Virus record (IMG/VR): IMGVR_UViG_3300037153_000425
Coordinates: 1 to 54,415 of that record
Origin: a virus
Strand: one strand, 5' to 3'
Length of the DNA: 54,415 nt
Of the stretch, positions 1 to 54,415 are shown piece by piece. Under the pieces are notes generated by a model that saw nothing but the letters and a program-made list of their open reading frames with translations, made no database searches and was not told where the DNA came from. A program made the translations under genes and the position numbers. Positions within the stretch are counted from its first letter, which is position 1. The number at the start of each line of letters is the position of its first letter.

Positions 1-653
1 GGCAGAAAATCCGTGACCTCGCGTTGAATCGCGCGGGCAACCGCGCGCTCGACGCCGACGCCGCGGATTTCCTCGCGCAACACCTCTTCGAGCTCTACAC
101 GCTCGCCGACTGGCCGTTTCTCTACGTATCGGCGCCGCTGGTGTTGACGGGCCCGACGGTCGACTTGCCCGCGGATTTCATGACGGCGCAGGACGACCAC
201 GCCTTCCAGATCGTCGCCATCGACGGCGGGGCGCAAAGCGAGTGCTTTGCCGTCGAGGTCTCGCCCGAGGAATTGACCGCGATGGCGGCGCCGACGTCGC
301 ACGGCGTGCCGCAATATTGGGCGGTGTCGCGGAGCGATACCAGCGCGCGCGTGGCCCCGGATCCGACCGGGCGGCGGATCGACGTCGTGCTCCGCTACCG
401 ACGTCTCCCGCCCGAGCCGCTCCCGGCGGTCGAGCCGACGGACATTCCCGTGTTCCCGTACCACAATTACCTCGTGCAGGCGGTCTATGTGTTTGCGCTC
501 GAGCACGAGCGGGACGCGCGCGCACAAGCCGAGGCGGCCAATCGGGACACGTTGCTCGCGATGATTCGCCGCGGCGCCGCACCGCTCCGCTCGCAACGCG
601 CGGATATTCCGCTCGACCCGCTCATCTTCGGGCGGCCGTTCCGGGGCGACTAG
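1..653 (+). CDS. Head-tail adaptor (tail tubular A-like), 5' end cut by window
   Basis: The reading frame is open from the first bases, so the start lies outside the window. The middle-element copy at 37934 shows that about 10 N-terminal residues are missing. The protein begins with an R-K-I-R-D-L-A-L-N-R-A-G-N helix and has a D-W-P-F-L-Y motif, as seen in podovirus adaptors that join portal to nozzle. It is followed without a gap by the large nozzle-like gene, the order expected for adaptor then nozzle. It is about 90% identical by eye to the copy at 37934-38617. The adaptor assignment comes from gene order and size and has not been checked by structure. Confidence 0.6.
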   Translation, partial: QKIRDLALNRAGNRALDADAADFLAQHLFELYTLADWPFLYVSAPLVLTGPTVDLPADFMTAQDDHAFQIVAIDGGAQSECFAVEVSPEELTAMAAPTSHGVPQYWAVSRSDTSARVAPDPTGRRIDVVLRYRRLPPEPLPAVEPTDIPVFPYHNYLVQAVYVFALEHERDARAQAEAANRDTLLAMIRRGAAPLRSQRADIPLDPLIFGRPFRGD

Positions 654-2672
654 ATGCCCGGCGCCCCCGACCGCGAGCTCCCGATTCCCGTCCGGCGCTT
701 CCAGGGCACCATGCTCGCCATGGATCCTGCCTTTGTGCCGCTCGGGTGGCTCGCGCGGTGCGAGAATTGGGTGCCGGATTTGACGCTTGTCTTGAGCAAG
801 CGCCGCGGGAGTGCGCCGTGGCAACGGTTGCCCCAACCCGGGCGGGTCGATCCGCTCTACTATTGCAGTGGCAGCGACGGCACGCGCTACCTCTACTGCG
901 TCGTCAACGATCAGCTTTACGTGTCGGTGAATGACGCGCCCATCGTGCCGGTCACCAACGGCGCCTTTGCCGCCGGCCCGGTTGAGGACCTCCGCTACGG
1001 GATCGCGGTCGTCGGCGATACGCTCTACGTCGGCAACGACGTCGACCCGATGAAGCAAGTGCCGCTCGGCGGCGATGCGGTCGACCTGGTGCCGCTGGCA
1101 CTCCTCGACGATACGGGCCAGGTGGCGACGGCGATTCCCGACGAGCTCGCGCGGGTGCTCGCCGGCACCTACAGCTATCGCTGGGCGACCTATCACGGGC
1201 CGACGCAACGGTGGACGAAGGTGGGGCCCGTGCGTACCGTGACCACGGCCGGGTCGGGGCGGCAACGGCTCGGGTTTCAGGCCCCCACGGTGGCGCTTGC
1301 GGCGGGCGAGCTCTACCACCTCTTCCTCGCCGGCGTCGACCAGGAGATCGAGGGCGCGCACGACCAGACCCCGGTCGGCCTCCCGGCATCGACCGGCGCT
1401 GACCAGTTTGCCTTGTGGGATGACCCCGCCGTGGAGTCGGCCACCGTACCGATTCCGTCGACGGTCGTCCGGCGCGGCGCGCACTTGATTGCGCACCGCG
1501 GGCGCCTCTGGGGGGCCGGCGGGCTCGACGAGACGGCGCGGCGCGTGTGGGCGACCAACGTCCTCGTGCCCGGCCTCGAGCAATCGCTCTTCGAGCAAGG
1601 GCTCTTTTTCCCGGCTGGGGCCGTGACGCCCGACTTGGGCGGCCCGGTGACGGCGCTCGCGGTCGCGACCTTGTCCTCGACGAATCGGAGCCCGACGTCC
1701 CCGCTCGCGCTCATGACCGAAACGAGCACGTGGCTCTATTTCGGCGACCCGGTCGATGATCCCGGCGCGACGCTTGTGCAAATCTCCGACGAGATTGGCT
1801 GCCCGGGCGACCGCACCGTGGCCTCGACGCCGCTCGGCATTCTCTTTTGCGGCAAGCGGAGCGTGTATCTCTTGACGCCGCAGCAAGCCGAGCCAAAAGA
1901 CGTCGGCTGGCCGATCGAGCCGGCGATCCGCGCAGTCCCGGTGCCCGAGCGGGCAAACTGCTGGGCGATCTATCACCGCGGCTTCTACAAGCTGGCCCTC
2001 GTGCCGGCGGGTGGTGTCACCCCGACCGAGGAATGGTGGCTCGACCTCCGCCACGGCCTCGGCGATCCGCCGAATTGGTGGGGACCGCATACGACGCCGG
2101 GCTACAGCGCCGCTGCGCGGGCGACGAATCATCCGGCCGAGGAGGACCGGGCGTGGGCGGCGCAAGACAGCTCGGTGGCCTTTTTCGTGCTCTTGGATCA
2201 AGCCGACCGCTACATGGATCCGGTCGGGCCGCGGACGGGCGGGCAGTGGAACGTGGCGCATTGGAACGGCGACGAGTGGGCGCAGGAGAGTGCGGTGCCG
2301 ATTGTCTCACGGATCATCACCGCGGACCTGGACGGCGGCGCCCCCTTGACGCCGAAGATTGCGAAGCGCGCACGCATCGTCGCCCACGTCTTCGAGACGA
2401 CGTCCCTCGGCATCACCGTCACGGCGGATCATAGTTACGGCGTCGCGGGCACGCTCCGCGTGCCGATTGCGCTCGGCGACGTGTGGGATACGGCCGACTG
2501 GGATACGGCCTCGTGGGCGATGCAGCAGTGGATCCTGAGCGAGTTCGAGTGTCCGGTCCCCGAGCCCCGCGGGCGGCTCTTTTCCGCCGTCTTGACGCAC
2601 GTCGACCCGAACCCGTGCGATCTCCGCGATTTCGAGCTCCGCGTGCAACCGTCCAGCCGCGAGACGCAGTAG
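654..2672 (+). CDS. Tail nozzle / DNA-stabilisation-like virion protein
   Basis: This 672-residue protein starts directly after the adaptor stop. The opening (RRFQGTMLAMDPAFVPLGW) and repeated short beta-strand blocks with Asp, Gly and Tyr resemble beta-propeller tail proteins of short-tailed phages, the P22 gp10 / T7 gp12 role. Position between adaptor and fibre genes supports a nozzle. The copy at 38618-40636 has exactly the same length and differs only by scattered substitutions, so this gene is under purifying selection while its neighbours exchange domains. The family assignment is inferred from context. Confidence 0.6.
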   Translation: MPGAPDRELPIPVRRFQGTMLAMDPAFVPLGWLARCENWVPDLTLVLSKRRGSAPWQRLPQPGRVDPLYYCSGSDGTRYLYCVVNDQLYVSVNDAPIVPVTNGAFAAGPVEDLRYGIAVVGDTLYVGNDVDPMKQVPLGGDAVDLVPLALLDDTGQVATAIPDELARVLAGTYSYRWATYHGPTQRWTKVGPVRTVTTAGSGRQRLGFQAPTVALAAGELYHLFLAGVDQEIEGAHDQTPVGLPASTGADQFALWDDPAVESATVPIPSTVVRRGAHLIAHRGRLWGAGGLDETARRVWATNVLVPGLEQSLFEQGLFFPAGAVTPDLGGPVTALAVATLSSTNRSPTSPLALMTETSTWLYFGDPVDDPGATLVQISDEIGCPGDRTVASTPLGILFCGKRSVYLLTPQQAEPKDVGWPIEPAIRAVPVPERANCWAIYHRGFYKLALVPAGGVTPTEEWWLDLRHGLGDPPNWWGPHTTPGYSAAARATNHPAEEDRAWAAQDSSVAFFVLLDQADRYMDPVGPRTGGQWNVAHWNGDEWAQESAVPIVSRIITADLDGGAPLTPKIAKRARIVAHVFETTSLGITVTADHSYGVAGTLRVPIALGDVWDTADWDTASWAMQQWILSEFECPVPEPRGRLFSAVLTHVDPNPCDLRDFELRVQPSSRETQ

Positions 2673-2673
2673 C

Positions 2674-3705
2674 ATGGCGCAGATTCCCCGCCCGCCGAAA
2701 CAAGGGAACGTGATAACCTACGTCGCGAAGGTGGCGGCGGGCTATCCGCACATCCTGGCCGGCGAGGTCGATGCCGACCTGGATACGATCTACGGCGCGT
2801 GGAATAGCGGCGCCGATACCATCAACATTCGCGACGGGGCCGTCACGAGTGCCAAGCTGGCCGCCGATTCGGTCGGGCCGCGTGAGTTGCAGGATAGCGG
2901 CATCGGGACGACGAATCTCGCCGACGGGTCGGTCACGACGCCGAAACTGGCCGACCTGAACGTGACGACCGGCAAGCTCGCCGACGGCGCCGTGACGACG
3001 GCCAAGCTGCCGGATGGCACGGTGACGGACCCGAAGATCGTGAGTGTCGCGTGGGCGAAGGTGACGGGCGCCCCCACCACGCTACCGCCGAGTGGCCCGG
3101 CGGGCGGCGATCTCGCCGGCTCGAGCTATCCCAATCCCATCATTGCGTCGGGCGTCGTGACGGCGGCCAAGCTCGCCCCGGGGACGCTCACGGGCGCGAA
3201 CCTCTCGGCGGGCAGCATCGGCGCCCGCGAGATTGCCGACGGCAGTATCGGCGTCGCCGAGCTCGCCGATGCCGCCGTGTCGCGCGCGAAACTCGCGCCG
3301 GGCGTGCTCCCCGGCGCGTGGGTGTCCGTCCCGATCACCAACTTCACGACGAGCACCGTCGGCGGGTGGATCCGTGTTGCGACGCTCCCGGCACTGACGA
3401 CGCGCGGCGCGAATCCCGTCTTTCTCTTTGCCAATCACGGGCTCGGCGTCGCCGTCGGCGCGGGGCCCGGCAACGTGCTGCTGCGCTGGATCCGTGACGG
3501 CACGCACCTCTGCAACACCGCGTGGGGTGCGGGGGGCGGGACGAATCTCGTCGCGCCGTTGCCGTCGCTCCCGTGGATGGACGTCGTGCCGACCGCAGGG
3601 AGCTACGTCTACGCGCTCGAGGTGCAGCTCGGGCCCGGCGTGTCGACGGTGTATTTCGTCGCGACCAACACGGGCTGCGGCTTGACGGCGTTCGAGCTCG
3701 GATGA
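2674..3705 (+). CDS. Tail fibre protein 1 with ADGxVTxxKL repeats
   Basis: A 343-residue protein whose first 45 residues (KVAAGYPHILAGEVDADLDT and a following AWN) form an anchor shared with the next gene. Residues of about 45-200 are tandem roughly 12-residue repeats of the type A-D-G-S-V-T-T-P-K-L, typical of trimeric beta-helical fibre shafts. The last 120 residues form an unrelated globular tip. The middle-element paralogue at 40636 is 24 residues shorter, having lost shaft repeats, and its tip is only distantly similar. It probably binds a host surface receptor; the receptor is unknown. Confidence 0.7.
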   Translation: MAQIPRPPKQGNVITYVAKVAAGYPHILAGEVDADLDTIYGAWNSGADTINIRDGAVTSAKLAADSVGPRELQDSGIGTTNLADGSVTTPKLADLNVTTGKLADGAVTTAKLPDGTVTDPKIVSVAWAKVTGAPTTLPPSGPAGGDLAGSSYPNPIIASGVVTAAKLAPGTLTGANLSAGSIGAREIADGSIGVAELADAAVSRAKLAPGVLPGAWVSVPITNFTTSTVGGWIRVATLPALTTRGANPVFLFANHGLGVAVGAGPGNVLLRWIRDGTHLCNTAWGAGGGTNLVAPLPSLPWMDVVPTAGSYVYALEVQLGPGVSTVYFVATNTGCGLTAFELG

Positions 3706-3719
3706 CCGGGGAGTAGCGC

Positions 3720-4886
3720 ATGGCGACGCAACGGCCACTCAAGGAAGGCAGCGTCCGCACCTACCAGGAAAAGGTGGCGCTCGGCTTCCCCGATATCCTC
3801 GCGAGCGAGATGGACGCCGACCTGGATACGATCTACGCGGCGTGGAATGGCGGCGTGGCCACGGCGAATTTGAATGACGCCTCGGTGACGGAGGCGAAGC
3901 TCGCGCCCGATGCGCATTTGTGGACGGCCGCGACGGGCGTGCTGAAACCCGTCAATGCGACCATGCCGCCGACGCTCGCCGTCTCGACCGGCGACAATCT
4001 CGTCTGGGGCACGCGCACGGCCAAAGCGCGCTTGGCGGCGCATCCGACGACGCCGGCGGCCTACTGGTATTTCAACCGGAATTTCGCCGGCACGCTCGAC
4101 GACGCCACGATTGCGTCGTGGGTCGCCGATTTTGACAGCGACGTCTTTCGCATCGGGCGGGCGGCGCCGGGCGTCACGAGCATGGCAACGCTGTTGCTTC
4201 TCGACGCCACCGGCACCGCGCAATTCGGCGTGCGAGCGAATGTCGCACCCGCCACGACCTATGCCGAATTTGCCGGCAATCCGACGTTGTCGGGCGGCTA
4301 CGATAGCGCGCAACCGACCGTGCTCGCGCGCTGTAACTACGGCGGCGATGCGTTCGAGGTCTGGCGGCGGGCGCCCAGCGGCGGCGCGTGGACCTCGCCA
4401 CTCGTCGTGCGAGGCAGCGACGGCAAGACGGTGTGCACGCTCGCCGATGGCTCGATCGCGCGGGGCATGATTGGCGTCGGGCAATCGGTGCGCGCGCTGG
4501 CCGATTTCCCGGTTGACCCGACGTGGACCTTGCCATCCAAGAATGCGTGGAACGTCTTTACGACGGGCGTCTATGCGGCCGTCGGCGGCTTCGCGTTGCT
4601 CCTCGTCGACCCGGCATGGATGTACAGCGCCGCAAGCAGCACCGGGACGGGCGCCTGGGTGCAAGTGCTGATTGACGGCACGACGGTCGTCTATCAGCGG
4701 CTCTACCGCGCGGCGGCGAGCATGGCGGTCGTGCCGATGCCCGGCTTCGCCTGCTTTCCGTCGCTGCCCGCGGGCTCGCGCACGATTCAAGTGCGGGTCT
4801 TCTGTGAGACGAATGCGAGCGTGCAAATGAGCGCGGACGGCGCGCAAGTGAACGCCGGGACGATTCGGTTGATTGAATTTTGTTGA
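3720..4886 (+). CDS. Tail fibre protein 2, paralogue of fibre 1
   Basis: A 388-residue protein that repeats the N-terminal anchor of the preceding gene (DADLDTIYAAWNGG near residues 38-51) but has only a short shaft. It has a long C-terminal region rich in Gly, Thr and aromatic residues that ends in a beta-rich segment. The gene at the same place in the middle element (41595-42290) keeps the anchor but has a different 150-residue tip, so the tip has been exchanged. The shared anchor suggests both fibres attach to the same virion site. The receptor-binding role is inferred. Confidence 0.65.
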   Translation: MATQRPLKEGSVRTYQEKVALGFPDILASEMDADLDTIYAAWNGGVATANLNDASVTEAKLAPDAHLWTAATGVLKPVNATMPPTLAVSTGDNLVWGTRTAKARLAAHPTTPAAYWYFNRNFAGTLDDATIASWVADFDSDVFRIGRAAPGVTSMATLLLLDATGTAQFGVRANVAPATTYAEFAGNPTLSGGYDSAQPTVLARCNYGGDAFEVWRRAPSGGAWTSPLVVRGSDGKTVCTLADGSIARGMIGVGQSVRALADFPVDPTWTLPSKNAWNVFTTGVYAAVGGFALLLVDPAWMYSAASSTGTGAWVQVLIDGTTVVYQRLYRAAASMAVVPMPGFACFPSLPAGSRTIQVRVFCETNASVQMSADGAQVNAGTIRLIEFC

Positions 4887-4897
4887 GGCGGGGCACC

Positions 4898-5125
4898 ATG
4901 GCTGACACCTACACCTGTGACCATTGCGGCGCGACGGCGGAGAGTTTGGATGATTGGCAGTTTGTCGTCGTCGGCTTCTTTCACGTCGCGGGGGGCCAGC
5001 CGCCTCCGGGCGGCAAGACACTCGACGCCACCCTCCCCGACCTCGTCTTTGACACGCAGGCGTGTCTGGACGCGTGGCGTGCGGAGGTCCACTTGACCGC
5101 GCCGAGGGGGGCGACCGATGCCTGA
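4898..5125 (+). CDS. Small zinc-ribbon-like protein
   Basis: The ATG at 4898 begins a 75-residue protein with an N-terminal C-D-H-C pair and one further Cys near residue 54. A TTG 18 bases upstream is the alternative start. It sits between fibre 2 and a small coiled-coil gene, overlapping the latter by 8 bases. No counterpart exists in the middle element, where the fibre stop overlaps the coiled-coil start directly, so it is an accessory insertion. Function is unknown; a nucleic-acid or protein binding role is only suggested by the CxxC. Confidence 0.5.
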   Translation: MADTYTCDHCGATAESLDDWQFVVVGFFHVAGGQPPPGGKTLDATLPDLVFDTQACLDAWRAEVHLTAPRGATDA

Positions 5126-5294
5126 GCGGCCGGCGAGCGTGCCGCGGGCGGTCCTCGAGGAGCGGCGCGCGGCGCTCGGCGCCGAGCTCTTGGCGGCCAT
5201 GCGGCACGTCGAGCAGCTCCGCGGCGCCGTGGCGCTCCTCGACGAGCTCCTCGCGCCCGATGCCGCCGGGCGCCCGCTCGAGGTCGTCGCATGA
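5118..5294 (+). CDS. Small helical protein, 58 aa
   Basis: This short gene encodes a Glu/Arg/Ala/Leu-rich helix (RRAALGAELLAAMRHVEQLR) ending in P-L-E-V-V-A. Its stop overlaps the next start as ATGA. A clear homologue of identical length lies at 42290-42466, so it is a genuine conserved gene although it is short. The repeated leucine spacing suggests a coiled coil. Its place just before two acetyltransferases suggests it may be their partner or a small virion component; this is inference. Confidence 0.6.
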   Translation: MPERPASVPRAVLEERRAALGAELLAAMRHVEQLRGAVALLDELLAPDAAGRPLEVVA

Positions 5295-5914
5295 TCCGAC
5301 CCGCCGTGTTTGCCGACGTGCCGGGGCTCCGCCGCCTCTACGCGGCGCTCGTCGCCGAGCTCGCGGCCACGCGCCCGCTGCCGTATCCGACGCACGGGGC
5401 CGACGACCTCGACACCTTCACGCTCTTGACGGCGCGGCGGATCGAGCAGGACCCGACGCTGCTCTTGTACGTCGCGACCGACGACGCGACGGGCGAGCTG
5501 GTCGGGTTTCTCGGCGGCGAGGTGTCCGAGCGGGCGCTCGGCGAGCCGCACGTCTTTGGCAATGCGCACTGGCTCTATGTCGCGCCGGCAGCCCGCGGCC
5601 GCGGTGTCGCCCGCGCGCTCGTCGAGCGGGGGTGTCAGGACCTGGACGCGCTCGGTGTGACGCATGTCGAGCTCGCCGCCAGCGCCGGCGACCCGCAATG
5701 GATGGCCCGGGGCTGGGTGCCCTACGTCGTCCACCATGCGTTGCCGCTGGCTGCGGTCCGCGCCGGCGTCGTCGAGCGCCCCGCCGTCGATCCCACACCG
5801 ACGGCCCCGACGGCGCCGGCCCCTGCACCCGCGGCCACGCCGGCACCTCGCAAGCGGCGCCGGCGGCGGCGGACGGCGCCGCGGCCGCGGCTCCTCGCCG
5901 GGGGCCGGGCATGA
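5291..5914 (+). CDS. GNAT-family acetyltransferase 1
   Basis: A 207-residue protein. Residues 1-150 form a GNAT fold: the opening M-I-R-P-A-V-F-A-D-V-P-G-L, and the acetyl-CoA binding turn with A-R-G-R-G-V-A-R-A-L near residues 100-110. The last 55 residues are a Pro/Ala linker ending in a run of arginines, an unusual tail that could bind DNA or RNA. It overlaps its neighbours by ATGA junctions, so it is translationally coupled to the second GNAT gene. The middle-element copy has the same architecture. The substrate is unknown. Confidence 0.75.
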   Translation: MIRPAVFADVPGLRRLYAALVAELAATRPLPYPTHGADDLDTFTLLTARRIEQDPTLLLYVATDDATGELVGFLGGEVSERALGEPHVFGNAHWLYVAPAARGRGVARALVERGCQDLDALGVTHVELAASAGDPQWMARGWVPYVVHHALPLAAVRAGVVERPAVDPTPTAPTAPAPAPAATPAPRKRRRRRRTAPRPRLLAGGRA

Positions 5915-6423
5915 GTCACCTGGTCCGCACCGCCGAGCCGGGCGATCGCCCGGCGCTCGAGGGCTTGCTCGCCGCCCTCATGCGCGAACACCAGGGCACG
6001 TTTCCCGCCGCCTATCCCCACTTCGCTCCCGTCGAGGACGCCGCGAATCTCCTGACGCTCTATGCGCCGCGGCTGGCTCAGGATCCAAGTCTGGTCGCCG
6101 TGCTGGCCGTCGACCGCGCGCCCGTGGGGTTGCTCGTGGGGGAGGTCGTCGCGCGGCCGGTCGGTCGGCCGGCGACCGTCGGCTTTGTCGAGTGGTTCTA
6201 CGTCGTGCCCGAGGCCCGCGGGCAAGGCATCGGGCGCGACCTCGTGCGGGCCGCCTTGGCGCTCGTGCGGCCGTACGGCGTGACGCACATCGAGATTGCG
6301 AGCGTGCCCGGCGACCGGCAATGGCACCGGCGGGGCTGGCGGGAGACGTCGCGCCACTACGTCGCCCCCGTGGAGCAGGTGACCGCCTGGGCCGCCCTCG
6401 AGGAGGCTCCCGATGCACGATAG
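5911..6423 (+). CDS. GNAT-family acetyltransferase 2
   Basis: A 170-residue GNAT protein starting M-S-H-L-V-R-T-A-E-P-G-D, with the acetyl-CoA loop A-R-G-Q-G-I-G-R-D-L near residues 105-114 and a preceding V-E-W-F-Y-V strand. It is a diverged paralogue of the gene just upstream, made by tandem duplication, but it lacks the Arg-rich tail. The start is fixed by the ATGA overlap at 5911. Its 3' end overlaps the start of the Gln-rich virion protein, which uses the GAGGAGG ribosome site inside this gene. Substrate unknown. Confidence 0.75.
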   Translation: MSHLVRTAEPGDRPALEGLLAALMREHQGTFPAAYPHFAPVEDAANLLTLYAPRLAQDPSLVAVLAVDRAPVGLLVGEVVARPVGRPATVGFVEWFYVVPEARGQGIGRDLVRAALALVRPYGVTHIEIASVPGDRQWHRRGWRETSRHYVAPVEQVTAWAALEEAPDAR

Positions 6424-7846
6424 CCGCCGCTACCATCGCACGCGGCCACCGACCTTCACGCGCGCCTACGGCTCGCAAGCCTCGACGCCCGTCACGCGCT
6501 CACCCTTTGGCGGCTTGCCCTACCAGGTCGCCGGGCGTGTCAACCGCCAGCAGCTCTCGCCGCTCTTGATGGGGCTCGGGCTCGGCGTCGGCCCGAAAGC
6601 GCAACAGTTGCAGCAGCAAATCATGAGCGGGCAAGCGCAAGGGCCGCTCGCGTCGGCGATTCGCGGGATCCAGCAATTTGCGCCCGGCGTGATTGGCGGC
6701 GCGCAGGGCATCGGCCAGCAAATGTCGGCGCAAGGCGCCGAGGCCAACCGGCAACTGCAAGCCTCGATTGCCGCCGCGCAGGCGGGGATGCCGCAGTATC
6801 AAAGCGCCGTCAATCAAGGGCTCGCGGCGACGCAAGGCGCGCTCGGCAGTGCGCAGGATCTCTACGGGCAAGCCGCGGCCATGCTCCCCGGGCTCCAGCA
6901 AGTGGCGCAGCAAGGCACGCAGGGCGCGCAATCGGCGCTCGGCCAGGCGCAAAACTACATGACGGGGCCGGCGTTGACGGGCGCGCAGAATGCGTTGAAC
7001 CTCGCGCAGCAGTACACGCAAGGGCCGCAGCTCCAAGGGGCGCAGAGCCAGCTCGCGCGTGCGCAGGAGCTCCTCCGCGGCGGCGCGGCCGAAGGCGGCG
7101 CCGCACAAGCGGTCGACCTGGCGCAGCGCTACGCGCAGCAAGCGGCCTCCCCGATCGCCAACGAGGATCTCTATCAGGCGGCCTCGCGGCGGGTGATGCA
7201 GCAAATCAACCCCGGGCTTGCCGCACGCGGGCTCGAGGCGGGCGGCGCCGGCGCGCAGATGATGACCGATGCGCAACGCGACCTCGCCATGCAGTTTGCG
7301 CAGCAGCAGGCCGCGCAGCGGCAAGCGACGGTGCAAGGCTTGACGGGCGCCACGCAAGGGCTCGGCGGGCTCCAAGCGCAGGCACAACAGAACCTCGGCG
7401 CCGCGGCGTCGGGGCTCGGGAATCTTCAGCAGCAAGGCTTGCAGGGCTACGGGCAGGCCGCAACCAATCTTGGGAACTTGACGCAACAGGGCTTGTCAGG
7501 GTTGACGGCGGCGAGCCAGGGCGCGCAGCAAGCCGCGCAGAATCAAGCCGCCCTCGGGCAATCCATGATCCCGTATTTGCAGGCGATTCAGCAAGGCGCG
7601 CAAGGCGTCGGGGGCGCCGCGCAGCAAGGCGCCGGGATGTTGATGGCGGGGCCGCAGCTCGCCGGGCAGCAAGCGGAGGCCGTCAATCAGCTCGGGCAAA
7701 CCCTCATGCAGCAATACAACATGCCGATGCAGGCATCCGGCAATCTGCTGAACTTGCTTACGGCCGGGCTGTCGCCGGGCTTGCAGATGACGCAGGCCAC
7801 GGCGCCGGTGACGGCCAACCAGAGCAAGGGCTACAACATCATCTGA
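6413..7846 (+). CDS. Gln/Ala/Gly-rich internal virion protein
   Basis: A 477-residue low-complexity protein. After a basic N-terminal tag (DSRRYHRTRPPTFTRAYG) it is built of Gln-, Ala- and Gly-rich amphipathic helical repeats such as QGAQGALGQAQ. Such composition is typical of podovirus ejection proteins packed in the capsid core. A GAGGAGG ribosome site lies about 8 bases upstream of the ATG. The middle-element copy is 35 residues shorter through loss of repeat units. Same strand and close spacing with the next three genes suggest an ejectosome operon; function is inferred. Confidence 0.65.
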   Translation: MHDSRRYHRTRPPTFTRAYGSQASTPVTRSPFGGLPYQVAGRVNRQQLSPLLMGLGLGVGPKAQQLQQQIMSGQAQGPLASAIRGIQQFAPGVIGGAQGIGQQMSAQGAEANRQLQASIAAAQAGMPQYQSAVNQGLAATQGALGSAQDLYGQAAAMLPGLQQVAQQGTQGAQSALGQAQNYMTGPALTGAQNALNLAQQYTQGPQLQGAQSQLARAQELLRGGAAEGGAAQAVDLAQRYAQQAASPIANEDLYQAASRRVMQQINPGLAARGLEAGGAGAQMMTDAQRDLAMQFAQQQAAQRQATVQGLTGATQGLGGLQAQAQQNLGAAASGLGNLQQQGLQGYGQAATNLGNLTQQGLSGLTAASQGAQQAAQNQAALGQSMIPYLQAIQQGAQGVGGAAQQGAGMLMAGPQLAGQQAEAVNQLGQTLMQQYNMPMQASGNLLNLLTAGLSPGLQMTQATAPVTANQSKGYNII

Positions 7847-7854
7847 GGGCGGGC

Positions 7855-8448
7855 ATGACGCACGACTCCCGACGCTACCATCGCCCGCGGCGGCCGACGT
7901 TTGCCCGGGCCTACGGCATGCTCGGCGCGATCGGCAGCGGCCTCGAGAGCGCCGGCAGCGCCGTCGGGAGCGCGGCGGGCACGGTCGGCAGCGGCCTCGA
8001 GAGCGCTGCGAGCTCGGCGCTTGGCGGGGCCGGGCAATCCGCGCTCGGCGGGCTCTCGAGCATCGGACAAGGGTTGCAATCGCTCTTTGGCTCGGGCGGC
8101 GGCGAGGCCGGGCACCTCGCGTCACTCGGGCAAGCCGTGCCCGCCGGCGTCGAGCTCGCCGGTCCCAGCTCGACGTTTACGGGCCCCGGGTTTTTGAGCA
8201 GCGTCATGCAGGGCTTTACGCAGGGCCCGCAATCGTTGGCGAATCCGAGCGCGGGCACGTCGCTCGGCACGGGTGTCGGCCAGCTCTTGAGCACGCTCGA
8301 TCAGATGAACGCCGGGCGGAGCGGCGGCATGTCGCTGCAACCCATTGTCGGCGGCATCACGGGCCAAGCGCAGGGGCCGCGCGTCATTCCCGGCGGCGCG
8401 GCGCAACCGGGCACGGGCCCGATCATGAAGCTCCTCGGGATTCTCTGA
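7855..8448 (+). CDS. Small virion protein with the shared DSRRYHR tag
   Basis: A 197-residue Gly/Ser/Ala-rich protein that starts with almost the same tag as the preceding gene (HDSRRYHRPRRPTFARAYG). This is followed by glycine-zipper-like helices (GSGLESAGSAVGSAAG), suggesting membrane insertion or helical bundling. The tag is retained in the middle-element copy at 44910. It lies between two probable ejection proteins. I propose that the tag is a common targeting or cleavage signal for internal virion proteins; no such signal is known to me. Confidence 0.6.
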   Translation: MTHDSRRYHRPRRPTFARAYGMLGAIGSGLESAGSAVGSAAGTVGSGLESAASSALGGAGQSALGGLSSIGQGLQSLFGSGGGEAGHLASLGQAVPAGVELAGPSSTFTGPGFLSSVMQGFTQGPQSLANPSAGTSLGTGVGQLLSTLDQMNAGRSGGMSLQPIVGGITGQAQGPRVIPGGAAQPGTGPIMKLLGIL

Positions 8449-8449
8449 C

Positions 8450-10972
8450 GTGGACTCGCCGGTTTTCAATACGATCAAGAACGTGGCCGGCTACGGCGTC
8501 GGCACGCTCGCGGCGCTCGATACGATCAAGTCGGGCGGCCTCGGATCGTACTTGATGAACCGGCAACGGCTCATGAGCGACCCGGGCTTTCGCGCGACGC
8601 TCGCCGGCTCGCCGTTCGCGGCGGGCATCTTTGGCGTGTCGGGCGAGACGGGGCCCGCGCCTGCGGCACCGGGCGCGCTCCCGGCGACGGGCGCACCGGG
8701 CGGCCTGGCGCAACCCGCCGACATGGTCGGCCCGCCCGCACCCGGCGTCCAGGTCGCCGCGCCCGCACAAGCGGCGCCCGGCCAGCTCCCGGCGCCGTCG
8801 GCTGTCAACGTACCCGGCTATCTGCCCGGGACGCCGCGCGCGTGGATGCCGAACTTGCCGCCCTACGATCCCGAGGAGGCGCTCAAGCAGCAAGCCCTCG
8901 CCTCGCAGCAAGTGGCGATTGGCGCGGGGAATCCGCTCCAAGCCGGCATCGCCAAGATGCAAGCGGGTATCATGCCGACCGAAGGCGAAACCAAGGCCGT
9001 GCTCGGGCAAGCGGCGGGGATTCAACAGGCCGCCGGCCCCGGCTCGACCGTCGGGGTCAAGCTGCCCGGGATGACGGTACAGATCGGCTCGCCGTACAAC
9101 TTCTCGGCGGTCGGCTCCGACGAGTATCCGAGCTATCAAGTCGCCGCCGCCGCCGCCGCGGCACGCAACGCGCAGCTCCCGCCGGGGAGCGCCGGCTGGA
9201 CGGTCGTGCCCTCGGGCCGCGGCACCTTCTTGATTGCGCCGCCGCCGACGCGCGAGCAAGAGTTCCCGACGACACCCCCGGCGCCCGCGAAGAGTGGTGA
9301 AATGCCAGGCGCCCCGCCGGCGCCCGTGATGCGGGGCGGGACACCGCCGCCGGGCGCACCCGGCGGGACGCCGGGTCCGACGGCGTCCGCAATGCCCATG
9401 GCGCCGACACTATCGGCGCCGGTGATTTATCCCGCCCCGAAAGGTTTTGTCTTTCACCATTCGGGCGGCTCGACACTTGCCGGATTGACGACGACGTTAG
9501 CTGATCGCGGTCTCGGCTCGGAATATGTCATGGACCGTGATGGGACGATCTACAGCTATGCGGGTCAGGGGTCACCGCATATCCGACCCAATGACCAATA
9601 TGGCGGCATTGCGCCGGGGCTCACGAACACGAATGCACTCGGGATGGAGGTGGTTGCCAAGGATAACAACGACGTTACGCCGGCACAGATTGCATCTGCA
9701 CAGAAGTTTATCGCGGACAATTATCCCAATACGCCCATCTACGGACACGGCGAAGTAAATCCCGGGCACAAGCAGGCGACCGAGGGCATGGCGATTGTCA
9801 GCGCCATTCGGAACGATCGGGGTATGGCGGTCGCTTCCACGCCGACGACGCGCCCGAGTGTCTCTTTGGGTGGCGGCATTGCATACGCGGCGGCGCCCCC
9901 GCCCGGCGCCACGGTCACGCCGCCACCGCCACCCGCTCCCGCCGCGCCGAGCTTCGATCCCGACGCCACGGTGCCGCACGTCCTCGTGCCCGCGCCGGCC
10001 CCTGCCGAGGCGACGGTCGGCTATCCTCCGGCCGCGCCGGGCCCGGCGGCGGGAGTGATTGTGCCGCAACGGATTCCGACGCTCAGGACGCCGGCGCCAC
10101 CTCCACTCCCGGGCGCGACCGCGCCGCCAGGCGCCGCCGTGCTCCCGGGGACGAATGTCGATCCCGCCACGGGGCTCCCACTCACGGGCCGGACGTATGA
10201 ATCCAAGACCGGGAGCGAGACGTTTACCGCGCCGCCGCGGGGCGACGCCCGGACGCAGATGCTCATGCGCAAGTACGGCATTACCGACTGGGCGCTCGCG
10301 AGCGCGAAACAAATCGACGACTACATGGCCGAGGATCGGGCGTTGAAGATTCAGGACGACTTCGACAAGGCGGCAATTGCGCGCACGCAACGCGCCCCGA
10401 GCGCCGAGGAAGAACGGATCTCGAACCGTTACTTCATGATGAAGCGCAACTATGACGATTTTCTTACGCAGTATCCCAACCCGGAGGATCGGGCGAAGTT
10501 CCTCGGACTCGCGCGCGCGCCGTGGGAAACGCTGCTTGAACGAGTCGGGTGGCGGAATGCGACGGCGATTCGGGATTTCCGCAATGCGTTTGCGTCGTTC
10601 TCACTCGAAAGCCTCACCGACGACAGGGGCAAAGCCCAGCCGGGATTCGAGGGGATTGCACAGACGGCGCCGAGCGCCTCCGACTCGGCCCCGGTCTTTG
10701 AGAGTAACCTGCAGCATTTCGGCGACCTGTTGAACGATCAGATCACCCTCGACACCAATACCGCCGCGCTTCCGGTCGGCGCCCGGACGCCCGCGGTGAT
10801 GCAAAGCTTGCTGGATCAGATGCGGGTCAACCGCGACGCGGCCCGGCAGGCGGAGTCTCAGCCGCCCCCCGAGGCGCCCGCCGCACCGCCGCCGCCCCCC
10901 GCCGCCACCGCGGCACCGCCCCCGCCGGCCGCGGCGACTGCGCAGCCGTGGTCGCCGAACTGGGTGCACTGA
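8450..10972 (+). CDS. Large ejected virion protein with N-acetylmuramoyl-L-alanine amidase domain
   Basis: An 840-residue protein from a GTG start one base after the previous stop. Residues 1-270 and the last 180 match the middle-element homologue. Residues of about 325-455 are an Amidase_2/PGRP-type domain: F-H-H-S at 335-338, a Y-G-H-G-E at 431-435 and H440 are probable zinc/catalytic positions. It would cleave peptidoglycan during DNA entry. The domain is bracketed by Pro/Ala linkers, and the DNA at 9420-9850 is visibly less GC-rich than its flanks, suggesting recent import. In the middle element the slot holds a different domain. Confidence 0.75.
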   Translation: MDSPVFNTIKNVAGYGVGTLAALDTIKSGGLGSYLMNRQRLMSDPGFRATLAGSPFAAGIFGVSGETGPAPAAPGALPATGAPGGLAQPADMVGPPAPGVQVAAPAQAAPGQLPAPSAVNVPGYLPGTPRAWMPNLPPYDPEEALKQQALASQQVAIGAGNPLQAGIAKMQAGIMPTEGETKAVLGQAAGIQQAAGPGSTVGVKLPGMTVQIGSPYNFSAVGSDEYPSYQVAAAAAAARNAQLPPGSAGWTVVPSGRGTFLIAPPPTREQEFPTTPPAPAKSGEMPGAPPAPVMRGGTPPPGAPGGTPGPTASAMPMAPTLSAPVIYPAPKGFVFHHSGGSTLAGLTTTLADRGLGSEYVMDRDGTIYSYAGQGSPHIRPNDQYGGIAPGLTNTNALGMEVVAKDNNDVTPAQIASAQKFIADNYPNTPIYGHGEVNPGHKQATEGMAIVSAIRNDRGMAVASTPTTRPSVSLGGGIAYAAAPPPGATVTPPPPPAPAAPSFDPDATVPHVLVPAPAPAEATVGYPPAAPGPAAGVIVPQRIPTLRTPAPPPLPGATAPPGAAVLPGTNVDPATGLPLTGRTYESKTGSETFTAPPRGDARTQMLMRKYGITDWALASAKQIDDYMAEDRALKIQDDFDKAAIARTQRAPSAEEERISNRYFMMKRNYDDFLTQYPNPEDRAKFLGLARAPWETLLERVGWRNATAIRDFRNAFASFSLESLTDDRGKAQPGFEGIAQTAPSASDSAPVFESNLQHFGDLLNDQITLDTNTAALPVGARTPAVMQSLLDQMRVNRDAARQAESQPPPEAPAAPPPPPAATAAPPPPAAATAQPWSPNWVH

Positions 10973-10975
10973 GCG

Positions 10976-12142
10976 ATGCCCGATCAGGCGCTTTTCGCGT
11001 ATCGCGTGCAGCTCCCCGACGGGAGCGAGACGGTGCGGACGGGCGGGGCCGACCGGCCGCCGACGCATGGCGAACTCGCCGATTACGCCGCGAACCAGGG
11101 CGAGCGCTACCTCGGGCCGGTGGCGATGTCGCCCAACATTCCGACCGGGAGCCCGCCCCCCGAGGCGGCACCCACGCCATCGCCCGCCGCGCCCACCGTG
11201 CCACCACCGGCCCCGCCCGAGGCGGTGGCCTCGCCGAGCACGCTCTCGCATACGCTCTGGCCCGAGCGCTCGATCGCGAGCCAGGTGCCGAGCATCGTTG
11301 GGGGTGTTGGCGGGGGTATGCTCGCGGGGGCGGGGATGGGCGCGCTCGGCGGCCCCTTGGCCCCGATCACGGTGCCCGTCGGGGCGATTATCGGGGGCGC
11401 GCTCGGCTCGGGTGGCCTCGAGTATCTCACGGCGAAATCGGAGCAAGAAGCGGGCATCCCGCCGTCCGAGGAGGGCACGCCGGCCGAGCGGGCGGTGCGG
11501 GCCGGGGTGCGTGGTGGCGTCGGCGAGACGGGCAGCCAGCTCGTGCAAGGGGGCGCGCAGGCCGTCAAGGCGCTCGCGCGTCCGGTCCTCAGCGCGGTCG
11601 AGCAAGTTGCCCCGACGATCACGCGCGAGCTGCCCGCCGAGGCCACGGCCGTGACGACGAAGGTCGGGCAGTTGATTCGCGACCCGGGGGCGCTCGCCAC
11701 CGCCCCGCTCGGGCCGCAGGGCCAGCGCACCATGCTCCCGGCATGGTGGCAATACCACACCGCCAACGGGGCCGACGCGGTCGTCAAGGCGTGGGATGCG
11801 CTCACGCCGGTCGGCCAATTGAACCTCGCCGGCCCGCAGGTCGACGCCATGGGCCGCATCGTCGATGCGCTGCGCCCGAGCGGCATGGGCATCGGCAGCC
11901 TCGCCAAGAGCGCCGGCTTACCGGCGACCCTGTCGCACTACGGGGTGATTTCCTACCCGACGGCGGTAGGGCTCACTGCGGCAACCAGACTCGGGCAGGA
12001 GTACGCGCCGCGCGCCTTGCTGTATCCGACCGCGCTCGATTGGATGTCGCGGCTCCCGCCAATCTCGCGAGTGGCGAGCCCGTGGGCCAGCGCCGCGACG
12101 AGCACGGTCGGGCAGATCGGGGCGCGGGAAGCGCTGCCCTAG
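10976..12142 (+). CDS. Membrane-spanning ejection protein
   Basis: A 388-residue protein. After a conserved start (MPDQALFAYRVQLPDGSE) and a Pro-rich linker comes a long Gly-zipper hydrophobic stretch near residues 104-152 (GGVGGGMLAGAGMGALGG and onward), then a mixed helical C-terminus. This resembles podovirus proteins that form the channel across the inner membrane during DNA ejection. It is the last gene of the rightward late operon and converges on a leftward mini-gene, with overlapping stops. The copy at 48041 has the same layout. Confidence 0.6.
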   Translation: MPDQALFAYRVQLPDGSETVRTGGADRPPTHGELADYAANQGERYLGPVAMSPNIPTGSPPPEAAPTPSPAAPTVPPPAPPEAVASPSTLSHTLWPERSIASQVPSIVGGVGGGMLAGAGMGALGGPLAPITVPVGAIIGGALGSGGLEYLTAKSEQEAGIPPSEEGTPAERAVRAGVRGGVGETGSQLVQGGAQAVKALARPVLSAVEQVAPTITRELPAEATAVTTKVGQLIRDPGALATAPLGPQGQRTMLPAWWQYHTANGADAVVKAWDALTPVGQLNLAGPQVDAMGRIVDALRPSGMGIGSLAKSAGLPATLSHYGVISYPTAVGLTAATRLGQEYAPRALLYPTALDWMSRLPPISRVASPWASAATSTVGQIGAREALP

Positions 12143-12234
12143 CGGAGACGTCGCGGGAGGAACACGGCGAGCACGCGCACGAGGACCGTCGCCAGGAACG
12201 AGATGCTTACGAACTCGATGATCCAGGCCGTCAT
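12139..12234 (-). CDS. Tiny single-pass membrane protein, 31 aa
   Basis: An ATG at 12234 opens a 31-residue peptide (MTAWIIEFVSISFLATVLVR then Leu/Ala/Val and a basic C-terminus) with one clear membrane segment and a positive tail. Its stop overlaps the stop of the convergent ejection gene. A comparable 32-residue membrane peptide with the same C-terminal L-R lies at the same place in the middle element (49225-49323) despite different sequence, so selection for a tiny membrane peptide is plausible. Function unknown. Confidence 0.45.
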   Translation of the reverse strand: MTAWIIEFVSISFLATVLVRVLAVFLPRRLR

Positions 12235-12254
12235 AGCGTTACAGACGATACGTG

Positions 12255-12329
12255 TCATGCCCGCGTGTCGGCAAGCCCCGCAGGGGCCTTAGCGGGCTTC
12301 CAGCCGCGCGGCTCGTCATCCTGCGCCAT
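12255..12329 (-). pseudogene. Fusion remnant of two small genes lost by deletion
   Basis: The first eight codons (MAQDDEPR) are those of the 31-residue gene at 49946-50041 in the middle element. They then run out of frame into the last codons of the coiled-coil gene at 49378-49641, whose G-W-K-P-A-K end survives here. The middle element therefore shows the older order, and about 600 bases carrying a coiled-coil gene and a membrane-protein gene were deleted here. Confidence 0.6.
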
Positions 12330-13596
12330 CACTCGCTCCGTCCACCGCGAGAATCGCGCGCCCGATCACCTCGACGACTTGCGGCACGACCGCGTTGCCC
12401 AGCGCCTTCAACTCGTCTCGCCAGCGGGCGCCAGCCAGTCGGGCGGATACCCCATGAGCTGCGCGGGTTTCCTGCCGCTGATATGCTGCCCACGCTTGCG
12501 TTGCGTCCAGTGCCACCCGTCGTGACACGGCTTGCAGAGCGTCTGCAGATTCTTGAGTGCTGTATTCTTCCGATCGTGGTCGACGTGATGCACCACGAGC
12601 TTGCGCCTTGAGCCACAGCTCTCGCAGGCGTCCTTCAGGGCGAGCGCTCGCGCACGCTTGCACAACGTCGTCTTGTTCGAGGAATCCACCCCGCGCGACG
12701 CAGCAGAGCACGTAAGCGAGCAGAACCGACGACGAGAGAAGCTGCCCCGATCTTCCAGCCGCCCGTTGAAACGACTGCGGGTCAACGTCGCGCCACAGGT
12801 CGAGCACGGCTTCGAGGGGCACGGCAGAGCATTGCGTCCCATCGCTCACCACCTGAGCCAGCCAGCTGGGTAGCCCATCAAGGTCTCCACCCACCGGGGA
12901 TTCAACCGTGCGCGGCGGCTCCCACTCGTGCGGACGACCACCCGGCCGAGCAGGCCATTGCTCGGCACGTTCGCATCGTGGCAGGCCCCGTCCTTCCAAT
13001 CGCGTTGGGTCGCGGTCGGCCATTCCAGCACCTCGGCCGCGAGAATCCGCCCGTGCCCTCGCGCCACGCTCGGTTGCGTCTTGCGCGTCCGCTGCTCGTT
13101 TTCCGAGCTGCGCGGCGTCGGCCACTCGCCCGACGATCCAGACGCGGTCGCGGCGGTGCGGGGCGCCGACGTGTCGAGCACCCACCACGAGCGGCCAGCA
13201 GGCGTAGCCCGCCGCCTCTAGGTCGCCGAGGACGCTATCCGCGCCGCGACGGCGCAAAGCAGGCACGTTCTCGACGAGCACCCAGCGTGGGCGGAGCTCG
13301 CGGATGATGCGGGCAAACTCGCGCCAGAGCCCGCTGCGCCATCCGGTGATGCCGACGCCTTTGCCCGCTGCCGAGATGTCCTGGCAGGGGAATCCGCCGG
13401 CGATGAGGTCGACGGGCTTGAGGGTGCCGGCGCCTGCGAATCGCACATCCCGGCGTCGGGCAACGTGGGGCCAGTGCCGGGCGAGCACGTTCTCACAGTA
13501 GGGCTCCCGCTCGACCTGCCAGCGCACCGTGAAGCCGGCGCGCTTGAGGCCGAGTGACATGCCCCCGATGCCGGCGAACAGGTCGCCGCATGTCAC
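12316..13596 (-). CDS. DNA cytosine-C5 methyltransferase, interrupted by an HNH gene
   Basis: From a GTG at 13596, overlapping the previous stop as GTGA, the frame gives 426 residues. It carries C5-methyltransferase motif I (DLFAGIGG, residues 5-12), motif IV with catalytic Cys71 (GGFPCQDIS), motif VI (ENV, 109-111), motif VIII (RRDR, 148-151) and motif IX/X (GNAVVPQV, near 400). Between VIII and X, where target recognition should lie, an HNH gene is coded in another frame and this frame is merely open across it. The recognition domain may therefore be broken and activity is doubtful. The C-terminus (GASDGAG) is borrowed from the zinc-ribbon gene it was inserted into. Absent from the middle element. 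Confidence 0.7.
   Translation of the reverse strand: MTCGDLFAGIGGMSLGLKRAGFTVRWQVEREPYCENVLARHWPHVARRRDVRFAGAGTLKPVDLIAGGFPCQDISAAGKGVGITGWRSGLWREFARIIRELRPRWVLVENVPALRRRGADSVLGDLEAAGYACWPLVVGARHVGAPHRRDRVWIVGRVADAAQLGKRAADAQDATERGARARADSRGRGAGMADRDPTRLEGRGLPRCERAEQWPARPGGRPHEWEPPRTVESPVGGDLDGLPSWLAQVVSDGTQCSAVPLEAVLDLWRDVDPQSFQRAAGRSGQLLSSSVLLAYVLCCVARGGFLEQDDVVQACASARPEGRLRELWLKAQARGASRRPRSEEYSTQESADALQAVSRRVALDATQAWAAYQRQETRAAHGVSARLAGARWRDELKALGNAVVPQVVEVIGRAILAVDGASDGAG
12408..12842 (-). CDS. HNH endonuclease inside the methyltransferase
   Basis: A 144-residue frame with two zinc-knuckle Cys pairs (CSTCG near residue 13, CSLTC near 41) and an HNH core: C-E-S-C-G, then V-V-H-H-V-D-H, then N-L-Q-T-L-C-K-P-C-H. 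It starts 4 bases after a stop in a third frame that ends with a methyltransferase-like L-M-G-Y-P-A-G-W. Its own end repeats a similar L-M-G-Y-P-P-D-W-L, as if the insertion carried or duplicated the flank. This is typical of a free-standing homing-type endonuclease invading a host gene. Confidence 0.7.
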   Translation of the reverse strand: MGRNALPCPSKPCSTCGATLTRSRFNGRLEDRGSFSRRRFCSLTCSAASRGVDSSNKTTLCKRARALALKDACESCGSRRKLVVHHVDHDRKNTALKNLQTLCKPCHDGWHWTQRKRGQHISGRKPAQLMGYPPDWLAPAGETS

Positions 13597-13763
13597 GGCG
13601 CCGTCCCGTGCCGCGCTCGCCACGCGGCCACGCGACAGAGCGGCGAGCAATAGCGGGCGGTCGCCCGCACGGGTTTGAAGCGCACCCCACACCGGGCGCA
13701 CTGCTGTAACGCTATCGATGCCCGCCTACCCGTTACAGGGCCCGGGGTGGGCTTCCCGGTCAT
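13593..13763 (-). CDS. Zinc-ribbon protein, 3' end replaced by methyltransferase insertion
   Basis: A 56-residue protein starting at the ATGA overlap with the RHH gene. It has C-A-R-C-G-V-R-F and Y-C-S-P-L-C-R-V-A-A-W-R, a compact four-Cys zinc ribbon. The homologue at 50028-50228 is 10 residues longer and ends G-A-S-D-G-A-G. Here the end is T-A-P and the original tail is found at the end of the methyltransferase 1.27 kb away, so the insertion point is seen directly. Role unknown, possibly nucleic-acid binding. Confidence 0.6.
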   Translation of the reverse strand: MTGKPTPGPVTGRRASIALQQCARCGVRFKPVRATARYCSPLCRVAAWRARHGTAP

Positions 13764-13990
13764 GCCGAGGTGCGCGCGGGCCGTGGTAGCGTTGCGAGGG
13801 CCCTTCTCGGGCCATCGTGGTGCGCGTCCGTGCCGCCGGTGCACCGCCGCAAGTGCACCTCGAGCGCGTCGCGCACCCAATCCTGCACCAGAACCTCCGT
13901 GGCGATGCACTCGAGTTTCAGCGCGCGGTGCACCCGTTTCGGGATGCGGGTCGCGAGCTGGACGCTATCCGCCGGAATGTCGTTCGCCAT
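13760..13990 (-). CDS. Ribbon-helix-helix DNA-binding protein
   Basis: A 76-residue protein with a beta-strand V-Q-L-A-T-R-I-P followed by K-R-V-H-R-A-L-K-L and V-Q-D-W-V-R-D-A-L, the Arc/CopG-type ribbon-helix-helix pattern. It is nearly identical to the copy at 50225-50455. It overlaps the 3' end of the resolvase gene and the next gene by ATGA, so it belongs to the leftward replication operon, where it may act as an autoregulator. Target unknown. Confidence 0.65.
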   Translation of the reverse strand: MANDIPADSVQLATRIPKRVHRALKLECIATEVLVQDWVRDALEVHLRRCTGGTDAHHDGPRRALATLPRPARTSA

Positions 13991-14495
13991 CGGTGGCTCC
14001 TCCGGAATGGGTCGCCGCGAGATAGGCGGCGAGCAGCAGGGCCTCGGCGGGGCCCTCGTCGGCGGCTTGGATGACGCCGAGACTCGGGAACCGTTCTTGC
14101 GCGCGCAGCCGGCTGACGCGCTTGGCGGCGCCCAGCAGCCCGGCGTGCCGCTTCCAGACGGTCGGCTGGATGACGCGGTAGGGGACGCGAGCGGCGACGA
14201 TGAGCCCGAGCCACAAGCCGAAGCCGACGCCGGTACGGTAGCTCGAGGCGACCCCTTGCTGGGGCCGGGCGCCTTGCGCCTCGAGGGCGACCTCGACGCC
14301 CCGGCCGTTGATGGCCCGGGTCAAGAGCGCCCACATGGCCGCCGGGTCGTAGTCGTCGCGCATGCGGCGGTTCCGCAGCACGATCAAGCGGGGCGTGCGG
14401 CGCAGCGCCGCGGCGACGACCGCGCCGGCGTCGTCGAGGTCGAGGACGCCGAGGCCGCCGGTGACGCCCGGGTCGCACCCGATCACGCGCCTCAT
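13965..14495 (-). CDS. RuvC-like Holliday junction resolvase
   Basis: A 176-residue RNase-H-fold protein starting MRRVIGCDPGVTGGLGVLDL, with the first catalytic Asp in G-C-D-P-G-V. A second acidic site is in V-A-L-E-A-Q and the C-terminal acidic cluster is A-D-E-G-P-A-E-A-L-L-L-A near residues 140-151. P-T-V-W-K is also typical of phage RuvC-like resolvases. It would resolve branched replication or recombination DNA before packaging. The copy at 50430 has the same length. Located among leftward replication genes. Confidence 0.75.
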   Translation of the reverse strand: MRRVIGCDPGVTGGLGVLDLDDAGAVVAAALRRTPRLIVLRNRRMRDDYDPAAMWALLTRAINGRGVEVALEAQGARPQQGVASSYRTGVGFGLWLGLIVAARVPYRVIQPTVWKRHAGLLGAAKRVSRLRAQERFPSLGVIQAADEGPAEALLLAAYLAATHSGGATDGERHSGG

Positions 14496-15046
14496 GGCGT
14501 CTGCTCCCCGGCGTCGAGGGCGGCGAGCGCATCAACCAACGCCTGTTCCCAATCCTGATATGGCGGATCGGGGAAGTTTTCCCGCATCTCCCGCGCCGCC
14601 TCCACCACGCGCTCCCGCGCCTGCTCGCGGGCGAGGAGCGCGGCCAGGTCGGGGGCGTTAAGTAATTCGTCGGCGGACTTTGTGACGAGGGTATCTTGTC
14701 CACCCCATGCTCGAAGCGTCGTGCAGGTGGACCGCAGTTCCTTCACCAGCGCCGCGACGTGGGCGCGGAGTTGGTTGAGCCGCGTCGCGCCTTCCCCGAG
14801 GATTCTCCGCTCCGCAGAGGCGGCGTCATGCAGTTCTTCCCCGAGATGCCTGTTCATGTCCGTGAGCCGCGTGTTCTCGGCGCGGAGTTGGTCGCGTTCG
14901 TAGCCAATCGACGCGATACGCTGCTGATCAATACGACCAAGAGAACGGCGCGTTTCCACGTCCTGCGTGAGCCGCGCGTTCTCTTGATTCAGGCGGTCGA
15001 CGCAAGCGCAGCATGCGTGCTCTTGTGGCATGGGGTGCATAGCCAT
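14492..15046 (-). CDS. Coiled-coil protein, N-terminus rebuilt after HNH insertion
   Basis: A 184-residue protein starting at ATG 15046 with a GGAGG ribosome site. It has a C-C-A-C cluster, then long heptads (RLNQENARLTQDVETRR and onward). Its last part (LRAHVAALVK, then DAPDLAALLAREQARERV) matches the middle-element gene at 50957-51352. The front differs, because here an HNH gene has been inserted after codon 14 of the ancestral gene. Function unknown; its stop overlaps the resolvase start. Confidence 0.55.
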   Translation of the reverse strand: MAMHPMPQEHACCACVDRLNQENARLTQDVETRRSLGRIDQQRIASIGYERDQLRAENTRLTDMNRHLGEELHDAASAERRILGEGATRLNQLRAHVAALVKELRSTCTTLRAWGGQDTLVTKSADELLNAPDLAALLAREQARERVVEAAREMRENFPDPPYQDWEQALVDALAALDAGEQTP

Positions 15047-15354
15047 AGGACCTCCAGCGGTCGGGCGTAATCTTCGTGGTGCGCGTGCAGGCGAGCTCCG
15101 ATGCCACACCGTTGGCAGGTGGTCGGCGCCACGATGCGCCCGCTGCGACGCGCCTTGTAGAGTTGGCGATGCGCTCGCCGTGCTCCGGGTGTTCGATCGT
15201 ACCAATCCTTCACGCCCGACCGCATTTTCTCCATCCGGCGTCGGTTTCTAATGCGTGCCTGTTCGCGAACGCGCTCGCGATTCTTCTCGCGCCACGCCGC
15301 AGCGATCGCTCGGCGATGGATGCGCGCGGCCTCAGTTGTGGGCTTACTCGCCAT
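14989..15354 (-). CDS. HNH endonuclease
   Basis: A 121-residue protein with a basic N-terminal helical region (NRERVREQARIRNRRR) and a compact HNH core: C-Q-R-C-G, L-H-A-H-H-E-D-Y, L-C-T-P-C-H. It overlaps the start of the downstream coiled-coil gene by 58 bases in another frame. The middle element has an uninterrupted coiled-coil gene here, so this is a mobile, probably homing, insertion. The ATG overlaps the remnant of the interrupted gene. Confidence 0.7.
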   Translation of the reverse strand: MASKPTTEAARIHRRAIAAAWREKNRERVREQARIRNRRRMEKMRSGVKDWYDRTPGARRAHRQLYKARRSGRIVAPTTCQRCGIGARLHAHHEDYARPLEVLWLCTPCHKSTHAALASTA

Positions 15355-15388
15355 GCTCCTCCCGCAGCGCCTCGAGGTCGTCCGTCAT
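15344..15388 (-). pseudogene. Truncated start of the coiled-coil gene
   Basis: Fourteen codons, MTDDLEALREEHGE and a stop, correspond to the start MTDELEALRAEN of the intact gene at 50957-51352. The HNH start codon lies within these codons. This marks the 5' insertion point of the HNH gene. Confidence 0.65.
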
Positions 15389-15507
15389 GGGTTCGACACG
15401 CGGTAGAGCACGAGCGTCGAGAACACGCCGAGGAGGCCCGCCGCCGCCCAGAGCGCCAGCACGGCGAGCGTCTCGAGCCAGGTGGCGGGCCGGTCGTCGT
15501 CGTCCAT
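15385..15507 (-). CDS. Small membrane protein, 40 aa
   Basis: A 40-residue peptide with an acidic start (MDDDDRPATWLETL) and one membrane span (AVLALWAAAGLLGVFSTLV). It differs by one residue from the copy at 51349-51471, so it is strongly conserved. Its stop overlaps the next start as ATGA. Possibly a membrane anchor or regulator in the replication operon; role unknown. Confidence 0.6.
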   Translation of the reverse strand: MDDDDRPATWLETLAVLALWAAAGLLGVFSTLVLYRVSNP

Positions 15508-15508
15508 G

Positions 15509-15811
15509 TCAGCCCTCCTCGCCGGCGCGTCGCGTGCGCCAGCGTCCGGTGCGGGCGTCCTCGGCCGCCCAGTGGGCTTTCCACCACGCGGCGGCCTGCG
15601 CGCGGCGTGCGGTGTCGCGGGTCCATTCGTCTGCCGCACTGACCTGCGGCTCCGCATACTCGCCCCGCTCATAGGCCGCGTGGTCGGCGGGCGTGACTGG
15701 GAGCCCGAGCTGGCGCCGGCGGCGCGCGATGTCCGGCGGGTAGGTGCCGCGGCGCTTCTCCTCGGGCGACTCGACGGCGCCCTCGTCGACCCATCCCCGC
15801 GTTTTTTTCAT
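15509..15811 (-). CDS. Uncharacterised 100-aa protein
   Basis: Starts at ATG 15811, overlapping the stop of the replication gene. The last 35 residues (WWKAHWAAEDARTGRWRTRR) match the end of the 166-residue gene at 51473-51973, while the N-terminal parts are unrelated. This is a chimera whose conserved tail is shared between elements with different replication proteins. No family recognised. Confidence 0.5.
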   Translation of the reverse strand: MKKTRGWVDEGAVESPEEKRRGTYPPDIARRRRQLGLPVTPADHAAYERGEYAEPQVSAADEWTRDTARRAQAAAWWKAHWAAEDARTGRWRTRRAGEEG

Positions 15812-16563
15812 CCCCGCCTCCGTTCGAGCTCCCAGGCGTTGCGGACCCAGTACTCCCACGCGCGGACCCAATCGGCGTGGCGGACGTCGTCCCGCAGCGC
15901 GTGGGCTTGGAACTTGCCCCACTCGTAGCGGGCGTCGAGCCCTTGCCGGGTCGCGTAGGCTGCGCGCGTCTCGGTCAAGGCGAAGTCATGGGGCCACGGC
16001 GTCTTGGCTTTCGCGCGTGGGGGCGCCGACTTTTCTTTGCGAGCGAAAGCGAGTTTCTTTTGTTCAGATCCGGGTACGGGTACGGGTACGGGATACACGG
16101 GGACAGCATCGGGACTCCCCGGGGGACAATCGTGCATGTCCCCCTCGGTGTCCCCTGGGGACTCCCCCCGGGACAGACGTTGCTTCGCCTTCTTGGATCG
16201 CGCACGTTCGCGATCGGCAAGAACTTTCTCGCGCGGCGGATTGTAGACGAGATAATCGTGCAGCTCCCAATACGCGCCGCGGTCATGCCAGAGGCCGATG
16301 GTCGCGAGCTCCGTGGCGATCTCGTCGGCGTCCAGCGGCAGAAAACGGTCCTCCTCCGGCCCGCAGGCCGGCGGCGCCGCCAAGGCCGTCCCGATGCCAT
16401 CGAGGCAGACCAGGGTCCGCACGCGGAGTTTCGGAATCAGGCCATCGGTCAGATTCCGGGCGCACCACGTGATGGCGGCGACGTGCAGTGCGAAGCCGAG
16501 CGGCCCCGCCGCGATGATTTTCGCGTTGTCGAGAATCGCGTCATCCAGTCGCGCCCAACTCAT
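15808..16563 (-). CDS. Phage replication protein, type 1
   Basis: A 251-residue protein starting M-S-W-A-R-L-D-D. The N-terminal 120 residues resemble the winged-helix region of phage replisome-organiser proteins (W-x-x-L-D-D start, a T-D-G-L-I-P motif). The middle is a low-complexity Pro/Val linker coded by G/C-rich repeats (see 16099-16175). The C-terminus (WVRAWEYWVRNAWE) could recruit helicase or its loader. The middle element has an unrelated replication protein in the same place. Role inferred from architecture and position beside the attachment site. Confidence 0.55.
   Translation of the reverse strand: MSWARLDDAILDNAKIIAAGPLGFALHVAAITWCARNLTDGLIPKLRVRTLVCLDGIGTALAAPPACGPEEDRFLPLDADEIATELATIGLWHDRGAYWELHDYLVYNPPREKVLADRERARSKKAKQRLSRGESPGDTEGDMHDCPPGSPDAVPVYPVPVPVPGSEQKKLAFARKEKSAPPRAKAKTPWPHDFALTETRAAYATRQGLDARYEWGKFQAHALRDDVRHADWVRAWEYWVRNAWELERRRG
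16099..16175 (-). other. Candidate replication origin: GGGGAC/GTCCCC dyads inside the replication gene
   Basis: Six copies of the hexamer GGGGAC or its complement (one or two with a mismatch), including the palindrome GTCCCCTGGGGAC at 16150-16162, lie in the middle of the replication gene. A less GC-rich stretch (about 16025-16075) lies beside them. This is the layout of lambdoid origins inside the initiator gene. A triplicated GGGTAC hexamer lies just downstream. The role is inferred. Confidence 0.4.
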
Positions 16564-16589
16564 CGCAACCCCTCCCCACGCCGCCGGGC

Positions 16590-16610
16590 GGTGCAAAGCG
16601 CGTTGCAAAG
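16590..16610. repeat. Paired arm-type repeats, left side of attachment site
   Basis: GGTGCAAAG at 16590-16598 and GTTGCAAAG at 16602-16610, spaced 12 bases. The same word occurs as a second 12-base-spaced pair on the other side of the tRNA core (16833-16853). Such paired direct repeats flanking a core are typical of integrase arm-type sites. Confidence 0.55.
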
Positions 16611-16712
16611 GAATTTCTGGCAACACGCGGCATCTGGCGTGAAACGTGACCGATGCCGCCCCACGCGGAATCTGAGGGAGCCTGCGACGTTAGGGTGCGC
16701 CCGCTGCTCGGA

Positions 16713-16735
16713 GGTGCCAACTGATTCTTGGCGCC
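16713..16735. other. Conserved hairpin next to the tRNA core
   Basis: GGTGCCAA and TTGGCGCC form an 8-bp stem (one G-T) around a 7-base loop. The same hairpin occurs at 52869-52891 with one loop change. It lies just 3' of the tRNA fragment on the tRNA strand and could be part of the recombination core or shape the 3' end of a transcript. No T-tract follows, so it is not a standard terminator. Confidence 0.4.
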
Positions 16736-16736
16736 G

Positions 16737-16780
16737 CCCGATTCGTAGTCAGACGCTCTATCCAACTGAGCTATGGGCGC
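16737..16780 (-). other. Attachment-site core: 5' half of tRNA-Arg(ACG)
   Basis: Read on the minus strand from 16780, the sequence folds as the 5' half of a tRNA: acceptor strand GCGCCCA, D-arm GCTC/GAGC, and an anticodon arm with loop CTACGAA, anticodon ACG. After the anticodon stem the match to tRNA ends: no T-arm with TTC and no CCA follow. The block 16731-16841 is identical to 52887-52997 while the flanks differ, as expected for an integration core under selection. I read it as the element boundary, not as a working tRNA. Confidence 0.65.
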
Positions 16781-16797
16781 GCAGTAGGGAAGTCGCG

Positions 16798-16826
16798 GAG
16801 TTAGCGCGATTTGGAGGCCACCGCAA
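16798..16826 (-). promoter_or_regulatory. Candidate promoter reading into the tRNA half
   Basis: On the minus strand TTGCGG (16826-16821), a 17-base spacer and TAACTC (16803-16798) end 17 bases before the tRNA 5' end. The sequence is identical in the second attachment region. If the phage supplies the 5' half of the host tRNA on integration it must also supply a promoter, and this is the best candidate. Confidence 0.4.
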
Positions 16827-16832
16827 CCCCCC

Positions 16833-16853
16833 GGTGCAAAGCCCGGTGCAAAG
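16833..16853. repeat. Paired arm-type repeats, right side of attachment site
   Basis: GGTGCAAAG at 16833-16841 and again at 16845-16853, matching the pair at 16590-16610. Having arms on both sides is the phage-type arrangement, so this junction looks like a full phage site between two elements instead of a chromosome-phage hybrid. Confidence 0.55.
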
Positions 16854-16874
16854 GATTCGTGTGGCGAATGCATC

Positions 16875-17393
16875 CTAGTCCTGATGAATCCTCTTGTGGC
16901 AGTCAGTACAGATCGCGACGAGGTCGAAAAGCATCTCGCGTCCGAGGCGGCGATAGTGCAGGTGATGCGCCTGCGTGGCCCGTCGCTCTCCGCAGCCTTC
17001 GCACAGGTGGCCCGCGCGGTGCAGGACGCGGCTGCGGCGCGCGTGCCATGCGGGCGTCCTGAGATACTCCTCATAGCGCCGGTGCCATTCCTCGTCCGCG
17101 CGTTGTTGCTCGGCGACATACTGGGCCTGCAGCATCGCACCTCTGACGCGCGCGGCGATGCTGTTCCGGCATCCTTGGCACGTACTGCTGGTCCCCTCGT
17201 TGCGGCCGAGCGCAGTGCCACCGAGTGCCGACGTCTCTCGTCCGCAGACCGTACGGGCCGGATTGTCGAGATGGACGACATGAATCTTGCCGCTGCAGAG
17301 TTGTCCGGTAACCGGGTGCCGATATTGGGCCGCCTGCCAGAGTGGGGCTTCGGACCAGCGCTCGTCTTCTTCGTATGGATCGAGCGTGGGCAT
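16875..17393 (-). CDS. HNH endonuclease between attachment site and integrase
   Basis: A 172-residue protein starting three bases after the integrase stop. The N-terminal half has three Cys-containing loops (LCSGK, TVCGRET, TCQGC). The C-terminal half has a coiled region and an HNH core: C-E-G-C-G, T-Q-A-H-H-L-H-Y, I-C-T-D-C-H. In the right-hand element the integrase stop lies directly beside the attachment region with no such gene, so this is an insertion. It may be a homing-type enzyme. Confidence 0.7.
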   Translation of the reverse strand: MPTLDPYEEDERWSEAPLWQAAQYRHPVTGQLCSGKIHVVHLDNPARTVCGRETSALGGTALGRNEGTSSTCQGCRNSIAARVRGAMLQAQYVAEQQRADEEWHRRYEEYLRTPAWHARRSRVLHRAGHLCEGCGERRATQAHHLHYRRLGREMLFDLVAICTDCHKRIHQD

Positions 17394-17395
17394 CC

Positions 17396-18535
17396 TCACC
17401 GCTTCCCCTGCCGGCCCCGGAAGCGGGCCCGCTCGGCCGCCACCGTGCGCGCCCGGTCCATCGCCGCGCGCAGCCGCTCGACGTTGCCCATGTCGTAGTT
17501 CCGAAAGACGTAGGCCGTATGATGCCCGGTCACTTTCATGGCGTCGGCCTCCTCGAGCCCGCCGGCCCGCAGCGTGGTCGCCGCCGTGCGCCGCGTATCG
17601 TGGAACACGTAGCCGCCCGCCACCGCGCCGACCGGGAGCGCGGCCGCCGTGCACGCGCGCGCCCACGCCTTCCGAAAATCCCCGAGGCAGCCGTATTTCT
17701 TGGACGGCGCGCGCCCGCCCCGGCACCAGCGCCCGTGAAACAGGTACGGGCACCACGGGCGTGCGGCCGCCAGGGCCTCCTCGACAAGCGTCAAGGACCG
17801 GCCGACGAGCGGCAAGACGTGCGGCTCGCGCGCCTTGCACTCCTCCGGCGGCCACTCGATCACCGCCCGCTCGAGGTCGACGAAGCGGCGCAACGTGCGT
17901 GCCAACTGGCCGCGGCGGATGCCGTTCTCGAGCGCGAATTCGAAGAACACCGCGGCGTAGTCGGGGAGCTGCTCGAGGAGCACGATCGCGTCGCCCGGCG
18001 GCACGTAGCGGGCCCGGCGCCGCCGCCGGCGCTCGTCCCGCATGGCAAAGTACGGCACCCCGCGGAGCTGGCCGGTCTGGCAGGCCAGCCGGTAGGCCCG
18101 GCGCAGCGCCGCGAAGCGGCGATTGATCGTGGCGTTGCTCGCCCCGGCCCGTTTCCAGGCGTCGCCGATGGCGGTCACCTGCTGCGGCGTCACCGTGGCC
18201 GGGCGGAGCGGGCCGACGCCGGCCGCGAGCCACGCCTTGATCGAGCCGCGGACGCTCGGCAGCGAGGTCTGTTCGTTTCGCGTGTAGTCCGCCTCGAGCT
18301 CGGCGAGGAGCTGCGCGACGGTGAGGCGCCCGCTCGGGACCTCCTCGCCGTCGGCGACGGCGGCGAGCCGCTGCGCCCGCAGCCCCCGCGCGGCGCGGAT
18401 CGACGTCGTGCGGGCGCTCTCCTGCCGGACGCGGCCGCCCTGCGTGTAGTGGATCCAGAGCGTCGGGAGCACGGCCGCCGTCCGCGGCGAGATGCGCCGG
18501 AAGATGCCCGGCTCGACGGCGACGGTGCGTTTCAC
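17396..18535 (-). CDS. int: Tyrosine integrase
   Basis: A 379-residue tyrosine recombinase from a GTG that overlaps the excisionase-like stop as GTGA. The N-terminal part is an arm-binding/core-binding region. Catalytic residues are visible: Arg207 (GIRRGQ), a candidate Lys234 (EECKAREPHV), His312 and Arg315 (FHDTRR), His338 (VTGHH) and the nucleophile Tyr347 (RNYD). It would recombine the phage site with a tRNA-Arg gene, fitting the core 0.6 kb away. It is clearly homologous to but diverged from the integrase at 53029-54159, so the two elements have sister integrases with the same core. Confidence 0.9.
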   Translation of the reverse strand: MKRTVAVEPGIFRRISPRTAAVLPTLWIHYTQGGRVRQESARTTSIRAARGLRAQRLAAVADGEEVPSGRLTVAQLLAELEADYTRNEQTSLPSVRGSIKAWLAAGVGPLRPATVTPQQVTAIGDAWKRAGASNATINRRFAALRRAYRLACQTGQLRGVPYFAMRDERRRRRRARYVPPGDAIVLLEQLPDYAAVFFEFALENGIRRGQLARTLRRFVDLERAVIEWPPEECKAREPHVLPLVGRSLTLVEEALAAARPWCPYLFHGRWCRGGRAPSKKYGCLGDFRKAWARACTAAALPVGAVAGGYVFHDTRRTAATTLRAGGLEEADAMKVTGHHTAYVFRNYDMGNVERLRAAMDRARTVAAERARFRGRQGKR

Positions 18536-18945
18536 GGCAGATCGCCCTGGATCCCCGCGAGCAACTGCCGCTTCCACCAAATGACTTTGCCGTTGGGGTA
18601 CTTGTGGTACCCGGGCAAGTCTTTCCCGCAGTGCCGTAACCGCGATTTCGAGTAGCCGGTGAGCACCATCACCGCGGCGATCCCGAGCGGCTCATCGGGC
18701 TCGACGGCGTGTACCGGCGGCGGGCTCGGCACGGCCAGCTCGACGCACGTCGCCTTCGCGACCTCACAGTGCCCGATCGTCTCGATGGCGTCGCCGAGGC
18801 TGGCGGCATTCAGGGCGGCGCCGAGGGCGAGCTTCACGGCTGCCCACTGCTGGCCGTTCGCCTTGGCGTGGATCGTCGCCCTGGCCCCCGTCGTCAATTC
18901 GCCCCCGAATCGTCGCCTCCCCGCCGCATCCACCCCGCTGCCCAC
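18532..18945 (-). CDS. Excisionase-like winged-helix DNA-binding protein
   Basis: The C-terminal 45 residues (V-L-T-G-Y-S-K-S-R-L-R-H, then P-G-Y-H-K-Y-P-N-G-K-V-I-W-W-K-R) have the look of a MerR/AlpA-type excisionase domain. The N-terminal 90 residues are helical and unrecognised. I chose the GTG at 18945, about 25 bases after a predicted transcription start. The frame stays open further upstream, so the start is uncertain. Translational coupling to integrase supports a recombination directionality role. Confidence 0.6.
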   Translation of the reverse strand: MGSGVDAAGRRRFGGELTTGARATIHAKANGQQWAAVKLALGAALNAASLGDAIETIGHCEVAKATCVELAVPSPPPVHAVEPDEPLGIAAVMVLTGYSKSRLRHCGKDLPGYHKYPNGKVIWWKRQLLAGIQGDLP

Positions 18946-18976
18946 CAACCTAGAAGGCTTACGGTGAGCCCACCGC

Positions 18977-19005
18977 GATCTAGTCCGGCGGCTGGAAGCT
19001 GTCAA
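18977..19005 (-). promoter_or_regulatory. Promoter of the excisionase-integrase operon
   Basis: On the minus strand TTGACA (19005-19000), a 17-base spacer and TAGATC (18982-18977), a near-consensus sigma-70 promoter about 30 bases before the chosen start of the excisionase-like gene. Confidence 0.6.
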
Positions 19006-19020
19006 GGGACATGGATCAAT

Positions 19021-19035
19021 GCTGCCAGTGGCAGC
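19021..19035. promoter_or_regulatory. Palindrome GCTGCC-AGT-GGCAGC
   Basis: A perfect 6-bp inverted repeat with a 3-base centre lies 15 bases upstream of the integrase-operon -35 box and just past the stop of the RHH gene. It could be an operator for this promoter, perhaps for the adjacent RHH protein. No T-tract is present. Confidence 0.35.
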
Positions 19036-19045
19036 ACACGGCCAG

Positions 19046-19249
19046 TCACGCGTCGGGTAAGCGGCCGTCGACTTGGAAGGCCTGCACGCCGCGGCGAAAC
19101 AGGACCAAGCCGAATCTCGCCATCGAGAGATGGTGGCGACGCCCGGTCTCGCGGAGCCAGGCTTTCTCCTGCGCCGTGATCGAGAGGTTGAGCCGCGCAA
19201 GGCGCACGGGCTTCCGCGGGCGTTTTGGCACGGCAGCAGAATTACGCAC
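19046..19249 (-). CDS. Small RHH-like regulator
   Basis: A 67-residue basic protein with P-V-R-L-A-R-L-N-L-S-I-T-A-Q-E-K-A-W-L, a possible beta-strand followed by two helices, reminiscent of ribbon-helix-helix regulators. It lies between the HTH gene and the integrase operon in the regulatory region. No partner toxin is visible. Confidence 0.45.
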   Translation of the reverse strand: MRNSAAVPKRPRKPVRLARLNLSITAQEKAWLRETGRRHHLSMARFGLVLFRRGVQAFQVDGRLPDA

Positions 19250-19298
19250 TTGGCTGCCCCGGCTGCAACTCTCATGGCTGCATTCGGCAGCAGCAGGC

Positions 19299-19553
19299 TC
19301 AGACGCGGGGAGTCCGCCGGCGGAGGCCGGCGAGGGCGCGCGCGAGCGCGAGCTGCGCGGCGGGCTCCGAGTGAATCAGGGCCGCCCACTCGAGCACCAC
19401 GCGGGCGTCACCGACGTGGCCGACCCGCCGCCAGCGGGCGAGCGACGCTAGGGAGACCCGTAAGGCGCGCAGGAGGGCCGTCGGCCCCCCGGCGGCCTGG
19501 ATGCTGCGGTAGACAATGTTACTCGGGAGCCGGCGGCGGCCGTTGCGGGGCAT
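19299..19553 (-). CDS. Cro/YdaS-like HTH repressor
   Basis: An 84-residue protein whose region I-Q-A-A-G-G-P-T-A-L-L-R-A-L-R-V-S-L-A-S-L-A-R is a helix-turn-helix of the Cro/YdaS type, with the recognition helix followed by W-R-R-V-G-H-V. It is transcribed away from the lipoprotein gene across a perfect operator. This is the likely lysogeny switch regulator; whether it acts as CI or Cro cannot be told from size alone. Confidence 0.6.
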   Translation of the reverse strand: MPRNGRRRLPSNIVYRSIQAAGGPTALLRALRVSLASLARWRRVGHVGDARVVLEWAALIHSEPAAQLALARALAGLRRRTPRV

Positions 19554-19595
19554 GCGGCCGTGTGTACCTGACGCCCGCAGGATAGGCAAGCGGTT

Positions 19596-19619
19596 GATAG
19601 TGTCAGACTTGACACTATC
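19596..19619. promoter_or_regulatory. Perfect operator palindrome in a divergent switch
   Basis: Arms GATAGTGTCA and TGACACTATC (10 bp, perfect) are separated by 4 bases. The right arm overlaps the -35 of the rightward promoter and the left arm overlaps a leftward promoter (CTGACA, 16 bases, TATCCT). A bound repressor would block both. Confidence 0.75.
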
Positions 19620-19637
19620 GTGGGGCGGGCGTATGGT
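19609..19637 (+). promoter_or_regulatory. Rightward promoter of the lipoprotein gene
   Basis: TTGACA at 19609-19614, a 17-base spacer and TATGGT at 19632-19637. Seven bases further lies about 19644, and the lipoprotein ATG is at 19646, so the transcript may be nearly leaderless. Confidence 0.65.
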
Positions 19638-19645
19638 CTACCCAC

Positions 19646-19849
19646 ATGACAACGCTCCGCCTCATTCTGCCCGCGCTCCTCCTCGCCGCCGGCGTGACCG
19701 GCTGTCCCGCCTACGAGGTCTACCGCATGATGAAGGTCCGGGCCGATCTGGCCGAGGGCTACCGCGCGTACTGCGCGGAACACGTGCAAGAGTGCGTCGA
19801 CGCGTACAACCGCGCGCAGCTCGACGTGTACCTCAACCGCACCAAATGA
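19646..19849 (+). CDS. Small prophage lipoprotein
   Basis: A 67-residue protein with a short signal peptide (MTTLRLILPALLLAAG) and lipobox V-T-G-C, so the mature protein would be an about 48-residue lipid-anchored peptide with two further Cys residues. It is the first gene right of the operator, with no ribosome site and almost no leader. Small envelope lipoproteins in this position in other temperate phages often block superinfection; that role here is inference only. Confidence 0.6.
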   Translation: MTTLRLILPALLLAAGVTGCPAYEVYRMMKVRADLAEGYRAYCAEHVQECVDAYNRAQLDVYLNRTK

Positions 19850-19862
19850 GCGCGCTGCGTCC

Positions 19863-20234
19863 CTACGCCGCTCGCGTCGCCACGCCCGCGAGCACGCGCT
19901 TGCGCACGGCCTCCGGGTCGAGCTCGAGCGTCGCGCACGCCGGGCGAAAGGCGAGCGGCCAGCGCTCGTCGTCGTCCGCGAGCCACCGCACCGCGGCCGC
20001 GTACTGTTTCGACTCGCGCGGGTAGCGGCGGAGGTCGTCGAGCGACGCCATGAAGACCGCCAGCACCAACCGCCGTTCGCCCGGGAGCTCCCGGCGCCGC
20101 GCGAGAAACGCCGCCAGCGGCGCCGCGGCGTCGGTCGGATCCGGGCCTGCGTCAGGGAGCGCGATCCTGCGTTGCCCGCCCGAGCGCAGGGCATCCCCTT
20201 GCACCCGCAGCCCCGACACCGCAAAGAATGCCAC
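19863..20234 (-). CDS. Uncharacterised 123-aa helical protein
   Basis: From a GTG at 20234. The C-terminal half (AVRWLADDDERWPLAFRPAC, then LDPEAVRKRVLAG) has the form of a small helical domain that I associate with uncharacterised phage and bacterial proteins. It faces the lipoprotein gene convergently. No catalytic motif. Confidence 0.45.
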   Translation of the reverse strand: MAFFAVSGLRVQGDALRSGGQRRIALPDAGPDPTDAAAPLAAFLARRRELPGERRLVLAVFMASLDDLRRYPRESKQYAAAVRWLADDDERWPLAFRPACATLELDPEAVRKRVLAGVATRAA

Positions 20235-20280
20235 GCTAACCGCCGGATATCACATGGCGCCCGCCGAGGAAAAGCCAGCT

Positions 20281-21312
20281 ATGCAAACTGACACCATGCC
20301 CGCCGAGGTCACCGCCGATCTGCCCGCGCCCACGTTAGCGGGCCCGCTCGACGCCTCGGGCCTCATCGCCAAGGCGATCGAGCACCACGTCGGCATCGAC
20401 ACGCTCGAGCGCCTCTTGGCACTCCGCGAGCGCCTGAAAGCCGAGCAGGCGCGCGAAGCGTTCTTCCGGGCGCTCGCCGCCTTTCAGGGCGAGTGTCCCG
20501 TGATCGGCAAGTCGAAGGCCGTCACGATCCAGCCGCAGAGCGGGCGCGGCTACTCGTATCGGTACGCCCCGCTCGATGTGATCGTCGAGCAGGTCCGCCC
20601 CTACCTCCAGGCCAATGGCTTGTCGTACACGATCAAGACGCGGCAGGACGCCGGCAGCTTGACCGCGATTTGCGAGGCGCACCACGAGGCCGGGCATACC
20701 GAGCCGAGCGAGTTGACGGTGCCGATTGACCAGGCCGCGCGCATGAACGATACGCAGAAAGTCGGCGCCGCGCGCACCTATGCGATGCGCTACGCCTTCT
20801 GCAACGCCTTCGGGATTCTCACCGGCGACGAGGATACCGACGCCGTCACGCCCGGCGACGCCGCCCCTCCGTTCGAGACGCCCCGTCGCCAGACCGAGGC
20901 GACGCCGCGCCCGGGGCCCATCGCCGAGGAGGACCTCGCCGACAAACTCCGCCGGTCGATCGACACGCACGCCGCCCCTGCGACCCCCGCCGACGAGGAG
21001 GTGCGGCCGCCAGACGCGCTCTCGAAGCCCCGCGTCGCGCGGTTGATGGCGCTCCTGCACGCGGCGCTCGACGGGGCCGACGTGCCGCAAGACGCCCACG
21101 AGGAAGTCTTCACCCGCGCGCTCGAGTGGCTCACGGGGTGGGTCGCGACGACGCAGGGCCGCAGCAAGATCACCCATTGCTCGTACAAAGTGTACGACGA
21201 GCTCTGCGCGCAGATCCCGGTCGCCGTCGAGGCCGCGTTACAGGGCGAGCGCCGGCCCGCCCCACGCTTGGTCCGCCGCCGCACGTACGCCGCGCCGCGG
21301 CCGCTGCACTGA
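20281..21312 (+). CDS. erf: ERF-family single-strand annealing protein
   Basis: A 343-residue protein. Residues of about 20-185 match the ERF superfamily: REAFFRALAAFQGECPVIGKS, then Y-S-Y-R-Y-A-P-L-D-V-I and G-A-A-R-T-Y-A-M-R-Y-A-F. The rest is a linker and a helical tail. It would anneal single strands during recombination or genome circularisation together with the nuclease just downstream. Start chosen at 20281 with GAGGA 10 bases upstream; ATG 20254 is the alternative. Confidence 0.8.
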   Translation: MQTDTMPAEVTADLPAPTLAGPLDASGLIAKAIEHHVGIDTLERLLALRERLKAEQAREAFFRALAAFQGECPVIGKSKAVTIQPQSGRGYSYRYAPLDVIVEQVRPYLQANGLSYTIKTRQDAGSLTAICEAHHEAGHTEPSELTVPIDQAARMNDTQKVGAARTYAMRYAFCNAFGILTGDEDTDAVTPGDAAPPFETPRRQTEATPRPGPIAEEDLADKLRRSIDTHAAPATPADEEVRPPDALSKPRVARLMALLHAALDGADVPQDAHEEVFTRALEWLTGWVATTQGRSKITHCSYKVYDELCAQIPVAVEAALQGERRPAPRLVRRRTYAAPRPLH

Positions 21313-21314
21313 CC

Positions 21315-21995
21315 GTGGCGACGCTGTCCACCGACGCCCGGGCCCCGGTCCTCACGTTCGATGCGGCCACCCACGAGTACCGCGTCGATGGCGCCCCGGT
21401 GCCGAGCGTGACGCAGCTCTTGGAGGACGCCGGGCTCACCCCGGACTATTCCGTCATCCCGCCGCCGGTCCTCCAGCATGCCCGTGAGCGTGGTATCCAT
21501 ATAGATGCCTGTTGCGACCTCCTCGACGCCGATGACCTCGACTGGCGGAGCGTGCATCCGGAAGCGCTCCCCTACGTCGAGGCGTGGCTCGCCTTTCGGG
21601 AGTCCGAGGGCTTCACGCCGATCGCCTCGCAAGTGCCCCTCTACCATCCGACGTACGGGTATGCGGGCACGACCGACGTCGTCGGCGTCCTCCCGGGTTC
21701 TCGGCCGGCGATCGTCGAGCGCAAGGCGACGGCCAAGATGGCGGCGACCTATGCGCTGCAAACGGCCGGCTACGGGCTCGACGGCCTGTGGTATGCGCCC
21801 CCGGGCGGCGGCGTGCTGGCGCCCGTCCCGTGGGAGCGCCCCGTGCGCCTCGGCGTGCAGCTTCGCCGGGATGGCTCGTATCTCCTGGTCCCCTACGACG
21901 ACCCCGAGGACCTGGCGGCCTTTCTCGGCGTCGTCGCGCTCGGGCGGTGGCGCGGCGCGCGGCGTGCCTTGCAACCCATCCGGCGGGCGCGGTAG
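21315..21995 (+). CDS. PD-(D/E)XK nuclease (RecB-like exonuclease)
   Basis: A 226-residue protein starting at GTG 21315, three bases after the ERF stop. Motifs in order: T-D-V-V-G-V-L (first acidic residue), A-I-V-E-R-K-A-T (the E-x-K pair) and A-L-Q-T-A-G-Y (motif Q-x-x-x-Y), characteristic of lambda-Exo/Cas4-like phage nucleases. With ERF it forms a two-component recombination pair: nuclease resects, annealer pairs strands. Confidence 0.7.
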   Translation: MATLSTDARAPVLTFDAATHEYRVDGAPVPSVTQLLEDAGLTPDYSVIPPPVLQHARERGIHIDACCDLLDADDLDWRSVHPEALPYVEAWLAFRESEGFTPIASQVPLYHPTYGYAGTTDVVGVLPGSRPAIVERKATAKMAATYALQTAGYGLDGLWYAPPGGGVLAPVPWERPVRLGVQLRRDGSYLLVPYDDPEDLAAFLGVVALGRWRGARRALQPIRRAR

Positions 21996-22006
21996 CGTTA
22001 CACGCG

Positions 22007-22219
22007 ATGGCAGGGAAACGGAACGGGCGGCCGACGCCGATGGACAAGCTGATCGAGGAGAGCGTGCAGCGGGCGCTCGCGACCTGGCTCGCCGGGCAAG
22101 CTGTCCGCGCGACCGAGGCGCTCACCGCCGAAATTTGGGCCGACGAGCAGTTTCGCCAGGATTTCCTCGCGACCGCCCGCGAGGTTGCGCACGAGACGTT
22201 GCAGCGCTTGCGCCGGTGA
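22007..22219 (+). CDS. Uncharacterised small basic protein
   Basis: A 70-residue helical protein (MDKLIEESVQRALATWL near the start). A TAGCGTTACAC word lies just before its ATG and also before a start at 49641. It is part of a run of small rightward genes after the recombination pair. No family recognised. Confidence 0.5.
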   Translation: MAGKRNGRPTPMDKLIEESVQRALATWLAGQAVRATEALTAEIWADEQFRQDFLATAREVAHETLQRLRR

Positions 22220-22224
22220 CCGGC

Positions 22225-22353
22225 ATGGGCGAGCTCACCGCCGATCTGCGGCTGCTCAAGTGGATGGTCGGCACGTTTGGCGTCGTGCTCGTCGGCCTCG
22301 TCGCGGGCCTCTACGCCGTGCTCTTTACCGTCGTCGGGCGGTTGCCGAGATGA
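22225..22353 (+). CDS. Small membrane protein, XhlA-like
   Basis: A 42-residue peptide: an amphipathic start (MGELTADLRLLKWMVGTF) and one membrane span. The pattern resembles haemolysin XhlA-type phage peptides. A GTG at 22216 would give an overlapping GTGA start. The stop overlaps the next ATG. Confidence 0.5.
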   Translation: MGELTADLRLLKWMVGTFGVVLVGLVAGLYAVLFTVVGRLPR

Positions 22354-22523
22354 CCCCTGCCGAGGAGCTCGTCGATTGGACAAGCGAGGCGGGGCTGCGG
22401 GAAATTGAGCGGCGCATTGCCGCGCGCGAGCGGGGCGAACCCGACTCGGTCATCGCGTATGAGCGTATGGTGCGCTACGCCCTCCCGCAGTTAGTGCGCG
22501 TGGCGCGCGTAGCTCGTGGTTAG
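22350..22523 (+). CDS. Uncharacterised 57-aa protein
   Basis: Starts by ATGA overlap. Acidic N-terminus then an Arg/Glu-rich helix (LREIERRIAARERGEPDSV). It is the last of the rightward early genes and its stop overlaps that of the convergent leftward gene by 4 bases. Confidence 0.5.
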   Translation: MTPAEELVDWTSEAGLREIERRIAARERGEPDSVIAYERMVRYALPQLVRVARVARG

Positions 22524-22741
22524 GGCTCGTCGGCCGCGCGCCGGAGCCGCTCGAGCGCATCGTCCTCGAGGGTCGCGAGCACGTCGGCCGGCAGCGCCGC
22601 GGTGATCTCGAGCGCGCCGAGCGTGACGCGGAGCTCGACGGCATCGGGCTCGGGCGCCGTCCACGGGCCACCGCGCGCCCCGCAGATGGCCAGGACGACC
22701 TCGACCGTCACCGGGAGCTCGAGGTCGACCGTGTAGGTCAC
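22520..22741 (-). CDS. Uncharacterised 73-aa protein
   Basis: From a GTG overlapping the previous stop as GTGA. The sequence VTYTVDLELPVTVEVVLAIC with alternating strands suggests a small beta-sandwich, ending in a charged helix. Distal gene of a leftward pair driven from the promoter-like element at 22921-22960. Function unknown. Confidence 0.45.
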   Translation of the reverse strand: MTYTVDLELPVTVEVVLAICGARGGPWTAPEPDAVELRVTLGALEITAALPADVLATLEDDALERLRRAADEP

Positions 22742-22905
22742 GCCGGCGGGGCTTGGATGATGCCGAGGACCGTCAAGACGCGCTCGAGCGTCGCCGTGAC
22801 GAACGCGGCCGAGCCGGCGACCTCGACGTCCAGGCCGTCGGAGCGTTTCACCTTGACCGAGGCGGGCGTCGCGTCGGCGGCGTCGGGGTGGCGAGTTGCG
22901 GCCAT
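22738..22905 (-). CDS. Uncharacterised 55-aa protein
   Basis: ATG at 22905 with GAGGAGG upstream. A small alpha/beta peptide containing S-V-K-V-K-R-S-D-G-L-D-V-E-V. Its strong ribosome site, upstream promoter element and coupled downstream gene support reality despite its size. Confidence 0.55.
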   Translation of the reverse strand: MAATRHPDAADATPASVKVKRSDGLDVEVAGSAAFVTATLERVLTVLGIIQAPPA

Positions 22906-22920
22906 GGGCGGATCCTCCTC

Positions 22921-22960
22921 GGGGCGGGCCGTGTAGCATGTGGCCCGGGGCGGGCGTCAA
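22921..22960 (-). promoter_or_regulatory. Promoter-like element copy D
   Basis: On the minus strand TTGACG (22960-22955), a 19-base spacer, TACACG (22935-22930), then GCCCGCCCC. It matches the three rightward copies at 26695, 29910 and 34235 in both boxes and in the G/C block after the second box. It precedes the gene starting at 22905. Confidence 0.55.
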
Positions 22961-23154
22961 TCGCCGACGTACCGCGCCTGCTCGAGCGTGCGCACGAGCG
23001 CGCCCAAATACTCGGTCAAGATGGCGCGCCGGGCCTGGCTCGGGCGGCGGTCGTCGAGCCGGCGGAGATACGCCTGGAGGTGATTGATGGCCCAGTCGGC
23101 ATGCTCGGCCTCGAGCCGTTTCGCCTCGTACCACTCGCCCGGATCACGCGCCAT
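22957..23154 (-). CDS. Small helical protein
   Basis: A 65-residue, mostly helical protein (WYEAKRLEAEHADWAINHLQ). Start at ATG 23154, just after the HNH stop. The -35 box of the next promoter overlaps its stop. No family recognised. Confidence 0.5.
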   Translation of the reverse strand: MARDPGEWYEAKRLEAEHADWAINHLQAYLRRLDDRRPSQARRAILTEYLGALVRTLEQARYVGD

Positions 23155-23155
23155 G

Positions 23156-23629
23156 TTACGCTGCGGCCCCACCACCGCGGCGCGTGCGGGCACGCGATGT
23201 CCTCACCACGTCGCCACGCGGCCCGCTCCCCGTCAGCACACGGCTGGACTCGGCACGGCAGGCTTTGCAGAGGCGCCGGCCTTTCCAGCGATAGAGATTC
23301 GAGCCCGAGAATGGATGCCCGCGGAGGCAATGTGTTTTCCGAGACTCTCGCCCGCCCCACCCATTGCCGCGCAGGATGTTCTCGCGGTGTAACACGGGCT
23401 CGAGATGGTCCGGGCGCACACACGCAGGCTGTCGGCACAAGTGATCGAGCTCGAGAGTCGCCGGCAGCGGCCCGTGAAGCTGCTCGTAAACGAGCCGATG
23501 CGCGAGCCAGTGTCGCCGACCATACCAGACCCGTCCGTAGCCCCGGAGCGTGGGCCCCTGCCACAACCAGCAGTCTGCCGTAAAGTCTACCCGTGCGAGG
23601 ATACGGCGCCACCTAACCGAGTTGGTCAT
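23156..23629 (-). CDS. HNH endonuclease at the terminase break
   Basis: A 157-residue protein whose ATG lies inside the last codons of the terminase ATPase half. It has a central region with W-L-W-Q-G-P and the core L-E-L-D-H-L-C-R-Q-P-A-C, then P-D-H-L-E-P-V-L-H-R-E-N-I-L-R-G-N, an HNH_3/AP2-linked type. A second Cys cluster is in C-L-R-G-H-P-F. It may be a homing enzyme that split the gene or, as in some HK97-like phages, an HNH partner of the terminase. Confidence 0.75.
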   Translation of the reverse strand: MTNSVRWRRILARVDFTADCWLWQGPTLRGYGRVWYGRRHWLAHRLVYEQLHGPLPATLELDHLCRQPACVRPDHLEPVLHRENILRGNGWGGRESRKTHCLRGHPFSGSNLYRWKGRRLCKACRAESSRVLTGSGPRGDVVRTSRARTRRGGGAAA

Positions 23630-24311
23630 GCACGAGATCCTTAAAAAAGCCGGGCCCGGCCGAGCTGACCGCCGTGAGGCGTCCCCCACCTTCGATGGTC
23701 GGGCGAAGTGCAACCCAAGTTTCGAAGGCATGGTCCCAGAATGCTACTTCGTCCGCTAATACAGATGTGAAAGTGTGCTGGCGGGCCTGCTCCTCGCCCT
23801 CGCCGAGCGCCACGATCTCCGAGCCATTCGGGAAGCGGAGAAACCCGATCGAGTACTCGGTCTCGCAGGGCGGAAACGTCGCCGGTAGGTGATCGTGAAT
23901 GAACTTGGCGCGCCGCACGAGCTCGGCCGACCCCTCGGTCTCCGTCTTGCCGAGCTTGCGGGCCATGAACGCGACCTTCGCATGCGGGGAAAACCGCGCG
24001 AGCCAGTAGTTGACCGCGACAAAGAGCCAGGTGACGACCATGCGCCGGGATTTGGGCACGGCCAGGAGGGGATGCTCTTGCCACCGGCGGACCAGCAGCT
24101 CGGCGTACGCATGCGCGGGGTACCGCCGCACGCGGCCGGTCACCTCGTCCCGCGTCCACACGCAGTCGCGCACAAACGCCCACGGGTCGCCCGCGGCGCC
24201 GTACGTCGCCAGCGTTTTGCGTTGCTCGAGGAGTAAGCGCGCCGCCGCGCGCATCGCGAGCGGATGGTCGGGGCCGAGGACGCGGCCCGCGCCGGCGCCC
24301 GGCTCAGGCAT
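23613..24311 (-). CDS. terL: Large terminase, ATPase half
   Basis: A 232-residue protein equal to the motor half of a large terminase. It has a Walker-A-like P-K-S-R-R-M-V-V-T-W (86-95), Walker B S-V-L-A-D-E (183-188) and coupling motif S-S-A-G-P-G-F-F (216-223). It stops right after H-D-Q-L-G, where intact terminases run on into the nuclease domain. The nuclease half is on the opposite strand at 28922-29791; together they total 521 residues, a normal full length. All motor motifs are intact, so it may work in trans. It overlaps the start of the HNH gene. Confidence 0.85.
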   Translation of the reverse strand: MPEPGAGAGRVLGPDHPLAMRAAARLLLEQRKTLATYGAAGDPWAFVRDCVWTRDEVTGRVRRYPAHAYAELLVRRWQEHPLLAVPKSRRMVVTWLFVAVNYWLARFSPHAKVAFMARKLGKTETEGSAELVRRAKFIHDHLPATFPPCETEYSIGFLRFPNGSEIVALGEGEEQARQHTFTSVLADEVAFWDHAFETWVALRPTIEGGGRLTAVSSAGPGFFKDLVHDQLG

Positions 24312-24603
24312 CGGGCACGCGCGTGCCGCCCCGGGCGCGGTCGTAGGTCGTGAGCGCCGCCCGTCCCTGCGCGGCGGCGATGCCGCGCTCGTAGGCGCTC
24401 AACGCCGTGAGGCCCTCCAGCAGCCACGCCCGGAGGTCCTCGTCCTCGAGGCACCCGTCGCGGCACGCCTCCCAGAGGTCCGTGAGCGCCTCGCCGATCG
24501 CCGACAGCTGGCCCCGCTGCGCCTCGCTCATGCACCCCGAGCACGCCGCCCGCGTCACCCGGGCGACGAGCCGCAGGCGCCCGAGTTGCACCGTCCCCAT
24601 CAT
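24304..24603 (-). CDS. Uncharacterised helical protein between terminase genes
   Basis: A 99-residue protein starting by ATGA overlap. It has three Cys (SGC, ACRDGC) and Glu/Leu-rich helices. It lies between the small-terminase-like gene and the ATPase half and overlaps both, so it is probably part of the packaging operon. No family recognised. Confidence 0.5.
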   Translation of the reverse strand: MMGTVQLGRLRLVARVTRAACSGCMSEAQRGQLSAIGEALTDLWEACRDGCLEDEDLRAWLLEGLTALSAYERGIAAAQGRAALTTYDRARGGTRVPDA

Positions 24604-25280
24604 CCCCCGCCCTCCGGCCCCGGCAAGAGCCCCGCCACGCCCGCAAAGCGCTCGGGCCACTCGCCCCGCGCCGAGAACGCCTCCAGCTCCGCATCCGAGA
24701 GCTGCTCGAGCACATGCAGGTGGAGATGCGCCGTCCGCGCCACCTTGTCCCCGCTCGTCGTGAGCACCAGGTCGGCGGCCCGAATCGCGTCCGCATCGCG
24801 CTTGGCCCGCCCGACCCGCGTGCCGGTGGCTTTGTCCTTCCGCCCGCCCGCGAGCTCCGCCACGTGCTCCATCACCGCCGGCGCCGCCGCCTTCGCCTGC
24901 GCCGCCACCCCGAACTCGCCCCGCATGACCCGCTCGAGCTGCGCATCGCGCACCAAGGCGATGATCCGTTGCACGGCGGGATGCTTGAGGGCGTTGCGCG
25001 CCGCCTCGGTCGTCGTGTAGCCGATCGCCCGCGCAATCGCGTCGGCGTTGTAGCCGCCCAAGTACAGCATGGCGACCGACCAGAGCCGCGCCTTGGTCGA
25101 GCGCCGCAGTTCCTCGAGGCTCATGGAGCTACACGCCTCGAGCCACGCCTTGGCGTTGGCGAGCCGCTCGGCCCGCGTCCGCTTCCACGACGCCTGCATG
25201 GCGGCGACCCGCTCGGCCAAGACCTCGGGCGGCGCCCCGAGATGCGCTTGCGTCCCCGGCCCCGTCCGCCCGCCGCTCAT
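24600..25280 (-). CDS. terS: Small terminase-like DNA-binding protein
   Basis: A 226-residue protein. Near residues 75-95 it has a helix-turn-helix (Y-N-A-D-A-I-A-R-A-I-G-Y-T-T-T-E-A-A-R), followed by A-L-K-H-P-A-V and a long helical region, the usual small-terminase plan of DNA-binding then oligomerisation. It lies upstream of the ATPase half in the same leftward operon. It would select the packaging site. Start fixed by ATGA overlap. Confidence 0.65.
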   Translation of the reverse strand: MSGGRTGPGTQAHLGAPPEVLAERVAAMQASWKRTRAERLANAKAWLEACSSMSLEELRRSTKARLWSVAMLYLGGYNADAIARAIGYTTTEAARNALKHPAVQRIIALVRDAQLERVMRGEFGVAAQAKAAAPAVMEHVAELAGGRKDKATGTRVGRAKRDADAIRAADLVLTTSGDKVARTAHLHLHVLEQLSDAELEAFSARGEWPERFAGVAGLLPGPEGGG

Positions 25281-25732
25281 GCGACCCGCTCCCAGCGGAG
25301 CTTCTCTTGCCAGGGCTCGTAGTCGACCCGGGGCCGCGCGGGCCGCGACCACGACGCCCGCGGCACGGTCCCCGCCACCACGAACCCCGCCGCCCGCAGG
25401 CTCGCGCCCGACTCGTCCGGCCGCGTGTAGGTGACGACCTGGCGATACCCGAGCGCCCGCCCCAACTGCCGCGCCGCCCCGTAGAGGAAGCTGCACGCAT
25501 TGCGCGTCCCGTCCGTGGCGACGCGCGTGATCTCGACCGTCGGCACGGCCCGCGCCTGCAGGCCCGCCGCCACCGGCCGCCCGACAATCGCCACCCCGAC
25601 GATGCGCGCGCCCAGCGTCGCCGCGATCGCGGCCTTCGCGCCGCGCACCGGGCGGCTGTGGCGGTGCCAGCGCTCGACGAACGCCTGCGCCTGCCGCAGC
25701 GTGATCGGCGCCAGCGCCAGCCGCTCGCTCAT
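25277..25732 (-). CDS. Mom-like GNAT-fold DNA-modification protein
   Basis: A 151-residue protein with the Mu-Mom/XF1762-type layout: QAQAFVERWHRHSRPVRG near the start, then V-E-I-T-R-V-A-T-D-G-T-R-N-A-C-S-F-L-Y-G-A-A-R, G-Y-R-Q-V-V-T-Y-T and S-G-A-S-L-R-A-A-G-F. Mom converts adenine in DNA to a carbamoylmethyl (acetamido) form that resists restriction. It is first in the terminase operon, which would fit modification of DNA before packaging. Family assignment by motif only. Confidence 0.65.
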   Translation of the reverse strand: MSERLALAPITLRQAQAFVERWHRHSRPVRGAKAAIAATLGARIVGVAIVGRPVAAGLQARAVPTVEITRVATDGTRNACSFLYGAARQLGRALGYRQVVTYTRPDESGASLRAAGFVVAGTVPRASWSRPARPRVDYEPWQEKLRWERVA

Positions 25733-25914
25733 GCGCCCGCCCCGATAGCATACCGCCCCCCGCCCGCCTAGCCACCCGGCCCCGTCCGCAGGGTGGTGCC
25801 TGCGAGATGGGCACCGCCGGTCGGCCGTCGCCCCGGCCGTGCCCGGGCCCCGGCGTCGGGGACGGCTCGCGCTCGCGCGCTCCCGGCCCGGCCAGGCGCG
25901 GGTTGCCGCATCCT

Positions 25915-25954
25915 GGCCAGCCAGCGAGCTAGCAGGCCAGCCAGCAGGCTAGCC
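25915..25954. repeat. Two tandem 20-bp repeats
   Basis: GGCCAGCCAGCGAGCTAGCA followed by GGCCAGCCAGCAGGCTAGCC; each unit starts with the same 11 bases and contains GCTAGC. Possible binding sites for small terminase or a regulator. Confidence 0.5.
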
Positions 25955-25971
25955 TGACAGTGGGGCTGCTG

Positions 25972-25989
25972 ACCCCCCGCCAGGGGGGT
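25972..25989. other. GC hairpin ACCCCCC-GCCA-GGGGGGT
   Basis: A perfect 7-bp stem with a 4-base loop in the non-coding region. There is no T-tract, so a terminator is uncertain. Confidence 0.4.
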
Positions 25990-26694
25990 GCGAGCGAGCG
26001 GAGCGAGCGGCTGGTCCGATCCCGGGCCCCCACCGCGGCGCGGATTGGGTAGCAAGGTGCGGATCTGGCGTGCTATCACCGGGGGCGGGGTGGGGCCAGC
26101 ACGGCCCGCGCGCGTCCGCGCGAGGGGAATCCCCCCCTGACCCCCCCCTTACGGGCTGGGGTCGGCGGTGCCTGACGGACGGCCGCCGGGTTGGCGCGAG
26201 CCGCTCCCGGGAGCTGCCAGGCTCCCTGCCGGCCGCGGGGCGGGCAGGGACCAGACGGGCGGGTCCACTCCCCACCGCCACAGGCTCCTCGAGGCGTCGG
26301 ATGTGGTCGGCCCGGCGCTCTTAGCCCATCGCCCTACCGCGGTTCGTTACGCGGGATGCAGGGCGGTATTCTCCCGGCCGGGCGACATGTCAAGACCCGC
26401 GGCCGGGGAGGGTCAGCGTCATCCAGCGGGGCAGCGCGGGGCAGAGGGCGCTGGGGGAATGGGTGCGGTGGCGGTCCCGGCAGAGGCAGCGGCGGTGCAT
26501 GCTGCGGTAGAAGGTGGGATCATCGGCGCGTGAGGCATAGCGCCGCGGGGGGGCGTGGTCGCTGGCGGTGTCCTCGAGGGGGATGCCGAGACGGCCGCGG
26601 TCGCGGGCGCGTAGCGCTTCATGGCTCCGTCTGCCCATGGGCCCGGGCTTGTAGCCGACGCGGGGCCCGGTGCCAATCCCGTGTGGCACGGGAC

Positions 26695-26733
26695 TTGACG
26701 GGCCGGGGGGTGGAATGGCACACGCCCCGCCCC
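26695..26733 (+). promoter_or_regulatory. Promoter-like element copy A (lysis operon)
   Basis: TTGACG, an 18-base spacer, CACACG (26719-26724), then CCCCGCCCC, 10 bases before the ATG at 26744. The CCCGTG-TGG-CACGGG palindrome ends one base before the element. Shares both boxes and the trailing C-rich block with the copies at 29910 and 34235. Confidence 0.55.
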
Positions 26734-26743
26734 GTCGAGACGC

Positions 26744-27013
26744 ATGGCGAGGCCCCCCGAGCCGGTCGATCACGATTGCACCGCCCCCGGTGTGTCCCTC
26801 GGGGTCGGCCGGCTCTCCCCCCCCGCGCGGCTGCTCACCCGGGTGCTCGGGCTGCTCGAGCGGCTCGATGCCCGGGAGGTGACGGCGGCGGAGCTGCCCG
26901 GCGCCGTGGCCCTGGCCGAGGCCGTCCTCGCCGAGGTGGCGACCTTGCGGACGCGGCTCGCGCGCCGGCTGGCCCCCGAGGTCTGGCCGGTGCCACCGGT
27001 GGGGCGCCCATGA
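26744..27013 (+). CDS. Uncharacterised 89-aa protein, first of the lysis operon
   Basis: The C-terminal half is an Ala/Leu/Glu helix (LPGAVALAEAVLAEVATL). It overlaps the first holin-like gene by ATGA. No membrane span. Possibly a regulator or antiholin; no evidence beyond position. Confidence 0.5.
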   Translation: MARPPEPVDHDCTAPGVSLGVGRLSPPARLLTRVLGLLERLDAREVTAAELPGAVALAEAVLAEVATLRTRLARRLAPEVWPVPPVGRP

Positions 27014-27342
27014 GCGCGCCGGGTGGGCCGGGGCCGGCGCCCGGCGGTCCGCCGCTGCCGGGGTGGCTCGGGCCGATCGTCACCGTGACGACGCAGGTCG
27101 GCGTGCCGACCGTCTTTGCGGGCGTGCTCCTCTGGTTCGTCCTCTTGAAGGTCGGCGGCGCCATGGAGGCGATGCAGAAGGGCGAGGAGGACCGCACGCG
27201 CGTCATGGCCGCCATGCAGGACACGCTGATTGCGGCGCTCGACCGGCTCGGGGCGCGCTTCGAGAAGGCGGTGGACGAGAATATCCGCGTCAACCGCGAG
27301 CTGGCGAGCCATTACGCGTCGCCGCCGGCGCCGAGCCGATGA
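27010..27342 (+). CDS. Holin-like membrane protein 1
   Basis: A 110-residue protein: a Pro/Gly N-terminus, one membrane span (VGVPTVFAGVLLWFVLLKVG), then a coiled C-terminal tail (DRTRVMAAMQDTLIAALDRL). It is a paralogue of the next gene, which shares the G-G-P-P-L-P-G-W-L-G-P lead. The two overlap by ATGA and precede the endolysin, so a holin/antiholin pair is likely but unproven. Confidence 0.55.
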   Translation: MSAPGGPGPAPGGPPLPGWLGPIVTVTTQVGVPTVFAGVLLWFVLLKVGGAMEAMQKGEEDRTRVMAAMQDTLIAALDRLGARFEKAVDENIRVNRELASHYASPPAPSR

Positions 27343-27695
27343 CCGCGCCCGGTGCGGCGCCGCCGGGGGGCCCGCCGCTCCCCGGATGGCTCGGCCCGCT
27401 GGTCGCGATCGTCACGCAAGTGGGCGTGCCGACCGTGGTGGCGGGCGTGTTGCTCTATTTCGTGCTCTTTCGGATCGACACGTCGATGAAATACATCCAG
27501 CAGCAAGAAGATGCGCGGACGCAGTTGGTCATGCAGATGCAACAGCAGCTGGTTGAGACCTTGGATCAGCAAACCGACCGCTTCGAATCCGCGATCGAGA
27601 AGAATATCGCGGCCATCGACCGCAATGTGGCCATCAACAAGGACCAGACGGACCGGCTCGAGCGCGCGCTCGGCCTCCATCGAGGCTCGCCATGA
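27339..27695 (+). CDS. Holin-like membrane protein 2
   Basis: A 118-residue tandem paralogue of the preceding gene: GGPPLPGWLGPLVAIVTQVG lead-in, one span, then a Gln-rich coiled coil (DARTQLVMQMQQQLVETLDQ) carrying more heptads. The different tails would allow hetero-oligomer formation. Its stop overlaps the endolysin ATG. Confidence 0.55.
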   Translation: MTAPGAAPPGGPPLPGWLGPLVAIVTQVGVPTVVAGVLLYFVLFRIDTSMKYIQQQEDARTQLVMQMQQQLVETLDQQTDRFESAIEKNIAAIDRNVAINKDQTDRLERALGLHRGSP

Positions 27696-28282
27696 TTCAG
27701 CGCAAATATTTTTTCGATAGCGTCCGCGGCTCGTTGTTTGCGGGCTCGTTGGCGCAATCGCAGGTCGATGGGTTGACCGCGCTCTTGGATTACGCCGAGG
27801 CGCACGGGGTCGACGACCGTCACCTGGCCTACGTGCTCGCGACCGCGTATCACGAGACGGCGCAGACCATGCAACCGATTGCCGAGTACGGGAAAGGGAA
27901 GGGCAAACCCTACGGCGTGCCCGATCCGCAGACGGGACAGACATATTACGGCCGCGGCTACGTGCAATTGACGTGGAAAGACAATTACCAGAAACAAGAT
28001 ACGAAATTGGGCCTCAAAGGCACGCTCGTCGCCAACGCCGACCTGGCATTGGAGCCCGAGACCGCCAAGCGGATCCTCTTTGCCGGGATGTATGACGGCG
28101 ACTTCACCGGCGTCGGGTTGCCGAAGTACATTCCGTGCGCGAATCCCGAGACGGATGCGACCGATTTCTACAACGCTCGGAAGATCGTGAACGGATTGGA
28201 CTGCGCGACGCAGATTCAAGGCTACGCGACCAAGTTTGCCAACGCCATTGCGCACGCCGCGCGCCCCACGGTCGCGGCGTGA
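27692..28282 (+). CDS. GH19-type endolysin
   Basis: A 196-residue single-domain enzyme of the GH19 chitinase/lysozyme type: A-T-A-Y-H-E-T-A-Q-T-M-Q-P-I-A-E-Y with the catalytic Glu in H-E-T near residue 55, then Y-G-R-G-Y-V-Q-L-T-W-K-D-N-Y near 88-102. No signal peptide, so it needs a holin. It would cleave peptidoglycan glycan at lysis. Start fixed by ATGA overlap with the holin-like gene. Confidence 0.85.
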   Translation: MIQRKYFFDSVRGSLFAGSLAQSQVDGLTALLDYAEAHGVDDRHLAYVLATAYHETAQTMQPIAEYGKGKGKPYGVPDPQTGQTYYGRGYVQLTWKDNYQKQDTKLGLKGTLVANADLALEPETAKRILFAGMYDGDFTGVGLPKYIPCANPETDATDFYNARKIVNGLDCATQIQGYATKFANAIAHAARPTVAA

Positions 28283-28293
28283 GAGGAGCGACC

Positions 28294-28410
28294 ATGCCCA
28301 AGCGCCCCGAGGACGAGGGCCCGCCGCCCGCCGACGACGACGCCGTCAAGGACTTGGAGGACCCCGAGCCCGAGCCGCCCGAGGAGGACCCGGAGGACGC
28401 CGGCGCGTAG
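28294..28410 (+). CDS. Small acidic Pro-rich protein, 38 aa
   Basis: Starts at ATG 28294 with GAGAGGAG upstream. Composed almost only of Glu, Asp, Pro and Ala, so probably disordered. It lies between endolysin and collagen-like gene. No function proposed. Confidence 0.5.
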   Translation: MPKRPEDEGPPPADDDAVKDLEDPEPEPPEEDPEDAGA

Positions 28411-28413
28411 TCG

Positions 28414-28920
28414 ATGGCGTGGTACTACCCGGAGACGCGGCCGCAACGCCGGCCGCTGACGACGCCGATCCGGTCGGGGGGCAACGGCGGCGGCACGGTC
28501 GGGCCCCCGGGGCCGCAGGGGCCGCAAGGGCCCCCGGGTGATCCGGGCCCCACGGGCCCCGCCGGCCCGACCGGCGCCACCGGATCGACCGGGCCCCAAG
28601 GCCCCAAGGGCGACCCCGGGGCGACCGGCGCGACCGGCCCGACGGGCCCCGGCGTCGCCGCGGGCGGCACGACCGGGCAAGTGCTCGCCAAGACGAGTGC
28701 CGCGGACTACGCGACCGCGTGGACGACGCTCGGGGGCGGGGCGCCGAGCGGCCCCGCTGGCGGCTCGCTCGCGGGCACGTATCCGAACCCGACGCTGGCG
28801 CCGAGTGGCGCGACGGCGGGCACCGCTGGCGACCAGTACCACGTTGCTCAAGTCACCGTGAATGCCGAGGGCCGCGTGACCACGGTCGTGCAAGTGCTGA
28901 TTCGCGCCCGCTGGGGCTAA
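28414..28920 (+). CDS. Collagen-like phage protein
   Basis: A 168-residue protein with about 16 G-x-y triplets near residues 29-77 ([10 protein letters not shown] and onward) and a C-terminal trimerising-type region ([20 protein letters not shown]). Such proteins form triple-helical fibres on heads or tails. Its stop is one base before the terminase nuclease half. Role in the virion is inferred. Confidence 0.65.
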
Positions 28921-28921
28921 G

Positions 28922-29791
28922 ATGCCGTTTCTCGGCGCGCGCGGCGCGGCGCCCGATCCGCGCGGCGCCGCCGCGCAGCCCATTCCGGGTGTGACCGAGT
29001 GGCGGTGTCCGCGGAATGGCGTCCACGTCGTCGAAGTCCACTACACCGCCGACCCCGCGAAGCGCGATCCCGCGTGGAAGCGGGAAGCGATGCGCGGCAT
29101 GCCGCCGCGCGGCTGGCAACGCGAGTTCGAGATTGCCTTCGACTTGGCCGCGGGCGAGCCGGTGTTGCCGGAATACGTGCCCGCGGAGATGCGCCGCCCG
29201 TTTCCCGTCAGCGCCGGCGCGCGGCTCTTGCGCGGCTGGGATTTCGGGCAGGTGTGTCCCGTGACGCTCTTTGCGCAGCTCGACGTCTACGGGCGCCTCG
29301 GGTTTGTCGCGGAGCTCGTCCTCGAGCATGCGAATCTGACGACGCAGATCGAGGCGACGAAGGCCATGACGCTCGAGCTCGTCGGCGCCAGTGCCAATTG
29401 CTTCGACGCGGGCGATCCCGAGGCGTTGCATGAGATGGAGCTTGGGTCGATTCGCGCCGCGCTCTTGAAGCACGGAATCATTCTCCAGACCTTCGGCGGC
29501 CGCGGCGACGCGTCCTATAACAACTTGCGCGACCGGCTCTTGCGGCGTGTGCGGATTCCCGGCGAGGAGCTCCCGTCGCCGGCGTTGATCGTCGATCCGC
29601 GCTGCCCGATTCTCCACAGCGCGTTCTCGGGCGGCTTCGCGCGGCACGGGAAAACGGGCAAGCCGATGCCGACGCATCCGTACAAGGACGTCGTCGATGC
29701 CGCGCGCTACTTGAACGACAACCTGCAAGGGTCGGCGTCCGACTGGATGCTCAAGCTTCAGGCGATCGCGCGGGCCGACTGCGCATGGTGA
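28922..29791 (+). CDS. terL: Large terminase, nuclease half
   Basis: A 289-residue protein equal to the C-terminal part of a large terminase. After 23 extra residues it resumes with G-V-T-E-W-R-C-P-R-N-G and V-H-Y-T-A-D-P, the usual linker after the ATPase. The RNase-H-like nuclease follows: Asp107 (G-W-D-F-G), Asp162/165 (F-D-A-G-D) and Asp259 (K-D-V-V-D-A-A-R-Y), all intact. The motor half is 4.6 kb away on the other strand. It belongs to the rightward late operon, upstream of portal, so the halves are transcribed separately. Confidence 0.85.
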   Translation: MPFLGARGAAPDPRGAAAQPIPGVTEWRCPRNGVHVVEVHYTADPAKRDPAWKREAMRGMPPRGWQREFEIAFDLAAGEPVLPEYVPAEMRRPFPVSAGARLLRGWDFGQVCPVTLFAQLDVYGRLGFVAELVLEHANLTTQIEATKAMTLELVGASANCFDAGDPEALHEMELGSIRAALLKHGIILQTFGGRGDASYNNLRDRLLRRVRIPGEELPSPALIVDPRCPILHSAFSGGFARHGKTGKPMPTHPYKDVVDAARYLNDNLQGSASDWMLKLQAIARADCAW

Positions 29792-29913
29792 GATATTGGC
29801 ATTGCCGACACTGCGGGCAAGGTGACCACCAGGTCACCAACCCGCTCCTCCTCGGCCCATTCGACGCGGGATGCATCTGTCTCCGCTGCCTCCTCGGTAA
29901 GGTCGCACGTTGA
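29785..29913 (+). CDS. Small zinc-ribbon protein, 42 aa
   Basis: Overlaps the terminase stop. Two Cys pairs, C-R-H-C and C-L-R-C (with C-I-C just before), spaced 20 residues, make a plausible zinc ribbon. The next promoter element starts at its stop codon. Function unknown. Confidence 0.55.
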   Translation: MVRYWHCRHCGQGDHQVTNPLLLGPFDAGCICLRCLLGKVAR

Positions 29914-29948
29914 CGAGCCGGGGGGGTGCCCGCTACACGGGCCCGCCC
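29910..29948 (+). promoter_or_regulatory. Promoter-like element copy B (portal operon)
   Basis: TTGACG (29910-29915), an 18-base spacer, TACACG (29934-29939), then GGCCCGCCC, 13 bases before the portal ATG. Same plan as copies at 22921 (minus), 26695 and 34235. Confidence 0.55.
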
Positions 29949-29961
29949 GAGACCCTCGGGC

Positions 29962-32475
29962 ATGGCACGGCGAGCCGCCGGCGGCGCTGCAGCCGCCACG
30001 TTGGGCCCCGGGCGGGGCGCCCCGCCGAGCAATCTGGCGCTCGACCCGGAGATTGCCGCCCGCGTCAAGAACGAGCTGATCCCGCTCGTCCGCCGCACCC
30101 GCCAGGAGCGCAACGGCGTGCTCCGCGAGCGCTGGCTCCGCTACTACCGCATCTGGAGCGTCCGGCACGATCAGCAGGGCTATCGCGGCCGCACCAACAC
30201 GTACTTTCCGCTCGGGCGGCGCTGGATCGAGCAGTGGGTCACTCGGCTCAAGCGCGACCTCTTCCCCGATCAGGACTGGTTTGCGTGCCGCGCCTTGCGG
30301 GAGGATTTCGAGGCCCGCGTGCCCGCCAAGGTGGCGCTCCAGAAGTACTGGATGCGCCGCCACATGCGGCTCCGCACGCACGCGCTCCCCTGGCTCCGCC
30401 AGCTCGTCACCTACGGCACGTCGCCCGTCCGCAACGTGTGGCGCTGCGTCGAGCACGAGCAAACGGTGCTGCGCGACGTCCTCGACGACGACGGCACGCC
30501 GTCCGGCCGCACGGTCGACCAGGTCGAAAAGGTGGCCGATTTCTTGGGGCCCACGTTCGAGCCGGTCGACCTCTTTGCGTTCTACGTCTGGCCGCCGACC
30601 GCGGCGGGCCTGGCCGACGCGACGCTGGCCTTCGAGGACCGCTGCGTGCCGCGGAGCCGCGTCTATGCGCTCGCCGACCGCCCGCTGGATCCGTCCCATC
30701 CCGATGCCGGCAACGTGTACGAGGGCGTCGGCGGCTTGGTCGACCTCTACGATACGGCGATTGCGAATCGCACCGGCGGCGGCACGCGCAACCCCGAGAA
30801 ATACGACGCGCTCGCGCAACGGCTCGCCGACAAGGGCTTCACGGCGCCGCTCGATGCGAACGTGCCCGCCGCGCTCCGCCCGCTCGATCTGACCGAATGC
30901 ATGTGGACGGTCGATCTCGAGGACGACGATCCGGCGCCGTATCTCGTGACCCTCGGCGCCGACGAGATTCCGCTCCGTGTGCAGCGCCGCCCCTTTTTCC
31001 ATGGCGGCTCGCAATGGCTCGTCGGCCGCTTCGTCCAGGTCGCCGAGGAATTCTACGGCCGCGGGCTCTGCGAGCTCTTTGATTACATGCAGTACTTCGT
31101 CAACGACCTCGGCAACCAATCGGGTGACGCGTTCATCTGGTCGACCAACCCGATTGCGGTCGTCGATATCGGCGCCGTCCAGGATCCGACGTCGCTCCGC
31201 ATGGCGCCCGGCGCCAAGTGGCTCGCGAATCCCGCCGGCGTGCAATTCACGACGCCGCCGCAAGGCGCCGCGCAAGCGGGCTTCGAGGCCGTCTCGAATT
31301 ACGTCGGGCTCGCCGATACCTTGGTGGCGCCGACGCCGGCGCGCCCGATGGCGCCGCAGCAGCAAGGGCCGCAAGACGCCGCCGGCTTGGCGGCGCAGCT
31401 TGCGGACTCCGCCGTCGACCTCCGCGCCATCGTCGAGAATCTCGAGGACGATGTCATGGTGCCGCTGCTCGAGCGCAGCGACATTCTGACCCAGCAGTGT
31501 CTCGACCGCGACATCATCCTGAAAGTCGCCGGGGCCGACGGCCTGGAGCTCGTCGAGCATCCGATCACGGTCGCCGATCTGGTCGGCGAGTACGAATGGG
31601 AATGGCTCGGGACGACCAACGCGCTGAACCAGCAAGTGCGCGCGCAGCAGATGGTGCAGGGCATCGCGCTCCTGACGCAGGTGCCGCAGGACCAGCTCGG
31701 CGCGCAGGGCGTCACGATTGATTGGCCCTACGTGCTCCGCACCTTCTGGTCGGTCGGCCTCGGGCTCCCCGACGCCGAGCGCGTCATCAAGACGGCGAAG
31801 CTCGAGCCGTCGGACTGGCGGTGGGAGAACGCGCTGGCGCGTGTGAATCGCGCCGAGGAGCTCCGCGTGTCGCCGCAAGACGATCACACGGCACATATCC
31901 AGGGGCACCAATCCCTGCTCGAGAGCGACAGTCTGACCGAGGACGCCCGGACGGGGCTCCAGGCGCACGTCCACCAACACATCGGGCTCGCCATTGCCGC
32001 CGAGGCGCAAGCGTTGTCGCAGGCCATGGCACAGCTCGCCGGCCCCGCCGGTCTGCCCGGGCCGCCCGGGCCTCCGCCGGGAGCGCCTCCTGGCCTGCCA
32101 CCGGGCCCTCTCCCCATGCCCGGCGGTGGGCCCCCTCCGCCGCCGGGGGCGCTCCCGCCGGGTGCTCCGCCCGGCGGCCCGCCCGGGCCGCCCCCGATGC
32201 TACCGCCGGGACCGCCGCCTGGCGCGCCCCCGATGGTCCCACCGCGCTTTGTGCCGGGCGTGCCCGGGGCCGGCGTCAACGCGCTCGCCCGGTTGCTCGG
32301 GCCGCCGACCGGGCCCCGAGGCGGCGGGCCGGCGCGGCCGCATAGCGACGCCCGGAACCGCGCCAAGGCAGTGCTGGGCATCCGGCCACCGGCGCCGCTC
32401 GGGCAAGGCCGCGTCGGCAAGACGCGCGGCATGGCCGATTTGTTCCGGGGCCTCCCGCGGCTCCCGACGGTCTGA
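29962..32475 (+). CDS. Portal protein
   Basis: An 837-residue protein. Residues 1-690 have the helical wing/stem features of podovirus portals (RNGVLRERWLRYYRIW start, a P-x-x-W-L-R-Q-L-V-T-Y-G-T-S-P-V-R-N-V segment and a long helical end). The last 120 residues are an unusual Pro/Gly-rich tail (G-P-P-P-G-A-P-P and similar) with a basic end. Position between terminase and scaffold/capsid supports the call. Start at ATG 29962, after the promoter element. Confidence 0.7.
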   Translation: MARRAAGGAAAATLGPGRGAPPSNLALDPEIAARVKNELIPLVRRTRQERNGVLRERWLRYYRIWSVRHDQQGYRGRTNTYFPLGRRWIEQWVTRLKRDLFPDQDWFACRALREDFEARVPAKVALQKYWMRRHMRLRTHALPWLRQLVTYGTSPVRNVWRCVEHEQTVLRDVLDDDGTPSGRTVDQVEKVADFLGPTFEPVDLFAFYVWPPTAAGLADATLAFEDRCVPRSRVYALADRPLDPSHPDAGNVYEGVGGLVDLYDTAIANRTGGGTRNPEKYDALAQRLADKGFTAPLDANVPAALRPLDLTECMWTVDLEDDDPAPYLVTLGADEIPLRVQRRPFFHGGSQWLVGRFVQVAEEFYGRGLCELFDYMQYFVNDLGNQSGDAFIWSTNPIAVVDIGAVQDPTSLRMAPGAKWLANPAGVQFTTPPQGAAQAGFEAVSNYVGLADTLVAPTPARPMAPQQQGPQDAAGLAAQLADSAVDLRAIVENLEDDVMVPLLERSDILTQQCLDRDIILKVAGADGLELVEHPITVADLVGEYEWEWLGTTNALNQQVRAQQMVQGIALLTQVPQDQLGAQGVTIDWPYVLRTFWSVGLGLPDAERVIKTAKLEPSDWRWENALARVNRAEELRVSPQDDHTAHIQGHQSLLESDSLTEDARTGLQAHVHQHIGLAIAAEAQALSQAMAQLAGPAGLPGPPGPPPGAPPGLPPGPLPMPGGGPPPPPGALPPGAPPGGPPGPPPMLPPGPPPGAPPMVPPRFVPGVPGAGVNALARLLGPPTGPRGGGPARPHSDARNRAKAVLGIRPPAPLGQGRVGKTRGMADLFRGLPRLPTV

Positions 32476-32485
32476 GGAGACACGC

Positions 32486-33061
32486 ATGGCGAAAAAAGGC
32501 ACGCTCTTTGGGAAACCGCGCGAGGAGGTCGTGACGCGCCCGGGGGCGTTCACGGCCAAGGCGAAAGCCGCCGGCAAGTCGACGGGGGCGTATGCGCGCC
32601 AGGTGCTCAAAGAGGGCTCGAAAGCCTCGACGCAGACGAAGCGGCAAGCGAATCTCGCCAAGACGTTCGCCAAGCTCCGCGCCGGCAAGGCGAAATTTCT
32701 GGTTCCGCTCGTGCTGCTTGCCGCGACGCCGCTCCACGCGGCGACGGTGTCCTGCGCGTCCGGCACCTTGACGCCGACCGCGCTCACGGCAACCGGGCCG
32801 TCGGCCAACGTGCTCATCGCCCGCGCCGCGCCGGCGGTGGCCTTTCAAACCATCCGAACGGCGGGCGCCGCGACGGTCCAAATCGAAATCTCGTGCGACG
32901 GCACCAATTGGGCGCAAGTGCAAAACTCGCCCGTCTCGGTCGACGGCACGACGACGTCGGCCGCCGTCTCGGTCCTCTCGCCGACGTGTACCTATCGCGC
33001 CAACGCGACCGCCTGCGTCGCGTGCAACGTGACCGTCGTCTATGCGTGCTCGGGGCCGTAG
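32486..33061 (+). CDS. Virion-type basic protein fused to a secreted-like domain
   Basis: A 191-residue protein with a GAGGAGA ribosome site. Residues 1-67 are a basic segment common after portal genes (KKGTLFGKPREEVVTRPGAF, then KSTGAYARQVLKEGSKAS). Residues 70-86 form a signal-like stretch (FLVPLVLLAATPLHAA with an A-x-A site). The rest is a Cys-rich beta domain. It may be a fusion, or the second half may also be made from an internal start. Function unknown. Confidence 0.5.
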   Translation: MAKKGTLFGKPREEVVTRPGAFTAKAKAAGKSTGAYARQVLKEGSKASTQTKRQANLAKTFAKLRAGKAKFLVPLVLLAATPLHAATVSCASGTLTPTALTATGPSANVLIARAAPAVAFQTIRTAGAATVQIEISCDGTNWAQVQNSPVSVDGTTTSAAVSVLSPTCTYRANATACVACNVTVVYACSGP

Positions 33062-33989
33062 CGTCGGGCTCGCGGCGGCGCTCGGTGCGGTCCTCGTGGC
33101 GGCGCTGGTCGGCGCGCAGCCCGCGCGGAGCCTCGGGCCGGCCGTGGCCGGCGTCGGGCCCGCCTCGGCGGGTGTCCCGGGCGGCACCGTCGTCACGACG
33201 ACCTCGGGGCCGACCACGACGGCGGGGCCGACCACCTCGACCGTCCCGACGACGACGCTCGCTCCGATCGCCATTCTCGCCTCGTGGATGCTCGACGAGG
33301 CATCCGGCACCCGCGTCAATGCGAAAGGCGATCCCACGATGGACCTCGCCGTCAACGGCTCCGTGACGCAGGACACCACCAACAAGATTCAGGGCGTGGC
33401 GGCGGCCAAGTTCATCGACAATAGCACCTACCTCTCGGTCACGGCGGCGGCGATTTCGAATCTCGTCTCGCCCCTGTCGGTCGGATGCTGGATCCGCCCG
33501 ACCGCGTCGCCCTCGCTCGGCTTCTTCCTCGGGCGCTGGGGCACGCATGGGTTCCTCCTCGACCAGGAGGGAACAAATGCGCGCTTCTATATCCGGGTGA
33601 GCAGTACCAACTACCAGACCTCCGGCGGCGCCTTCGGCGGCATCAACGCCTTTCACCATGTGGTCGGGACGTATGCGCACCCGAGCATGATCGTCTACAC
33701 CGATGGCCAAAATACCGGCACCGCCACGGCGGGGGCGGCGCTCCCGACCGAGTCGGTACAGTTCCAGCTCGGCACGTCCAATGCGGGCTTTCCCTACGCC
33801 GGCCAGCTCGACGAGTGCTTCATTGCCAGCGGCGCGCTCGCCCCGACGCAAGTCTGCCGGATCTGCTCGTGCGGGCTCGACGGCTCGCTCTGTACGTGTA
33901 GCGGCGCCTCCTACACGTCCTCGGGTCGCAATGCGTCCAATTGCGGGAGCTGCACGATGACGCCGTGCAACGCGCCGGGTTTCAGCTAA
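33042..33989 (+). CDS. Secreted LamG-like protein
   Basis: A 315-residue protein. It has a signal peptide (GLAAALGAVLVAALVGAQPA) and a Thr-rich linker. A concanavalin/LamG-like fold follows at about 80-270 (LSVGCWIRPTASPS, then HHVVGTYAH and an F-Q-L-G-T strand). The tail is Cys-rich, with at least ten Cys. Signal peptides are unusual in a phage head operon. It may decorate virions or be exported by the host; inference. Confidence 0.6.
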   Translation: MRARGRSVGLAAALGAVLVAALVGAQPARSLGPAVAGVGPASAGVPGGTVVTTTSGPTTTAGPTTSTVPTTTLAPIAILASWMLDEASGTRVNAKGDPTMDLAVNGSVTQDTTNKIQGVAAAKFIDNSTYLSVTAAAISNLVSPLSVGCWIRPTASPSLGFFLGRWGTHGFLLDQEGTNARFYIRVSSTNYQTSGGAFGGINAFHHVVGTYAHPSMIVYTDGQNTGTATAGAALPTESVQFQLGTSNAGFPYAGQLDECFIASGALAPTQVCRICSCGLDGSLCTCSGASYTSSGRNASNCGSCTMTPCNAPGFS

Positions 33990-34006
33990 CCGCGGAGGAG
34001 GGTCTC

Positions 34007-34222
34007 GTGCCGCTGATCCAGTTGATCGTCGTGCTCCTCGTGATCGGGCTGATTCTCTACCTCGTCGAGAGCCTCTTGCCGCTCGATCCCGCCATCAAGC
34101 AGGTGATCCGGGTCGTGATCGTGCTCGCCGTCATCCTCTGGTTGCTCTCGCTCGTCGGCCTCATTCCCGCGCGGATTAGCCGTGCCGACGTGGCGACGCC
34201 GTCGGCGTACAGCGTCACCTAA
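34007..34222 (+). CDS. Thivi_2564-family-like small membrane protein
   Basis: From GTG 34007 with a GGAGGAGG ribosome site. 71 residues with two membrane spans (LIQLIVVLLVIGLILYLVES and VVIVLAVILWLLSLVGL). The pattern resembles the Thivi_2564 family of small membrane proteins found in bacteria and phages. Role unknown. Confidence 0.6.
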   Translation: MPLIQLIVVLLVIGLILYLVESLLPLDPAIKQVIRVVIVLAVILWLLSLVGLIPARISRADVATPSAYSVT

Positions 34223-34234
34223 AAGCCGCCCCTC

Positions 34235-34273
34235 TTGACACGGGCCGGGGGCGCAAGGCACACGGGCCCGCCC
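34235..34273 (+). promoter_or_regulatory. Promoter-like element copy C
   Basis: TTGACA (34235-34240), an 18-base spacer, CACACG (34259-34264), then GGCCCGCCC; the ATG at 34277 follows 3 bases later. Thirteen consecutive bases at the 3' side, ACACGGGCCCGCC, are identical to copy B. Confidence 0.6.
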
Positions 34274-34276
34274 ACG

Positions 34277-34642
34277 ATGGCTCGCAAGGCGACGCCGCCG
34301 CGGGGCAAGGGCAAGGCACTCGTGCCGCCCATCGGCACGGGCAAAGGCAAGGCAGCGGTGCCGCCCCTGAAAGGCGCCGCGGCTGCGCCACCCCGGCCCG
34401 TCCGCGGCCGCGTCGTCACGGTGCCCGTGCTCCCGATCGGGCCGCCGCGTCGACCCCCGGGCCGCGGCATGCCGCCCCGGCTGATGCCGCCCGGCGCGGC
34501 CCGGGCCCCGCTGGCCCCCGAAACGCCGCGGGCCGAGCGCCTCGAGCCGCCCCCGCCGCCGTCCAGCCGCGCCGCCGTCATGCGGCAACGCGGCGCCCCG
34601 CAAACCATGGCGGCGCTCCGCCGCGGCAAGGTGGCCTTCTAG
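34277..34642 (+). CDS. Basic Pro-rich protein
   Basis: A 121-residue low-complexity protein rich in Pro, Arg and Lys (ARKATPPRGKGKALVPP), first gene after promoter copy C and just before head genes. It could be a DNA-condensing or minor head protein; no domain recognised. Confidence 0.5.
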   Translation: MARKATPPRGKGKALVPPIGTGKGKAAVPPLKGAAAAPPRPVRGRVVTVPVLPIGPPRRPPGRGMPPRLMPPGAARAPLAPETPRAERLEPPPPPSSRAAVMRQRGAPQTMAALRRGKVAF

Positions 34643-34984
34643 ATGCTCGGCACGGCGGGCGGCGTCGATCCTCACGAGCTCGGCGAGCTGACACGCGAGC
34701 TCGAGGTGAGCGGGTATCACACGTATCTGCGGACGTACGTCGAGGGGCGGATCGCGACCTTGCTCGTCGACGACGTCACCGACCCGTACGTGGCCATGAA
34801 ACGCCGCGGGCAAGTCGAGGAGCTCCAGCGCCTCGTCGTCCCGCTGTTCGTCAAGTCGCTGGCACTCGCCGCACTCGCCCGCCGGGCCGAGGCGCGCGCC
34901 ACCGCCGAGGCCGCCCGGCCCGTGCCGCCCGGCCTCGAGCGCGCCTGGTGGAGCGATCCCGTGGACGAGCTCCCGATTCCCTGA
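34643..34984 (+). CDS. Uncharacterised 113-aa head-region protein
   Basis: Starts immediately after the preceding stop. Alpha/beta N-terminus (HELGELTRELEVSGYHTYLR) then an Ala/Arg helix. Located between the Pro-rich protein and the scaffold. No family recognised. Confidence 0.5.
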   Translation: MLGTAGGVDPHELGELTRELEVSGYHTYLRTYVEGRIATLLVDDVTDPYVAMKRRGQVEELQRLVVPLFVKSLALAALARRAEARATAEAARPVPPGLERAWWSDPVDELPIP

Positions 34985-34994
34985 GAGGACCGCC

Positions 34995-35765
34995 ATGGCC
35001 GACGAGCAGCCGCTTCCCGCCTCCGCACCCGCCCCGGCCCCCGAGGCCCCCGAGGCCGCCCCGGCGGTCCCGGAGGCCCCCGGGGGCGCGCCGCCGGCGG
35101 AGGAGTGGGGCGCCCGGTTTGCGCGGCTCGAGGACCAGCTCGCCCGCGAGCGCGAGCAACGCGCGGCGCTCGAGGGCACGCTCCGGCTCCTCGCCCCGCA
35201 ACCCCAAGCGCAGCAGCAAGGGCCGTTGCCGCTGGTCCGCCTCCCGCGCGACCAGGCGCTCCGCATCGCCGCCACGCTCGGCGGGCAGTGGACCGAGGAG
35301 GCCGTGCAGTCGCACGCGCCAATCTTCGCGGCCTTCATGCAGGAGCTCGCGGCGCCGCTCTTGATGGGTCTCGAGGGCATGGCCGACACCGTCGACTTGA
35401 TCCAGGTGCGGCAAGACGTGCCGCAGTACGAAACGCAGGCCGAGGAAGCCGACCGCGTGCGGATGGAATATCGCCAGCGCGGCCAGGTCATCACGCGCAA
35501 GCAAGCCGTTGCGCTCGTCAAGGCACGCCGCATGGATGACCCGAAGTACGTGGATACGCTCGTCGAGGCCCGCGCGAAGGAACGCGCGACCGACCAGGCA
35601 TCGCGGGCCGCCGCCGCCGGCGCCGCCGTGACGGAAGGCGGCTCGAGCGCGCAGAAGGCCGGCCCCGAACCCACCAAGCAACCGCGTGTGCCCGTGACGC
35701 GCGAGGAATTTGCCCGGATGACGCTCGAGGAGAAACGCAAGGCGCTCGAGGGCGCCACGCTCTAA
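34995..35765 (+). CDS. Scaffolding protein
   Basis: A 256-residue protein. It has a disordered Pro/Ala/Glu N-terminus, a coiled coil (RFARLEDQLAREREQRAALE), a long helical middle and a basic C-terminal helix (EEFARMTLEEKRKALEGATL) of the kind that binds capsid protein. It is immediately upstream of the major capsid gene, the standard place for scaffold. Confidence 0.7.
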   Translation: MADEQPLPASAPAPAPEAPEAAPAVPEAPGGAPPAEEWGARFARLEDQLAREREQRAALEGTLRLLAPQPQAQQQGPLPLVRLPRDQALRIAATLGGQWTEEAVQSHAPIFAAFMQELAAPLLMGLEGMADTVDLIQVRQDVPQYETQAEEADRVRMEYRQRGQVITRKQAVALVKARRMDDPKYVDTLVEARAKERATDQASRAAAAGAAVTEGGSSAQKAGPEPTKQPRVPVTREEFARMTLEEKRKALEGATL

Positions 35766-35777
35766 CAGGAGGCCGCC

Positions 35778-37109
35778 ATGCCTGGAAGTACGTACAACTA
35801 CAGCGATCCGGGGCTTTCGACCTCGACGACGCTGGCGAACGACCTCGCGCCACTCTGGCTCCAGGACGAGCTCCTCGCCGTCGCCGAGAAGCTGACCGTG
35901 TTCCAAGATATTGGCGACACGCCGAACATGCCTGAGGGCGAGGGGAAGACGTATTCGGCGCAGCGCTACGAGCGGCTCTCGCTGCCGGGGGCGCCGCTCA
36001 CCGAGGGCATCACGCCGGACTCGACGCCGCTCGTCGTCAACAAGGTGCAGGCCATGCTCGAGCAGTGGGGCATGGTCGTGTCGCTCACCGACGTGGCCTT
36101 GATGACGACCAAGCATCCGGCACTCACCGCCGCCAAGGACCGGCTCGGCAACGCCTCGGCCGAGTTGCAGGACCGCGAAATCCAGAAGGTCCTCATGGGC
36201 GCCGGTCAGGTCGTCTTCCCGGGCGGCAAGACGTCGCGCTCGACGCTGGTCGCCGGCGACCTGCCGACCACCGACTTCATTTCCGGCATCGTCGCGACGC
36301 TCCGCCAGCTCGGCGCGCCGACCTTCCCGGGCGCCATGTATGCCGGCGTGGTCGACCCGTACAACGAGCAGGATCTCGCGAAGGACAACACCTTCGTCCT
36401 CTCGCATCAGTACGCCGAGACCACCGCGCTCATGAACGCCGAGATCGGCCGGTGGCGCGGCGTGCGCTGGAAGCGCTCGAACCTGCTCCCGATCGTCTCG
36501 CTGCTGGCGACCGGCGCCGGCGGCGCCTCGGCCACCAACCAGGCCGCCGGGACGGGCGAGACGGGGTTTACGGCCGGCTCGACCGTCAAGGTCGTCGTCG
36601 CCCTCGCCGACCCCATTTCGGGCCTCGACGTCAAGCAGATCGCGACGGCGAGCGTGACGAATGCGTCGGCCTACACGGTTGCCTTCACGATCACGGCGTC
36701 CGCCCCCGAGGGTCGCTACAACGTGTACGTGAGCGCCGAGGGCGGCACCGTGCCGACCTATCAGACGACCGTGTCGAAGCCGGTCGGGGCGCAGTACGTC
36801 GGCGTCGTCGCCAAGGCCGTCACGAGCGCCGCCGCCGCGACGTCGGTCGGCTACAGCGCCACCGGGTCGCCCGCCGGTGCCGACCCGCCGGCCACCGGCT
36901 CGGTGCATGTCGGCTACATCTTCGGCAAGAGCTCGTTCGCGGTGCCCGCGATCGGGAGCCGCGTCGAGACGACGCTCACGCCGGCGACCGCCAGCGACTC
37001 CGATCCCTTGAAGCAGCGCCGCAAGGCCGGCTTCAAGTTCATGACCAAGACGTGCATCCTCAACACCGACTTCTTCCGGCGCTTCGAGTGTCAGAGCGCC
37101 TTCTCGTGA
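35778..37109 (+). CDS. Major capsid protein, N4-gp56-like
   Basis: A 443-residue protein that resembles the N4 gp56 capsid family: a Y-S-D-P-G-L-S start, V-F-Q-D-I-G-D-T-P, P-L-T-E-G-I-T-P and L-A-K-D-N-T-F-V-L-S-H-Q. Between about residues 245 and 350 there is a beta-rich insertion (VKVVVALADPISGLDVKQI, then GRYNVYVS) that looks Ig-like, probably a surface-exposed domain. Preceded by a GGAGG site and by the scaffold. Confidence 0.8.
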   Translation: MPGSTYNYSDPGLSTSTTLANDLAPLWLQDELLAVAEKLTVFQDIGDTPNMPEGEGKTYSAQRYERLSLPGAPLTEGITPDSTPLVVNKVQAMLEQWGMVVSLTDVALMTTKHPALTAAKDRLGNASAELQDREIQKVLMGAGQVVFPGGKTSRSTLVAGDLPTTDFISGIVATLRQLGAPTFPGAMYAGVVDPYNEQDLAKDNTFVLSHQYAETTALMNAEIGRWRGVRWKRSNLLPIVSLLATGAGGASATNQAAGTGETGFTAGSTVKVVVALADPISGLDVKQIATASVTNASAYTVAFTITASAPEGRYNVYVSAEGGTVPTYQTTVSKPVGAQYVGVVAKAVTSAAAATSVGYSATGSPAGADPPATGSVHVGYIFGKSSFAVPAIGSRVETTLTPATASDSDPLKQRRKAGFKFMTKTCILNTDFFRRFECQSAFS

Positions 37110-37117
37110 GCGATGCC

Positions 37118-37630
37118 ATGAGCCGACCTCCCGGCCGCCCGCGCACGGTGCCGGCGGTGTCTCACGAGCCGCCGGCGCCTGACGACCTCGAGGCGTTCGA
37201 GGCGCCCGACCCCGAGCAGCTCGCCGGCGAGGCGCTCGACGACCTCCGCACGCCCTTGACGCCCGAGGTCGTGAAGGCCCTCAACACCATGTGGCGCGAC
37301 GTCGTCCAGTATGACGACGAGGGCTCGAAGACGGTCGCCCGGCGGATCGTCGGCCGGCTCCGCCGCGCCAGCCACCGCGAGCTCCATCCCGAGTGCATGC
37401 GCATCACCGTCGACGTGCCGATGCTCCCGAGCAAGGTGTTTGTCCGCATCAACGAGCGCGTCTATTTCGGCGCCGTCGAAGTCTGGGAGTGCGAGGCTCG
37501 CACCATCTTGGAGCTCGTCCACCGCGCCCGACTCGTCGAGGGCGCCCGGCTCGCCGACAACGGCAACGGCGGCGCCCTCGACTTGGACTCGCCGCTCGCC
37601 GAGCGCGCGCGGGCGATTCAACGCGCATGA
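37118..37630 (+). CDS. Uncharacterised 170-aa head-completion protein
   Basis: A disordered acidic N-terminus, then an alpha/beta domain (RIVGRLRRASHRELHPECMR, then V-F-V-R-I-N-E-R-V-Y-F-G). Lies between capsid and adaptor. Its stop overlaps the next start. Head-completion role inferred from position. Confidence 0.5.
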   Translation: MSRPPGRPRTVPAVSHEPPAPDDLEAFEAPDPEQLAGEALDDLRTPLTPEVVKALNTMWRDVVQYDDEGSKTVARRIVGRLRRASHRELHPECMRITVDVPMLPSKVFVRINERVYFGAVEVWECEARTILELVHRARLVEGARLADNGNGGALDLDSPLAERARAIQRA

Positions 37631-37980
37631 TCGCCCGGGGCCCTGCGGCGCGGCTCGGGCCGACGCCCCCGTTTTCCGGCCAGCTCCTCCGCGTGACGGG
37701 CGAGGGCGAGCAGGTGACGATCGCCTTCACGGCGTCGACGTCCGCCGAGCTCGCCGAGGCGCTCGCCATTGCCGGCGCCGCCGCCCTCGCCCGCCTGAAA
37801 GCCAACAACGCCGCCGTCCTCGAGGCCGGCGCGCACTTCGAGGACCGGCAACGCCAGGTGTACGCGCACGCGGTGGCGCAGCTCCGCCGCGAGCTCGGCG
37901 TGCCCGACCCGCCCGCGGAGGAGGACGCGACCCGTGCCGACGATCCCGCCGGGGCGGTACACGCGGCAGAAAATCCGTGA
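37627..37980 (+). CDS. Uncharacterised 117-aa head-tail joining region protein
   Basis: Starts by ATGA overlap. A beta strand (EQVTIAFTAS) followed by Ala-rich helices (AEALAIAGAAALARLKANNA). It overlaps the start of the adaptor gene by 47 bases in another frame. Confidence 0.5.
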   Translation: MIARGPAARLGPTPPFSGQLLRVTGEGEQVTIAFTASTSAELAEALAIAGAAALARLKANNAAVLEAGAHFEDRQRQVYAHAVAQLRRELGVPDPPAEEDATRADDPAGAVHAAENP

Positions 37981-38617
37981 CCTCGCGTTGAATCGCGCGG
38001 GCAACCGCGCGCTCGACGCCGACGCCGCGGATTTCCTCGCGCAACACCTCTTCGAGCTCTACACGCTCGCCGACTGGCCGTTTCTCTACGTGTCGGCGCC
38101 GCTCGTGCTGACCGGCCCGACGGTCGACTTGCCCGCCGATTTCATGACGGCGCAGGACGATCACGCGTTTCAGATCATCGCGATTGACGGCGGGGCGCAA
38201 AGCAACTGCTTTGCCGTCGAGGTCTCGCCCGAGGAATTGACCGCGATGGCGGCACCGACGTCGTACGGCGTGCCGCAGTATTGGGCGGTCTCGCGGAGCG
38301 ATACCACCGCCCGCGTGGCGCCGGATCCGACCGGGCGGCGGATCGACGTCGTGCTCCGCTACAAACGCCTCCCACCCGACCCGCTCCCGGCCGAGGAGCC
38401 CGCGGACGTGCCCGTGTTCCCGTACCACAATTACCTCGTGCAGGCGGTCTACGTGTTCGCCCTCGAGCACGAGCGGGACGCGCGCGCGCAAGCCGAGGCC
38501 GCCACCCGCGACACCTTGCTCGCGATGATTCGTCGCGGCGCCGCGCCGCTCCGCTCGCAGCGCGCCGACATTCCGCTCGACCCGCTCATCTTCGGGCGGC
38601 CGTTCCGCGGGGATTAG
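37934..38617 (+). CDS. Head-tail adaptor (tail tubular A-like)
   Basis: The complete 227-residue version of the truncated gene at 1-653. It starts at GTG 37934 inside the previous gene (MPTIPPGRYTRQKIRDLALN). This start gives the only full-length view of the family here. The region from 37964 onward aligns with position 1 of the window, marking the start of L/M homology in view. Confidence 0.65.
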   Translation: MPTIPPGRYTRQKIRDLALNRAGNRALDADAADFLAQHLFELYTLADWPFLYVSAPLVLTGPTVDLPADFMTAQDDHAFQIIAIDGGAQSNCFAVEVSPEELTAMAAPTSYGVPQYWAVSRSDTTARVAPDPTGRRIDVVLRYKRLPPDPLPAEEPADVPVFPYHNYLVQAVYVFALEHERDARAQAEAATRDTLLAMIRRGAAPLRSQRADIPLDPLIFGRPFRGD

Positions 38618-40636
38618 ATGCCCGGCGCCCCCGACCGCGAGCTCCCGATTCCCGTGCGGCGCTTTCAGGGCACCATGCTCGCCATGGATCCTGCCTTCGT
38701 GCCGCTCGGCTGGGTCGCGCGGTGCGAGAATTGGGTCCCGGATCTGACGCTTGTCTTGAGCAAGCGGCGCGGGAGTGCGCCGTGGCAACGGTTGCCCGCG
38801 CCCGGCCGCGTTGATCCGCTCTACTACTGCAGCGGGAGCGACGGCACGCGCTACCTCTATTTCGTCGCCAACGATCAGCTCTACGTGTCGGTCAACGATG
38901 CGCCGATCGTCGCGGTCACAAACGGCGCCTTTTCTGCCGGACCGGTTGAAGATCTCCGCTACGGGATCACCGCCCTCGGCGATACGCTCTACATCGGCAA
39001 CGACGTCGATCCGATCAAGCAGGTCCCGCTCGGGGGCGATGCGGTCGATTTGGTGCCGCTCGCCCTCCTCGACGATACGGGCCAGGTCGCGACGGCGATT
39101 GCCGACGAGCTCGCCCGCGTGCTGGCTGGCACCTACAGTTACCGCTGGGCGACCTACCACGGGCCGACGCAGCGGTGGACGCAGGTGGGGCCGGTGCGCA
39201 CCGTGACGACGGCGGGCAGCGGCCGCCAGCGGCTCGGCTTCCGCGCCCCGACCGTGGCCCTCGCGACGGGCGAGCTCTATCACCTCTTCCTCGCCGGCGT
39301 GGATCAAGAAATTGAGGGCGCGCACGACCAAACGCCCGCCGGCCTCCCGGCCTCAAGCGGCGCCGACCAATTCGCCTTGTGGGACGATCCCGCGGTCGAA
39401 TCGGCCACCGTGCCGATTCCCTCGACGGTCGTGCGCCGCGGCGCCCACCTGATCGCGCATCGCGGGCGCCTCTGGGGCGCCGGCGGGCTCGACGCGACGG
39501 CGCGGCGCGTGTGGGCGACCAACGTGCTGGTCCCCGGGCTCGAGCAATCGCTCTTCGAGCAAGGGCTCTTTTTCCCCGCCGGCGCTGTGACGCCCGACTT
39601 GGGCGGCCCCGTGACCGCGCTCGCGGTCGCGACCTTGTCCTCGACGAATCGGAGCCCGACCTCCCCGCTCGCGCTGATGACCGAGACGTCGACGTGGCTC
39701 TATTTCGGCGACCCCGTCGACGATCCCGGCGCGACGCTCGTCCAGATCTCCGACGAGGTCGGCTGTCCCGGCGACCGCACGGTGGCCTCCACGCCGCTCG
39801 GCATCGTCTTCTGCGGCAAGCGGAGCGTCTATCTGCTGACGCCGCAGCAAGCCGAGCCGAAGGATATCGGGTGGCCGATCGAGCCGGCCATCCGCGCGGT
39901 GCCGGTGCCCGAACGGACGCAGTGCTGGGCGATCTACCACCGCGGCTTCTACAAGCTGGCGCTCGTGCCGGCGGGCGGGACGACGCCCACGGAACAATGG
40001 TGGCTCGACCTCCGCCACGGCCTCGGCGATCCGCCGAATTGGTGGGGGCCGCATACGACGCCGGGCTATAGCGCCGCCACGCGAGCGACGAATCATCCGG
40101 CCGAGGAAGACCGCGCGTGGGCGGCGCAAGACAGCTCGGTCGCCTTTTTTGTCCTCTTGGATCAAGCCGACCGCTACACGGACCCGGTCGGGCCGCGCTC
40201 GGGCGGGCAGTGGAACGTGGCCCATTGGAACGTGGACGACTGGGCGCAGGAGGTCGCCGTGCCAATTGTCTCGCGGATCATCACCGCGGACCTGGACGGC
40301 GGCGCCCCCTTGACGCCGAAAATCGCGAAACGCGCGCGCATCGTCGCGCACGTGTTCGAGACGACGTCGCTCGGCATCACGGTGACGGCGGATCATAGCT
40401 ACGGCGCCGCGGGCACGCTCCGCGTGCCGATTGCGCTCGGCGACGTGTGGGACACGGCCGACTGGGACACCGCGGAATGGGCCATGCAGCAGTGGATCCT
40501 GAGCGAGTTCGAGTGCCCGGTGCCCGAGCCCCGTGGGCGGCAGTTTTCCGCCGTGCTGACTCACGTCGACCCGAATCCATGCGATCTCCGTGATTTCGAG
40601 CTCCGCGTGCAACCCTCCAGCCGCGAGACGCAGTAA
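38618..40636 (+). CDS. Tail nozzle / DNA-stabilisation-like virion protein
   Basis: 672 residues, same length as the gene at 654-2672, with scattered substitutions and no indels. Stop and next start overlap by one base (taATG), closer than in the left element, where one extra base separates them. Confidence 0.6.
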   Translation: MPGAPDRELPIPVRRFQGTMLAMDPAFVPLGWVARCENWVPDLTLVLSKRRGSAPWQRLPAPGRVDPLYYCSGSDGTRYLYFVANDQLYVSVNDAPIVAVTNGAFSAGPVEDLRYGITALGDTLYIGNDVDPIKQVPLGGDAVDLVPLALLDDTGQVATAIADELARVLAGTYSYRWATYHGPTQRWTQVGPVRTVTTAGSGRQRLGFRAPTVALATGELYHLFLAGVDQEIEGAHDQTPAGLPASSGADQFALWDDPAVESATVPIPSTVVRRGAHLIAHRGRLWGAGGLDATARRVWATNVLVPGLEQSLFEQGLFFPAGAVTPDLGGPVTALAVATLSSTNRSPTSPLALMTETSTWLYFGDPVDDPGATLVQISDEVGCPGDRTVASTPLGIVFCGKRSVYLLTPQQAEPKDIGWPIEPAIRAVPVPERTQCWAIYHRGFYKLALVPAGGTTPTEQWWLDLRHGLGDPPNWWGPHTTPGYSAATRATNHPAEEDRAWAAQDSSVAFFVLLDQADRYTDPVGPRSGGQWNVAHWNVDDWAQEVAVPIVSRIITADLDGGAPLTPKIAKRARIVAHVFETTSLGITVTADHSYGAAGTLRVPIALGDVWDTADWDTAEWAMQQWILSEFECPVPEPRGRQFSAVLTHVDPNPCDLRDFELRVQPSSRETQ

Positions 40637-41595
40637 TGGCGCAAATCCCCCGCCCGCCGAAACAGGGCGCCGTCACAACCTACGTCGCGAAGGTGGCGGC
40701 GGGCTATCCGCACATCTTGGCCGGCGAGGTCGACGCGGACCTCGATACGATCTACGGCGCCTGGAACAGCGGCGCCGATACGGTCAACATCCGCGACGGC
40801 GCCATCACGAGCGCGAAGCTGGCCGCCGATGCGGTCGGCCCCCGCGAGCTCCAGGATAGCGGCGTCGGCACGACGAATCTCGCCACCGGCGCGGTGACGA
40901 CGCCGAAGATCGCCGACGGCGCGGTGACGGATCCGAAGATCGTGAGCGTCGCGTGGGCGAAGGTGACCGGACCGCCCGGGAGTTTCGCGCCGAGTGGCCC
41001 CGCGGGCGGCGACTTGCAGGGCACGTATCCGTCGCCGCAACTTCGCGACGGCGCGGTGACGGGCGCGAAACTGGCGCCGGGTGCCGTGACGGCGACGACT
41101 CTCGCGGCGGATTCGGTGGGCGCGCGCGAGATTATGGACCTGACGGTCGGCACCGCCGAGCTCGCCGACGGCGCGGTGACGCGCGCGAAGCTGGCCGCCA
41201 CGGCGACGAGCGGGGCGAGTGTCTCGGCAGCGAATCCGACGGGCTTTGTCCTCAGTACCGCAGGCGTCTGGACGACGTATGTCACGCTGCCGAGCCTGAC
41301 GACGCGCGGCGGCCCGGTGCTCCTGCTCGCGAATGCCGCGACGAGTGTGACGGCGCTCGCCGCCGCGGCGGCGTGTAACGCGCGCTGGCTGCGCGATGGG
41401 GTCTCGATTGCGGCGGCCTCGTGGTTTCTCTGCGCGCCGGCACCGAACGCCGTGGCCCTCCCCGGGCTCCACTGGATCGACGTCGCGCCGGCCGGGGCGC
41501 ATGTCTATGTCTATCAGGTGTTGGCCGGGACGGCCGCTACGATTGTGAGCTCGCCGCAAGCCGTCACCGGCTTCGTGGCGATGGAGATCGGCTAA
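40636..41595 (+). CDS. Tail fibre protein 1
   Basis: A 319-residue homologue of 2674-3705. The anchor is conserved. The shaft has fewer A-D-G-A-V-T-x-x-K repeats: one block is missing after residue 85 relative to the left copy, and part is rebuilt as G-A-V-T-G-A-K-L. The 115-residue tip differs strongly. It is a clear case of shaft-length variation plus tip divergence. Confidence 0.7.
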   Translation: MAQIPRPPKQGAVTTYVAKVAAGYPHILAGEVDADLDTIYGAWNSGADTVNIRDGAITSAKLAADAVGPRELQDSGVGTTNLATGAVTTPKIADGAVTDPKIVSVAWAKVTGPPGSFAPSGPAGGDLQGTYPSPQLRDGAVTGAKLAPGAVTATTLAADSVGAREIMDLTVGTAELADGAVTRAKLAATATSGASVSAANPTGFVLSTAGVWTTYVTLPSLTTRGGPVLLLANAATSVTALAAAAACNARWLRDGVSIAAASWFLCAPAPNAVALPGLHWIDVAPAGAHVYVYQVLAGTAATIVSSPQAVTGFVAMEIG

Positions 41596-42290
41596 TGGCC
41601 GTTACGCGACCGCTCAAAGAGGGCAGCGTCACCACCTATCAGCAAAAGGTCGCCGCCGGCTTTCCCGACATCCTCGCGAGCGAGATGGACGCCGACCTCG
41701 ATACGATTTACGCGGCCTGGAATGGCGGCGTCGCGACCGCGAACTTGATCGACGGCTCGGTGACGACGCCGAAATTGGCGACGGCCCCGAACGGCGCCGG
41801 CACGGCGAATCTCAACGATCTGGCGGTGACCACGGCCAAACTCGCCGACGGCGCCGTCACGTGGCCCAAGCTCACGCTCCAGAGTTATGCCCGGGTGCAT
41901 CGCAACGCGGCACTCAGTATCCCGAACAATGCACAGACGGCCATCACCTTCGACACGATCGAAACCAATGTCGGCGGCCTGTTTGTGGCCGGCAGCCCGG
42001 ATCGGTTCACGATCCAGCAAAACGGCGTCTATCTCTTTGGCGGCGTGTGCGGGCTCGCGGGCGCCGCAGGGGGCGCCAATCGCCTGCTCTTTATCCAGCT
42101 CGCCGGCGCCAACCTCGTCGAGCAATCGGGGCCCGTCGGCCCGACCGTCTTTTTCGCCATGAGCACTATTGCCGCGCTGACGGCGGGCCAAGCCATGCAA
42201 CTCATCGTGTATCAAGATTCTGGCGGCGCGCTCGCGCTGAACGTCGCCGGCACGCCGCAGCCCACCTTCTGGATTGCGCGGATGGCGTAA
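41595..42290 (+). CDS. Tail fibre protein 2 with C1q/TNF-like tip
   Basis: A 231-residue protein. The N-terminal anchor (KVAAGFPDILASEMDADLDT) matches 3720-4886. A short A-V-T-T-A-K-L-A-D shaft follows. The 145-residue tip (ARVHRNAALSIPNNAQTAIT, then G-V-Y-L-F-G-G-V) has the strand order of C1q/TNF-like trimeric heads and is unrelated to the left copy's tip. Confidence 0.65.
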   Translation: MAVTRPLKEGSVTTYQQKVAAGFPDILASEMDADLDTIYAAWNGGVATANLIDGSVTTPKLATAPNGAGTANLNDLAVTTAKLADGAVTWPKLTLQSYARVHRNAALSIPNNAQTAITFDTIETNVGGLFVAGSPDRFTIQQNGVYLFGGVCGLAGAAGGANRLLFIQLAGANLVEQSGPVGPTVFFAMSTIAALTAGQAMQLIVYQDSGGALALNVAGTPQPTFWIARMA

Positions 42291-42466
42291 TGACGCGCGC
42301 GATGGTCACGGCCCGCCGCGCCGCACTGCAGGCGGAGCTACTCGAGGCGATGCGCGCGGTTGAGCGCTATCGCGGTGCGCTGGCCGTTCTCGACGAGTTG
42401 CTCCTGGTGCCCGACCCGGCGCCGGAGCCGGACGCCGCCGGGCGCCCGCTCGAGGCGGTCGCATGA
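42290..42466 (+). CDS. Small helical protein, 58 aa
   Basis: Homologue of 5118-5294 with the same length and end (P-L-E-A-V-A). Its start overlaps the fibre stop. The zinc-ribbon gene that precedes it in the left element is absent here. Confidence 0.6.
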   Translation: MTRAMVTARRAALQAELLEAMRAVERYRGALAVLDELLLVPDPAPEPDAAGRPLEAVA

Positions 42467-43086
42467 TCCGCCCCGCCGTCTTCGCCGACGTGCCGGGGCT
42501 CCGCCGCCTCTACGCGGCGCTGGTCGCCGAGCTCGCGGCCACGCATGCCGTCTCGTACCCTGCGTACGGCGCGGACGACCTCGATAGCTTTACGCTCTTG
42601 CAGGCCCGGCGGCTGGTCGAGGATCCGACGTGGCTCACCTACGTGGCGACGGACGACGCGACGGGCGACGTGGTCGGGTTTCTCGGCGGCGAGGTCTCTG
42701 AGCGGGCCCTCGGCGAGCCGCGCGTGTTTGCGGCCGCGCATTGGCTCTATCTCGCACCGACGCATCGGGGCCGTGGCCTGGCCCGCGCGCTCGCCCTCCG
42801 CGGCGTGGAGGATCTGGCAGCGCTCGGCGTGACGCACGTTGAGGTCGCGGCGGTCACAGGCGACAGGCAATGGCACGCGCGCGGCTGGCTCCCCTATCTC
42901 GTGCACTACGCCTTGCCCCTCGCCGCGGTCCGCGCCGGCGTCGTCGAGCGCCCCGCCGTCGATCCCACACCGACGGCCCCGGCGGCGCCGGCCCCTGTCC
43001 CCGCCGTGCCGCGGGCGCCCCGGAAGCGCCGGCGGCGGCGGCGCCCCGCGCCCACGCCGCGGCTCATTGCCGGAGGCCGGGCATGA
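42463..43086 (+). CDS. GNAT-family acetyltransferase 1
   Basis: A 207-residue homologue of 5291-5914 with the acetyl-CoA loop H-R-G-R-G-L-A-R-A-L near residues 103-112 and the same Pro/Ala linker and arginine cluster at the C-terminus. Conservation of the basic tail through divergence argues that it is functional. Confidence 0.75.
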   Translation: MIRPAVFADVPGLRRLYAALVAELAATHAVSYPAYGADDLDSFTLLQARRLVEDPTWLTYVATDDATGDVVGFLGGEVSERALGEPRVFAAAHWLYLAPTHRGRGLARALALRGVEDLAALGVTHVEVAAVTGDRQWHARGWLPYLVHYALPLAAVRAGVVERPAVDPTPTAPAAPAPVPAVPRAPRKRRRRRRPAPTPRLIAGGRA

Positions 43087-43601
43087 GTCACATGATCCGC
43101 ACCGCCGAGCCGGGCGACCGCCAGGCGCTCGAGACGTTGCTCGCCGCCCTCATGCGCGAGCATCAAGCCGGCTTTCCCGCGGCCTATCCCCGCTTCCACC
43201 CCCTCGAGGCCGCCGCCTATCTCGCCGCGGGCTATGCCGCGCGGCTGTCGCAGGATCCCAGCCTCGTCGTCGTGCTGGCCGTCGACCGTGCGCCCGTGGG
43301 GTTGCTCGTGGGGGAAGTGCGCGCGCGTGCCGTCGGCCGGCCGGCGACGGTGTGTTTCGTCGAGTGGTTCTATGTCGAGCCGCCCGACCGGGGGCAAGGC
43401 ATCGGCCGGGAGCTCGTACGCGCGGGGGTGCGCATCCTCCACGCCTACGGCGTCACCCACATCGAGATTGCGAGCGTGCCCGGCGACCGACAATGGCAGC
43501 GGCGGGGCTGGCGGGAAACGGCGCGCCACTATGTCGCCCCGGTCGAGCACGTCACCGCCTGGGTCGGCCTCGAGGAGGATCCCCATGCCCCCGCACGATA
43601 G
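43083..43601 (+). CDS. GNAT-family acetyltransferase 2
   Basis: A 172-residue homologue of 5911-6423. Acetyl-CoA loop D-R-G-Q-G-I-G-R-E-L near 105-114. Coupled to GNAT 1 by ATGA and to the next gene by overlap, as in the left element. Confidence 0.75.
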   Translation: MSHMIRTAEPGDRQALETLLAALMREHQAGFPAAYPRFHPLEAAAYLAAGYAARLSQDPSLVVVLAVDRAPVGLLVGEVRARAVGRPATVCFVEWFYVEPPDRGQGIGRELVRAGVRILHAYGVTHIEIASVPGDRQWQRRGWRETARHYVAPVEHVTAWVGLEEDPHAPAR

Positions 43602-44913
43602 TCGCCGGTACCATCGCACGCGGCCGCCGACGTTTACCCGGGCGTACGGGCAACAAACGACGACGCCGGTCACGCGCTCGCCGTTTGGCGGCTTGCCGTA
43701 CCAAGTGGCCGGGCGCATCAATCGCCAGCAGCTCTCGCCGCTCTTGATGGGGCTCGGACTCGGCGTCGGGCCGAAAGCGCAAAAACTGCAGCAGCAAATC
43801 ATGAGCGGCCAAGCGCAGGGGCCGCTCGCGGCGGCGATTCGCGGCGTGCAGCAATTCGCGCCGGGCGTGATTGGCGGCGCGCAGGACATCGGGCAACAGA
43901 TGTCGCAGCAAGGCGCCGATGCGGTCAGACAGTTGCAGGCGTCGATTAGCGCGGCGCAGACGGCGATGCCGCAGTATCAGCAAGCCGTCAACCAAGGGCT
44001 CGCCGCCACGCAGGGCGCGCTCGGCGGCGCGCAGGATCTCTACGGGCAAGCGGCCGCGATGCTCCCCGGACTCCAGCAAACCGCGGCGCAAGGCACGCAA
44101 GGCGCGCAGCAAGCGTTAGGCGCCGCGCAGGGCTACCTGACCGGGCCGCAGATGCAGGCCGCGCAAGCGCAGCTCGCGCGCGCGCAAGGGCTCCTCGGCG
44201 GCGGGGCCGCGGAGGCCGGCGGCGCGCAAGCGCTCGACCTCGCGCAACGCTACGCGCAGCAAGCCGCGTCGCCGATTGCCAACGAGGACCTCTACCAGGC
44301 GGCCTCCCGGCGCGTGATGCAGCAGATTCAACCCGGGCTCGCCGCGCGCGGCTTGGAGGCCGGCGGCGCCGGCGCGCAGCTCTCGGCCGACACGCAACGC
44401 GATCTTGCGATGCAGTTTGCTGCGAATCAAGCGGCGCAGCGGCAAGCGGCCTTGCAGGGCTTGCAGGGCGCCGCGAGCGGGCTCGGCAATCTCCAGAGCC
44501 AGGCGCAGCAGAATGTCGGCGCCGCGGCCTCGGGGCTCGGCAACCTGCAAGCGCAGGGGTTGCAGGGCTTGCAGGCGGCGAGCCAGGGCGTGCAAGGCGC
44601 CGCGCAGAATCAAGCCGCCCTCGGGCAATCTATGATCCCGTATTTGCAGGCGATTCAGCAGGGCGCGCAGAATGTCGGGGGCGCCGCGCAGCAGGGCGCG
44701 GGGATGCTCATGGCGGGCCCCGAACTCGCCGGGCAGCAAGCGGCCGCCGTCAATCAGCTCGGGCAAACCCTCATGAATCAATACAACCTCCCCATGCAGG
44801 CATCCGGCAATCTCATGAACTTGCTCACCGCAGGCCTGTCGCCGGGCTTGCAGATGCTCGGCGCGACCGCGCCGACCACGGCCTCGTCGAGTAAGCAGTC
44901 GAACATCCTATGA
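43585..44913 (+). CDS. Gln/Ala/Gly-rich internal virion protein
   Basis: A 442-residue homologue of 6413-7846, from ATG 43585 with GAGGAGG upstream. It keeps the DSRRYHRTRPPTFTRAYG tag exactly, while the Gln/Ala-rich repeat region is shorter, so the tag is more constrained than the body. Confidence 0.65.
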   Translation: MPPHDSRRYHRTRPPTFTRAYGQQTTTPVTRSPFGGLPYQVAGRINRQQLSPLLMGLGLGVGPKAQKLQQQIMSGQAQGPLAAAIRGVQQFAPGVIGGAQDIGQQMSQQGADAVRQLQASISAAQTAMPQYQQAVNQGLAATQGALGGAQDLYGQAAAMLPGLQQTAAQGTQGAQQALGAAQGYLTGPQMQAAQAQLARAQGLLGGGAAEAGGAQALDLAQRYAQQAASPIANEDLYQAASRRVMQQIQPGLAARGLEAGGAGAQLSADTQRDLAMQFAANQAAQRQAALQGLQGAASGLGNLQSQAQQNVGAAASGLGNLQAQGLQGLQAASQGVQGAAQNQAALGQSMIPYLQAIQQGAQNVGGAAQQGAGMLMAGPELAGQQAAAVNQLGQTLMNQYNLPMQASGNLMNLLTAGLSPGLQMLGATAPTTASSSKQSNIL

Positions 44914-45497
44914 CGGACGACTCGCGGCGCTATCATCGCATGCGGCCACCGCGGTTGGCGCGCGGCTACGGCATGCTCGGCGCGCTCGGGAGCGGGATTG
45001 CCGACGCCGCGGGCGCCGTCGGCAGCGGGCTCGAGAGTGCGGCGAGCTCGGCGCTTGGCGGGGCCGGGAGCACGGCCCTCGGCGGGCTCGAGAGTGTCGG
45101 GCACGGGCTCCAATCGCTCTTTACCTCGGGCGGCGGCGAGGCCGGCAACCTCGCTGCGCTCGGGCAAGCGGTACCCCAAGGCGTCGAGCTCGCGGGCCCG
45201 AGCTCGACCTTTGCCGGCCCCGGGTTTCTCGGGAGCGTGATGCAGGGCTTTACGCACGGGCCGGCGCAACTCGCGAATCCGAGCGCGGGCACGTCGCTTG
45301 GGACGGGTGTCGGGCAGCTCTTGAGCACGCTCGACCAGCTGAATGCGGGTCGGCAAGGCGGGATGTCCTTGCAACCGATTGTCGGGGGGATCACCGGGGC
45401 GCTGGGGCAGCGCCCGAAACTGACCAACACCGCACCGCCCCCGATGGGGCCGGGCCCGATCATGGGGATGCTGGGGCAGCTCTTTAAGGGCTTCTAG
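44910..45497 (+). CDS. Small virion protein with the shared DSRRYHR tag
   Basis: A 195-residue homologue of 7855-8448. The tag is D-S-R-R-Y-H-R-M-R-P-P-R-L-A-R-G-Y-G, slightly diverged. One glycine-zipper block is missing and the C-terminus differs. Starts by ATGA overlap. Confidence 0.6.
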   Translation: MTDDSRRYHRMRPPRLARGYGMLGALGSGIADAAGAVGSGLESAASSALGGAGSTALGGLESVGHGLQSLFTSGGGEAGNLAALGQAVPQGVELAGPSSTFAGPGFLGSVMQGFTHGPAQLANPSAGTSLGTGVGQLLSTLDQLNAGRQGGMSLQPIVGGITGALGQRPKLTNTAPPPMGPGPIMGMLGQLFKGF

Positions 45498-48037
45498 TGG
45501 ACAGTCCTGTTTTCAATACGATCAAGAACGTGGCCGGCTACGGCGTCGGCACGTTGGCGGCGCTCGACACGATCAAGTCGGGCGGGCTCGGATCGTACTT
45601 GATGAACCGCCAACGGCTCATGAGCGACCCGGGCTTTCGCGCGTCGCTCGCCGGCTCGCCGTTCGCGGCGGGCGTGTTTGGCGTGTCGGGCGATACGGGC
45701 CCCGCGCCCGCAGCGCCGTCGCTCCCGGCGGCCGCCACGGGCGGCATCGCGCAACCCGCCGACATGGTCGGCCCGCCCGCGCCCAGCGTCCAGGTCGCCG
45801 CGCCCGGGCAAGCGGCACCCGGCCAGCTCCCGGCGCCGACGGCCGTCAACGTACCCGGCTATCTGCCCGGGACGCCGCGGGCGTGGATGCCGAACTTGCC
45901 GCCCTACGATCCCGAGGAGGCGCTCAAGCAGCAAGCGCTCGCCTCGCAGCAGGTCGCGATTGGCGCCGGCAGTCCGCTGCAGGCGGGCATCGCCAAGATG
46001 CAAGCGGGCATCATGCCGACCGAAGGCGAAACCAAGGCCGTGCTCGGGCAAGCGGCGGGGATTCAACGGGCCGCCGGCCCCGGCTCGACGGTCGGCGTCA
46101 AGCTCCCCGGGATGACGGTGCAGATCGGCTCGCCGTACAACTTCTCGGCGGTCGGCTCCGACGAGTACCCGAGCTATCAAGTCGCCGCCGCTGCCGCCGC
46201 GGCACGCAACGCGCAGCTCCCGCCGGGGAGCGCCGGCTGGACGGTCGTGCCCTCGGGCCGCGGCACCTTCTTGATTGCGCCGCCGCCGAGCGGGCAGCAA
46301 CAATTGCCGACGACCCCACCCGCGCCCGAATTTCGCGGCGGCGCAGCGACGCAAACGCCGACGACCGGCGGGCCGCCCGCCACCGTGGCGACCCGGACGA
46401 ACAACCCCGGGAACATCAAGGACGGCCCGTTTGCGCGCTCGCAACCTGGCTACGTCGGCGCCGGGCCCGTGGCGACGGATGGTGGCCGCTTCGCCGTGTT
46501 CGATTCGCCCGCCTCGGGCTTTGCCGCGCAGGGCAATCTGTTAACCGGCCCCGCGTATCGTGACCTCACCATCGGCGACGCGATGCACAAGTGGTCGAAT
46601 GGTGGCTACGGCGGCGAGATCGTCGCGCCGCTCGGGATCGACCCCACGCGCACGGTCGGATCGCTCACGCCCGACGAGCTCCGCGGCGTCACGCTCACCC
46701 AAGCGCATCGCGAGGGCTATTCATTCGGCGGGACGCAGCCAGCGACGCCGCCCGTCCAGGTGGCGCGCGAGACGCCGCCCGCGCCCCCACCGCAACCCGC
46801 CGCACCCGCACCCGCACCCGCGCCCGCACCGGCACCCGCAGCCGCGCCAACGCCCGCGCCAGCTCCCGCCCGCCCGGCTCCACCGGCCCCCGCGCCGGCC
46901 CGGCCCGCACCGCCAGCGGCGGCACGCCCCGCGGTGCGCCCCGCGCCCGCCGCACCACCACCGCCCGCGCCGGCGTGGCAACAAAACCCCAATGAGGTCG
47001 TCCCGCATGTGATCGTGCCCGCGCCGCGGGTGGGCTATCCCTCGGCCGCATTCGGGGGCGAGACGCCGCCGACGGTGCCCATGCCGACCACGACGCTCCC
47101 GCCGCCCAACGCCGCGCTCGAGGCCGCCGCGACGCCGCCGGCGCCGCTCGCACCGGGGACGATTCCGGTCGACCCCGGGACCGGGCTCCCGCAGACGGGT
47201 AAGACGGTCGAGTCACAGGGCGGCACGCAAACGTACACCGCGCCGAGTCTCGGGACCGGCAAAGAGGCGTTGTGGGCGAGGAATGCCGGCATCACGGATT
47301 GGCGGCTCGCCAAGCCGGACCAGATCGCCAACTACGAGGCGCAGGAGCGCGCGTGGAATCTCCAAAACAAGCTGGATGACGCCAACGTGCAACGGCTTCG
47401 TCGCGGCATGAGCGACGGGGACGCGGAGGGCTTACGGACGCTCATGGATCTCCGCGACAATCTCAACGCCTTTACGGCCGTCTACGATACCCCCGAGAAG
47501 CGCGCGCAATTCATCGGCCGTCGCAACTGGGTTACGCAAAATGTGCAGACGGAGATTAACTGGCCGGGCTCCGAGAAGATTGCCGATTTCCGCTCCGCGC
47601 TCGCCCCATTCTCATACGACACCCTCAACGACAAAGACTCGCCACTCAAAGGCGACCTCGTCAGCCTCAAAGCCTCGGCGCCGAGCGGGAGCGAGAGCCC
47701 AGCGCAATTTGAGAGTGACCTCCAGAAATTGCGTGACCGCATCGAGACGAAGATCTTTCAGCGGACCGCATTCGTCGGGATGCCTGAGAGTGAGATTACC
47801 GCCGCCCGCATCAACGCCGCGACCGACCAATGGCAGGAAGCACGCACGGCGGCCCGCGTGCGCGCGGCGCAGCAAGCCAGCGAGGGCGCGACGCCACCAC
47901 CGCCCGCCGCGCCGGGGCCACCGCCGGCGCCAGCGAGCGCGCCGCCGCCGGCCACCGCATACGCTGAGCCGCCCCTGGGCCCGACCGGGGCGACGCCACC
48001 GCCCGCGCCGACGTGGCAACCGAATTGGATTCGCTAG
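45497..48037 (+). CDS. Large ejected virion protein with NNPGNI-type muramidase-like domain
   Basis: An 846-residue homologue of 8450-10972 with the same N-terminal 270 residues. In the central slot (about residues 295-415) it has T-R-T-N-N-P-G-N-I-K, then G-R-F-A-V-F-D-S-P-A-S-G-F and an H-K-W-S-N-G-G-Y segment, a pattern seen in phage lytic-transglycosylase/structural lysozyme domains. A long Pro-Ala linker (about 420-495) follows. The C-terminal 220 residues are diverged but alignable in plan. Same job as the left copy with a different peptidoglycan enzyme. Confidence 0.7.
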   Translation: MDSPVFNTIKNVAGYGVGTLAALDTIKSGGLGSYLMNRQRLMSDPGFRASLAGSPFAAGVFGVSGDTGPAPAAPSLPAAATGGIAQPADMVGPPAPSVQVAAPGQAAPGQLPAPTAVNVPGYLPGTPRAWMPNLPPYDPEEALKQQALASQQVAIGAGSPLQAGIAKMQAGIMPTEGETKAVLGQAAGIQRAAGPGSTVGVKLPGMTVQIGSPYNFSAVGSDEYPSYQVAAAAAAARNAQLPPGSAGWTVVPSGRGTFLIAPPPSGQQQLPTTPPAPEFRGGAATQTPTTGGPPATVATRTNNPGNIKDGPFARSQPGYVGAGPVATDGGRFAVFDSPASGFAAQGNLLTGPAYRDLTIGDAMHKWSNGGYGGEIVAPLGIDPTRTVGSLTPDELRGVTLTQAHREGYSFGGTQPATPPVQVARETPPAPPPQPAAPAPAPAPAPAPAAAPTPAPAPARPAPPAPAPARPAPPAAARPAVRPAPAAPPPPAPAWQQNPNEVVPHVIVPAPRVGYPSAAFGGETPPTVPMPTTTLPPPNAALEAAATPPAPLAPGTIPVDPGTGLPQTGKTVESQGGTQTYTAPSLGTGKEALWARNAGITDWRLAKPDQIANYEAQERAWNLQNKLDDANVQRLRRGMSDGDAEGLRTLMDLRDNLNAFTAVYDTPEKRAQFIGRRNWVTQNVQTEINWPGSEKIADFRSALAPFSYDTLNDKDSPLKGDLVSLKASAPSGSESPAQFESDLQKLRDRIETKIFQRTAFVGMPESEITAARINAATDQWQEARTAARVRAAQQASEGATPPPPAAPGPPPAPASAPPPATAYAEPPLGPTGATPPPAPTWQPNWIR

Positions 48038-48040
48038 CTG

Positions 48041-49228
48041 ATGGCGGATCAAGCGCTCTTTGCGTACCAAGCGCAGCTCCCCGACGGGAGTACGGTCGTG
48101 CGCACGGGCGGGGCCGACATGGCGCCGACGCATCAACAGCTCGCGGACTACGCCGCCAATCGCGGCGAGATCTATCTCGGCCCCGTCGCCATGTCGCCCA
48201 ACGTGCAAAGCGGCCTCCCCGAGGAGGCGGCGCCCTCACCGGCGGCCGCATCCCCGCCGGCTCCAGCGGCCACGGTGGCCTCGCCGCAGACCTTTGGCGA
48301 GCGCGTGTATGGCACCTTGGCTCCGGCACGGTCGCTCGCGAGCCAGGTGCCGAGCATGGTCGGCGGGTTTGGCGGAGGCGCCCTTGGCGGTGCGGCCGCC
48401 GGCGCCTTGGGCGGCCCATTCGCCCCGTTCACGGTGCCGCTTGGCGCAATCGCCGGCGCCGCGCTTGGCTCGGGCGGCCTCGAGTATCTGCAATCGAAAG
48501 CGGAGCAAGAGGCGGGCGTCGCGCCATCCGAGGAGGGCACGCCGGGCGAGCGGGCCTTGCGCGCCGGTGTGCGTGGGTTGGCGGGCGAGGGGCTGGGGCA
48601 AGGACTCACGGCGGGTGCGCAAGCCGTCAAGGCGGTTGCGGGCCCGACGCTCCGCGCGGCCGAGTCGCTGGCGCCGACGCTCACGCGCGAGCTCCCCCCT
48701 GAGGCGACGGCGGCGACGACGAAAGTCGGGCAACTCATTCGCGACCCGGAGGCGCTCGCCGCCGCGGACTTGACACCGAAAGGCCAGCAAACGGTGTTGA
48801 GCGCGTGGTGGAATCACTACGCCTCGCAAGGGGCCGACGCGCTCGGACAAGCGTGGGATGCCTTGGGGCCGCAAGGGCAAGCGAAGCTCGGCGGCGACCA
48901 TGTCGACGCGCTTGGGACGCTCGTCAAAACGATTCGCCCGGGCGAGTTGACGGCCAGCATGCGGCCCACGTCGCTGCTCAAGACGGCCGGCTTGCCGGCG
49001 GCTTTGTGGCACCATGGGCTGATTGATCAGCCGACCATGTACGCCTTGGGTGCGGGAATTGAAGCGGCACGGGACCTCGCGCCGCGGGCGCTCCTCTACG
49101 ATACGCCGCTCACTTGGCTCGGGAAACTGCCGCAAGCCTCACGGGTTGCGAGCCCGTGGGCGTACCGGGGTGCGGAGGCGGGTGGCCAACTCGCCGCCAC
49201 GCAACTGCTCCCAGCGTATCAACCCTAG
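48041..49228 (+). CDS. Membrane-spanning ejection protein
   Basis: A 395-residue homologue of 10976-12142: MADQALFAYQAQLPDGST start, Pro/Ala linker, Gly-zipper hydrophobic stretch (GGFGGGALGGAAAGALGG) near residues 107-124 and a moderately conserved C-terminus. Last gene of the late operon. Confidence 0.6.
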   Translation: MADQALFAYQAQLPDGSTVVRTGGADMAPTHQQLADYAANRGEIYLGPVAMSPNVQSGLPEEAAPSPAAASPPAPAATVASPQTFGERVYGTLAPARSLASQVPSMVGGFGGGALGGAAAGALGGPFAPFTVPLGAIAGAALGSGGLEYLQSKAEQEAGVAPSEEGTPGERALRAGVRGLAGEGLGQGLTAGAQAVKAVAGPTLRAAESLAPTLTRELPPEATAATTKVGQLIRDPEALAAADLTPKGQQTVLSAWWNHYASQGADALGQAWDALGPQGQAKLGGDHVDALGTLVKTIRPGELTASMRPTSLLKTAGLPAALWHHGLIDQPTMYALGAGIEAARDLAPRALLYDTPLTWLGKLPQASRVASPWAYRGAEAGGQLAATQLLPAYQP

Positions 49229-49323
49229 CGGAGCCGCGTGTGGCGGAGAAACACGACGCGGAATAAGCGGACCGCGACCGCGCTCACCAACCCGACCCAC
49301 AGGGCATCGAAAAGCCAGATCAT
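49225..49323 (-). CDS. Tiny single-pass membrane protein, 32 aa
   Basis: MIWLFDALWVGLVSAVAVRL then a basic tail ending L-R. Counterpart of 12139-12234 in position, size, orientation and membrane character, but with different residues. Its stop overlaps that of the convergent ejection gene by two bases. Confidence 0.45.
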   Translation of the reverse strand: MIWLFDALWVGLVSAVAVRLFRVVFLRHTRLR

Positions 49324-49377
49324 CGTGTCACAGACGATACGTGTCATGCCTGCGTGTCGGCAAGCCGCGCAGGGGCC

Positions 49378-49641
49378 TTAGCGGGCTTCCAGCCGCGCGA
49401 GCCGGGCGCGCAACTCGTCGAGCTCGGCGCGCACCGTCACGGTCCGGATGAGGGACTCGTTCATGACGCGCAATTGCTTGAGCATCGCGCCCAAGCGGCG
49501 ATCGGTGCGCTCGGCATGCGCGTCGAGGGATTCGAGGAGTTCCGTGTGGCGCGCAAGAATTGCTCCTTGCGTCTCGAGCGCGTCGACGACTCGGAGCATT
49601 TTCGTCTCGAGCCGGTCAAGCCGGGCGTCGTCCGCGTCCAT
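49378..49641 (-). CDS. Coiled-coil protein, 87 aa
   Basis: Continuous heptads (RLDRLETKMLRVVDALETQG and onward) throughout. Only its 3' end survives in the left element, where a deletion removed the rest. A TAGCGTTACAC word lies just upstream of the start. Function unknown. Confidence 0.6.
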   Translation of the reverse strand: MDADDARLDRLETKMLRVVDALETQGAILARHTELLESLDAHAERTDRRLGAMLKQLRVMNESLIRTVTVRAELDELRARLARLEAR

Positions 49642-49678
49642 ACGTTAGCGTTACACCGCGCGGCCCGCCGCGGGCAAG

Positions 49679-49930
49679 TCACCGCCGCCGCGCGCAGGCG
49701 TAGGCGAATATCCCAAGCCCAACCCCCGCCGTCAGTATCAGGACCGCGCCCGCGGTGCCGAGCTCGCCCGCGAGCCAGCGAACCAGGACCACGGCGCCGA
49801 CGAACGGGCCGACCACGACGACGACCGCCAGCGCATAGGGCAACAAGACAAGCCCGACCGTGAGGAGGAGGTACAGCGCCACGGCGAGGAGGGCGAGGCG
49901 GAGCAGCGTGTCGGCATCGGGGAGCCACAT
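49679..49930 (-). CDS. Small multi-span membrane protein
   Basis: An 83-residue protein with two or three membrane spans (LLRLALLAVALYLLLTVGLV, ALAVVVVVGPFVGAVVLV, AVLILTAGVGLGIFA). No counterpart in the left element (deleted). Possibly a superinfection or lysis-timing factor, but nothing in the sequence decides. Confidence 0.55.
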   Translation of the reverse strand: MWLPDADTLLRLALLAVALYLLLTVGLVLLPYALAVVVVVGPFVGAVVLVRWLAGELGTAGAVLILTAGVGLGIFAYACARRR

Positions 49931-49945
49931 GCCGGGGCGCGGCGC

Positions 49946-50041
49946 CTACCCGTCGCCCCGGGACGCCTCGCGGTAGAGCGCGGCGAGCGCCCCGCGCACG
50001 GCGACCTCGGGCACGGCCCGCGGCTCGTCATCCTGCGCCAT
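49946..50041 (-). CDS. Small protein, 31 aa
   Basis: ATG at 50041 overlaps the zinc-ribbon stop; MAQDDEPRAVPEVAVRGALA then a short basic end. Its first codons survive at 12329 in the left element. Short and without a domain; reality moderately supported by the coupled start. Confidence 0.4.
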   Translation of the reverse strand: MAQDDEPRAVPEVAVRGALAALYREASRGDG

Positions 50042-50228
50042 CACTCGCCCCGTGCCGCACCCGCCACGCGGCAACCCGACACGTCACGCCGCAGTAGCGT
50101 GCCGACGACCGCACCGCGTGGAATGGGGCGCCGCATTCCGCGCACCGCGCGGTGACTTTTGTCCGACCCTGCAACGGATTCGATGCCCGCCTACCCGTTA
50201 CAGGGCTCCGGGTGGGTGGTCCGGTCAT
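50028..50228 (-). CDS. Zinc-ribbon protein, intact
   Basis: A 66-residue protein with C-A-E-C-G and Y-C-G-V-T-C-R-V-A-A-W-R. This is the uninterrupted form of 13593-13763 and ends G-A-S-D-G-A-G, the tail that now ends the methyltransferase in the left element. Start by ATGA overlap with the RHH gene. Confidence 0.65.
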   Translation of the reverse strand: MTGPPTRSPVTGRRASNPLQGRTKVTARCAECGAPFHAVRSSARYCGVTCRVAAWRVRHGASDGAG

Positions 50229-50455
50229 GCCGAGGCGCGCGCGGGCCGTGGTAGCGTTGCTAGGGCCCGTTTCGGGGTATCGTGGTGCGCGGCCGTGCCG
50301 CTGGTGCATCGTCGCAAGTGCACCTCGAGCGCGTCGCGCACCCAATCCTGCACCAGGACCTCCGTGGCGATGCAGTCGAGTTTCAACGCGCGGTGTAACC
50401 GTTTCGGGATGCGCGTCGCGAGCTGCACGCTATCCGCGGGAATTTCGTTCGCCAT
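50225..50455 (-). CDS. Ribbon-helix-helix DNA-binding protein
   Basis: A 76-residue homologue of 13760-13990 with the same V-Q-L-A-T-R-I-P strand and few substitutions. Strong conservation suggests that the DNA target is also shared by both elements. Confidence 0.65.
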   Translation of the reverse strand: MANEIPADSVQLATRIPKRLHRALKLDCIATEVLVQDWVRDALEVHLRRCTSGTAAHHDTPKRALATLPRPARASA

Positions 50456-50960
50456 TGGTAGCTCCTCCGGAATGGGTCGCCGCGAGATAGGCGGCGAGCA
50501 ACAGTGCCTCGGCGGGACCCTCGTCGGCGGCCCGGATGACGCCGAGACTCGGGAACCGTTCTTGCGCGCGCAGCCGGCTGACCCGCTTGGCGGCGCCCAG
50601 CAGCCCGGCGTGCCGCTTCCACACGGTCGGCTGGATAACGCGGTAGGGGACGCGGGCGGCGACGATGAGCCCGAGCCACAAGCCAAAGCCGACGCCGGTG
50701 CGGTAGCTCGAGGCGACCCCTTGCTGGGGCCGGGCGCCTTGCGCCTCGAGGGCGACCTCGACGCCGCGGCCGTTGATCGCACGCGTCAAGAGCGCCCACA
50801 TGGCCGCCGGGTCGTAGTCGTCGCGCCGCCGGCGGTTCCGCAGCACGGCCAAGCGGGGCGTGCGGCGCAGCGCCGCAGCGACGACCGCGCCGGCGTCATC
50901 GAGGTCGAGGACGCCGAGGCCGCCGGTGACGCCCGGGTCGCACCCGATGACGCGCCTCAT
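50430..50960 (-). CDS. RuvC-like Holliday junction resolvase
   Basis: A 176-residue homologue of 13965-14495, nearly identical, with the same G-C-D-P-G-V and A-D-E-G-P-A-E-A-L-L-L-A acidic sites. Probable junction resolvase for replication or packaging intermediates. Confidence 0.75.
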   Translation of the reverse strand: MRRVIGCDPGVTGGLGVLDLDDAGAVVAAALRRTPRLAVLRNRRRRDDYDPAAMWALLTRAINGRGVEVALEAQGARPQQGVASSYRTGVGFGLWLGLIVAARVPYRVIQPTVWKRHAGLLGAAKRVSRLRAQERFPSLGVIRAADEGPAEALLLAAYLAATHSGGATNGERNSRG

Positions 50961-51352
50961 GGCGTCTGCTCCCCGGCGTCGAGGGCGGCTCCTGCGGCGT
51001 CGAGTTCATCACGGCCACACTCGCATGCCGCATCGGGACGACCGCGCGCCTTCAGGCAACGCAGGTCATGAGCGTCGGTACAAGAGAAGGCGCCTCGGTG
51101 GCTGTCGCACACGTCATAGGCCGCTTTGAATCGGCGCAGGGCATGCAGCTCGCGCTCCCGCGCCTGCTCGCGGGCGAGGAGCGCGGCCAGGTCGGGGGCA
51201 TCGAGGGCTTGCTGCAACGCGATATGCGCCGCTCCGCCAATGGCAAGGTGAGGCCAGCCCCGCAGCGTATCGTGAATCACCTTCACCAACGCCGCGACGT
51301 GGGCGCGGAGGTGGGCGTTCTCCGCCCGCAGCGCCTCCAGTTCGTCCGTCAT
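50957..51352 (-). CDS. Coiled-coil protein, uninterrupted form
   Basis: A 131-residue protein: MTDELEALRAENAHLRAHVA, then the A-P-D-L-A-A-L-L-A-R-E-Q-A-R block shared with 14492-15046. A Cys-rich segment follows (CDSHRGAFSCTDAHDLRC, ACECGRDEL), absent from the left copy. It shows the state before HNH invasion. Confidence 0.55.
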   Translation of the reverse strand: MTDELEALRAENAHLRAHVAALVKVIHDTLRGWPHLAIGGAAHIALQQALDAPDLAALLAREQARERELHALRRFKAAYDVCDSHRGAFSCTDAHDLRCLKARGRPDAACECGRDELDAAGAALDAGEQTP

Positions 51353-51471
51353 GGGTTCGACACGCGGTACAGCACGAACGTCGAGAACACGCCGAGGAGC
51401 CCCGCCGCCGCCCAGAGCGCGAGCACGGCGAGCGTCTCAAGCCAGGTGGCGGGCCGGTCGTCGTCGTCCAT
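51349..51471 (-). CDS. Small membrane protein, 40 aa
   Basis: Differs from 15385-15507 by a single residue (Phe for Leu in the span). Stop overlaps the next start as ATGA. Confidence 0.6.
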   Translation of the reverse strand: MDDDDRPATWLETLAVLALWAAAGLLGVFSTFVLYRVSNP

Positions 51472-51472
51472 G

Positions 51473-51973
51473 TCAGCCCTCCTCGCTGGCGCGTCGCGTG
51501 CGCCAGCGTCCGGTGCGGGCGTCTTCCGCCGCCCAGTGGGCCTTCCACCACGCGAGGTCTTGCACATGGTGTCGGCGCGCCACCTCGGCCAGCCGCTCCT
51601 GCTCCGCGCGGGCGCGTGCGGCCTCCGCCTCGCGCTCGGCCGGGGTCAACCGCCGCAGCCGCTCCTGCTCGATCTGGAGCTGCGCAACCGTCCCGAGCGC
51701 CTCGACGAGCACGCGCGCCCGGGCAGCCGCCTCCGCGTGGTGCCGCTGCTGCTCCCGCTCGGCGGCGGCCGCCCAGCGGCGGAGGCGTGCCGGGCGCGGG
51801 AAGAATTCGGCCTCGCGCAAGCTGGTCCGGATGGCGTGCTCGATCCACCGGATGTCGACGTCTTCGAGCGCGAGCCAATACGCGGCGGCGCGTGCCTCAC
51901 TCACGGGCTCGTTGAAGGCTTCCGAGAGCAGCGCGAGCAGCTCGGCAAAACGTGCACGGTTCTCTGCGGTCAT
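51473..51973 (-). CDS. Uncharacterised coiled-coil protein, possible helicase-loader-like partner
   Basis: A 166-residue protein. Residues 1-60 (NEPVSEARAAAYWLALEDVD, then F-F-P-R-P-A-R-L-R) resemble the N-terminal domain of phage replication-loader proteins, in which a short helical bundle precedes a P-x-x-x-L-R turn. A long coiled coil follows, then the W-W-K-A-H-W tail shared with 15509-15811. It follows the replication gene by ATGA overlap, which fits a loader role; tentative. Confidence 0.45.
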   Translation of the reverse strand: MTAENRARFAELLALLSEAFNEPVSEARAAAYWLALEDVDIRWIEHAIRTSLREAEFFPRPARLRRWAAAAEREQQRHHAEAAARARVLVEALGTVAQLQIEQERLRRLTPAEREAEAARARAEQERLAEVARRHHVQDLAWWKAHWAAEDARTGRWRTRRASEEG

Positions 51974-52719
51974 GTGATCCCCAATCCGCGCGCGATGGCG
52001 GTCAAGTTGCCCGCCGTGCGCGTCGTGGTGCCGGCCGGTTGTCGGGCCGGGGCTTCGTCTTCCCACCGCCGGTGGTTCAGGTACGTGGCCGGATGCGGGA
52101 CAAAGCGCCGGTTGTCCTCGAGCCAGCGCGGCTGGTCGTGTTGCCAGGCGAGCGCGGCCAGGATCGTGTCGAGGGGAGGCCGCAGCTTCACCCACGCGTC
52201 CCAAGCGTCCTGTTTGCCGACCCGACGCGGATACGCAGCCCAGAACTGAGCGAACGCGACTCTAGTAGGATCCTCCGTCTCTGAATCCGGAGCAGAACGA
52301 ACAGAGACAGATCCTTTCCGTTGCCCCTTGCCCCTCGCCTGCTCAGCCCTAGCTGAGTGTCTGCTGAGCAGAGTCTCAGCTACCCTCGAAACGATAGCTT
52401 TTACACCATGATGGCGGAGGTAGGTCCGAACGCCGTTACTCATGTGATCGTCCCAATCGTGGACAATGAGGCGATGCTGCGGATGATGCTCGAGCCACCC
52501 AGCATCAAGGAGCGCCTCGAGGAGCACCGTCGGCTCACGCTCCCACGCGATCGCGTGGCAGATGGCCGCATCATTCCAGCGCCCGACGTCGCCACGCGGC
52601 GCGTACTGCGCGGCGAAGTGCCAGAGGCTCTCAAGAATGCCAACGGCGGCGTAGCGCGGGATGCCAAGCGCGGCCGCGAGCGCACAGGTCTTCGGATGAT
52701 CCACCGTCCCCCGCTTCAT
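51970..52719 (-). CDS. Phage replication protein, type 2
   Basis: A 249-residue protein starting MKRGTVDHPKTCALAAALGI, with a winged-helix-like N-terminal domain (ILESLWHFAAQYAPRGDVGR). The C-terminal domain (FAQFWAAYPRRVGKQDAWDA, then F-V-P-H-P-A-T-Y-L-N-H-R-R-W-E-D) is common in phage replication proteins. It replaces the unrelated type 1 protein of the left element. A dyad cluster at 52339-52381 lies within the gene. Confidence 0.65.
   Translation of the reverse strand: MKRGTVDHPKTCALAAALGIPRYAAVGILESLWHFAAQYAPRGDVGRWNDAAICHAIAWEREPTVLLEALLDAGWLEHHPQHRLIVHDWDDHMSNGVRTYLRHHGVKAIVSRVAETLLSRHSARAEQARGKGQRKGSVSVRSAPDSETEDPTRVAFAQFWAAYPRRVGKQDAWDAWVKLRPPLDTILAALAWQHDQPRWLEDNRRFVPHPATYLNHRRWEDEAPARQPAGTTTRTAGNLTAIARGLGIT
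52339..52381 (-). other. Candidate replication origin: nested inverted repeats in the replication gene
   Basis: CTGCTCAGC (52339-52347) pairs with GCTGAGCAG (52363-52371), and AGCTGAG (52351-52357) pairs with CTCAGCT (52375-52381). The cluster lies in the linker region of the replication gene, with less GC-rich DNA on both sides, in the same relative place as the unrelated GGGGAC cluster of the left element. Confidence 0.4.
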
Positions 52720-52745
52720 CGCAGCCCCTCCGCACGCCGTCGGGC

Positions 52746-52766
52746 GGTGCAAAGCGCGTTGCAAAG
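52746..52766. repeat. Paired arm-type repeats, left side of second attachment site
   Basis: GGTGCAAAG at 52746-52754 and GTTGCAAAG at 52758-52766, identical in spacing to 16590-16610. Confidence 0.55.
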
Positions 52767-52892
52767 GAATTTCTGGCAACACGCGGCATCTGGGGTGAAA
52801 CGTGACCGATGCCGCCCCACGCGGAATCTGAGGAAGCCTGCGACGTTAGGGTGCGCCCGCTGCTCGGAGGTGCCAACTGTTTCTTGGCGCCG

Positions 52893-52936
52893 CCCGATTC
52901 GTAGTCAGACGCTCTATCCAACTGAGCTATGGGCGC
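52893..52936 (-). other. Second attachment-site core: 5' half of tRNA-Arg(ACG)
   Basis: Identical over the whole tRNA half, the upstream candidate promoter (TTGCGG and TAACTC at 52954-52982) and beyond to the core at 16737-16780, at an offset of exactly 36156 bases. The hairpin beside it (52869-52891) has one loop substitution. It marks the M/R boundary. Confidence 0.65.
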
Positions 52937-52988
52937 GCAGTAGGGAAGTCGCGGAGTTAGCGCGATTTGGAGGCCACCGCAACCCCCC

Positions 52989-53008
52989 GGTGCAAAGGCG
53001 GTGCAAAG
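52989..53008. repeat. Paired arm-type repeats, right side of second attachment site
   Basis: GGTGCAAAG at 52989-52997 and 53000-53008. Spacing is 11 bases here against 12 in the first site. Arms again lie on both sides of the core. Confidence 0.5.
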
Positions 53009-53028
53009 GAAACGGTGCGTCAAACGGC

Positions 53029-54159
53029 TCATCGGCGGTCGCGGAAGCGGGCGCGGTGCGCGGCGACGGCGCGGGCGCGATCCAACTCCTCGCGGAGCCG
53101 GTCGACGTTGCCGAGATCGTAGGTGCGGAACACGTGCGCCGTCTTGTGGCCCGTCACCTTCATGGCGTCGACCTCCTGCATGCCGCCCGCCCGCAGCGTG
53201 GTCGCGGCGGTCCGCCGAGTATCGTGGAAGACGTAGCCGCCCGCCACCGCCCCCACGGGGAGCTGCGCGGCCGCGCAGGCCGTCGCCCACGCTTTGCGGA
53301 AGTCGCCGAGGCAGCCGTACTTCTTCGACGGTGGCCGCCCGCCGCGGCACCAGCGGCCGTGAAAGAGATACGGGCACCAGGGCCGGGCGGTGGCCATCGC
53401 TTCCTCGACGAGCGTCAAGGAGCGACCGACCAAGGGAAGCACGTGCGGCTCGCGGGCTTTGCATTCGTCCGGCGGCCACGCGATCACGCCGAGCTCCAGG
53501 TCGACGAAGCGGCGTTGCGTGCGGGCGAGCTGCCCCCGGCGGATCCCGTTCTCCAGCGCAAACTCGAAGAAGATGGCGGCATAGGTCGGGAGCTCCTCGA
53601 TCAGGGCGACCGCGTCCCCCGCCGGCACGTAGCGCGCGCGGCGCCGGCGGCGCGTCTCGTCGCGCATGGTGAAGTGCGGAATCGCCGTGAGCCGTCCGAC
53701 GTGGCAGGCGAGTGCGTAGGCGCGCCGGAGGGCGGCGTTGCGGCGGTTGATCGTGGCATTCGCGGCGCCGTGGCGGTGCCAGTCGTCGCCAATTGCCAGG
53801 ATGCGCTCGGGGCGGAGTTCGCTCGGGCGGAGTCGGCCGATCCCGGTGGCGAGCCACGCTTTGATGGACCCGCGCACGCTCACAAGAGAGGCGCGCTCGT
53901 GGCGGGCGTAGTCGGCTTCGAGGTCCTCCAGCAAGCGGCGCACCGTGAGCCGCCCATCGGGCTGTTCCTCGCCGAGGCCGACGGCGGCGAGGCGCTGGGC
54001 GCGGAGCTGTCGGGCCACGCGGAGTTTGGTCGAGCGCGTACTTTCCTGCCGGACGCGCTGGCCGATGCTGTAGTGGATCCAGAGCGTGGGGAGCACGGCG
54101 CCCGTCCGGGGCGAGATGCGCCGGAAGATGCCCGGCTCGACGGCGACGGTGCGTTTCAC
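53029..54159 (-). CDS. int: Tyrosine integrase of the right-hand element
   Basis: A 376-residue homologue of 17396-18535 with the same catalytic pattern: G-I-R-R-G-Q, E-C-K-A-R-E, F-H-D-T-R-R, V-T-G-H-K-T and T-Y-D for the Tyr nucleophile. It ends directly beside the attachment region; the HNH gene found here in the middle element is missing. GTG start overlaps the upstream stop as GTGA. Confidence 0.9.
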   Translation of the reverse strand: MKRTVAVEPGIFRRISPRTGAVLPTLWIHYSIGQRVRQESTRSTKLRVARQLRAQRLAAVGLGEEQPDGRLTVRRLLEDLEADYARHERASLVSVRGSIKAWLATGIGRLRPSELRPERILAIGDDWHRHGAANATINRRNAALRRAYALACHVGRLTAIPHFTMRDETRRRRRARYVPAGDAVALIEELPTYAAIFFEFALENGIRRGQLARTQRRFVDLELGVIAWPPDECKAREPHVLPLVGRSLTLVEEAMATARPWCPYLFHGRWCRGGRPPSKKYGCLGDFRKAWATACAAAQLPVGAVAGGYVFHDTRRTAATTLRAGGMQEVDAMKVTGHKTAHVFRTYDLGNVDRLREELDRARAVAAHRARFRDRR

Positions 54160-54415
54160 GGCAGGCCGCCCTGGATCCCCGCGAGCAACTGCCGCTTCCA
54201 CCAAATCACTTTCCCGTTGGGGTACTTGTGATAGCCGGGCAACTCTTGGCCCCGGTGCCGCAAGCGCGATTTCGAGTAGCCGGTGAGCACCATCACCGCG
54301 TCGATCTTGAGCGGCTCGTCGGGCTCGACGGCGTGCACCGGCGGCGGGCTCGGCACGGCCAGCTCGACGCACGTCGCCTTCGCGACCTCACAGTGCCCAA
54401 TCGTCTCGATGGCGT
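54156..54415 (-). CDS. Excisionase-like protein, cut by window end
   Basis: The last 86 codons of the homologue of 18532-18945, containing S-K-S-R-L-R-H-R and Y-P-N-G-K-V-I-W-W-K-R. Its start is outside the window. Confidence 0.6.
   Translation of the reverse strand, partial: AIETIGHCEVAKATCVELAVPSPPPVHAVEPDEPLKIDAVMVLTGYSKSRLRHRGQELPGYHKYPNGKVIWWKRQLLAGIQGGLP

Follow-up and report, generated by a model that had tools for sequence, protein, structure and literature searches.

A predicted C5-cytosine DNA methylase gene in this viral DNA holds, wholly inside its coding region and in its +1 frame, an open reading frame (ORF) for a candidate HNH endonuclease. Four features were observed directly: the nesting itself, its repeated occurrence at a constant point of the methylase, avoidance of stop codons in the methylase frame, and the scatter of HNH-bearing genes on the methylase tree. 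On these sequence comparisons, the likely interpretation is that an HNH homing endonuclease, nesting in the +1 frame, has settled in an orphan phage C5-cytosine methylase gene. Positions refer to the window, the whole stretch of 54,415 nucleotides that was analysed.

The methylase ORF runs on the minus strand from a GTG start to its stop (12316..13596; 426 aa) and is assigned by alignment and by matches to PF00145 (140.1 bits) and TIGR00675 (109.6 bits). The C5 DNA methylase motifs PCQ, ENV, RxR, and GNxxxP are all found in one frame of the predicted protein. What we take to be motifs I to VIII lie upstream of the nested HNH ORF, and what we take to be motif X (ALGNAVVP) lies downstream of it in the same frame. 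The protein shares the full N-side motif set and the GNAVVP end with the phage C5 DNA methylases of phrog_363 and TIGR00675, but differs from them by about 140 extra residues before motif X, which are the shadow of the HNH gene. The predicted HNH endonuclease (12408..12842, minus strand; 144 aa) scores 24.9 bits against PF01844 (cut-off, 21.4), and nine aligned HNH sequences all keep the same zinc cysteines and HNH residues. Third-position GC in the insert peaks in the HNH frame (0.77 vs. 0.60 in the methylase frame). An earlier note on this DNA had pictured a methyltransferase-HNH cassette; it had missed the complete nesting, and the HNH ORF lies within the methylase ORF in another frame, not beside it.

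A fold search with the HNH model (pLDDT 77, pTM 0.48) gave no match at E values up to 0.001, and phmmer found no match up to 0.1 among PDB sequences; the HNH protein of the window could be inactive. Confidence in the methylase model is mostly good in the core, up to residue 170, and good in the end helix; it is low from about residue 185 to 400, a region that covers the insert and also the stretch before it. The insert is probably about 140 extra, unstructured methylase residues. Elsewhere in the window, positions 16884-17180 on the minus strand give a weak HNH-like match to the nuclease of locus L002 (E = 2.8e-4); the 246-aa ORF at this place has no PHROGs match.

Alignment of ten HNH-bearing with ten HNH-less methylases places the beginning of the extra sequence after EPDVG and its end before RVAHGVPxRVDRL. 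The insert opens with xLDGFSxWLD, which is similar to the RVAHGVPxRVD that comes after the insert, and the same DNA read in the +1 frame encodes LNPxWVExLMGxP. In the window, an LMGYPxxWL segment occurs before the HNH ORF (12855..12881, minus strand; direct repeat D4 at 12857-12870) and again at its 3' end (12429..12458, minus strand; D4 at 12430-12443; local nucleotide alignment, P = 0.016). A terminal-repeat score of 53 against a null mean of -166 is given no weight here, because the 16-residue strings were picked and placed by hand and two of ten, including that of the window, are negative; for the likeness of the ends we rely on the methylase alignment and, in the window, on the nucleotide alignment and D4.

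HNH genes are the usual passengers of introns and inteins, and an intron or intein removed from the methylase, with the HNH gene as its passenger, could account for the insert. The likeness between the insert start and the sequence behind it is also a feature that PMC11855218 discusses as a hint of a group I intron. We nevertheless consider this origin most unlikely. No Rfam match up to E = 1 was found in 12200-14100, none at gathering score was found in seven relatives, and four methylases scanned to E = 10 contained no intein splicing model; the strong stop avoidance described below would be needless for an intron. Group I and II introns and inteins were rejected as candidates on the lack of signal in these Rfam and intein-model scans. 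Among known nucleases, the closest parallels are the HNH homing endonucleases of the I-HmuI type, which share the zinc-cysteine HNH core, a conserved site in a phage gene, and scattered occurrence. I-HmuI is intron-borne, whereas no intron or intein is found here, and the fold match to I-HmuI (1u3e) is weak (E = 0.53).

The arrangement recurs in other phages. The first HNH search returned nine viral loci, and in seven of them a methylase N-half stands directly upstream. A wider search (best 80 matches listed) gave 32 rows of at least 60 bits; a methylase N-half lies upstream in 30 of them, and removal of the duplicates L094, L100, and L104 leaves 27 loci. The methylase ORF is open through the HNH gene and ends with motif X behind it in 16 of the 27; in L085 and L089 it stops short of the HNH gene. 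Nine of the 27 (L092, L095, L096, L098, L099, L101, L106, L108, and L120) have the methylase N-half in one frame, with motif X and the reading open through the HNH gene in the next. There the LNPxWVE-like segment (where present), the HNH shadow, and motif X share one ORF, 452 to 594 codons long, with which most of the methylase N-half overlaps. These nine loci may encode two overlapping subunits, rely on a programmed frameshift, or be broken genes; because the frame of the N-half differs from that of the end, a number of these enzymes may be defective or produced in another way. This, like the early methylase end in L085 and L089, counts against the homing interpretation.

The nested arrangement is also present in Staphylococcus phage CUB-EPI_14, whose ORF is annotated as a methyltransferase, in Komagataeibacter phage phiKX1 (L186), and in a Spirochaetes MAG contig, and all three HNH ORFs score above the Pfam HNH cut-off. 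Phage phiKX2 has the same HNH match as phiKX1. A search of genome contigs returned ten loci, with good scores only for L189 and L190. These occurrences provide evidence that nested HNH genes may be widespread, and suggest that hidden HNH nucleases form a recurring class in phage C5 methylases.

For each HNH gene, synonymous codons were permuted with the protein and codon usage kept, and stops were compared with this expectation over 28 rows, the 27 deduplicated loci plus the Staphylococcus phage. In the frame that trails the HNH frame by one base, where the end of the methylase lies in 26 rows, there are 2 stops against 138.1 expected, both of them in L089. The third frame is not depleted (134 stops vs. 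123.4 expected). The window has no stop in the methylase frame where 5.57 are expected (P = 0.0005). Two later additions behave similarly: L189 has no stop against 4.0 expected, and L186 has one against 6.5, which is the methylase's own end at 3007. We take this as evidence that the methylase frame is probably under selection to stay open through the HNH gene. An open frame might instead be an accident of GC-rich sequence and codon use, since the window has a high GC content and the expectation for L087 is below one stop in any case. Such an accident is hardly credible given that the deficit persists under a permutation that keeps both protein and codon usage, that the third frame remains undepleted, and that the AT-rich Staphylococcus phage is also stop-free (0 vs. 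11.1 expected). Amino-acid constraint beyond stop avoidance, with a mean z of 2.68 in the methylase frame vs. 0.88 in the third frame (338 pairs, L085 and L089 left out), is not counted as evidence, because stops were penalised in the permuted sequences and account for part of this signal.

As a control, distant HNH ORFs without a recognised methylase were permuted in the same way. From the best 80 matches listed, 50 loci were chosen, 49 of them long enough; L124, L130-L133, L137, L141, L151, L152, and L158 were left out by eye as likely repeats. The 49 rows contain 1181 stops vs. 1276.8 expected. Six of them are stop-free, and each of these lies within a host ORF in that same phase: a C5-methylase ORF at a contig end in two cases, a terminase ORF with intein ends in four. 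Without the six, 1181 stops compare with about 1216 expected.

A tree of 107 methylase N-halves, 28 of them with HNH, was built without the duplicates L094, L100, and L104 and without L085 and L089, the methylase-query rows being the best 80 matches. It requires nine changes of the HNH label, at least five of them forced by supported branches; these counts do not tell gain from loss, and some long branches are uncertain. L003 is an HNH-less sister of the window methylase (support, 98/83), and L037 is an HNH-less sister of L002 (98/86). Shuffled HNH labels give 25.1 changes on average, so the label is also clustered on the tree and much of the HNH occurrence is inherited. As judged from this tree, the HNH label is inherited in part and was gained or lost several times.

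The same distribution bears on a reading in which the two nested genes form a compact restriction-modification pair, the methylase protecting the HNH sites and the nesting linking the genes. Methylase and nuclease do share one locus, with a C5 methylase directly upstream in 30 of the 32 HNH rows of at least 60 bits. Such a pair is nonetheless unlikely: 79 of the best 80 matches of the methylase query lack such an HNH gene, and two supported sister pairs join an HNH-bearing with an HNH-less methylase. Further, the insertion point is constant, as for homing, and HNH genes nested in the same phase occur in terminase ORFs with intein ends, where there is no methylation.

We return to the homing endonuclease, the reading that we prefer, for which the following steps are proposed. 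The HNH gene sits in the +1 frame of the methylase ORF between motif VIII and motif X, and its DNA would be read through as a methylase insert of about 140 residues; as the insert stays open in the methylase frame, splicing would be unnecessary. The nuclease would be translated from its own start just past a +1-frame stop and would cut HNH-less methylase genes near the conserved LNPxWVExLMGxP segment, whereupon repair would copy the HNH gene into the cut methylase gene. Its target is probably the HNH-less methylase gene rather than the zinc-ribbon junction described below, because the HNH family sits at one place in C5-methylases of unrelated phages. Ordinary mosaic recombination between phages, and not the nuclease, would have brought the methylase with its passenger to its place behind the zinc-ribbon gene of the left element, ahead of the next gene.

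Window positions 1-18791 and 37965-54415 are collinear in pieces, with about 69 to 97% identity, and represent two related phage elements in one record, with tail-fibre-like and Erf-like genes. The order on the minus strand of the left copy is zinc-ribbon gene, methylase, next-gene start, and that of the copy at 50 kb is zinc-ribbon gene, next-gene start. In the latter, the site without the methylase reads GCGGCACGGG followed directly by GCGAGTGATGG and falls between 50049 and 50048. In the left copy, GCGGCACGGG is followed by ACGGCGCC at the upstream junction (13614-13597), and GGTGGACGGA is followed by GCGAGTGATGG at the downstream junction (12346-12326). Comparison of the copies thus delimits 1,268 nt in the left copy (12337..13604, minus strand) that are absent from the matching junction of the second. 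A block of 35 bp at the junction (12307..12341, minus strand, with 50019-50053), which includes the beginning of the next gene, is 97% identical between the copies, and beyond the insert they are 89% identical (944 columns); the match of the junctions is therefore not by chance.

The zinc-ribbon gene of the left copy (13593..13763, minus strand; a weak zf-MYND match, below cut-off) ends in RHGTAP, and its TGA (13595-13593) overlaps the GTG of the methylase (13596-13594) as GTGA. Its counterpart in the second copy (50028..50228, minus strand) ends in AWRVRHGASDGAG. The methylase C terminus reads AVDGASDGAG, and its ASDGAG tail is the start of the next gene read out of frame (ATG at 50041 and 12329); the zinc-ribbon gene and the methylase enter one next-gene start, both in the same frame. 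In the relative L175, the zinc-ribbon gene ends in a similar tail, GGAHGAG. Much of what the earlier note had described here is borne out: the insert at the zinc-ribbon end is real, its limits (12332-13603 in that account) agreeing with ours within five bases, as are the shortened RHGTAP end, the GTGA overlap by which the left copy keeps overlapping starts, and the reappearance of the lost zinc-ribbon tail at the methylase C terminus, which we trace to the out-of-frame start of the next gene. The claim of a precise insertion stands only in part. There are 1,268 extra nucleotides at the junction, but 12310 pairs with 49399 and 12307 with 50019, which means that, across the 35-bp block from the insert, the left copy is about 620 bp short. 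As the copies differ past the block too, the site was exchanged on both sides, a mosaic replacement and not one clean insertion. The gene behind the junction, 81 aa long in L175, is shortened to about 24 codons in the left copy (12252-12329, minus strand) and to 31 in the second (49949-50041, minus strand).

Relatives of the junction were collected with the neighbouring upstream RuvC-like Holliday junction resolvase (13965..14495, minus strand; phrog_1770, E = 1.5e-16), which matched 14 viral contigs. The zinc-ribbon gene is present in 12 of these loci, 11 of them distinct (L180 equals L181 there); L183 has no zinc-ribbon match, and contig L184 stops at the match. In none of the 12 does a methylase follow the zinc-ribbon gene within the 1.3 to 5.6 kb examined behind it. 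Short ORFs that differ from relative to relative lie there, and L175 shares its next gene with the second copy. Because all 12 lack the methylase there, the methylase form is most likely the derived one and insertion is favoured over deletion, in keeping with the earlier account. Since the zinc-ribbon tails differ among the relatives, the exact insert-less site is defined by the second copy only.

In a mobile-cassette reading suggested by the earlier note, which proposed a test of whether the HNH enzyme cuts the empty site, the nuclease would be the agent of this insertion, cutting at the zinc-ribbon junction and bringing the methylase there. The insertion at an "empty" gene junction holds, and its ends do lie within a few bases of the zinc-ribbon stop and the next-gene start. 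A repeat search found no repeats of at least 12 nt at both ends of the 1,268-nt insert and only a short palindrome across the upstream junction, and neither this search nor the other comparisons linked the HNH gene to the way in which the methylase came to follow the zinc-ribbon gene. The HNH family occurs at a constant place inside methylases in unrelated settings, DNA was exchanged on the other side of the 35-bp block too, and the region behind the zinc-ribbon gene varies freely in relatives, like an ordinary mosaic boundary. A nuclease-cut junction is very unlikely on these grounds.

How the nested HNH gene might be translated is indicated by the +1 frame upstream of it. In the window, a +1-frame ORF of 111 aa from a GTG (12846..13181, minus strand) ends in LNPRWVETLMGYPAGWLRW and matches phrog_1008 (E = 2.6e-8 over 20 residues). 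It is closed by TGA, followed by one codon and then the HNH ATG (TGA GCG ATG). A +1 ORF that spans 217 to 386 codons and stops ahead of the HNH gene is present in 12 of the 16 read-through loci. The LNPxWVExLMGxP segment ends this ORF in 11 of the 12, and in 9 of the 12 its stop is followed after 0 to 9 nt by the first possible HNH start. The window ORF is shorter (123 codons), and L083, L093, and L109 are without such an ORF. Because the +1 ORF stops just before the HNH start, we suggest that the HNH gene may be translated by re-initiation behind this stop. A Shine-Dalgarno match of at least four letters precedes 11 of 25 starts vs. 13% of random stretches, with the best of several starts taken.

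The +1 frame is also long in methylases that carry no HNH gene. In the HNH-less set (L003-L081; 79 loci, the best 80 matches of the methylase query minus L002), the median length of the longest stop-free run is 240 codons in the +1 frame vs. 66 in the +2 frame, and runs of at least 200 codons occur in 63 of 79 loci in the +1 frame vs. none in the +2 frame. Stops in the +1 frame number 195 vs. 319.7 expected over the first 150 codons (76 loci) and 166 vs. 276.3 over the rest (75 loci); those in the +2 frame are at expectation (527 vs. 527.9 and 546 vs. 534.1, respectively). The LNPxWVExLMGxP segment was located in the +1 frame in 53 of the 79, in the methylase frame in 3, and not at all in 23. 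The +1-frame ORF matches phrog_1008, whose label is "DNA methyltransferase", with E = 4.2e-31 for protein P0008 and with the value given above for the window (P0009); this match is to the non-catalytic frame, and the window ORF is short (111-123 codons), with only the 20 residues matched. Since the +1 frame is long, depleted of stops, and matches phrog_1008, these data point to dual coding as what would be the common state of phage C5-methylase genes. Part of the openness may have been inherited from an ancestral frameshift. The window methylase shows no stop depletion in the +1 frame (2 vs. 2.2 expected in the first 150 codons; 3 vs. 3.3 in the rest), so its +1 ORF is at best a remnant.

The four stop-free controls in terminase ORFs are HNH ORFs in the +1 frame of their hosts (L118:990-1919, L125:2231-3199, L146:3161-4222, and L155:3284-4273). 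All four hosts score above the cut-off of TIGR01630 (terminase large subunit) and above that of the intein C-terminal splicing model; the intein N-terminal model is above cut-off in L125 and L155, below it in L146, and not listed for L118. L118 and L146 pass the Pfam HNH cut-off, which L155 narrowly misses and L125 misses. The terminase frame has no stop in any of them, vs. 9.7, 16.2, 18.7, and 6.3 expected for L118, L125, L146, and L155. These four loci appear to be inteins with an out-of-frame nuclease. A broader proposal, plausible but to our minds slightly short of an even chance, is that dual coding is the rule in this large group of phage C5-methylase genes, with a +1 protein (phrog_1008) that seemingly includes methylase motif IX, and that the HNH homing family has specialised in the +1 phase behind its stop, with the same lifestyle in terminase inteins. 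If this is true, frame-keeping hidden nucleases would be a general third route into genes, beside introns and inteins, that causes no breakage.

Out-of-frame HNH genes of this kind have a precedent. PMC11855218 describes an out-of-frame HNH ("ShiLan domain") in a mycobacteriophage methylase, ShiLan gp65, and a second, less certain case in Pacc40 gp60; its abstract mentions similar elements in other phages and prokaryotes. A genome note on phage Applejack also reports an HNH out of frame in a methylase (PMC12613952). The ShiLan element and ours both have an HNH ORF in another frame of a phage methylase gene whose own frame is open throughout. Both are scattered among related methylases, with no intron or intein detected, and in both the insert start resembles the sequence behind it. 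The ShiLan element is also stop-free in its methylase frame when permuted (0 vs. 2.35 expected, P = 0.018). However, gp65 belongs to the N6/N4 class (PF01555) and the window methylase to the C5 class, the ShiLan HNH lies in the +2 frame of its methylase and ours in the +1 frame, and the two HNH sequences have no meaningful similarity (best E = 0.035 over 13 residues). The available part of PMC11855218 reports no ribosome-binding site for ShiLan, whereas here a +1 ORF ends just before the HNH gene in most read-through loci. Homology or common descent with the ShiLan element was rejected on the differing HNH, methylase class, and frame. By these comparisons, the nested HNH of the window is of the published kind, but with an unrelated HNH, another methylase class, and another frame.

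What appears to be new here is the recurrence in many phages, the permutation-tested stop avoidance, and the C5-methylase class. In searches of an open-access literature library, with PMC11855218 available in part, we found no report of out-of-frame HNH genes in C5-methylases, of a permutation test for stop avoidance, of a +1 ORF that stops ahead of the HNH gene, or of out-of-frame HNH genes in terminase inteins. A host frame that is stop-free under synonymous permutation offers a signature for finding more such genes, and its application to the control HNH genes pointed to the nested cases in terminase ORFs with intein ends. It makes testable the entry of a selfish gene into another gene by neither splicing nor disruption. 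Annotation overlooks nested genes of this sort: in the phiKX1 record, the +1 ORF (L186:1889-2497) and the methylase end (L186:2803-3009) are separate hypothetical genes, and the 549-codon methylase ORF and the HNH ORF are both unannotated.

Follow-up and report, generated by a model that had tools for sequence, protein, structure and literature searches.

A probable phage attachment site that carries the 5′ half, and not the 3′ half, of a tRNA-Arg(ACG) gene

Does a temperate phage that enters a tRNA gene always bring the downstream part of that gene, or can it bring the upstream part and place its own DNA in front of the tRNA? In almost every phage that targets a tRNA gene, the tRNA stays under the control of the host promoter. 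A review of archaeal tyrosine recombinases states that the original promoter drives bacterial tRNA targets in all but very few cases (PMC8371274). The Islander collection, with 2083 anticodon-centred sites, holds 3760 islands with 3′ tDNA fragments against 159 of 3919 with a 5′ fragment (PMC4383910), in agreement with the premise of the initial annotation that the 5′ half is the more rarely used; in a review passage citing Williams 2002, its use is described as seldom seen in bacteria (PMC8371274). The question is raised here by a locus in a 54,415-nt stretch of viral DNA, the whole of which is referred to below as the window.

The minus-strand sequence GCGCCCATAGCTCAGTTGGATAGAGCGTCTGACTACGAATC corresponds exactly to nt 1–41 of tRNA-Arg(ACG), extending through the anticodon loop plus TC, and the identical 41 nt occur again at 52896–52936 on the same strand. 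By chance, even a 24-nt piece of this tRNA half is expected 0.00 times, as estimated from shuffles. Intact tRNA-Arg(ACG) genes in two MAGs, one of Omnitrophota and one of Nitrospirota, share exactly these 41 nt; from nt 42 onwards, the intact genes go on with AGAAGG, whereas the phage goes on with GGGCGG, so the identity is confined to the 5′ half. Neither a complete tRNA (ARAGORN; Rfam at the gathering score) nor a tRNA 3′ half was found in the window, and in a permissive Rfam scan, the tRNA model aligned convincingly over the 5′ half only, scoring 19 bits against a gathering score of 29 bits. The shared block, running from tRNA nt 1 to the anticodon loop with no 3′ half, has the layout of 5′-half (reversed) integration, and the core is the half that the initial annotation had named. 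The hairpin that it placed directly 3′ of the core was found as well (GGCGCC-N11-GGCACC with one C·A mismatch), and it is not a T arm. A terminator role for this hairpin was rejected (T-run absent, z −0.3 to −2.5), as was a full tRNA in the phage. A 91-nt fold of the tRNA half and the sequence after it, with GCGCCC/GGGCGC pairing (16690–16780, minus strand, z −2.6), is degenerate in the other lineages, L005 and L009.

Paired arm-type repeats enclose the tRNA half, which occupies a noncoding gap separating a tyrosine integrase gene from a replication gene; because of this position, the locus is very probably the attP of a temperate phage docking into a bacterial tRNA-Arg gene (Table 1). The two repeat pairs, CCTTTGCAMCG/SSCTTTGCACC, flank the core on either side; for such paired repeats, CCTTTGCAMCGSSCTTTGCACC, 0 are expected by chance and none appeared in shuffles. 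The interval outlined in the initial annotation ends almost exactly on them, although that annotation made no mention of repeats. The integrase matches PF00589 over the cut-off, with phrog_1 at E 4e-27 for the second copy in the window, and its catalytic R..K..HxxR..H..Y residues are invariant in four homologues. The earlier reading of the locus as an attachment site was thus upheld by the attP-like anatomy with arm repeats and an adjoining integrase. An open frame across the site, giving ...APIAQLDRASDYESGG..., was considered and rejected as protein-coding: the substitutions have no codon-position bias and amino acids change freely, from which it follows that the attP is noncoding.

Table 1 Coordinates of the features at and around the two tRNA-half sites of the window
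Feature	Position	Strand	Basis
attP of phage A (P arm, core, P′ arm), very probable	16590..16854	-	Sequence, repeats, comparison
Common core, nt 1–41 of tRNA-Arg(ACG)	16740..16780	-	Exact match to intact genes in two MAGs
Anticodon loop CTACGAA, predicted 7-bp overlap for strand exchange	16742..16748	-	Sequence and analogy with anticodon-loop integrases (PMC8371274)
Hairpin after the tRNA half	16713..16735	-	Sequence, folding
P′ arm-type repeat pair, CCTTTGCACCG/GGCTTTGCACC	16833..16854	-	None in shuffles
P arm-type repeat pair, CCTTTGCAACG/CGCTTTGCACC	16590..16611	-	Repeat search
TTGCGG, proposed −35 of the initial annotation, continuing from GGGGGGTTGC, a conserved block next to the P′ arm	16821..16826	-	Sequence comparison
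TAACTC, proposed −10 of the initial annotation, 17 nt before tRNA nt 1 in all lineages	16798..16803	-	Sequence comparison
Replication-initiation gene of phage A, directly downstream of the P arm	15808..16560	-	phrog_2447, 3.7e-24
HNH endonuclease gene, located between the integrase gene and attP (approximate end)	16875..17386	-	phrog_144, 2.7e-9
Tyrosine integrase of phage A, upstream of the tRNA half on the same strand	17396..18535	-	Profile match, alignment
attP of strain B (core 52896–52936)	52746..53009	-	Sequence match
Replication-initiation gene of strain B, of another family than that of phage A	51970..52716	-	phrog_9474, 3.6e-39
Tyrosine integrase of strain B, stop about 20 bp from the P′ arm	53029..54168	-	Profile match
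Exact direct repeat of 37965–38091, probable assembly overlap closing the circle of phage A	1..127	.	Repeat search

The presence of two sites in one window has to be accounted for. The first 127 nt of the window, beginning at base 1, are an exact direct copy of 37965–38091, the longest exact repeat in the contig, and would represent an assembler overlap on a closed circle. The window is therefore probably a complete circular phage (phage A, 1–37964, 37,964 bp) chained through this overlap into a sibling strain, B. In such a chimeric contig, the two sites are the attPs of two strains rather than prophage ends, and repeats within the window compare strains rather than reveal internal duplications; the “both sites” of the initial annotation would accordingly not be the two ends of one prophage. 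Two related units do stand head to tail, as tandem prophages in one chromosome would, the two copies then being their attL/attR hybrid junctions. We regard that arrangement as improbable, however, since a 127-bp perfect copy at the very start of the contig is what a circular assembler overlap leaves, a related single genome has one site in its middle, and host flank is absent from the window.

That related genome (G001, L005/L006, 37,859 bp) and a 7313-bp contig, L009, provided two further independent attPs of like anatomy, with integrases 78–79% identical to that of strain B. G001 runs collinear with a single turn of the circular unit in the window, and its site, lying inside a whole collinear phage genome, is for this reason an attP and not a prophage end. 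Arm repeats are paired on both sides of the core in all four attPs, and the order is the same in every case: integrase gene, P′ arm, leader, tRNA half, hairpin, P arm and replication-initiation gene. The HNH endonuclease gene intervenes between the integrase gene and the P′ arm only in phage A and G001, being missing from unit B and L009.

Comparison of these sites qualified the statement of the initial annotation that the tRNA half and promoter are identical in both copies while the flanks drift. The identity of these elements in the two copies of the window is real, but a whole block of 296 bp is 97% identical there. In the two more diverged attPs, the tRNA half is indeed fixed; at the same time, the spacer and leader drift and TAACTC gives way to TAAGTG. 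Across the three independent lineages, the core is invariant at 40 of 41 positions (25/26 for tRNA nt 1–26), and the block GGGGGGTTGCRG beside the P′ arm at 11 of 12, compared with 4/15 in the spacer, 6/8 in GCTAASTS, 6/17 in the leader and 109/140 in the 3′ flank. Identity falls to about 50% in the DNA just before the tRNA half, and beyond the arms, the sequences cannot be aligned. As strand exchange needs identity only around the anticodon loop, the near-invariance of nt 1–26 would fit selection to keep the tRNA half functional in lysogens. The opposite view, that the half is a decayed remnant or a chance similarity with no role in integration, appears hardly tenable, given that it is nearly invariant in three lineages, between conserved arm repeats and beside an integrase gene.

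With a high degree of confidence, we thus interpret the locus as the attP of a circularly mapping temperate phage of about 38 kb, whose integrase uses the anticodon loop of the host tRNA-Arg(ACG) gene and which itself supplies the 5′ half. By analogy with other anticodon-loop integrases, the crossover would fall within CTACGAA, where the tyrosine integrase would exchange strands. After integration, one end would consist of the host promoter and 5′ half reading into the replication-gene end of the phage. At the other end, the phage 5′ half would join the host 3′ half to restore the tRNA, giving the junction GCGCCCATAGCTCAGWTGGATAGAGCGTCTGACTACGAATC followed by host sequence (AGAAGG...), with P′ arm DNA upstream. 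The rebuilt tRNA would be preceded by the integrase gene, the HNH gene in some strains, the P′ arm and about 52 bp of leader, and its transcription would start in phage DNA, either in the leader or as run-on from the integrase operon. Integration of this kind in the phage's own host, and transcription of the rebuilt tRNA there, are expected from the model. The claim of the initial annotation that phage DNA takes over the region upstream of the tRNA follows from the way strands would be exchanged in the anticodon loop and has a counterpart in the integrated element described below; the promoter named for it did not gain similar support. The contrary findings foreseen in that annotation were not encountered: there was no identity over the 3′ half and no intact phage tRNA.

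An exact search for the 41 nt in 84,980 species, run as a genome contig scan restricted to A/T at nt 16 and to A at nt 7, so that hosts with other bases there would be missed, returned the two MAGs, of about 55% GC against 71% in the phage, each with an intact tRNA and no sign of the phage. The integrase had no match in the phage or plasmid collections, and its profile, applied without a positive control at E 1e-40, retrieved nothing from 80 Nitrospirota and 38 Omnitrophota-MAG relatives. The comparison with a host gene proposed in the initial annotation therefore yielded an exact 41-nt match in the intact genes of two MAGs, while no host, attB, attL or attR of the phage was found either in the scan of 84,980 species or with the integrase profile in the Nitrospirota and Omnitrophota-MAG relatives.

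The geometry proposed for the phage is, however, realized in an integrated element. In contig 28 of G210 (locus L035, 856–18387), whose phylum, Nitrospirota, is taken from the MAG at the centre of the search, a 17.4-kb element carrying a TrwC relaxase, a coupling protein and a tyrosine integrase is integrated in tRNA-Arg(ACG). Its integrase gene stops 81 nt upstream of the intact tRNA, which has element DNA on its upstream side, and 17.4 kb upstream lies the displaced 5′ fragment, identical over 39 bp and with its end in the anticodon loop. The element resembles the phage in its target gene, in the 5′-half geometry and in the integrase gene just upstream of the rebuilt tRNA, and differs from it in its conjugation genes. 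Since the two integrases are only 22% identical, the element is a parallel case and not a further instance of the phage system. A quick check found no shared repeat longer than 9 bases at the element ends, and the downstream flank is partly shared with a relative.

What would drive the rebuilt tRNA is a separate question. The elements described in the initial annotation, TTGCGG, 17 bases and TAACTC, are present on the strand of the tRNA half, but their designation as a promoter did not hold up well: they match the sigma-70 consensus at 5 of 12 positions, the final T of the −10 is missing (the last base being C or G), and the second box varies, reading TAAGTG in the two other lineages. A sigma-70 scan of 16400–17000 gave no qualifying site, and near-consensus hexamers with A2 and T6 of the −10 are not present. 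Nevertheless, all the lineages share GCTAA and keep both distances, 17 and then 17 to tRNA nt 1, while the surroundings drift. The boxes are more fixed than the spacer in a post-hoc Fisher test (p = 0.02), and the best 5-base run gives p = 0.16. The main competitor, to which we would assign slightly less than an even chance, is that run-on from the integrase (or integrase-HNH) operon provides the transcript of the rebuilt tRNA, as stated for the archaeal pTN3-type integrases, and that TTGCGG-17-TAACTC is not a promoter. The integrase gene points the same way as the tRNA half and, in strain B, stops about 90 nt short of it; a search of 16400–17000 revealed no minus-strand terminator. The −35-like TTGC adjoins the conserved arm block without a break, and the −10-like hexamer lacks its final T. 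Against this, constitutive integrase expression would be unusual in a lysogen, an essential tRNA needs a steady supply, and GCTAA is kept at its constant distance from the tRNA. A promoter at TTGCGG-17-TAACTC is about as likely as run-on from the integrase gene. A more elaborate and rather doubtful proposal is that the attP acts as a promoter exchange, in which a leader promoter of the free phage drives transcription across the tRNA half and on into the replication gene; integration would hand that promoter to the host tRNA-Arg and turn the host tRNA promoter towards the replication gene, with the conserved hairpin restraining it. If this were true, integration itself would switch the control of the replication gene and tie the tRNA-Arg supply to the prophage.

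The 5′-half arrangement is uncommon yet already on record, and the phage adds a member to it (PMC4383910, PMC8371274). The Islander islands with 5′ fragments have the same combination of a tyrosine integrase, a tRNA target and replacement of the tRNA 5′ half by the element (PMC4383910), although those islands are integrated and were found by mapping, whereas the phage is known here from the phage side only. The pTN3-type integrases also use the tRNA 5′ half, with expression from the integrase promoter (PMC8371274); in Thermococcus, the shared 5′ half is likewise 41 bp, and the rebuilt tRNA is parted from its original promoter (PMC5495485, PMC8371274). In that archaeal system, however, the target is tRNA-Leu, not tRNA-Arg(ACG), and the attP lies inside an integrase gene that is split on integration, whereas the phage attP follows an intact gene. 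In the actinobacteriophages Fionnbharth and Gaia, the phage also comes to provide an essential tRNA after entering the gene for it, but does so with a short core of 8–10 bp and a complete phage tRNA (PMC10865867). Such tRNA-dependent lysogeny is a known strategy, in which the shared sequence serves recombination only and the host loses its tRNA, which is then replaced from a phage tRNA gene at another position; for the present phage, it is very unlikely, because the core is 41 bp instead of about 8–10 bp and no tRNA gene is found in the window or in the related genome. A phage family that seizes the upstream half of a probably single-copy, essential tRNA offers a clean case for studying tRNA expression in lysogens and bears on whether tRNA supply ties a host to its prophage, and the set of related attPs makes the site testable.

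Additionally, several observations were made on the surroundings of the site. The 97%-identical attPs of phage A and strain B are bordered by replication genes of different families; together with the presence or absence of the HNH gene, this swap marks sharp module boundaries at the arm repeats. Upstream of the integrase gene, at about 18540–18700 on the minus strand, a short helix-turn-helix-like frame (...LTGYSKSRLRH...), also found in G001 and partly in L009, is possibly an excisionase. Finally, a 49-bp stretch is perfectly conserved between the two strains at 14608–14656 and 51151–51199.

What the first reader, a model, noticed from the sequence alone, without database searches (positions are those of the whole stretch)
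23156..29791. Large terminase split into ATPase and nuclease genes on opposite strands, with an HNH gene at the break
Seen: 23613-24311 (minus) has the Walker A-like, Walker B and S-S-A-G-P-G-F-F motifs and stops just after H-D-Q-L-G. 28922-29791 (plus) resumes with G-V-T-E-W and V-H-Y-T-A-D-P and has all three nuclease acidic sites. Sum 521 residues, a normal full length, with every motif present. The HNH start codon lies in the last codons of the ATPase half. Inverting 23613-28921 would rejoin the halves head to tail; both breakpoints contain CTCGG, which would give an H-D-Q-L-G-A-R-G junction. No intein residues flank the break. Inference: a trans-acting two-part terminase made from two operons, or a reversible or accidental inversion.
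Basis: partly seen in the sequence, partly recalled or inferred. Interest (0 to 1): 0.85.

Follow-up and report, generated by a model that had tools for sequence, protein, structure and literature searches.

The report
Phage packaging motor split between strands
In a large group of uncultivated phages the motor protein that packs DNA into the virus head is made from two separate genes instead of one, and in this phage and its close relatives the two genes even lie on opposite DNA strands, so the motor is probably put together from two pieces.

Summary
About 110 IMG/VR loci (71-100% identity) carry the same two genes with the same ends. In all 13 contigs that hold both, they lie on opposite strands. 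Both genes are under strong purifying selection (dN/dS 0.06 and 0.10), all motifs are conserved, and the ~38 kb genome unit, fully covered by the window, holds no intact TerL.

Two corrections. First, the break lies inside the ATPase domain, just after motif III, so the 'nuclease' gene also carries the ATPase lid and hinge. Second, the inversion did not cause the break: more distant relatives have the same split on one strand, and the opposite-strand clade is nested inside an all-split clade. Of 105 non-redundant relatives, 67 are split on one strand, 6 on opposite strands and 32 are intact, with at least ~10 changes on the tree, always in the same loop. HNH, introns, inteins and CTCGG are not tied to the break.

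Best explanation: a three-gene terminase (TerS, ATPase core, lid-hinge-nuclease) whose two large pieces assemble non-covalently. I found no published description and no isolate. Assembly in trans is inferred, not shown.

The parts
23613..24311 (-). TerL piece 1: ATPase core (T4 gp17 NsubI equivalent): deviant Walker A K87-S-R-R, Walker B D187-E188, motif III S216-S-A-G-P-G-F-F; ends 9 residues after the FF
   Evidence: 49 of 49 distinct window-clade sequences stop at the same codon
28922..29791 (+). TerL piece 2: ATPase lid (NsubII) and hinge (residues 1-78) plus RNase H-like nuclease (79-276), acids D107, D165, D259
   Evidence: all 45 distinct relatives start with ATG (27) or GTG (18) at the same codon
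24600..25268 (-). Probable small terminase: the conserved part of ORF 24600-25814, upstream of piece 1 on the same strand
   Evidence: synteny in nearly all relatives incl. L113; no domain hit, so inference from position
24304..24660 (-). 118-aa ORF between TerS and piece 1, window and near-copies only
   Evidence: no family hit
23156..23629 (-). Free-standing HNH endonuclease (HNH_3, PHROG_826) whose start overlaps the end of piece 1 by 17 nt; incidental neighbour
   Evidence: present after piece 1 in 5 of 58 relatives
27692..28282 (+). Endolysin (GH19-like) upstream of piece 2 on the same strand
28414..28920 (+). Collagen-like tail fibre gene ending 1 nt before the piece 2 start codon
29926..32475 (+). 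Portal / head-tail adaptor (PHROG_332, SU10-type), downstream of piece 2
35778..37109 (+). Major head protein (PHROG_1357)

Best explanation
This is a large terminase that evolution has cut into two genes at one exposed loop. Piece 1 is the ATPase core ('engine'). Piece 2 is the ATPase lid, hinge and nuclease ('transmission' and 'wheel') in one chain. After translation from two divergent transcription units, the lid of piece 2 would close over the ATP site of piece 1 without a covalent link, and several such pairs would form the packaging ring on the portal together with TerS. Shown here: the split, its fixed position, its conservation, the motifs, and the order split first, inversion later. 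Inferred: both proteins are made, they bind each other, and the pair packages DNA.
For: Same ends in about 110 loci. Stop (TAG, TAA or TGA) always right after HDQLG, start ATG or GTG always at MPFL, with unrelated flanking DNA in each relative. dN/dS 0.06 and 0.10 against 0.14 for the portal gene. Catalytic residues conserved over 105 relatives in both pieces. The window covers the whole ~38 kb unit and has no other TerL. The break maps to T4 gp17 just after residue 298, about 60 residues before the nuclease (from 359). 73 of 105 non-redundant relatives are split in the same loop, which in intact relatives is a variable stretch of mostly 41-59 residues. The two pieces' distances correlate (Pearson 0.67, 0 of 300 permutations as high). 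In T4 the lid is the 'transmission' coupled to the nuclease through the hinge, and separating the domains at the hinge abolishes translocation (PMC9958956); here lid, hinge and nuclease stay in one chain.
Against: No expression, binding or packaging data. The AlphaFold model of piece 1 alone is only moderate (pLDDT 68, low at 185-221), and a complex could not be predicted here. No isolate with this split was found.
Confidence: 0.82

Rival explanations
1. The two gene products are rejoined: RNA trans-splicing, a split intein, or recoding restores a single TerL chain.
For: Group I introns split terL in Jug phages and are spliced out (PMC12363816); inteins sit in TerL of intact relatives L267 and L275 and in split L165.
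Against: No intron family hit in the window, 4 close relatives or 23 further loci. No coding sequence beyond HDQLG, and no shared sequence after piece 1 or before piece 2. The inteins seen lie at nuclease or Walker B motifs, not at the break. Recoding cannot join genes on opposite strands.
Confidence: 0.04
2. An inversion broke an intact TerL; the locus is dead, or flips back and forth as a switch.
For: Inverting 23613-28921 would put the pieces head to tail.
Against: Same split without inversion in sister lineages; opposite-strand clade nested within them. Purifying selection. No fused or flipped form in 13 contigs. No long inverted repeat pairs the two breakpoints.
Confidence: 0.03
3. Assembly artefact: the two genes were joined wrongly in a metagenome contig.
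For: The window itself looks like a join of two strains around a ~38 kb circular map.
Against: The same arrangement in 12 other contigs from about 10 other metagenomes; both genes lie in the single-copy part of the window.
Confidence: 0.01
4. The pieces no longer form one TerL: one of them, or both, has taken on a separate role, and packaging uses an unseen motor or an unseen lid.
For: Separate genes can diverge in role; no direct evidence.
Against: Lid, hinge and nuclease motifs are all kept, no other TerL family was found in the unit, and piece 1 stays next to TerS and piece 2 next to portal.
Confidence: 0.1

Closest known systems
Single-chain large terminase (T4 gp17, D6E TerL, and intact relatives such as the Megasphaera locus L141, Pasteurella phage Pmp11, Pseudomonas phage Rollin)
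   Same: Same motifs in the same order, same total length, neighbours TerS and portal
   Different: One chain there; two genes here, cut between ATPase core and lid
Jug phage terL split by group I introns (PMC12363816)
   Same: terL in 2-3 gene pieces
   Different: Introns are spliced out and restore one chain; no intron found here
phiPDS1 (Parabacteroides phage, MN929097, PMC10773633)
   Same: TerL annotated as two genes in an isolated lytic phage; its authors suspected codon table or assembly
   Different: Break after 337 aa (148 aa follow), i.e. much further downstream; its sequence looks like another TerL family
Enterococcus phage iF6 terL interrupted by two VSR endonuclease genes (PMC10054541)
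   Same: TerL gene interrupted by endonuclease genes
   Different: Only a 95-aa fragment is cut off and its authors think only the long part works
Phage Aeh1 NrdA split by the mobE homing endonuclease (from memory, not tested)
   Same: Works alike: an essential enzyme made from two polypeptides after gene fission
   Different: Here no endonuclease is tied to the break and the genes are on opposite strands
Herpesvirus UL15 terminase gene with two exons (from memory, not tested)
   Same: Terminase gene in two pieces with opposite-strand genes between
   Different: Spliced to one mRNA

Membership tests
Large terminase (TerL), T4 gp17-like | ATPase core motifs (Walker A, Walker B, motif III) | tested here: met
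   alignment to gp17; K87, R89, D187, E188, S216 conserved over 105 relatives; Walker A is a deviant form
Large terminase (TerL), T4 gp17-like | RNase H-like nuclease with acidic triad | tested here: met
   (D6E Z 19.4, 172 residues, rmsd 2.3); D107, D165, D259
Large terminase (TerL), T4 gp17-like | ATPase core fold | tested here: inconclusive
   T4 gp17 ranks first but Z 7.4 over 135 residues on a moderate model
Large terminase (TerL), T4 gp17-like | ATPase and nuclease in one polypeptide | tested here: not met
   two genes on opposite strands
Large terminase (TerL), T4 gp17-like | DNA packaging activity | not testable with these tools
   needs bench work
Intron- or intein-split gene | Intron or intein sequence at the break | tested here: not met
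Homing-endonuclease-split gene | Endonuclease gene at the break between the pieces | tested here: not met
   HNH after piece 1 in 5 of 58, after piece 2 in 6 of 60 relatives
Invertible DNA switch | Inverted repeats at both ends and both orientations observed | tested here: not met

The most novel reading that the evidence does not exclude
A widespread natural two-piece packaging motor exists in uncultivated phages: the ATP site of each ring subunit is completed in trans by the lid of a second protein, the split arose (or was undone) many times at one loop, and separate operons on opposite strands let the phage set the timing or ratio of engine and nuclease independently.
Probability: 0.5. Interest if true: 0.88.

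Novelty: new variant of a known kind. Interest (0 to 1): 0.76.

Why it matters
Models of viral packaging motors assume that the ATPase and nuclease work on each other through one chain; in T4 the separated domains lose translocation (PMC9958956). Nature's repeated choice of a cut between ATPase core and lid says which joint can be non-covalent and gives a ready-made two-part motor for testing how ATP hydrolysis is coupled to DNA movement. It also matters in practice: TerL is a standard marker for counting and classifying tailed phages, and pipelines that require a full-length TerL would miss or misplace these viruses. The nuclease piece alone has no PHROG or Pfam hit.

Tried and rejected
Intein or intron at the break (no). 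HNH as cause (no). CTCGG as recombination site (just L-G codons, not conserved). Long inverted repeats flanking the segment (none pairing the two breakpoints). Reshuffling of pieces between lineages (distance comparison gave no clear case). Shine-Dalgarno as proof of the start of piece 2 (30 of 67 split against 12 of 32 intact controls, so not informative). Isolates with the same split in 50,697 phage records: only single-gene TerLs were seen among the hits examined, closest below 40% identity. Host through GTDB genomes: one hit only, an intact TerL in Megasphaera. Nuclease profile against PDB sequences: no true hit.

Full report
1. What is there. The minus-strand ORF 23613-24311 (232 aa) and the plus-strand ORF 28922-29791 (289 aa) are present as stated. 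The first matches PHROG_2 terminase large subunit at E 8e-7, and its family profile aligns to T4 gp17 residues 92-298 at E 1.6e-15. The second has no hit in Pfam or PHROGs, but its predicted model matches large-terminase nucleases: D6E TerL Z 19.4 over 172 residues at rmsd 2.3, T4 gp17 Z 14.6. Together they make 521 residues; intact relatives have mostly 506-519.

2. It is not an error. A scan of IMG/VR gave 57 loci for each gene, nearly all at 71-100% identity and ending at the same residues. Thirteen contigs hold both genes (the window, L002/L109, L003, L012, L014, L015, L020, L022, L039, L042, L049, L016/L085, L056/L108), from about ten other metagenomes. In all of them piece 1 lies on one strand and piece 2 on the other, with TerS on the strand of piece 1 and the portal gene on that of piece 2 wherever they can be seen. 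In 49 of 49 distinct sequences piece 1 stops directly after H-D-Q-L-G (or its variant) with TAG, TAA or TGA. In 45 of 45, piece 2 starts with ATG or GTG at the same codon. The DNA beyond these ends differs from phage to phage. That is what two ordinary genes look like, not a gene interrupted by something that is later removed. dN/dS against relatives above 85% identity is 0.06 (piece 1), 0.10 (piece 2) and 0.14 (portal).

3. No intact copy. The window's two ends repeat each other as diverged copies with a period of about 38 kb (1-18791 against 37965-54415, 69-97% identity in pieces). The contig therefore runs about 1.4 times round a ~38 kb map, probably joining two strains, and the unit is fully covered. 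A 37,859-base relative shows the same map opened at another point. Searches for TerL families find only piece 1. Portal, major head protein, tail fibre and lysis genes are present.

4. Where the cut is. Piece 1 ends 9 residues after the FF that follows motif III. In the predicted model of piece 2 only residues 79-276 match the nuclease (T4 gp17 from 359). Residues 1-78 hold the family's H-Y-T-A-D-P and G-W-x-R-E-x-E motifs, which in intact relatives and in T4-like terminases lie between motif III and the nuclease, i.e. in the ATPase lid and hinge. So the cut is inside the ATPase domain, between core and lid. In T4, lid, hinge and nuclease are described as transmission and wheel, and cutting at the hinge kills translocation (PMC9958956; lid naming also in PMC5727402). 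The natural cut keeps lid, hinge and nuclease in one chain.

5. History. With wider profiles 164 loci hold both parts (105 after removing near-copies): 67 split on one strand (gaps from small overlaps to 5.5 kb), 6 split on opposite strands, 32 intact. The opposite-strand phages form one clade (support 100), inside an all-split clade of 12 (support 100) with L113, L114, L118, L119, L199 and L213. So the split came first and the inversion later. Split against intact needs at least 10 changes on the tree, rooted with T4-like terminases or not. Without any re-fusion it would take 17 separate splits. Every split falls in the same loop, which in intact relatives is a variable stretch of mostly 41-59 residues. 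The trees are quick searches with SH-aLRT support only, and the loci were fetched with split queries, so 70% is not an unbiased frequency. Some of the short-overlap cases could be frameshifts in assemblies, but those with hundreds to thousands of bases between the pieces cannot.

6. What it is not. No group I or II intron is found in the window, in 4 close relatives or in 23 further loci. Inteins exist in this TerL family but sit at the nuclease motifs (L267, L275) or at Walker B (L165), not at the cut. HNH genes follow piece 1 in 5 of 58 relatives and piece 2 in 6 of 60. CTCGG is the codon pair for L-G and is not kept. No long inverted repeat pairs the two breakpoints.

7. How it most likely works. 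Two proteins are made from divergent gene sets: TerS and ATPase core on one side, and lysis genes, tail fibre, lid-hinge-nuclease, portal and capsid on the other. The lid of piece 2 closes the ATP site of piece 1 in trans, and several such pairs form the ring on the portal. The split, its place, its conservation and its order in time are shown. The assembly and activity are inferred from conservation of all motifs and from the known role of the lid.

8. Known or new. In the held literature the near cases are Jug phages (introns, spliced), phiPDS1 (two terL genes, suspected error, cut much further downstream) and iF6 (small fragment lost). None describes a conserved cut between ATPase core and lid, or opposite strands. 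No isolate among 50,697 phage records was found with it. I recall, but could not test, that phage annotators use separate names for ATPase and nuclease parts of TerL, so isolated examples of two-gene TerLs may be known to specialists. I therefore call it a new variant of a known kind.

Noticed in passing
window 1-18791 and 37965-54415: The two ends are colinear, diverged copies (69-97% identity in pieces, period about 37.96 kb): the contig runs about 1.4 times round a ~38 kb circular map and probably joins two strains; tail-fibre genes differ most.
   Followed up: partly
L165 ORF 2399-3976; L267 9905-12436; L275 146-2710: Inteins in related terminases, at Walker B in a split one (L165) and at nuclease motifs I and III in intact ones (L267, L275).
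   Followed up: partly
L028 3265-3375, L029 1915-2025: A second copy of the first 37 codons of the nuclease gene lies about 0.5 kb upstream of the full gene, a trace of duplication or insertion at its 5' end.
   Followed up: no
window 25277-25732 (-); also L003, L039, L041, L051: Mom-like DNA modification gene (PHROG_1384, E 6.5e-33) next to the probable TerS gene; relatives carry it at varying places near the terminase genes.
   Followed up: no
window 26992-27146 and 27321-27469: Two neighbouring, related small membrane-protein (holin-like) genes, 74% identical over 155 nt.
   Followed up: no
window 23156-23629; L002, L032, L036, L040, L053 after the nuclease gene: HNH genes are found near either terminase piece in a minority of relatives, as if the packaging genes attract free-standing HNH endonucleases.
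   Followed up: partly
L287 (phiPDS1, MN929097) 23502-25054: Two-gene terL of an isolated phage, cut at another place; only 92 nt lie between the genes, so a frameshift rather than a true split is possible; not tested.
   Followed up: partly
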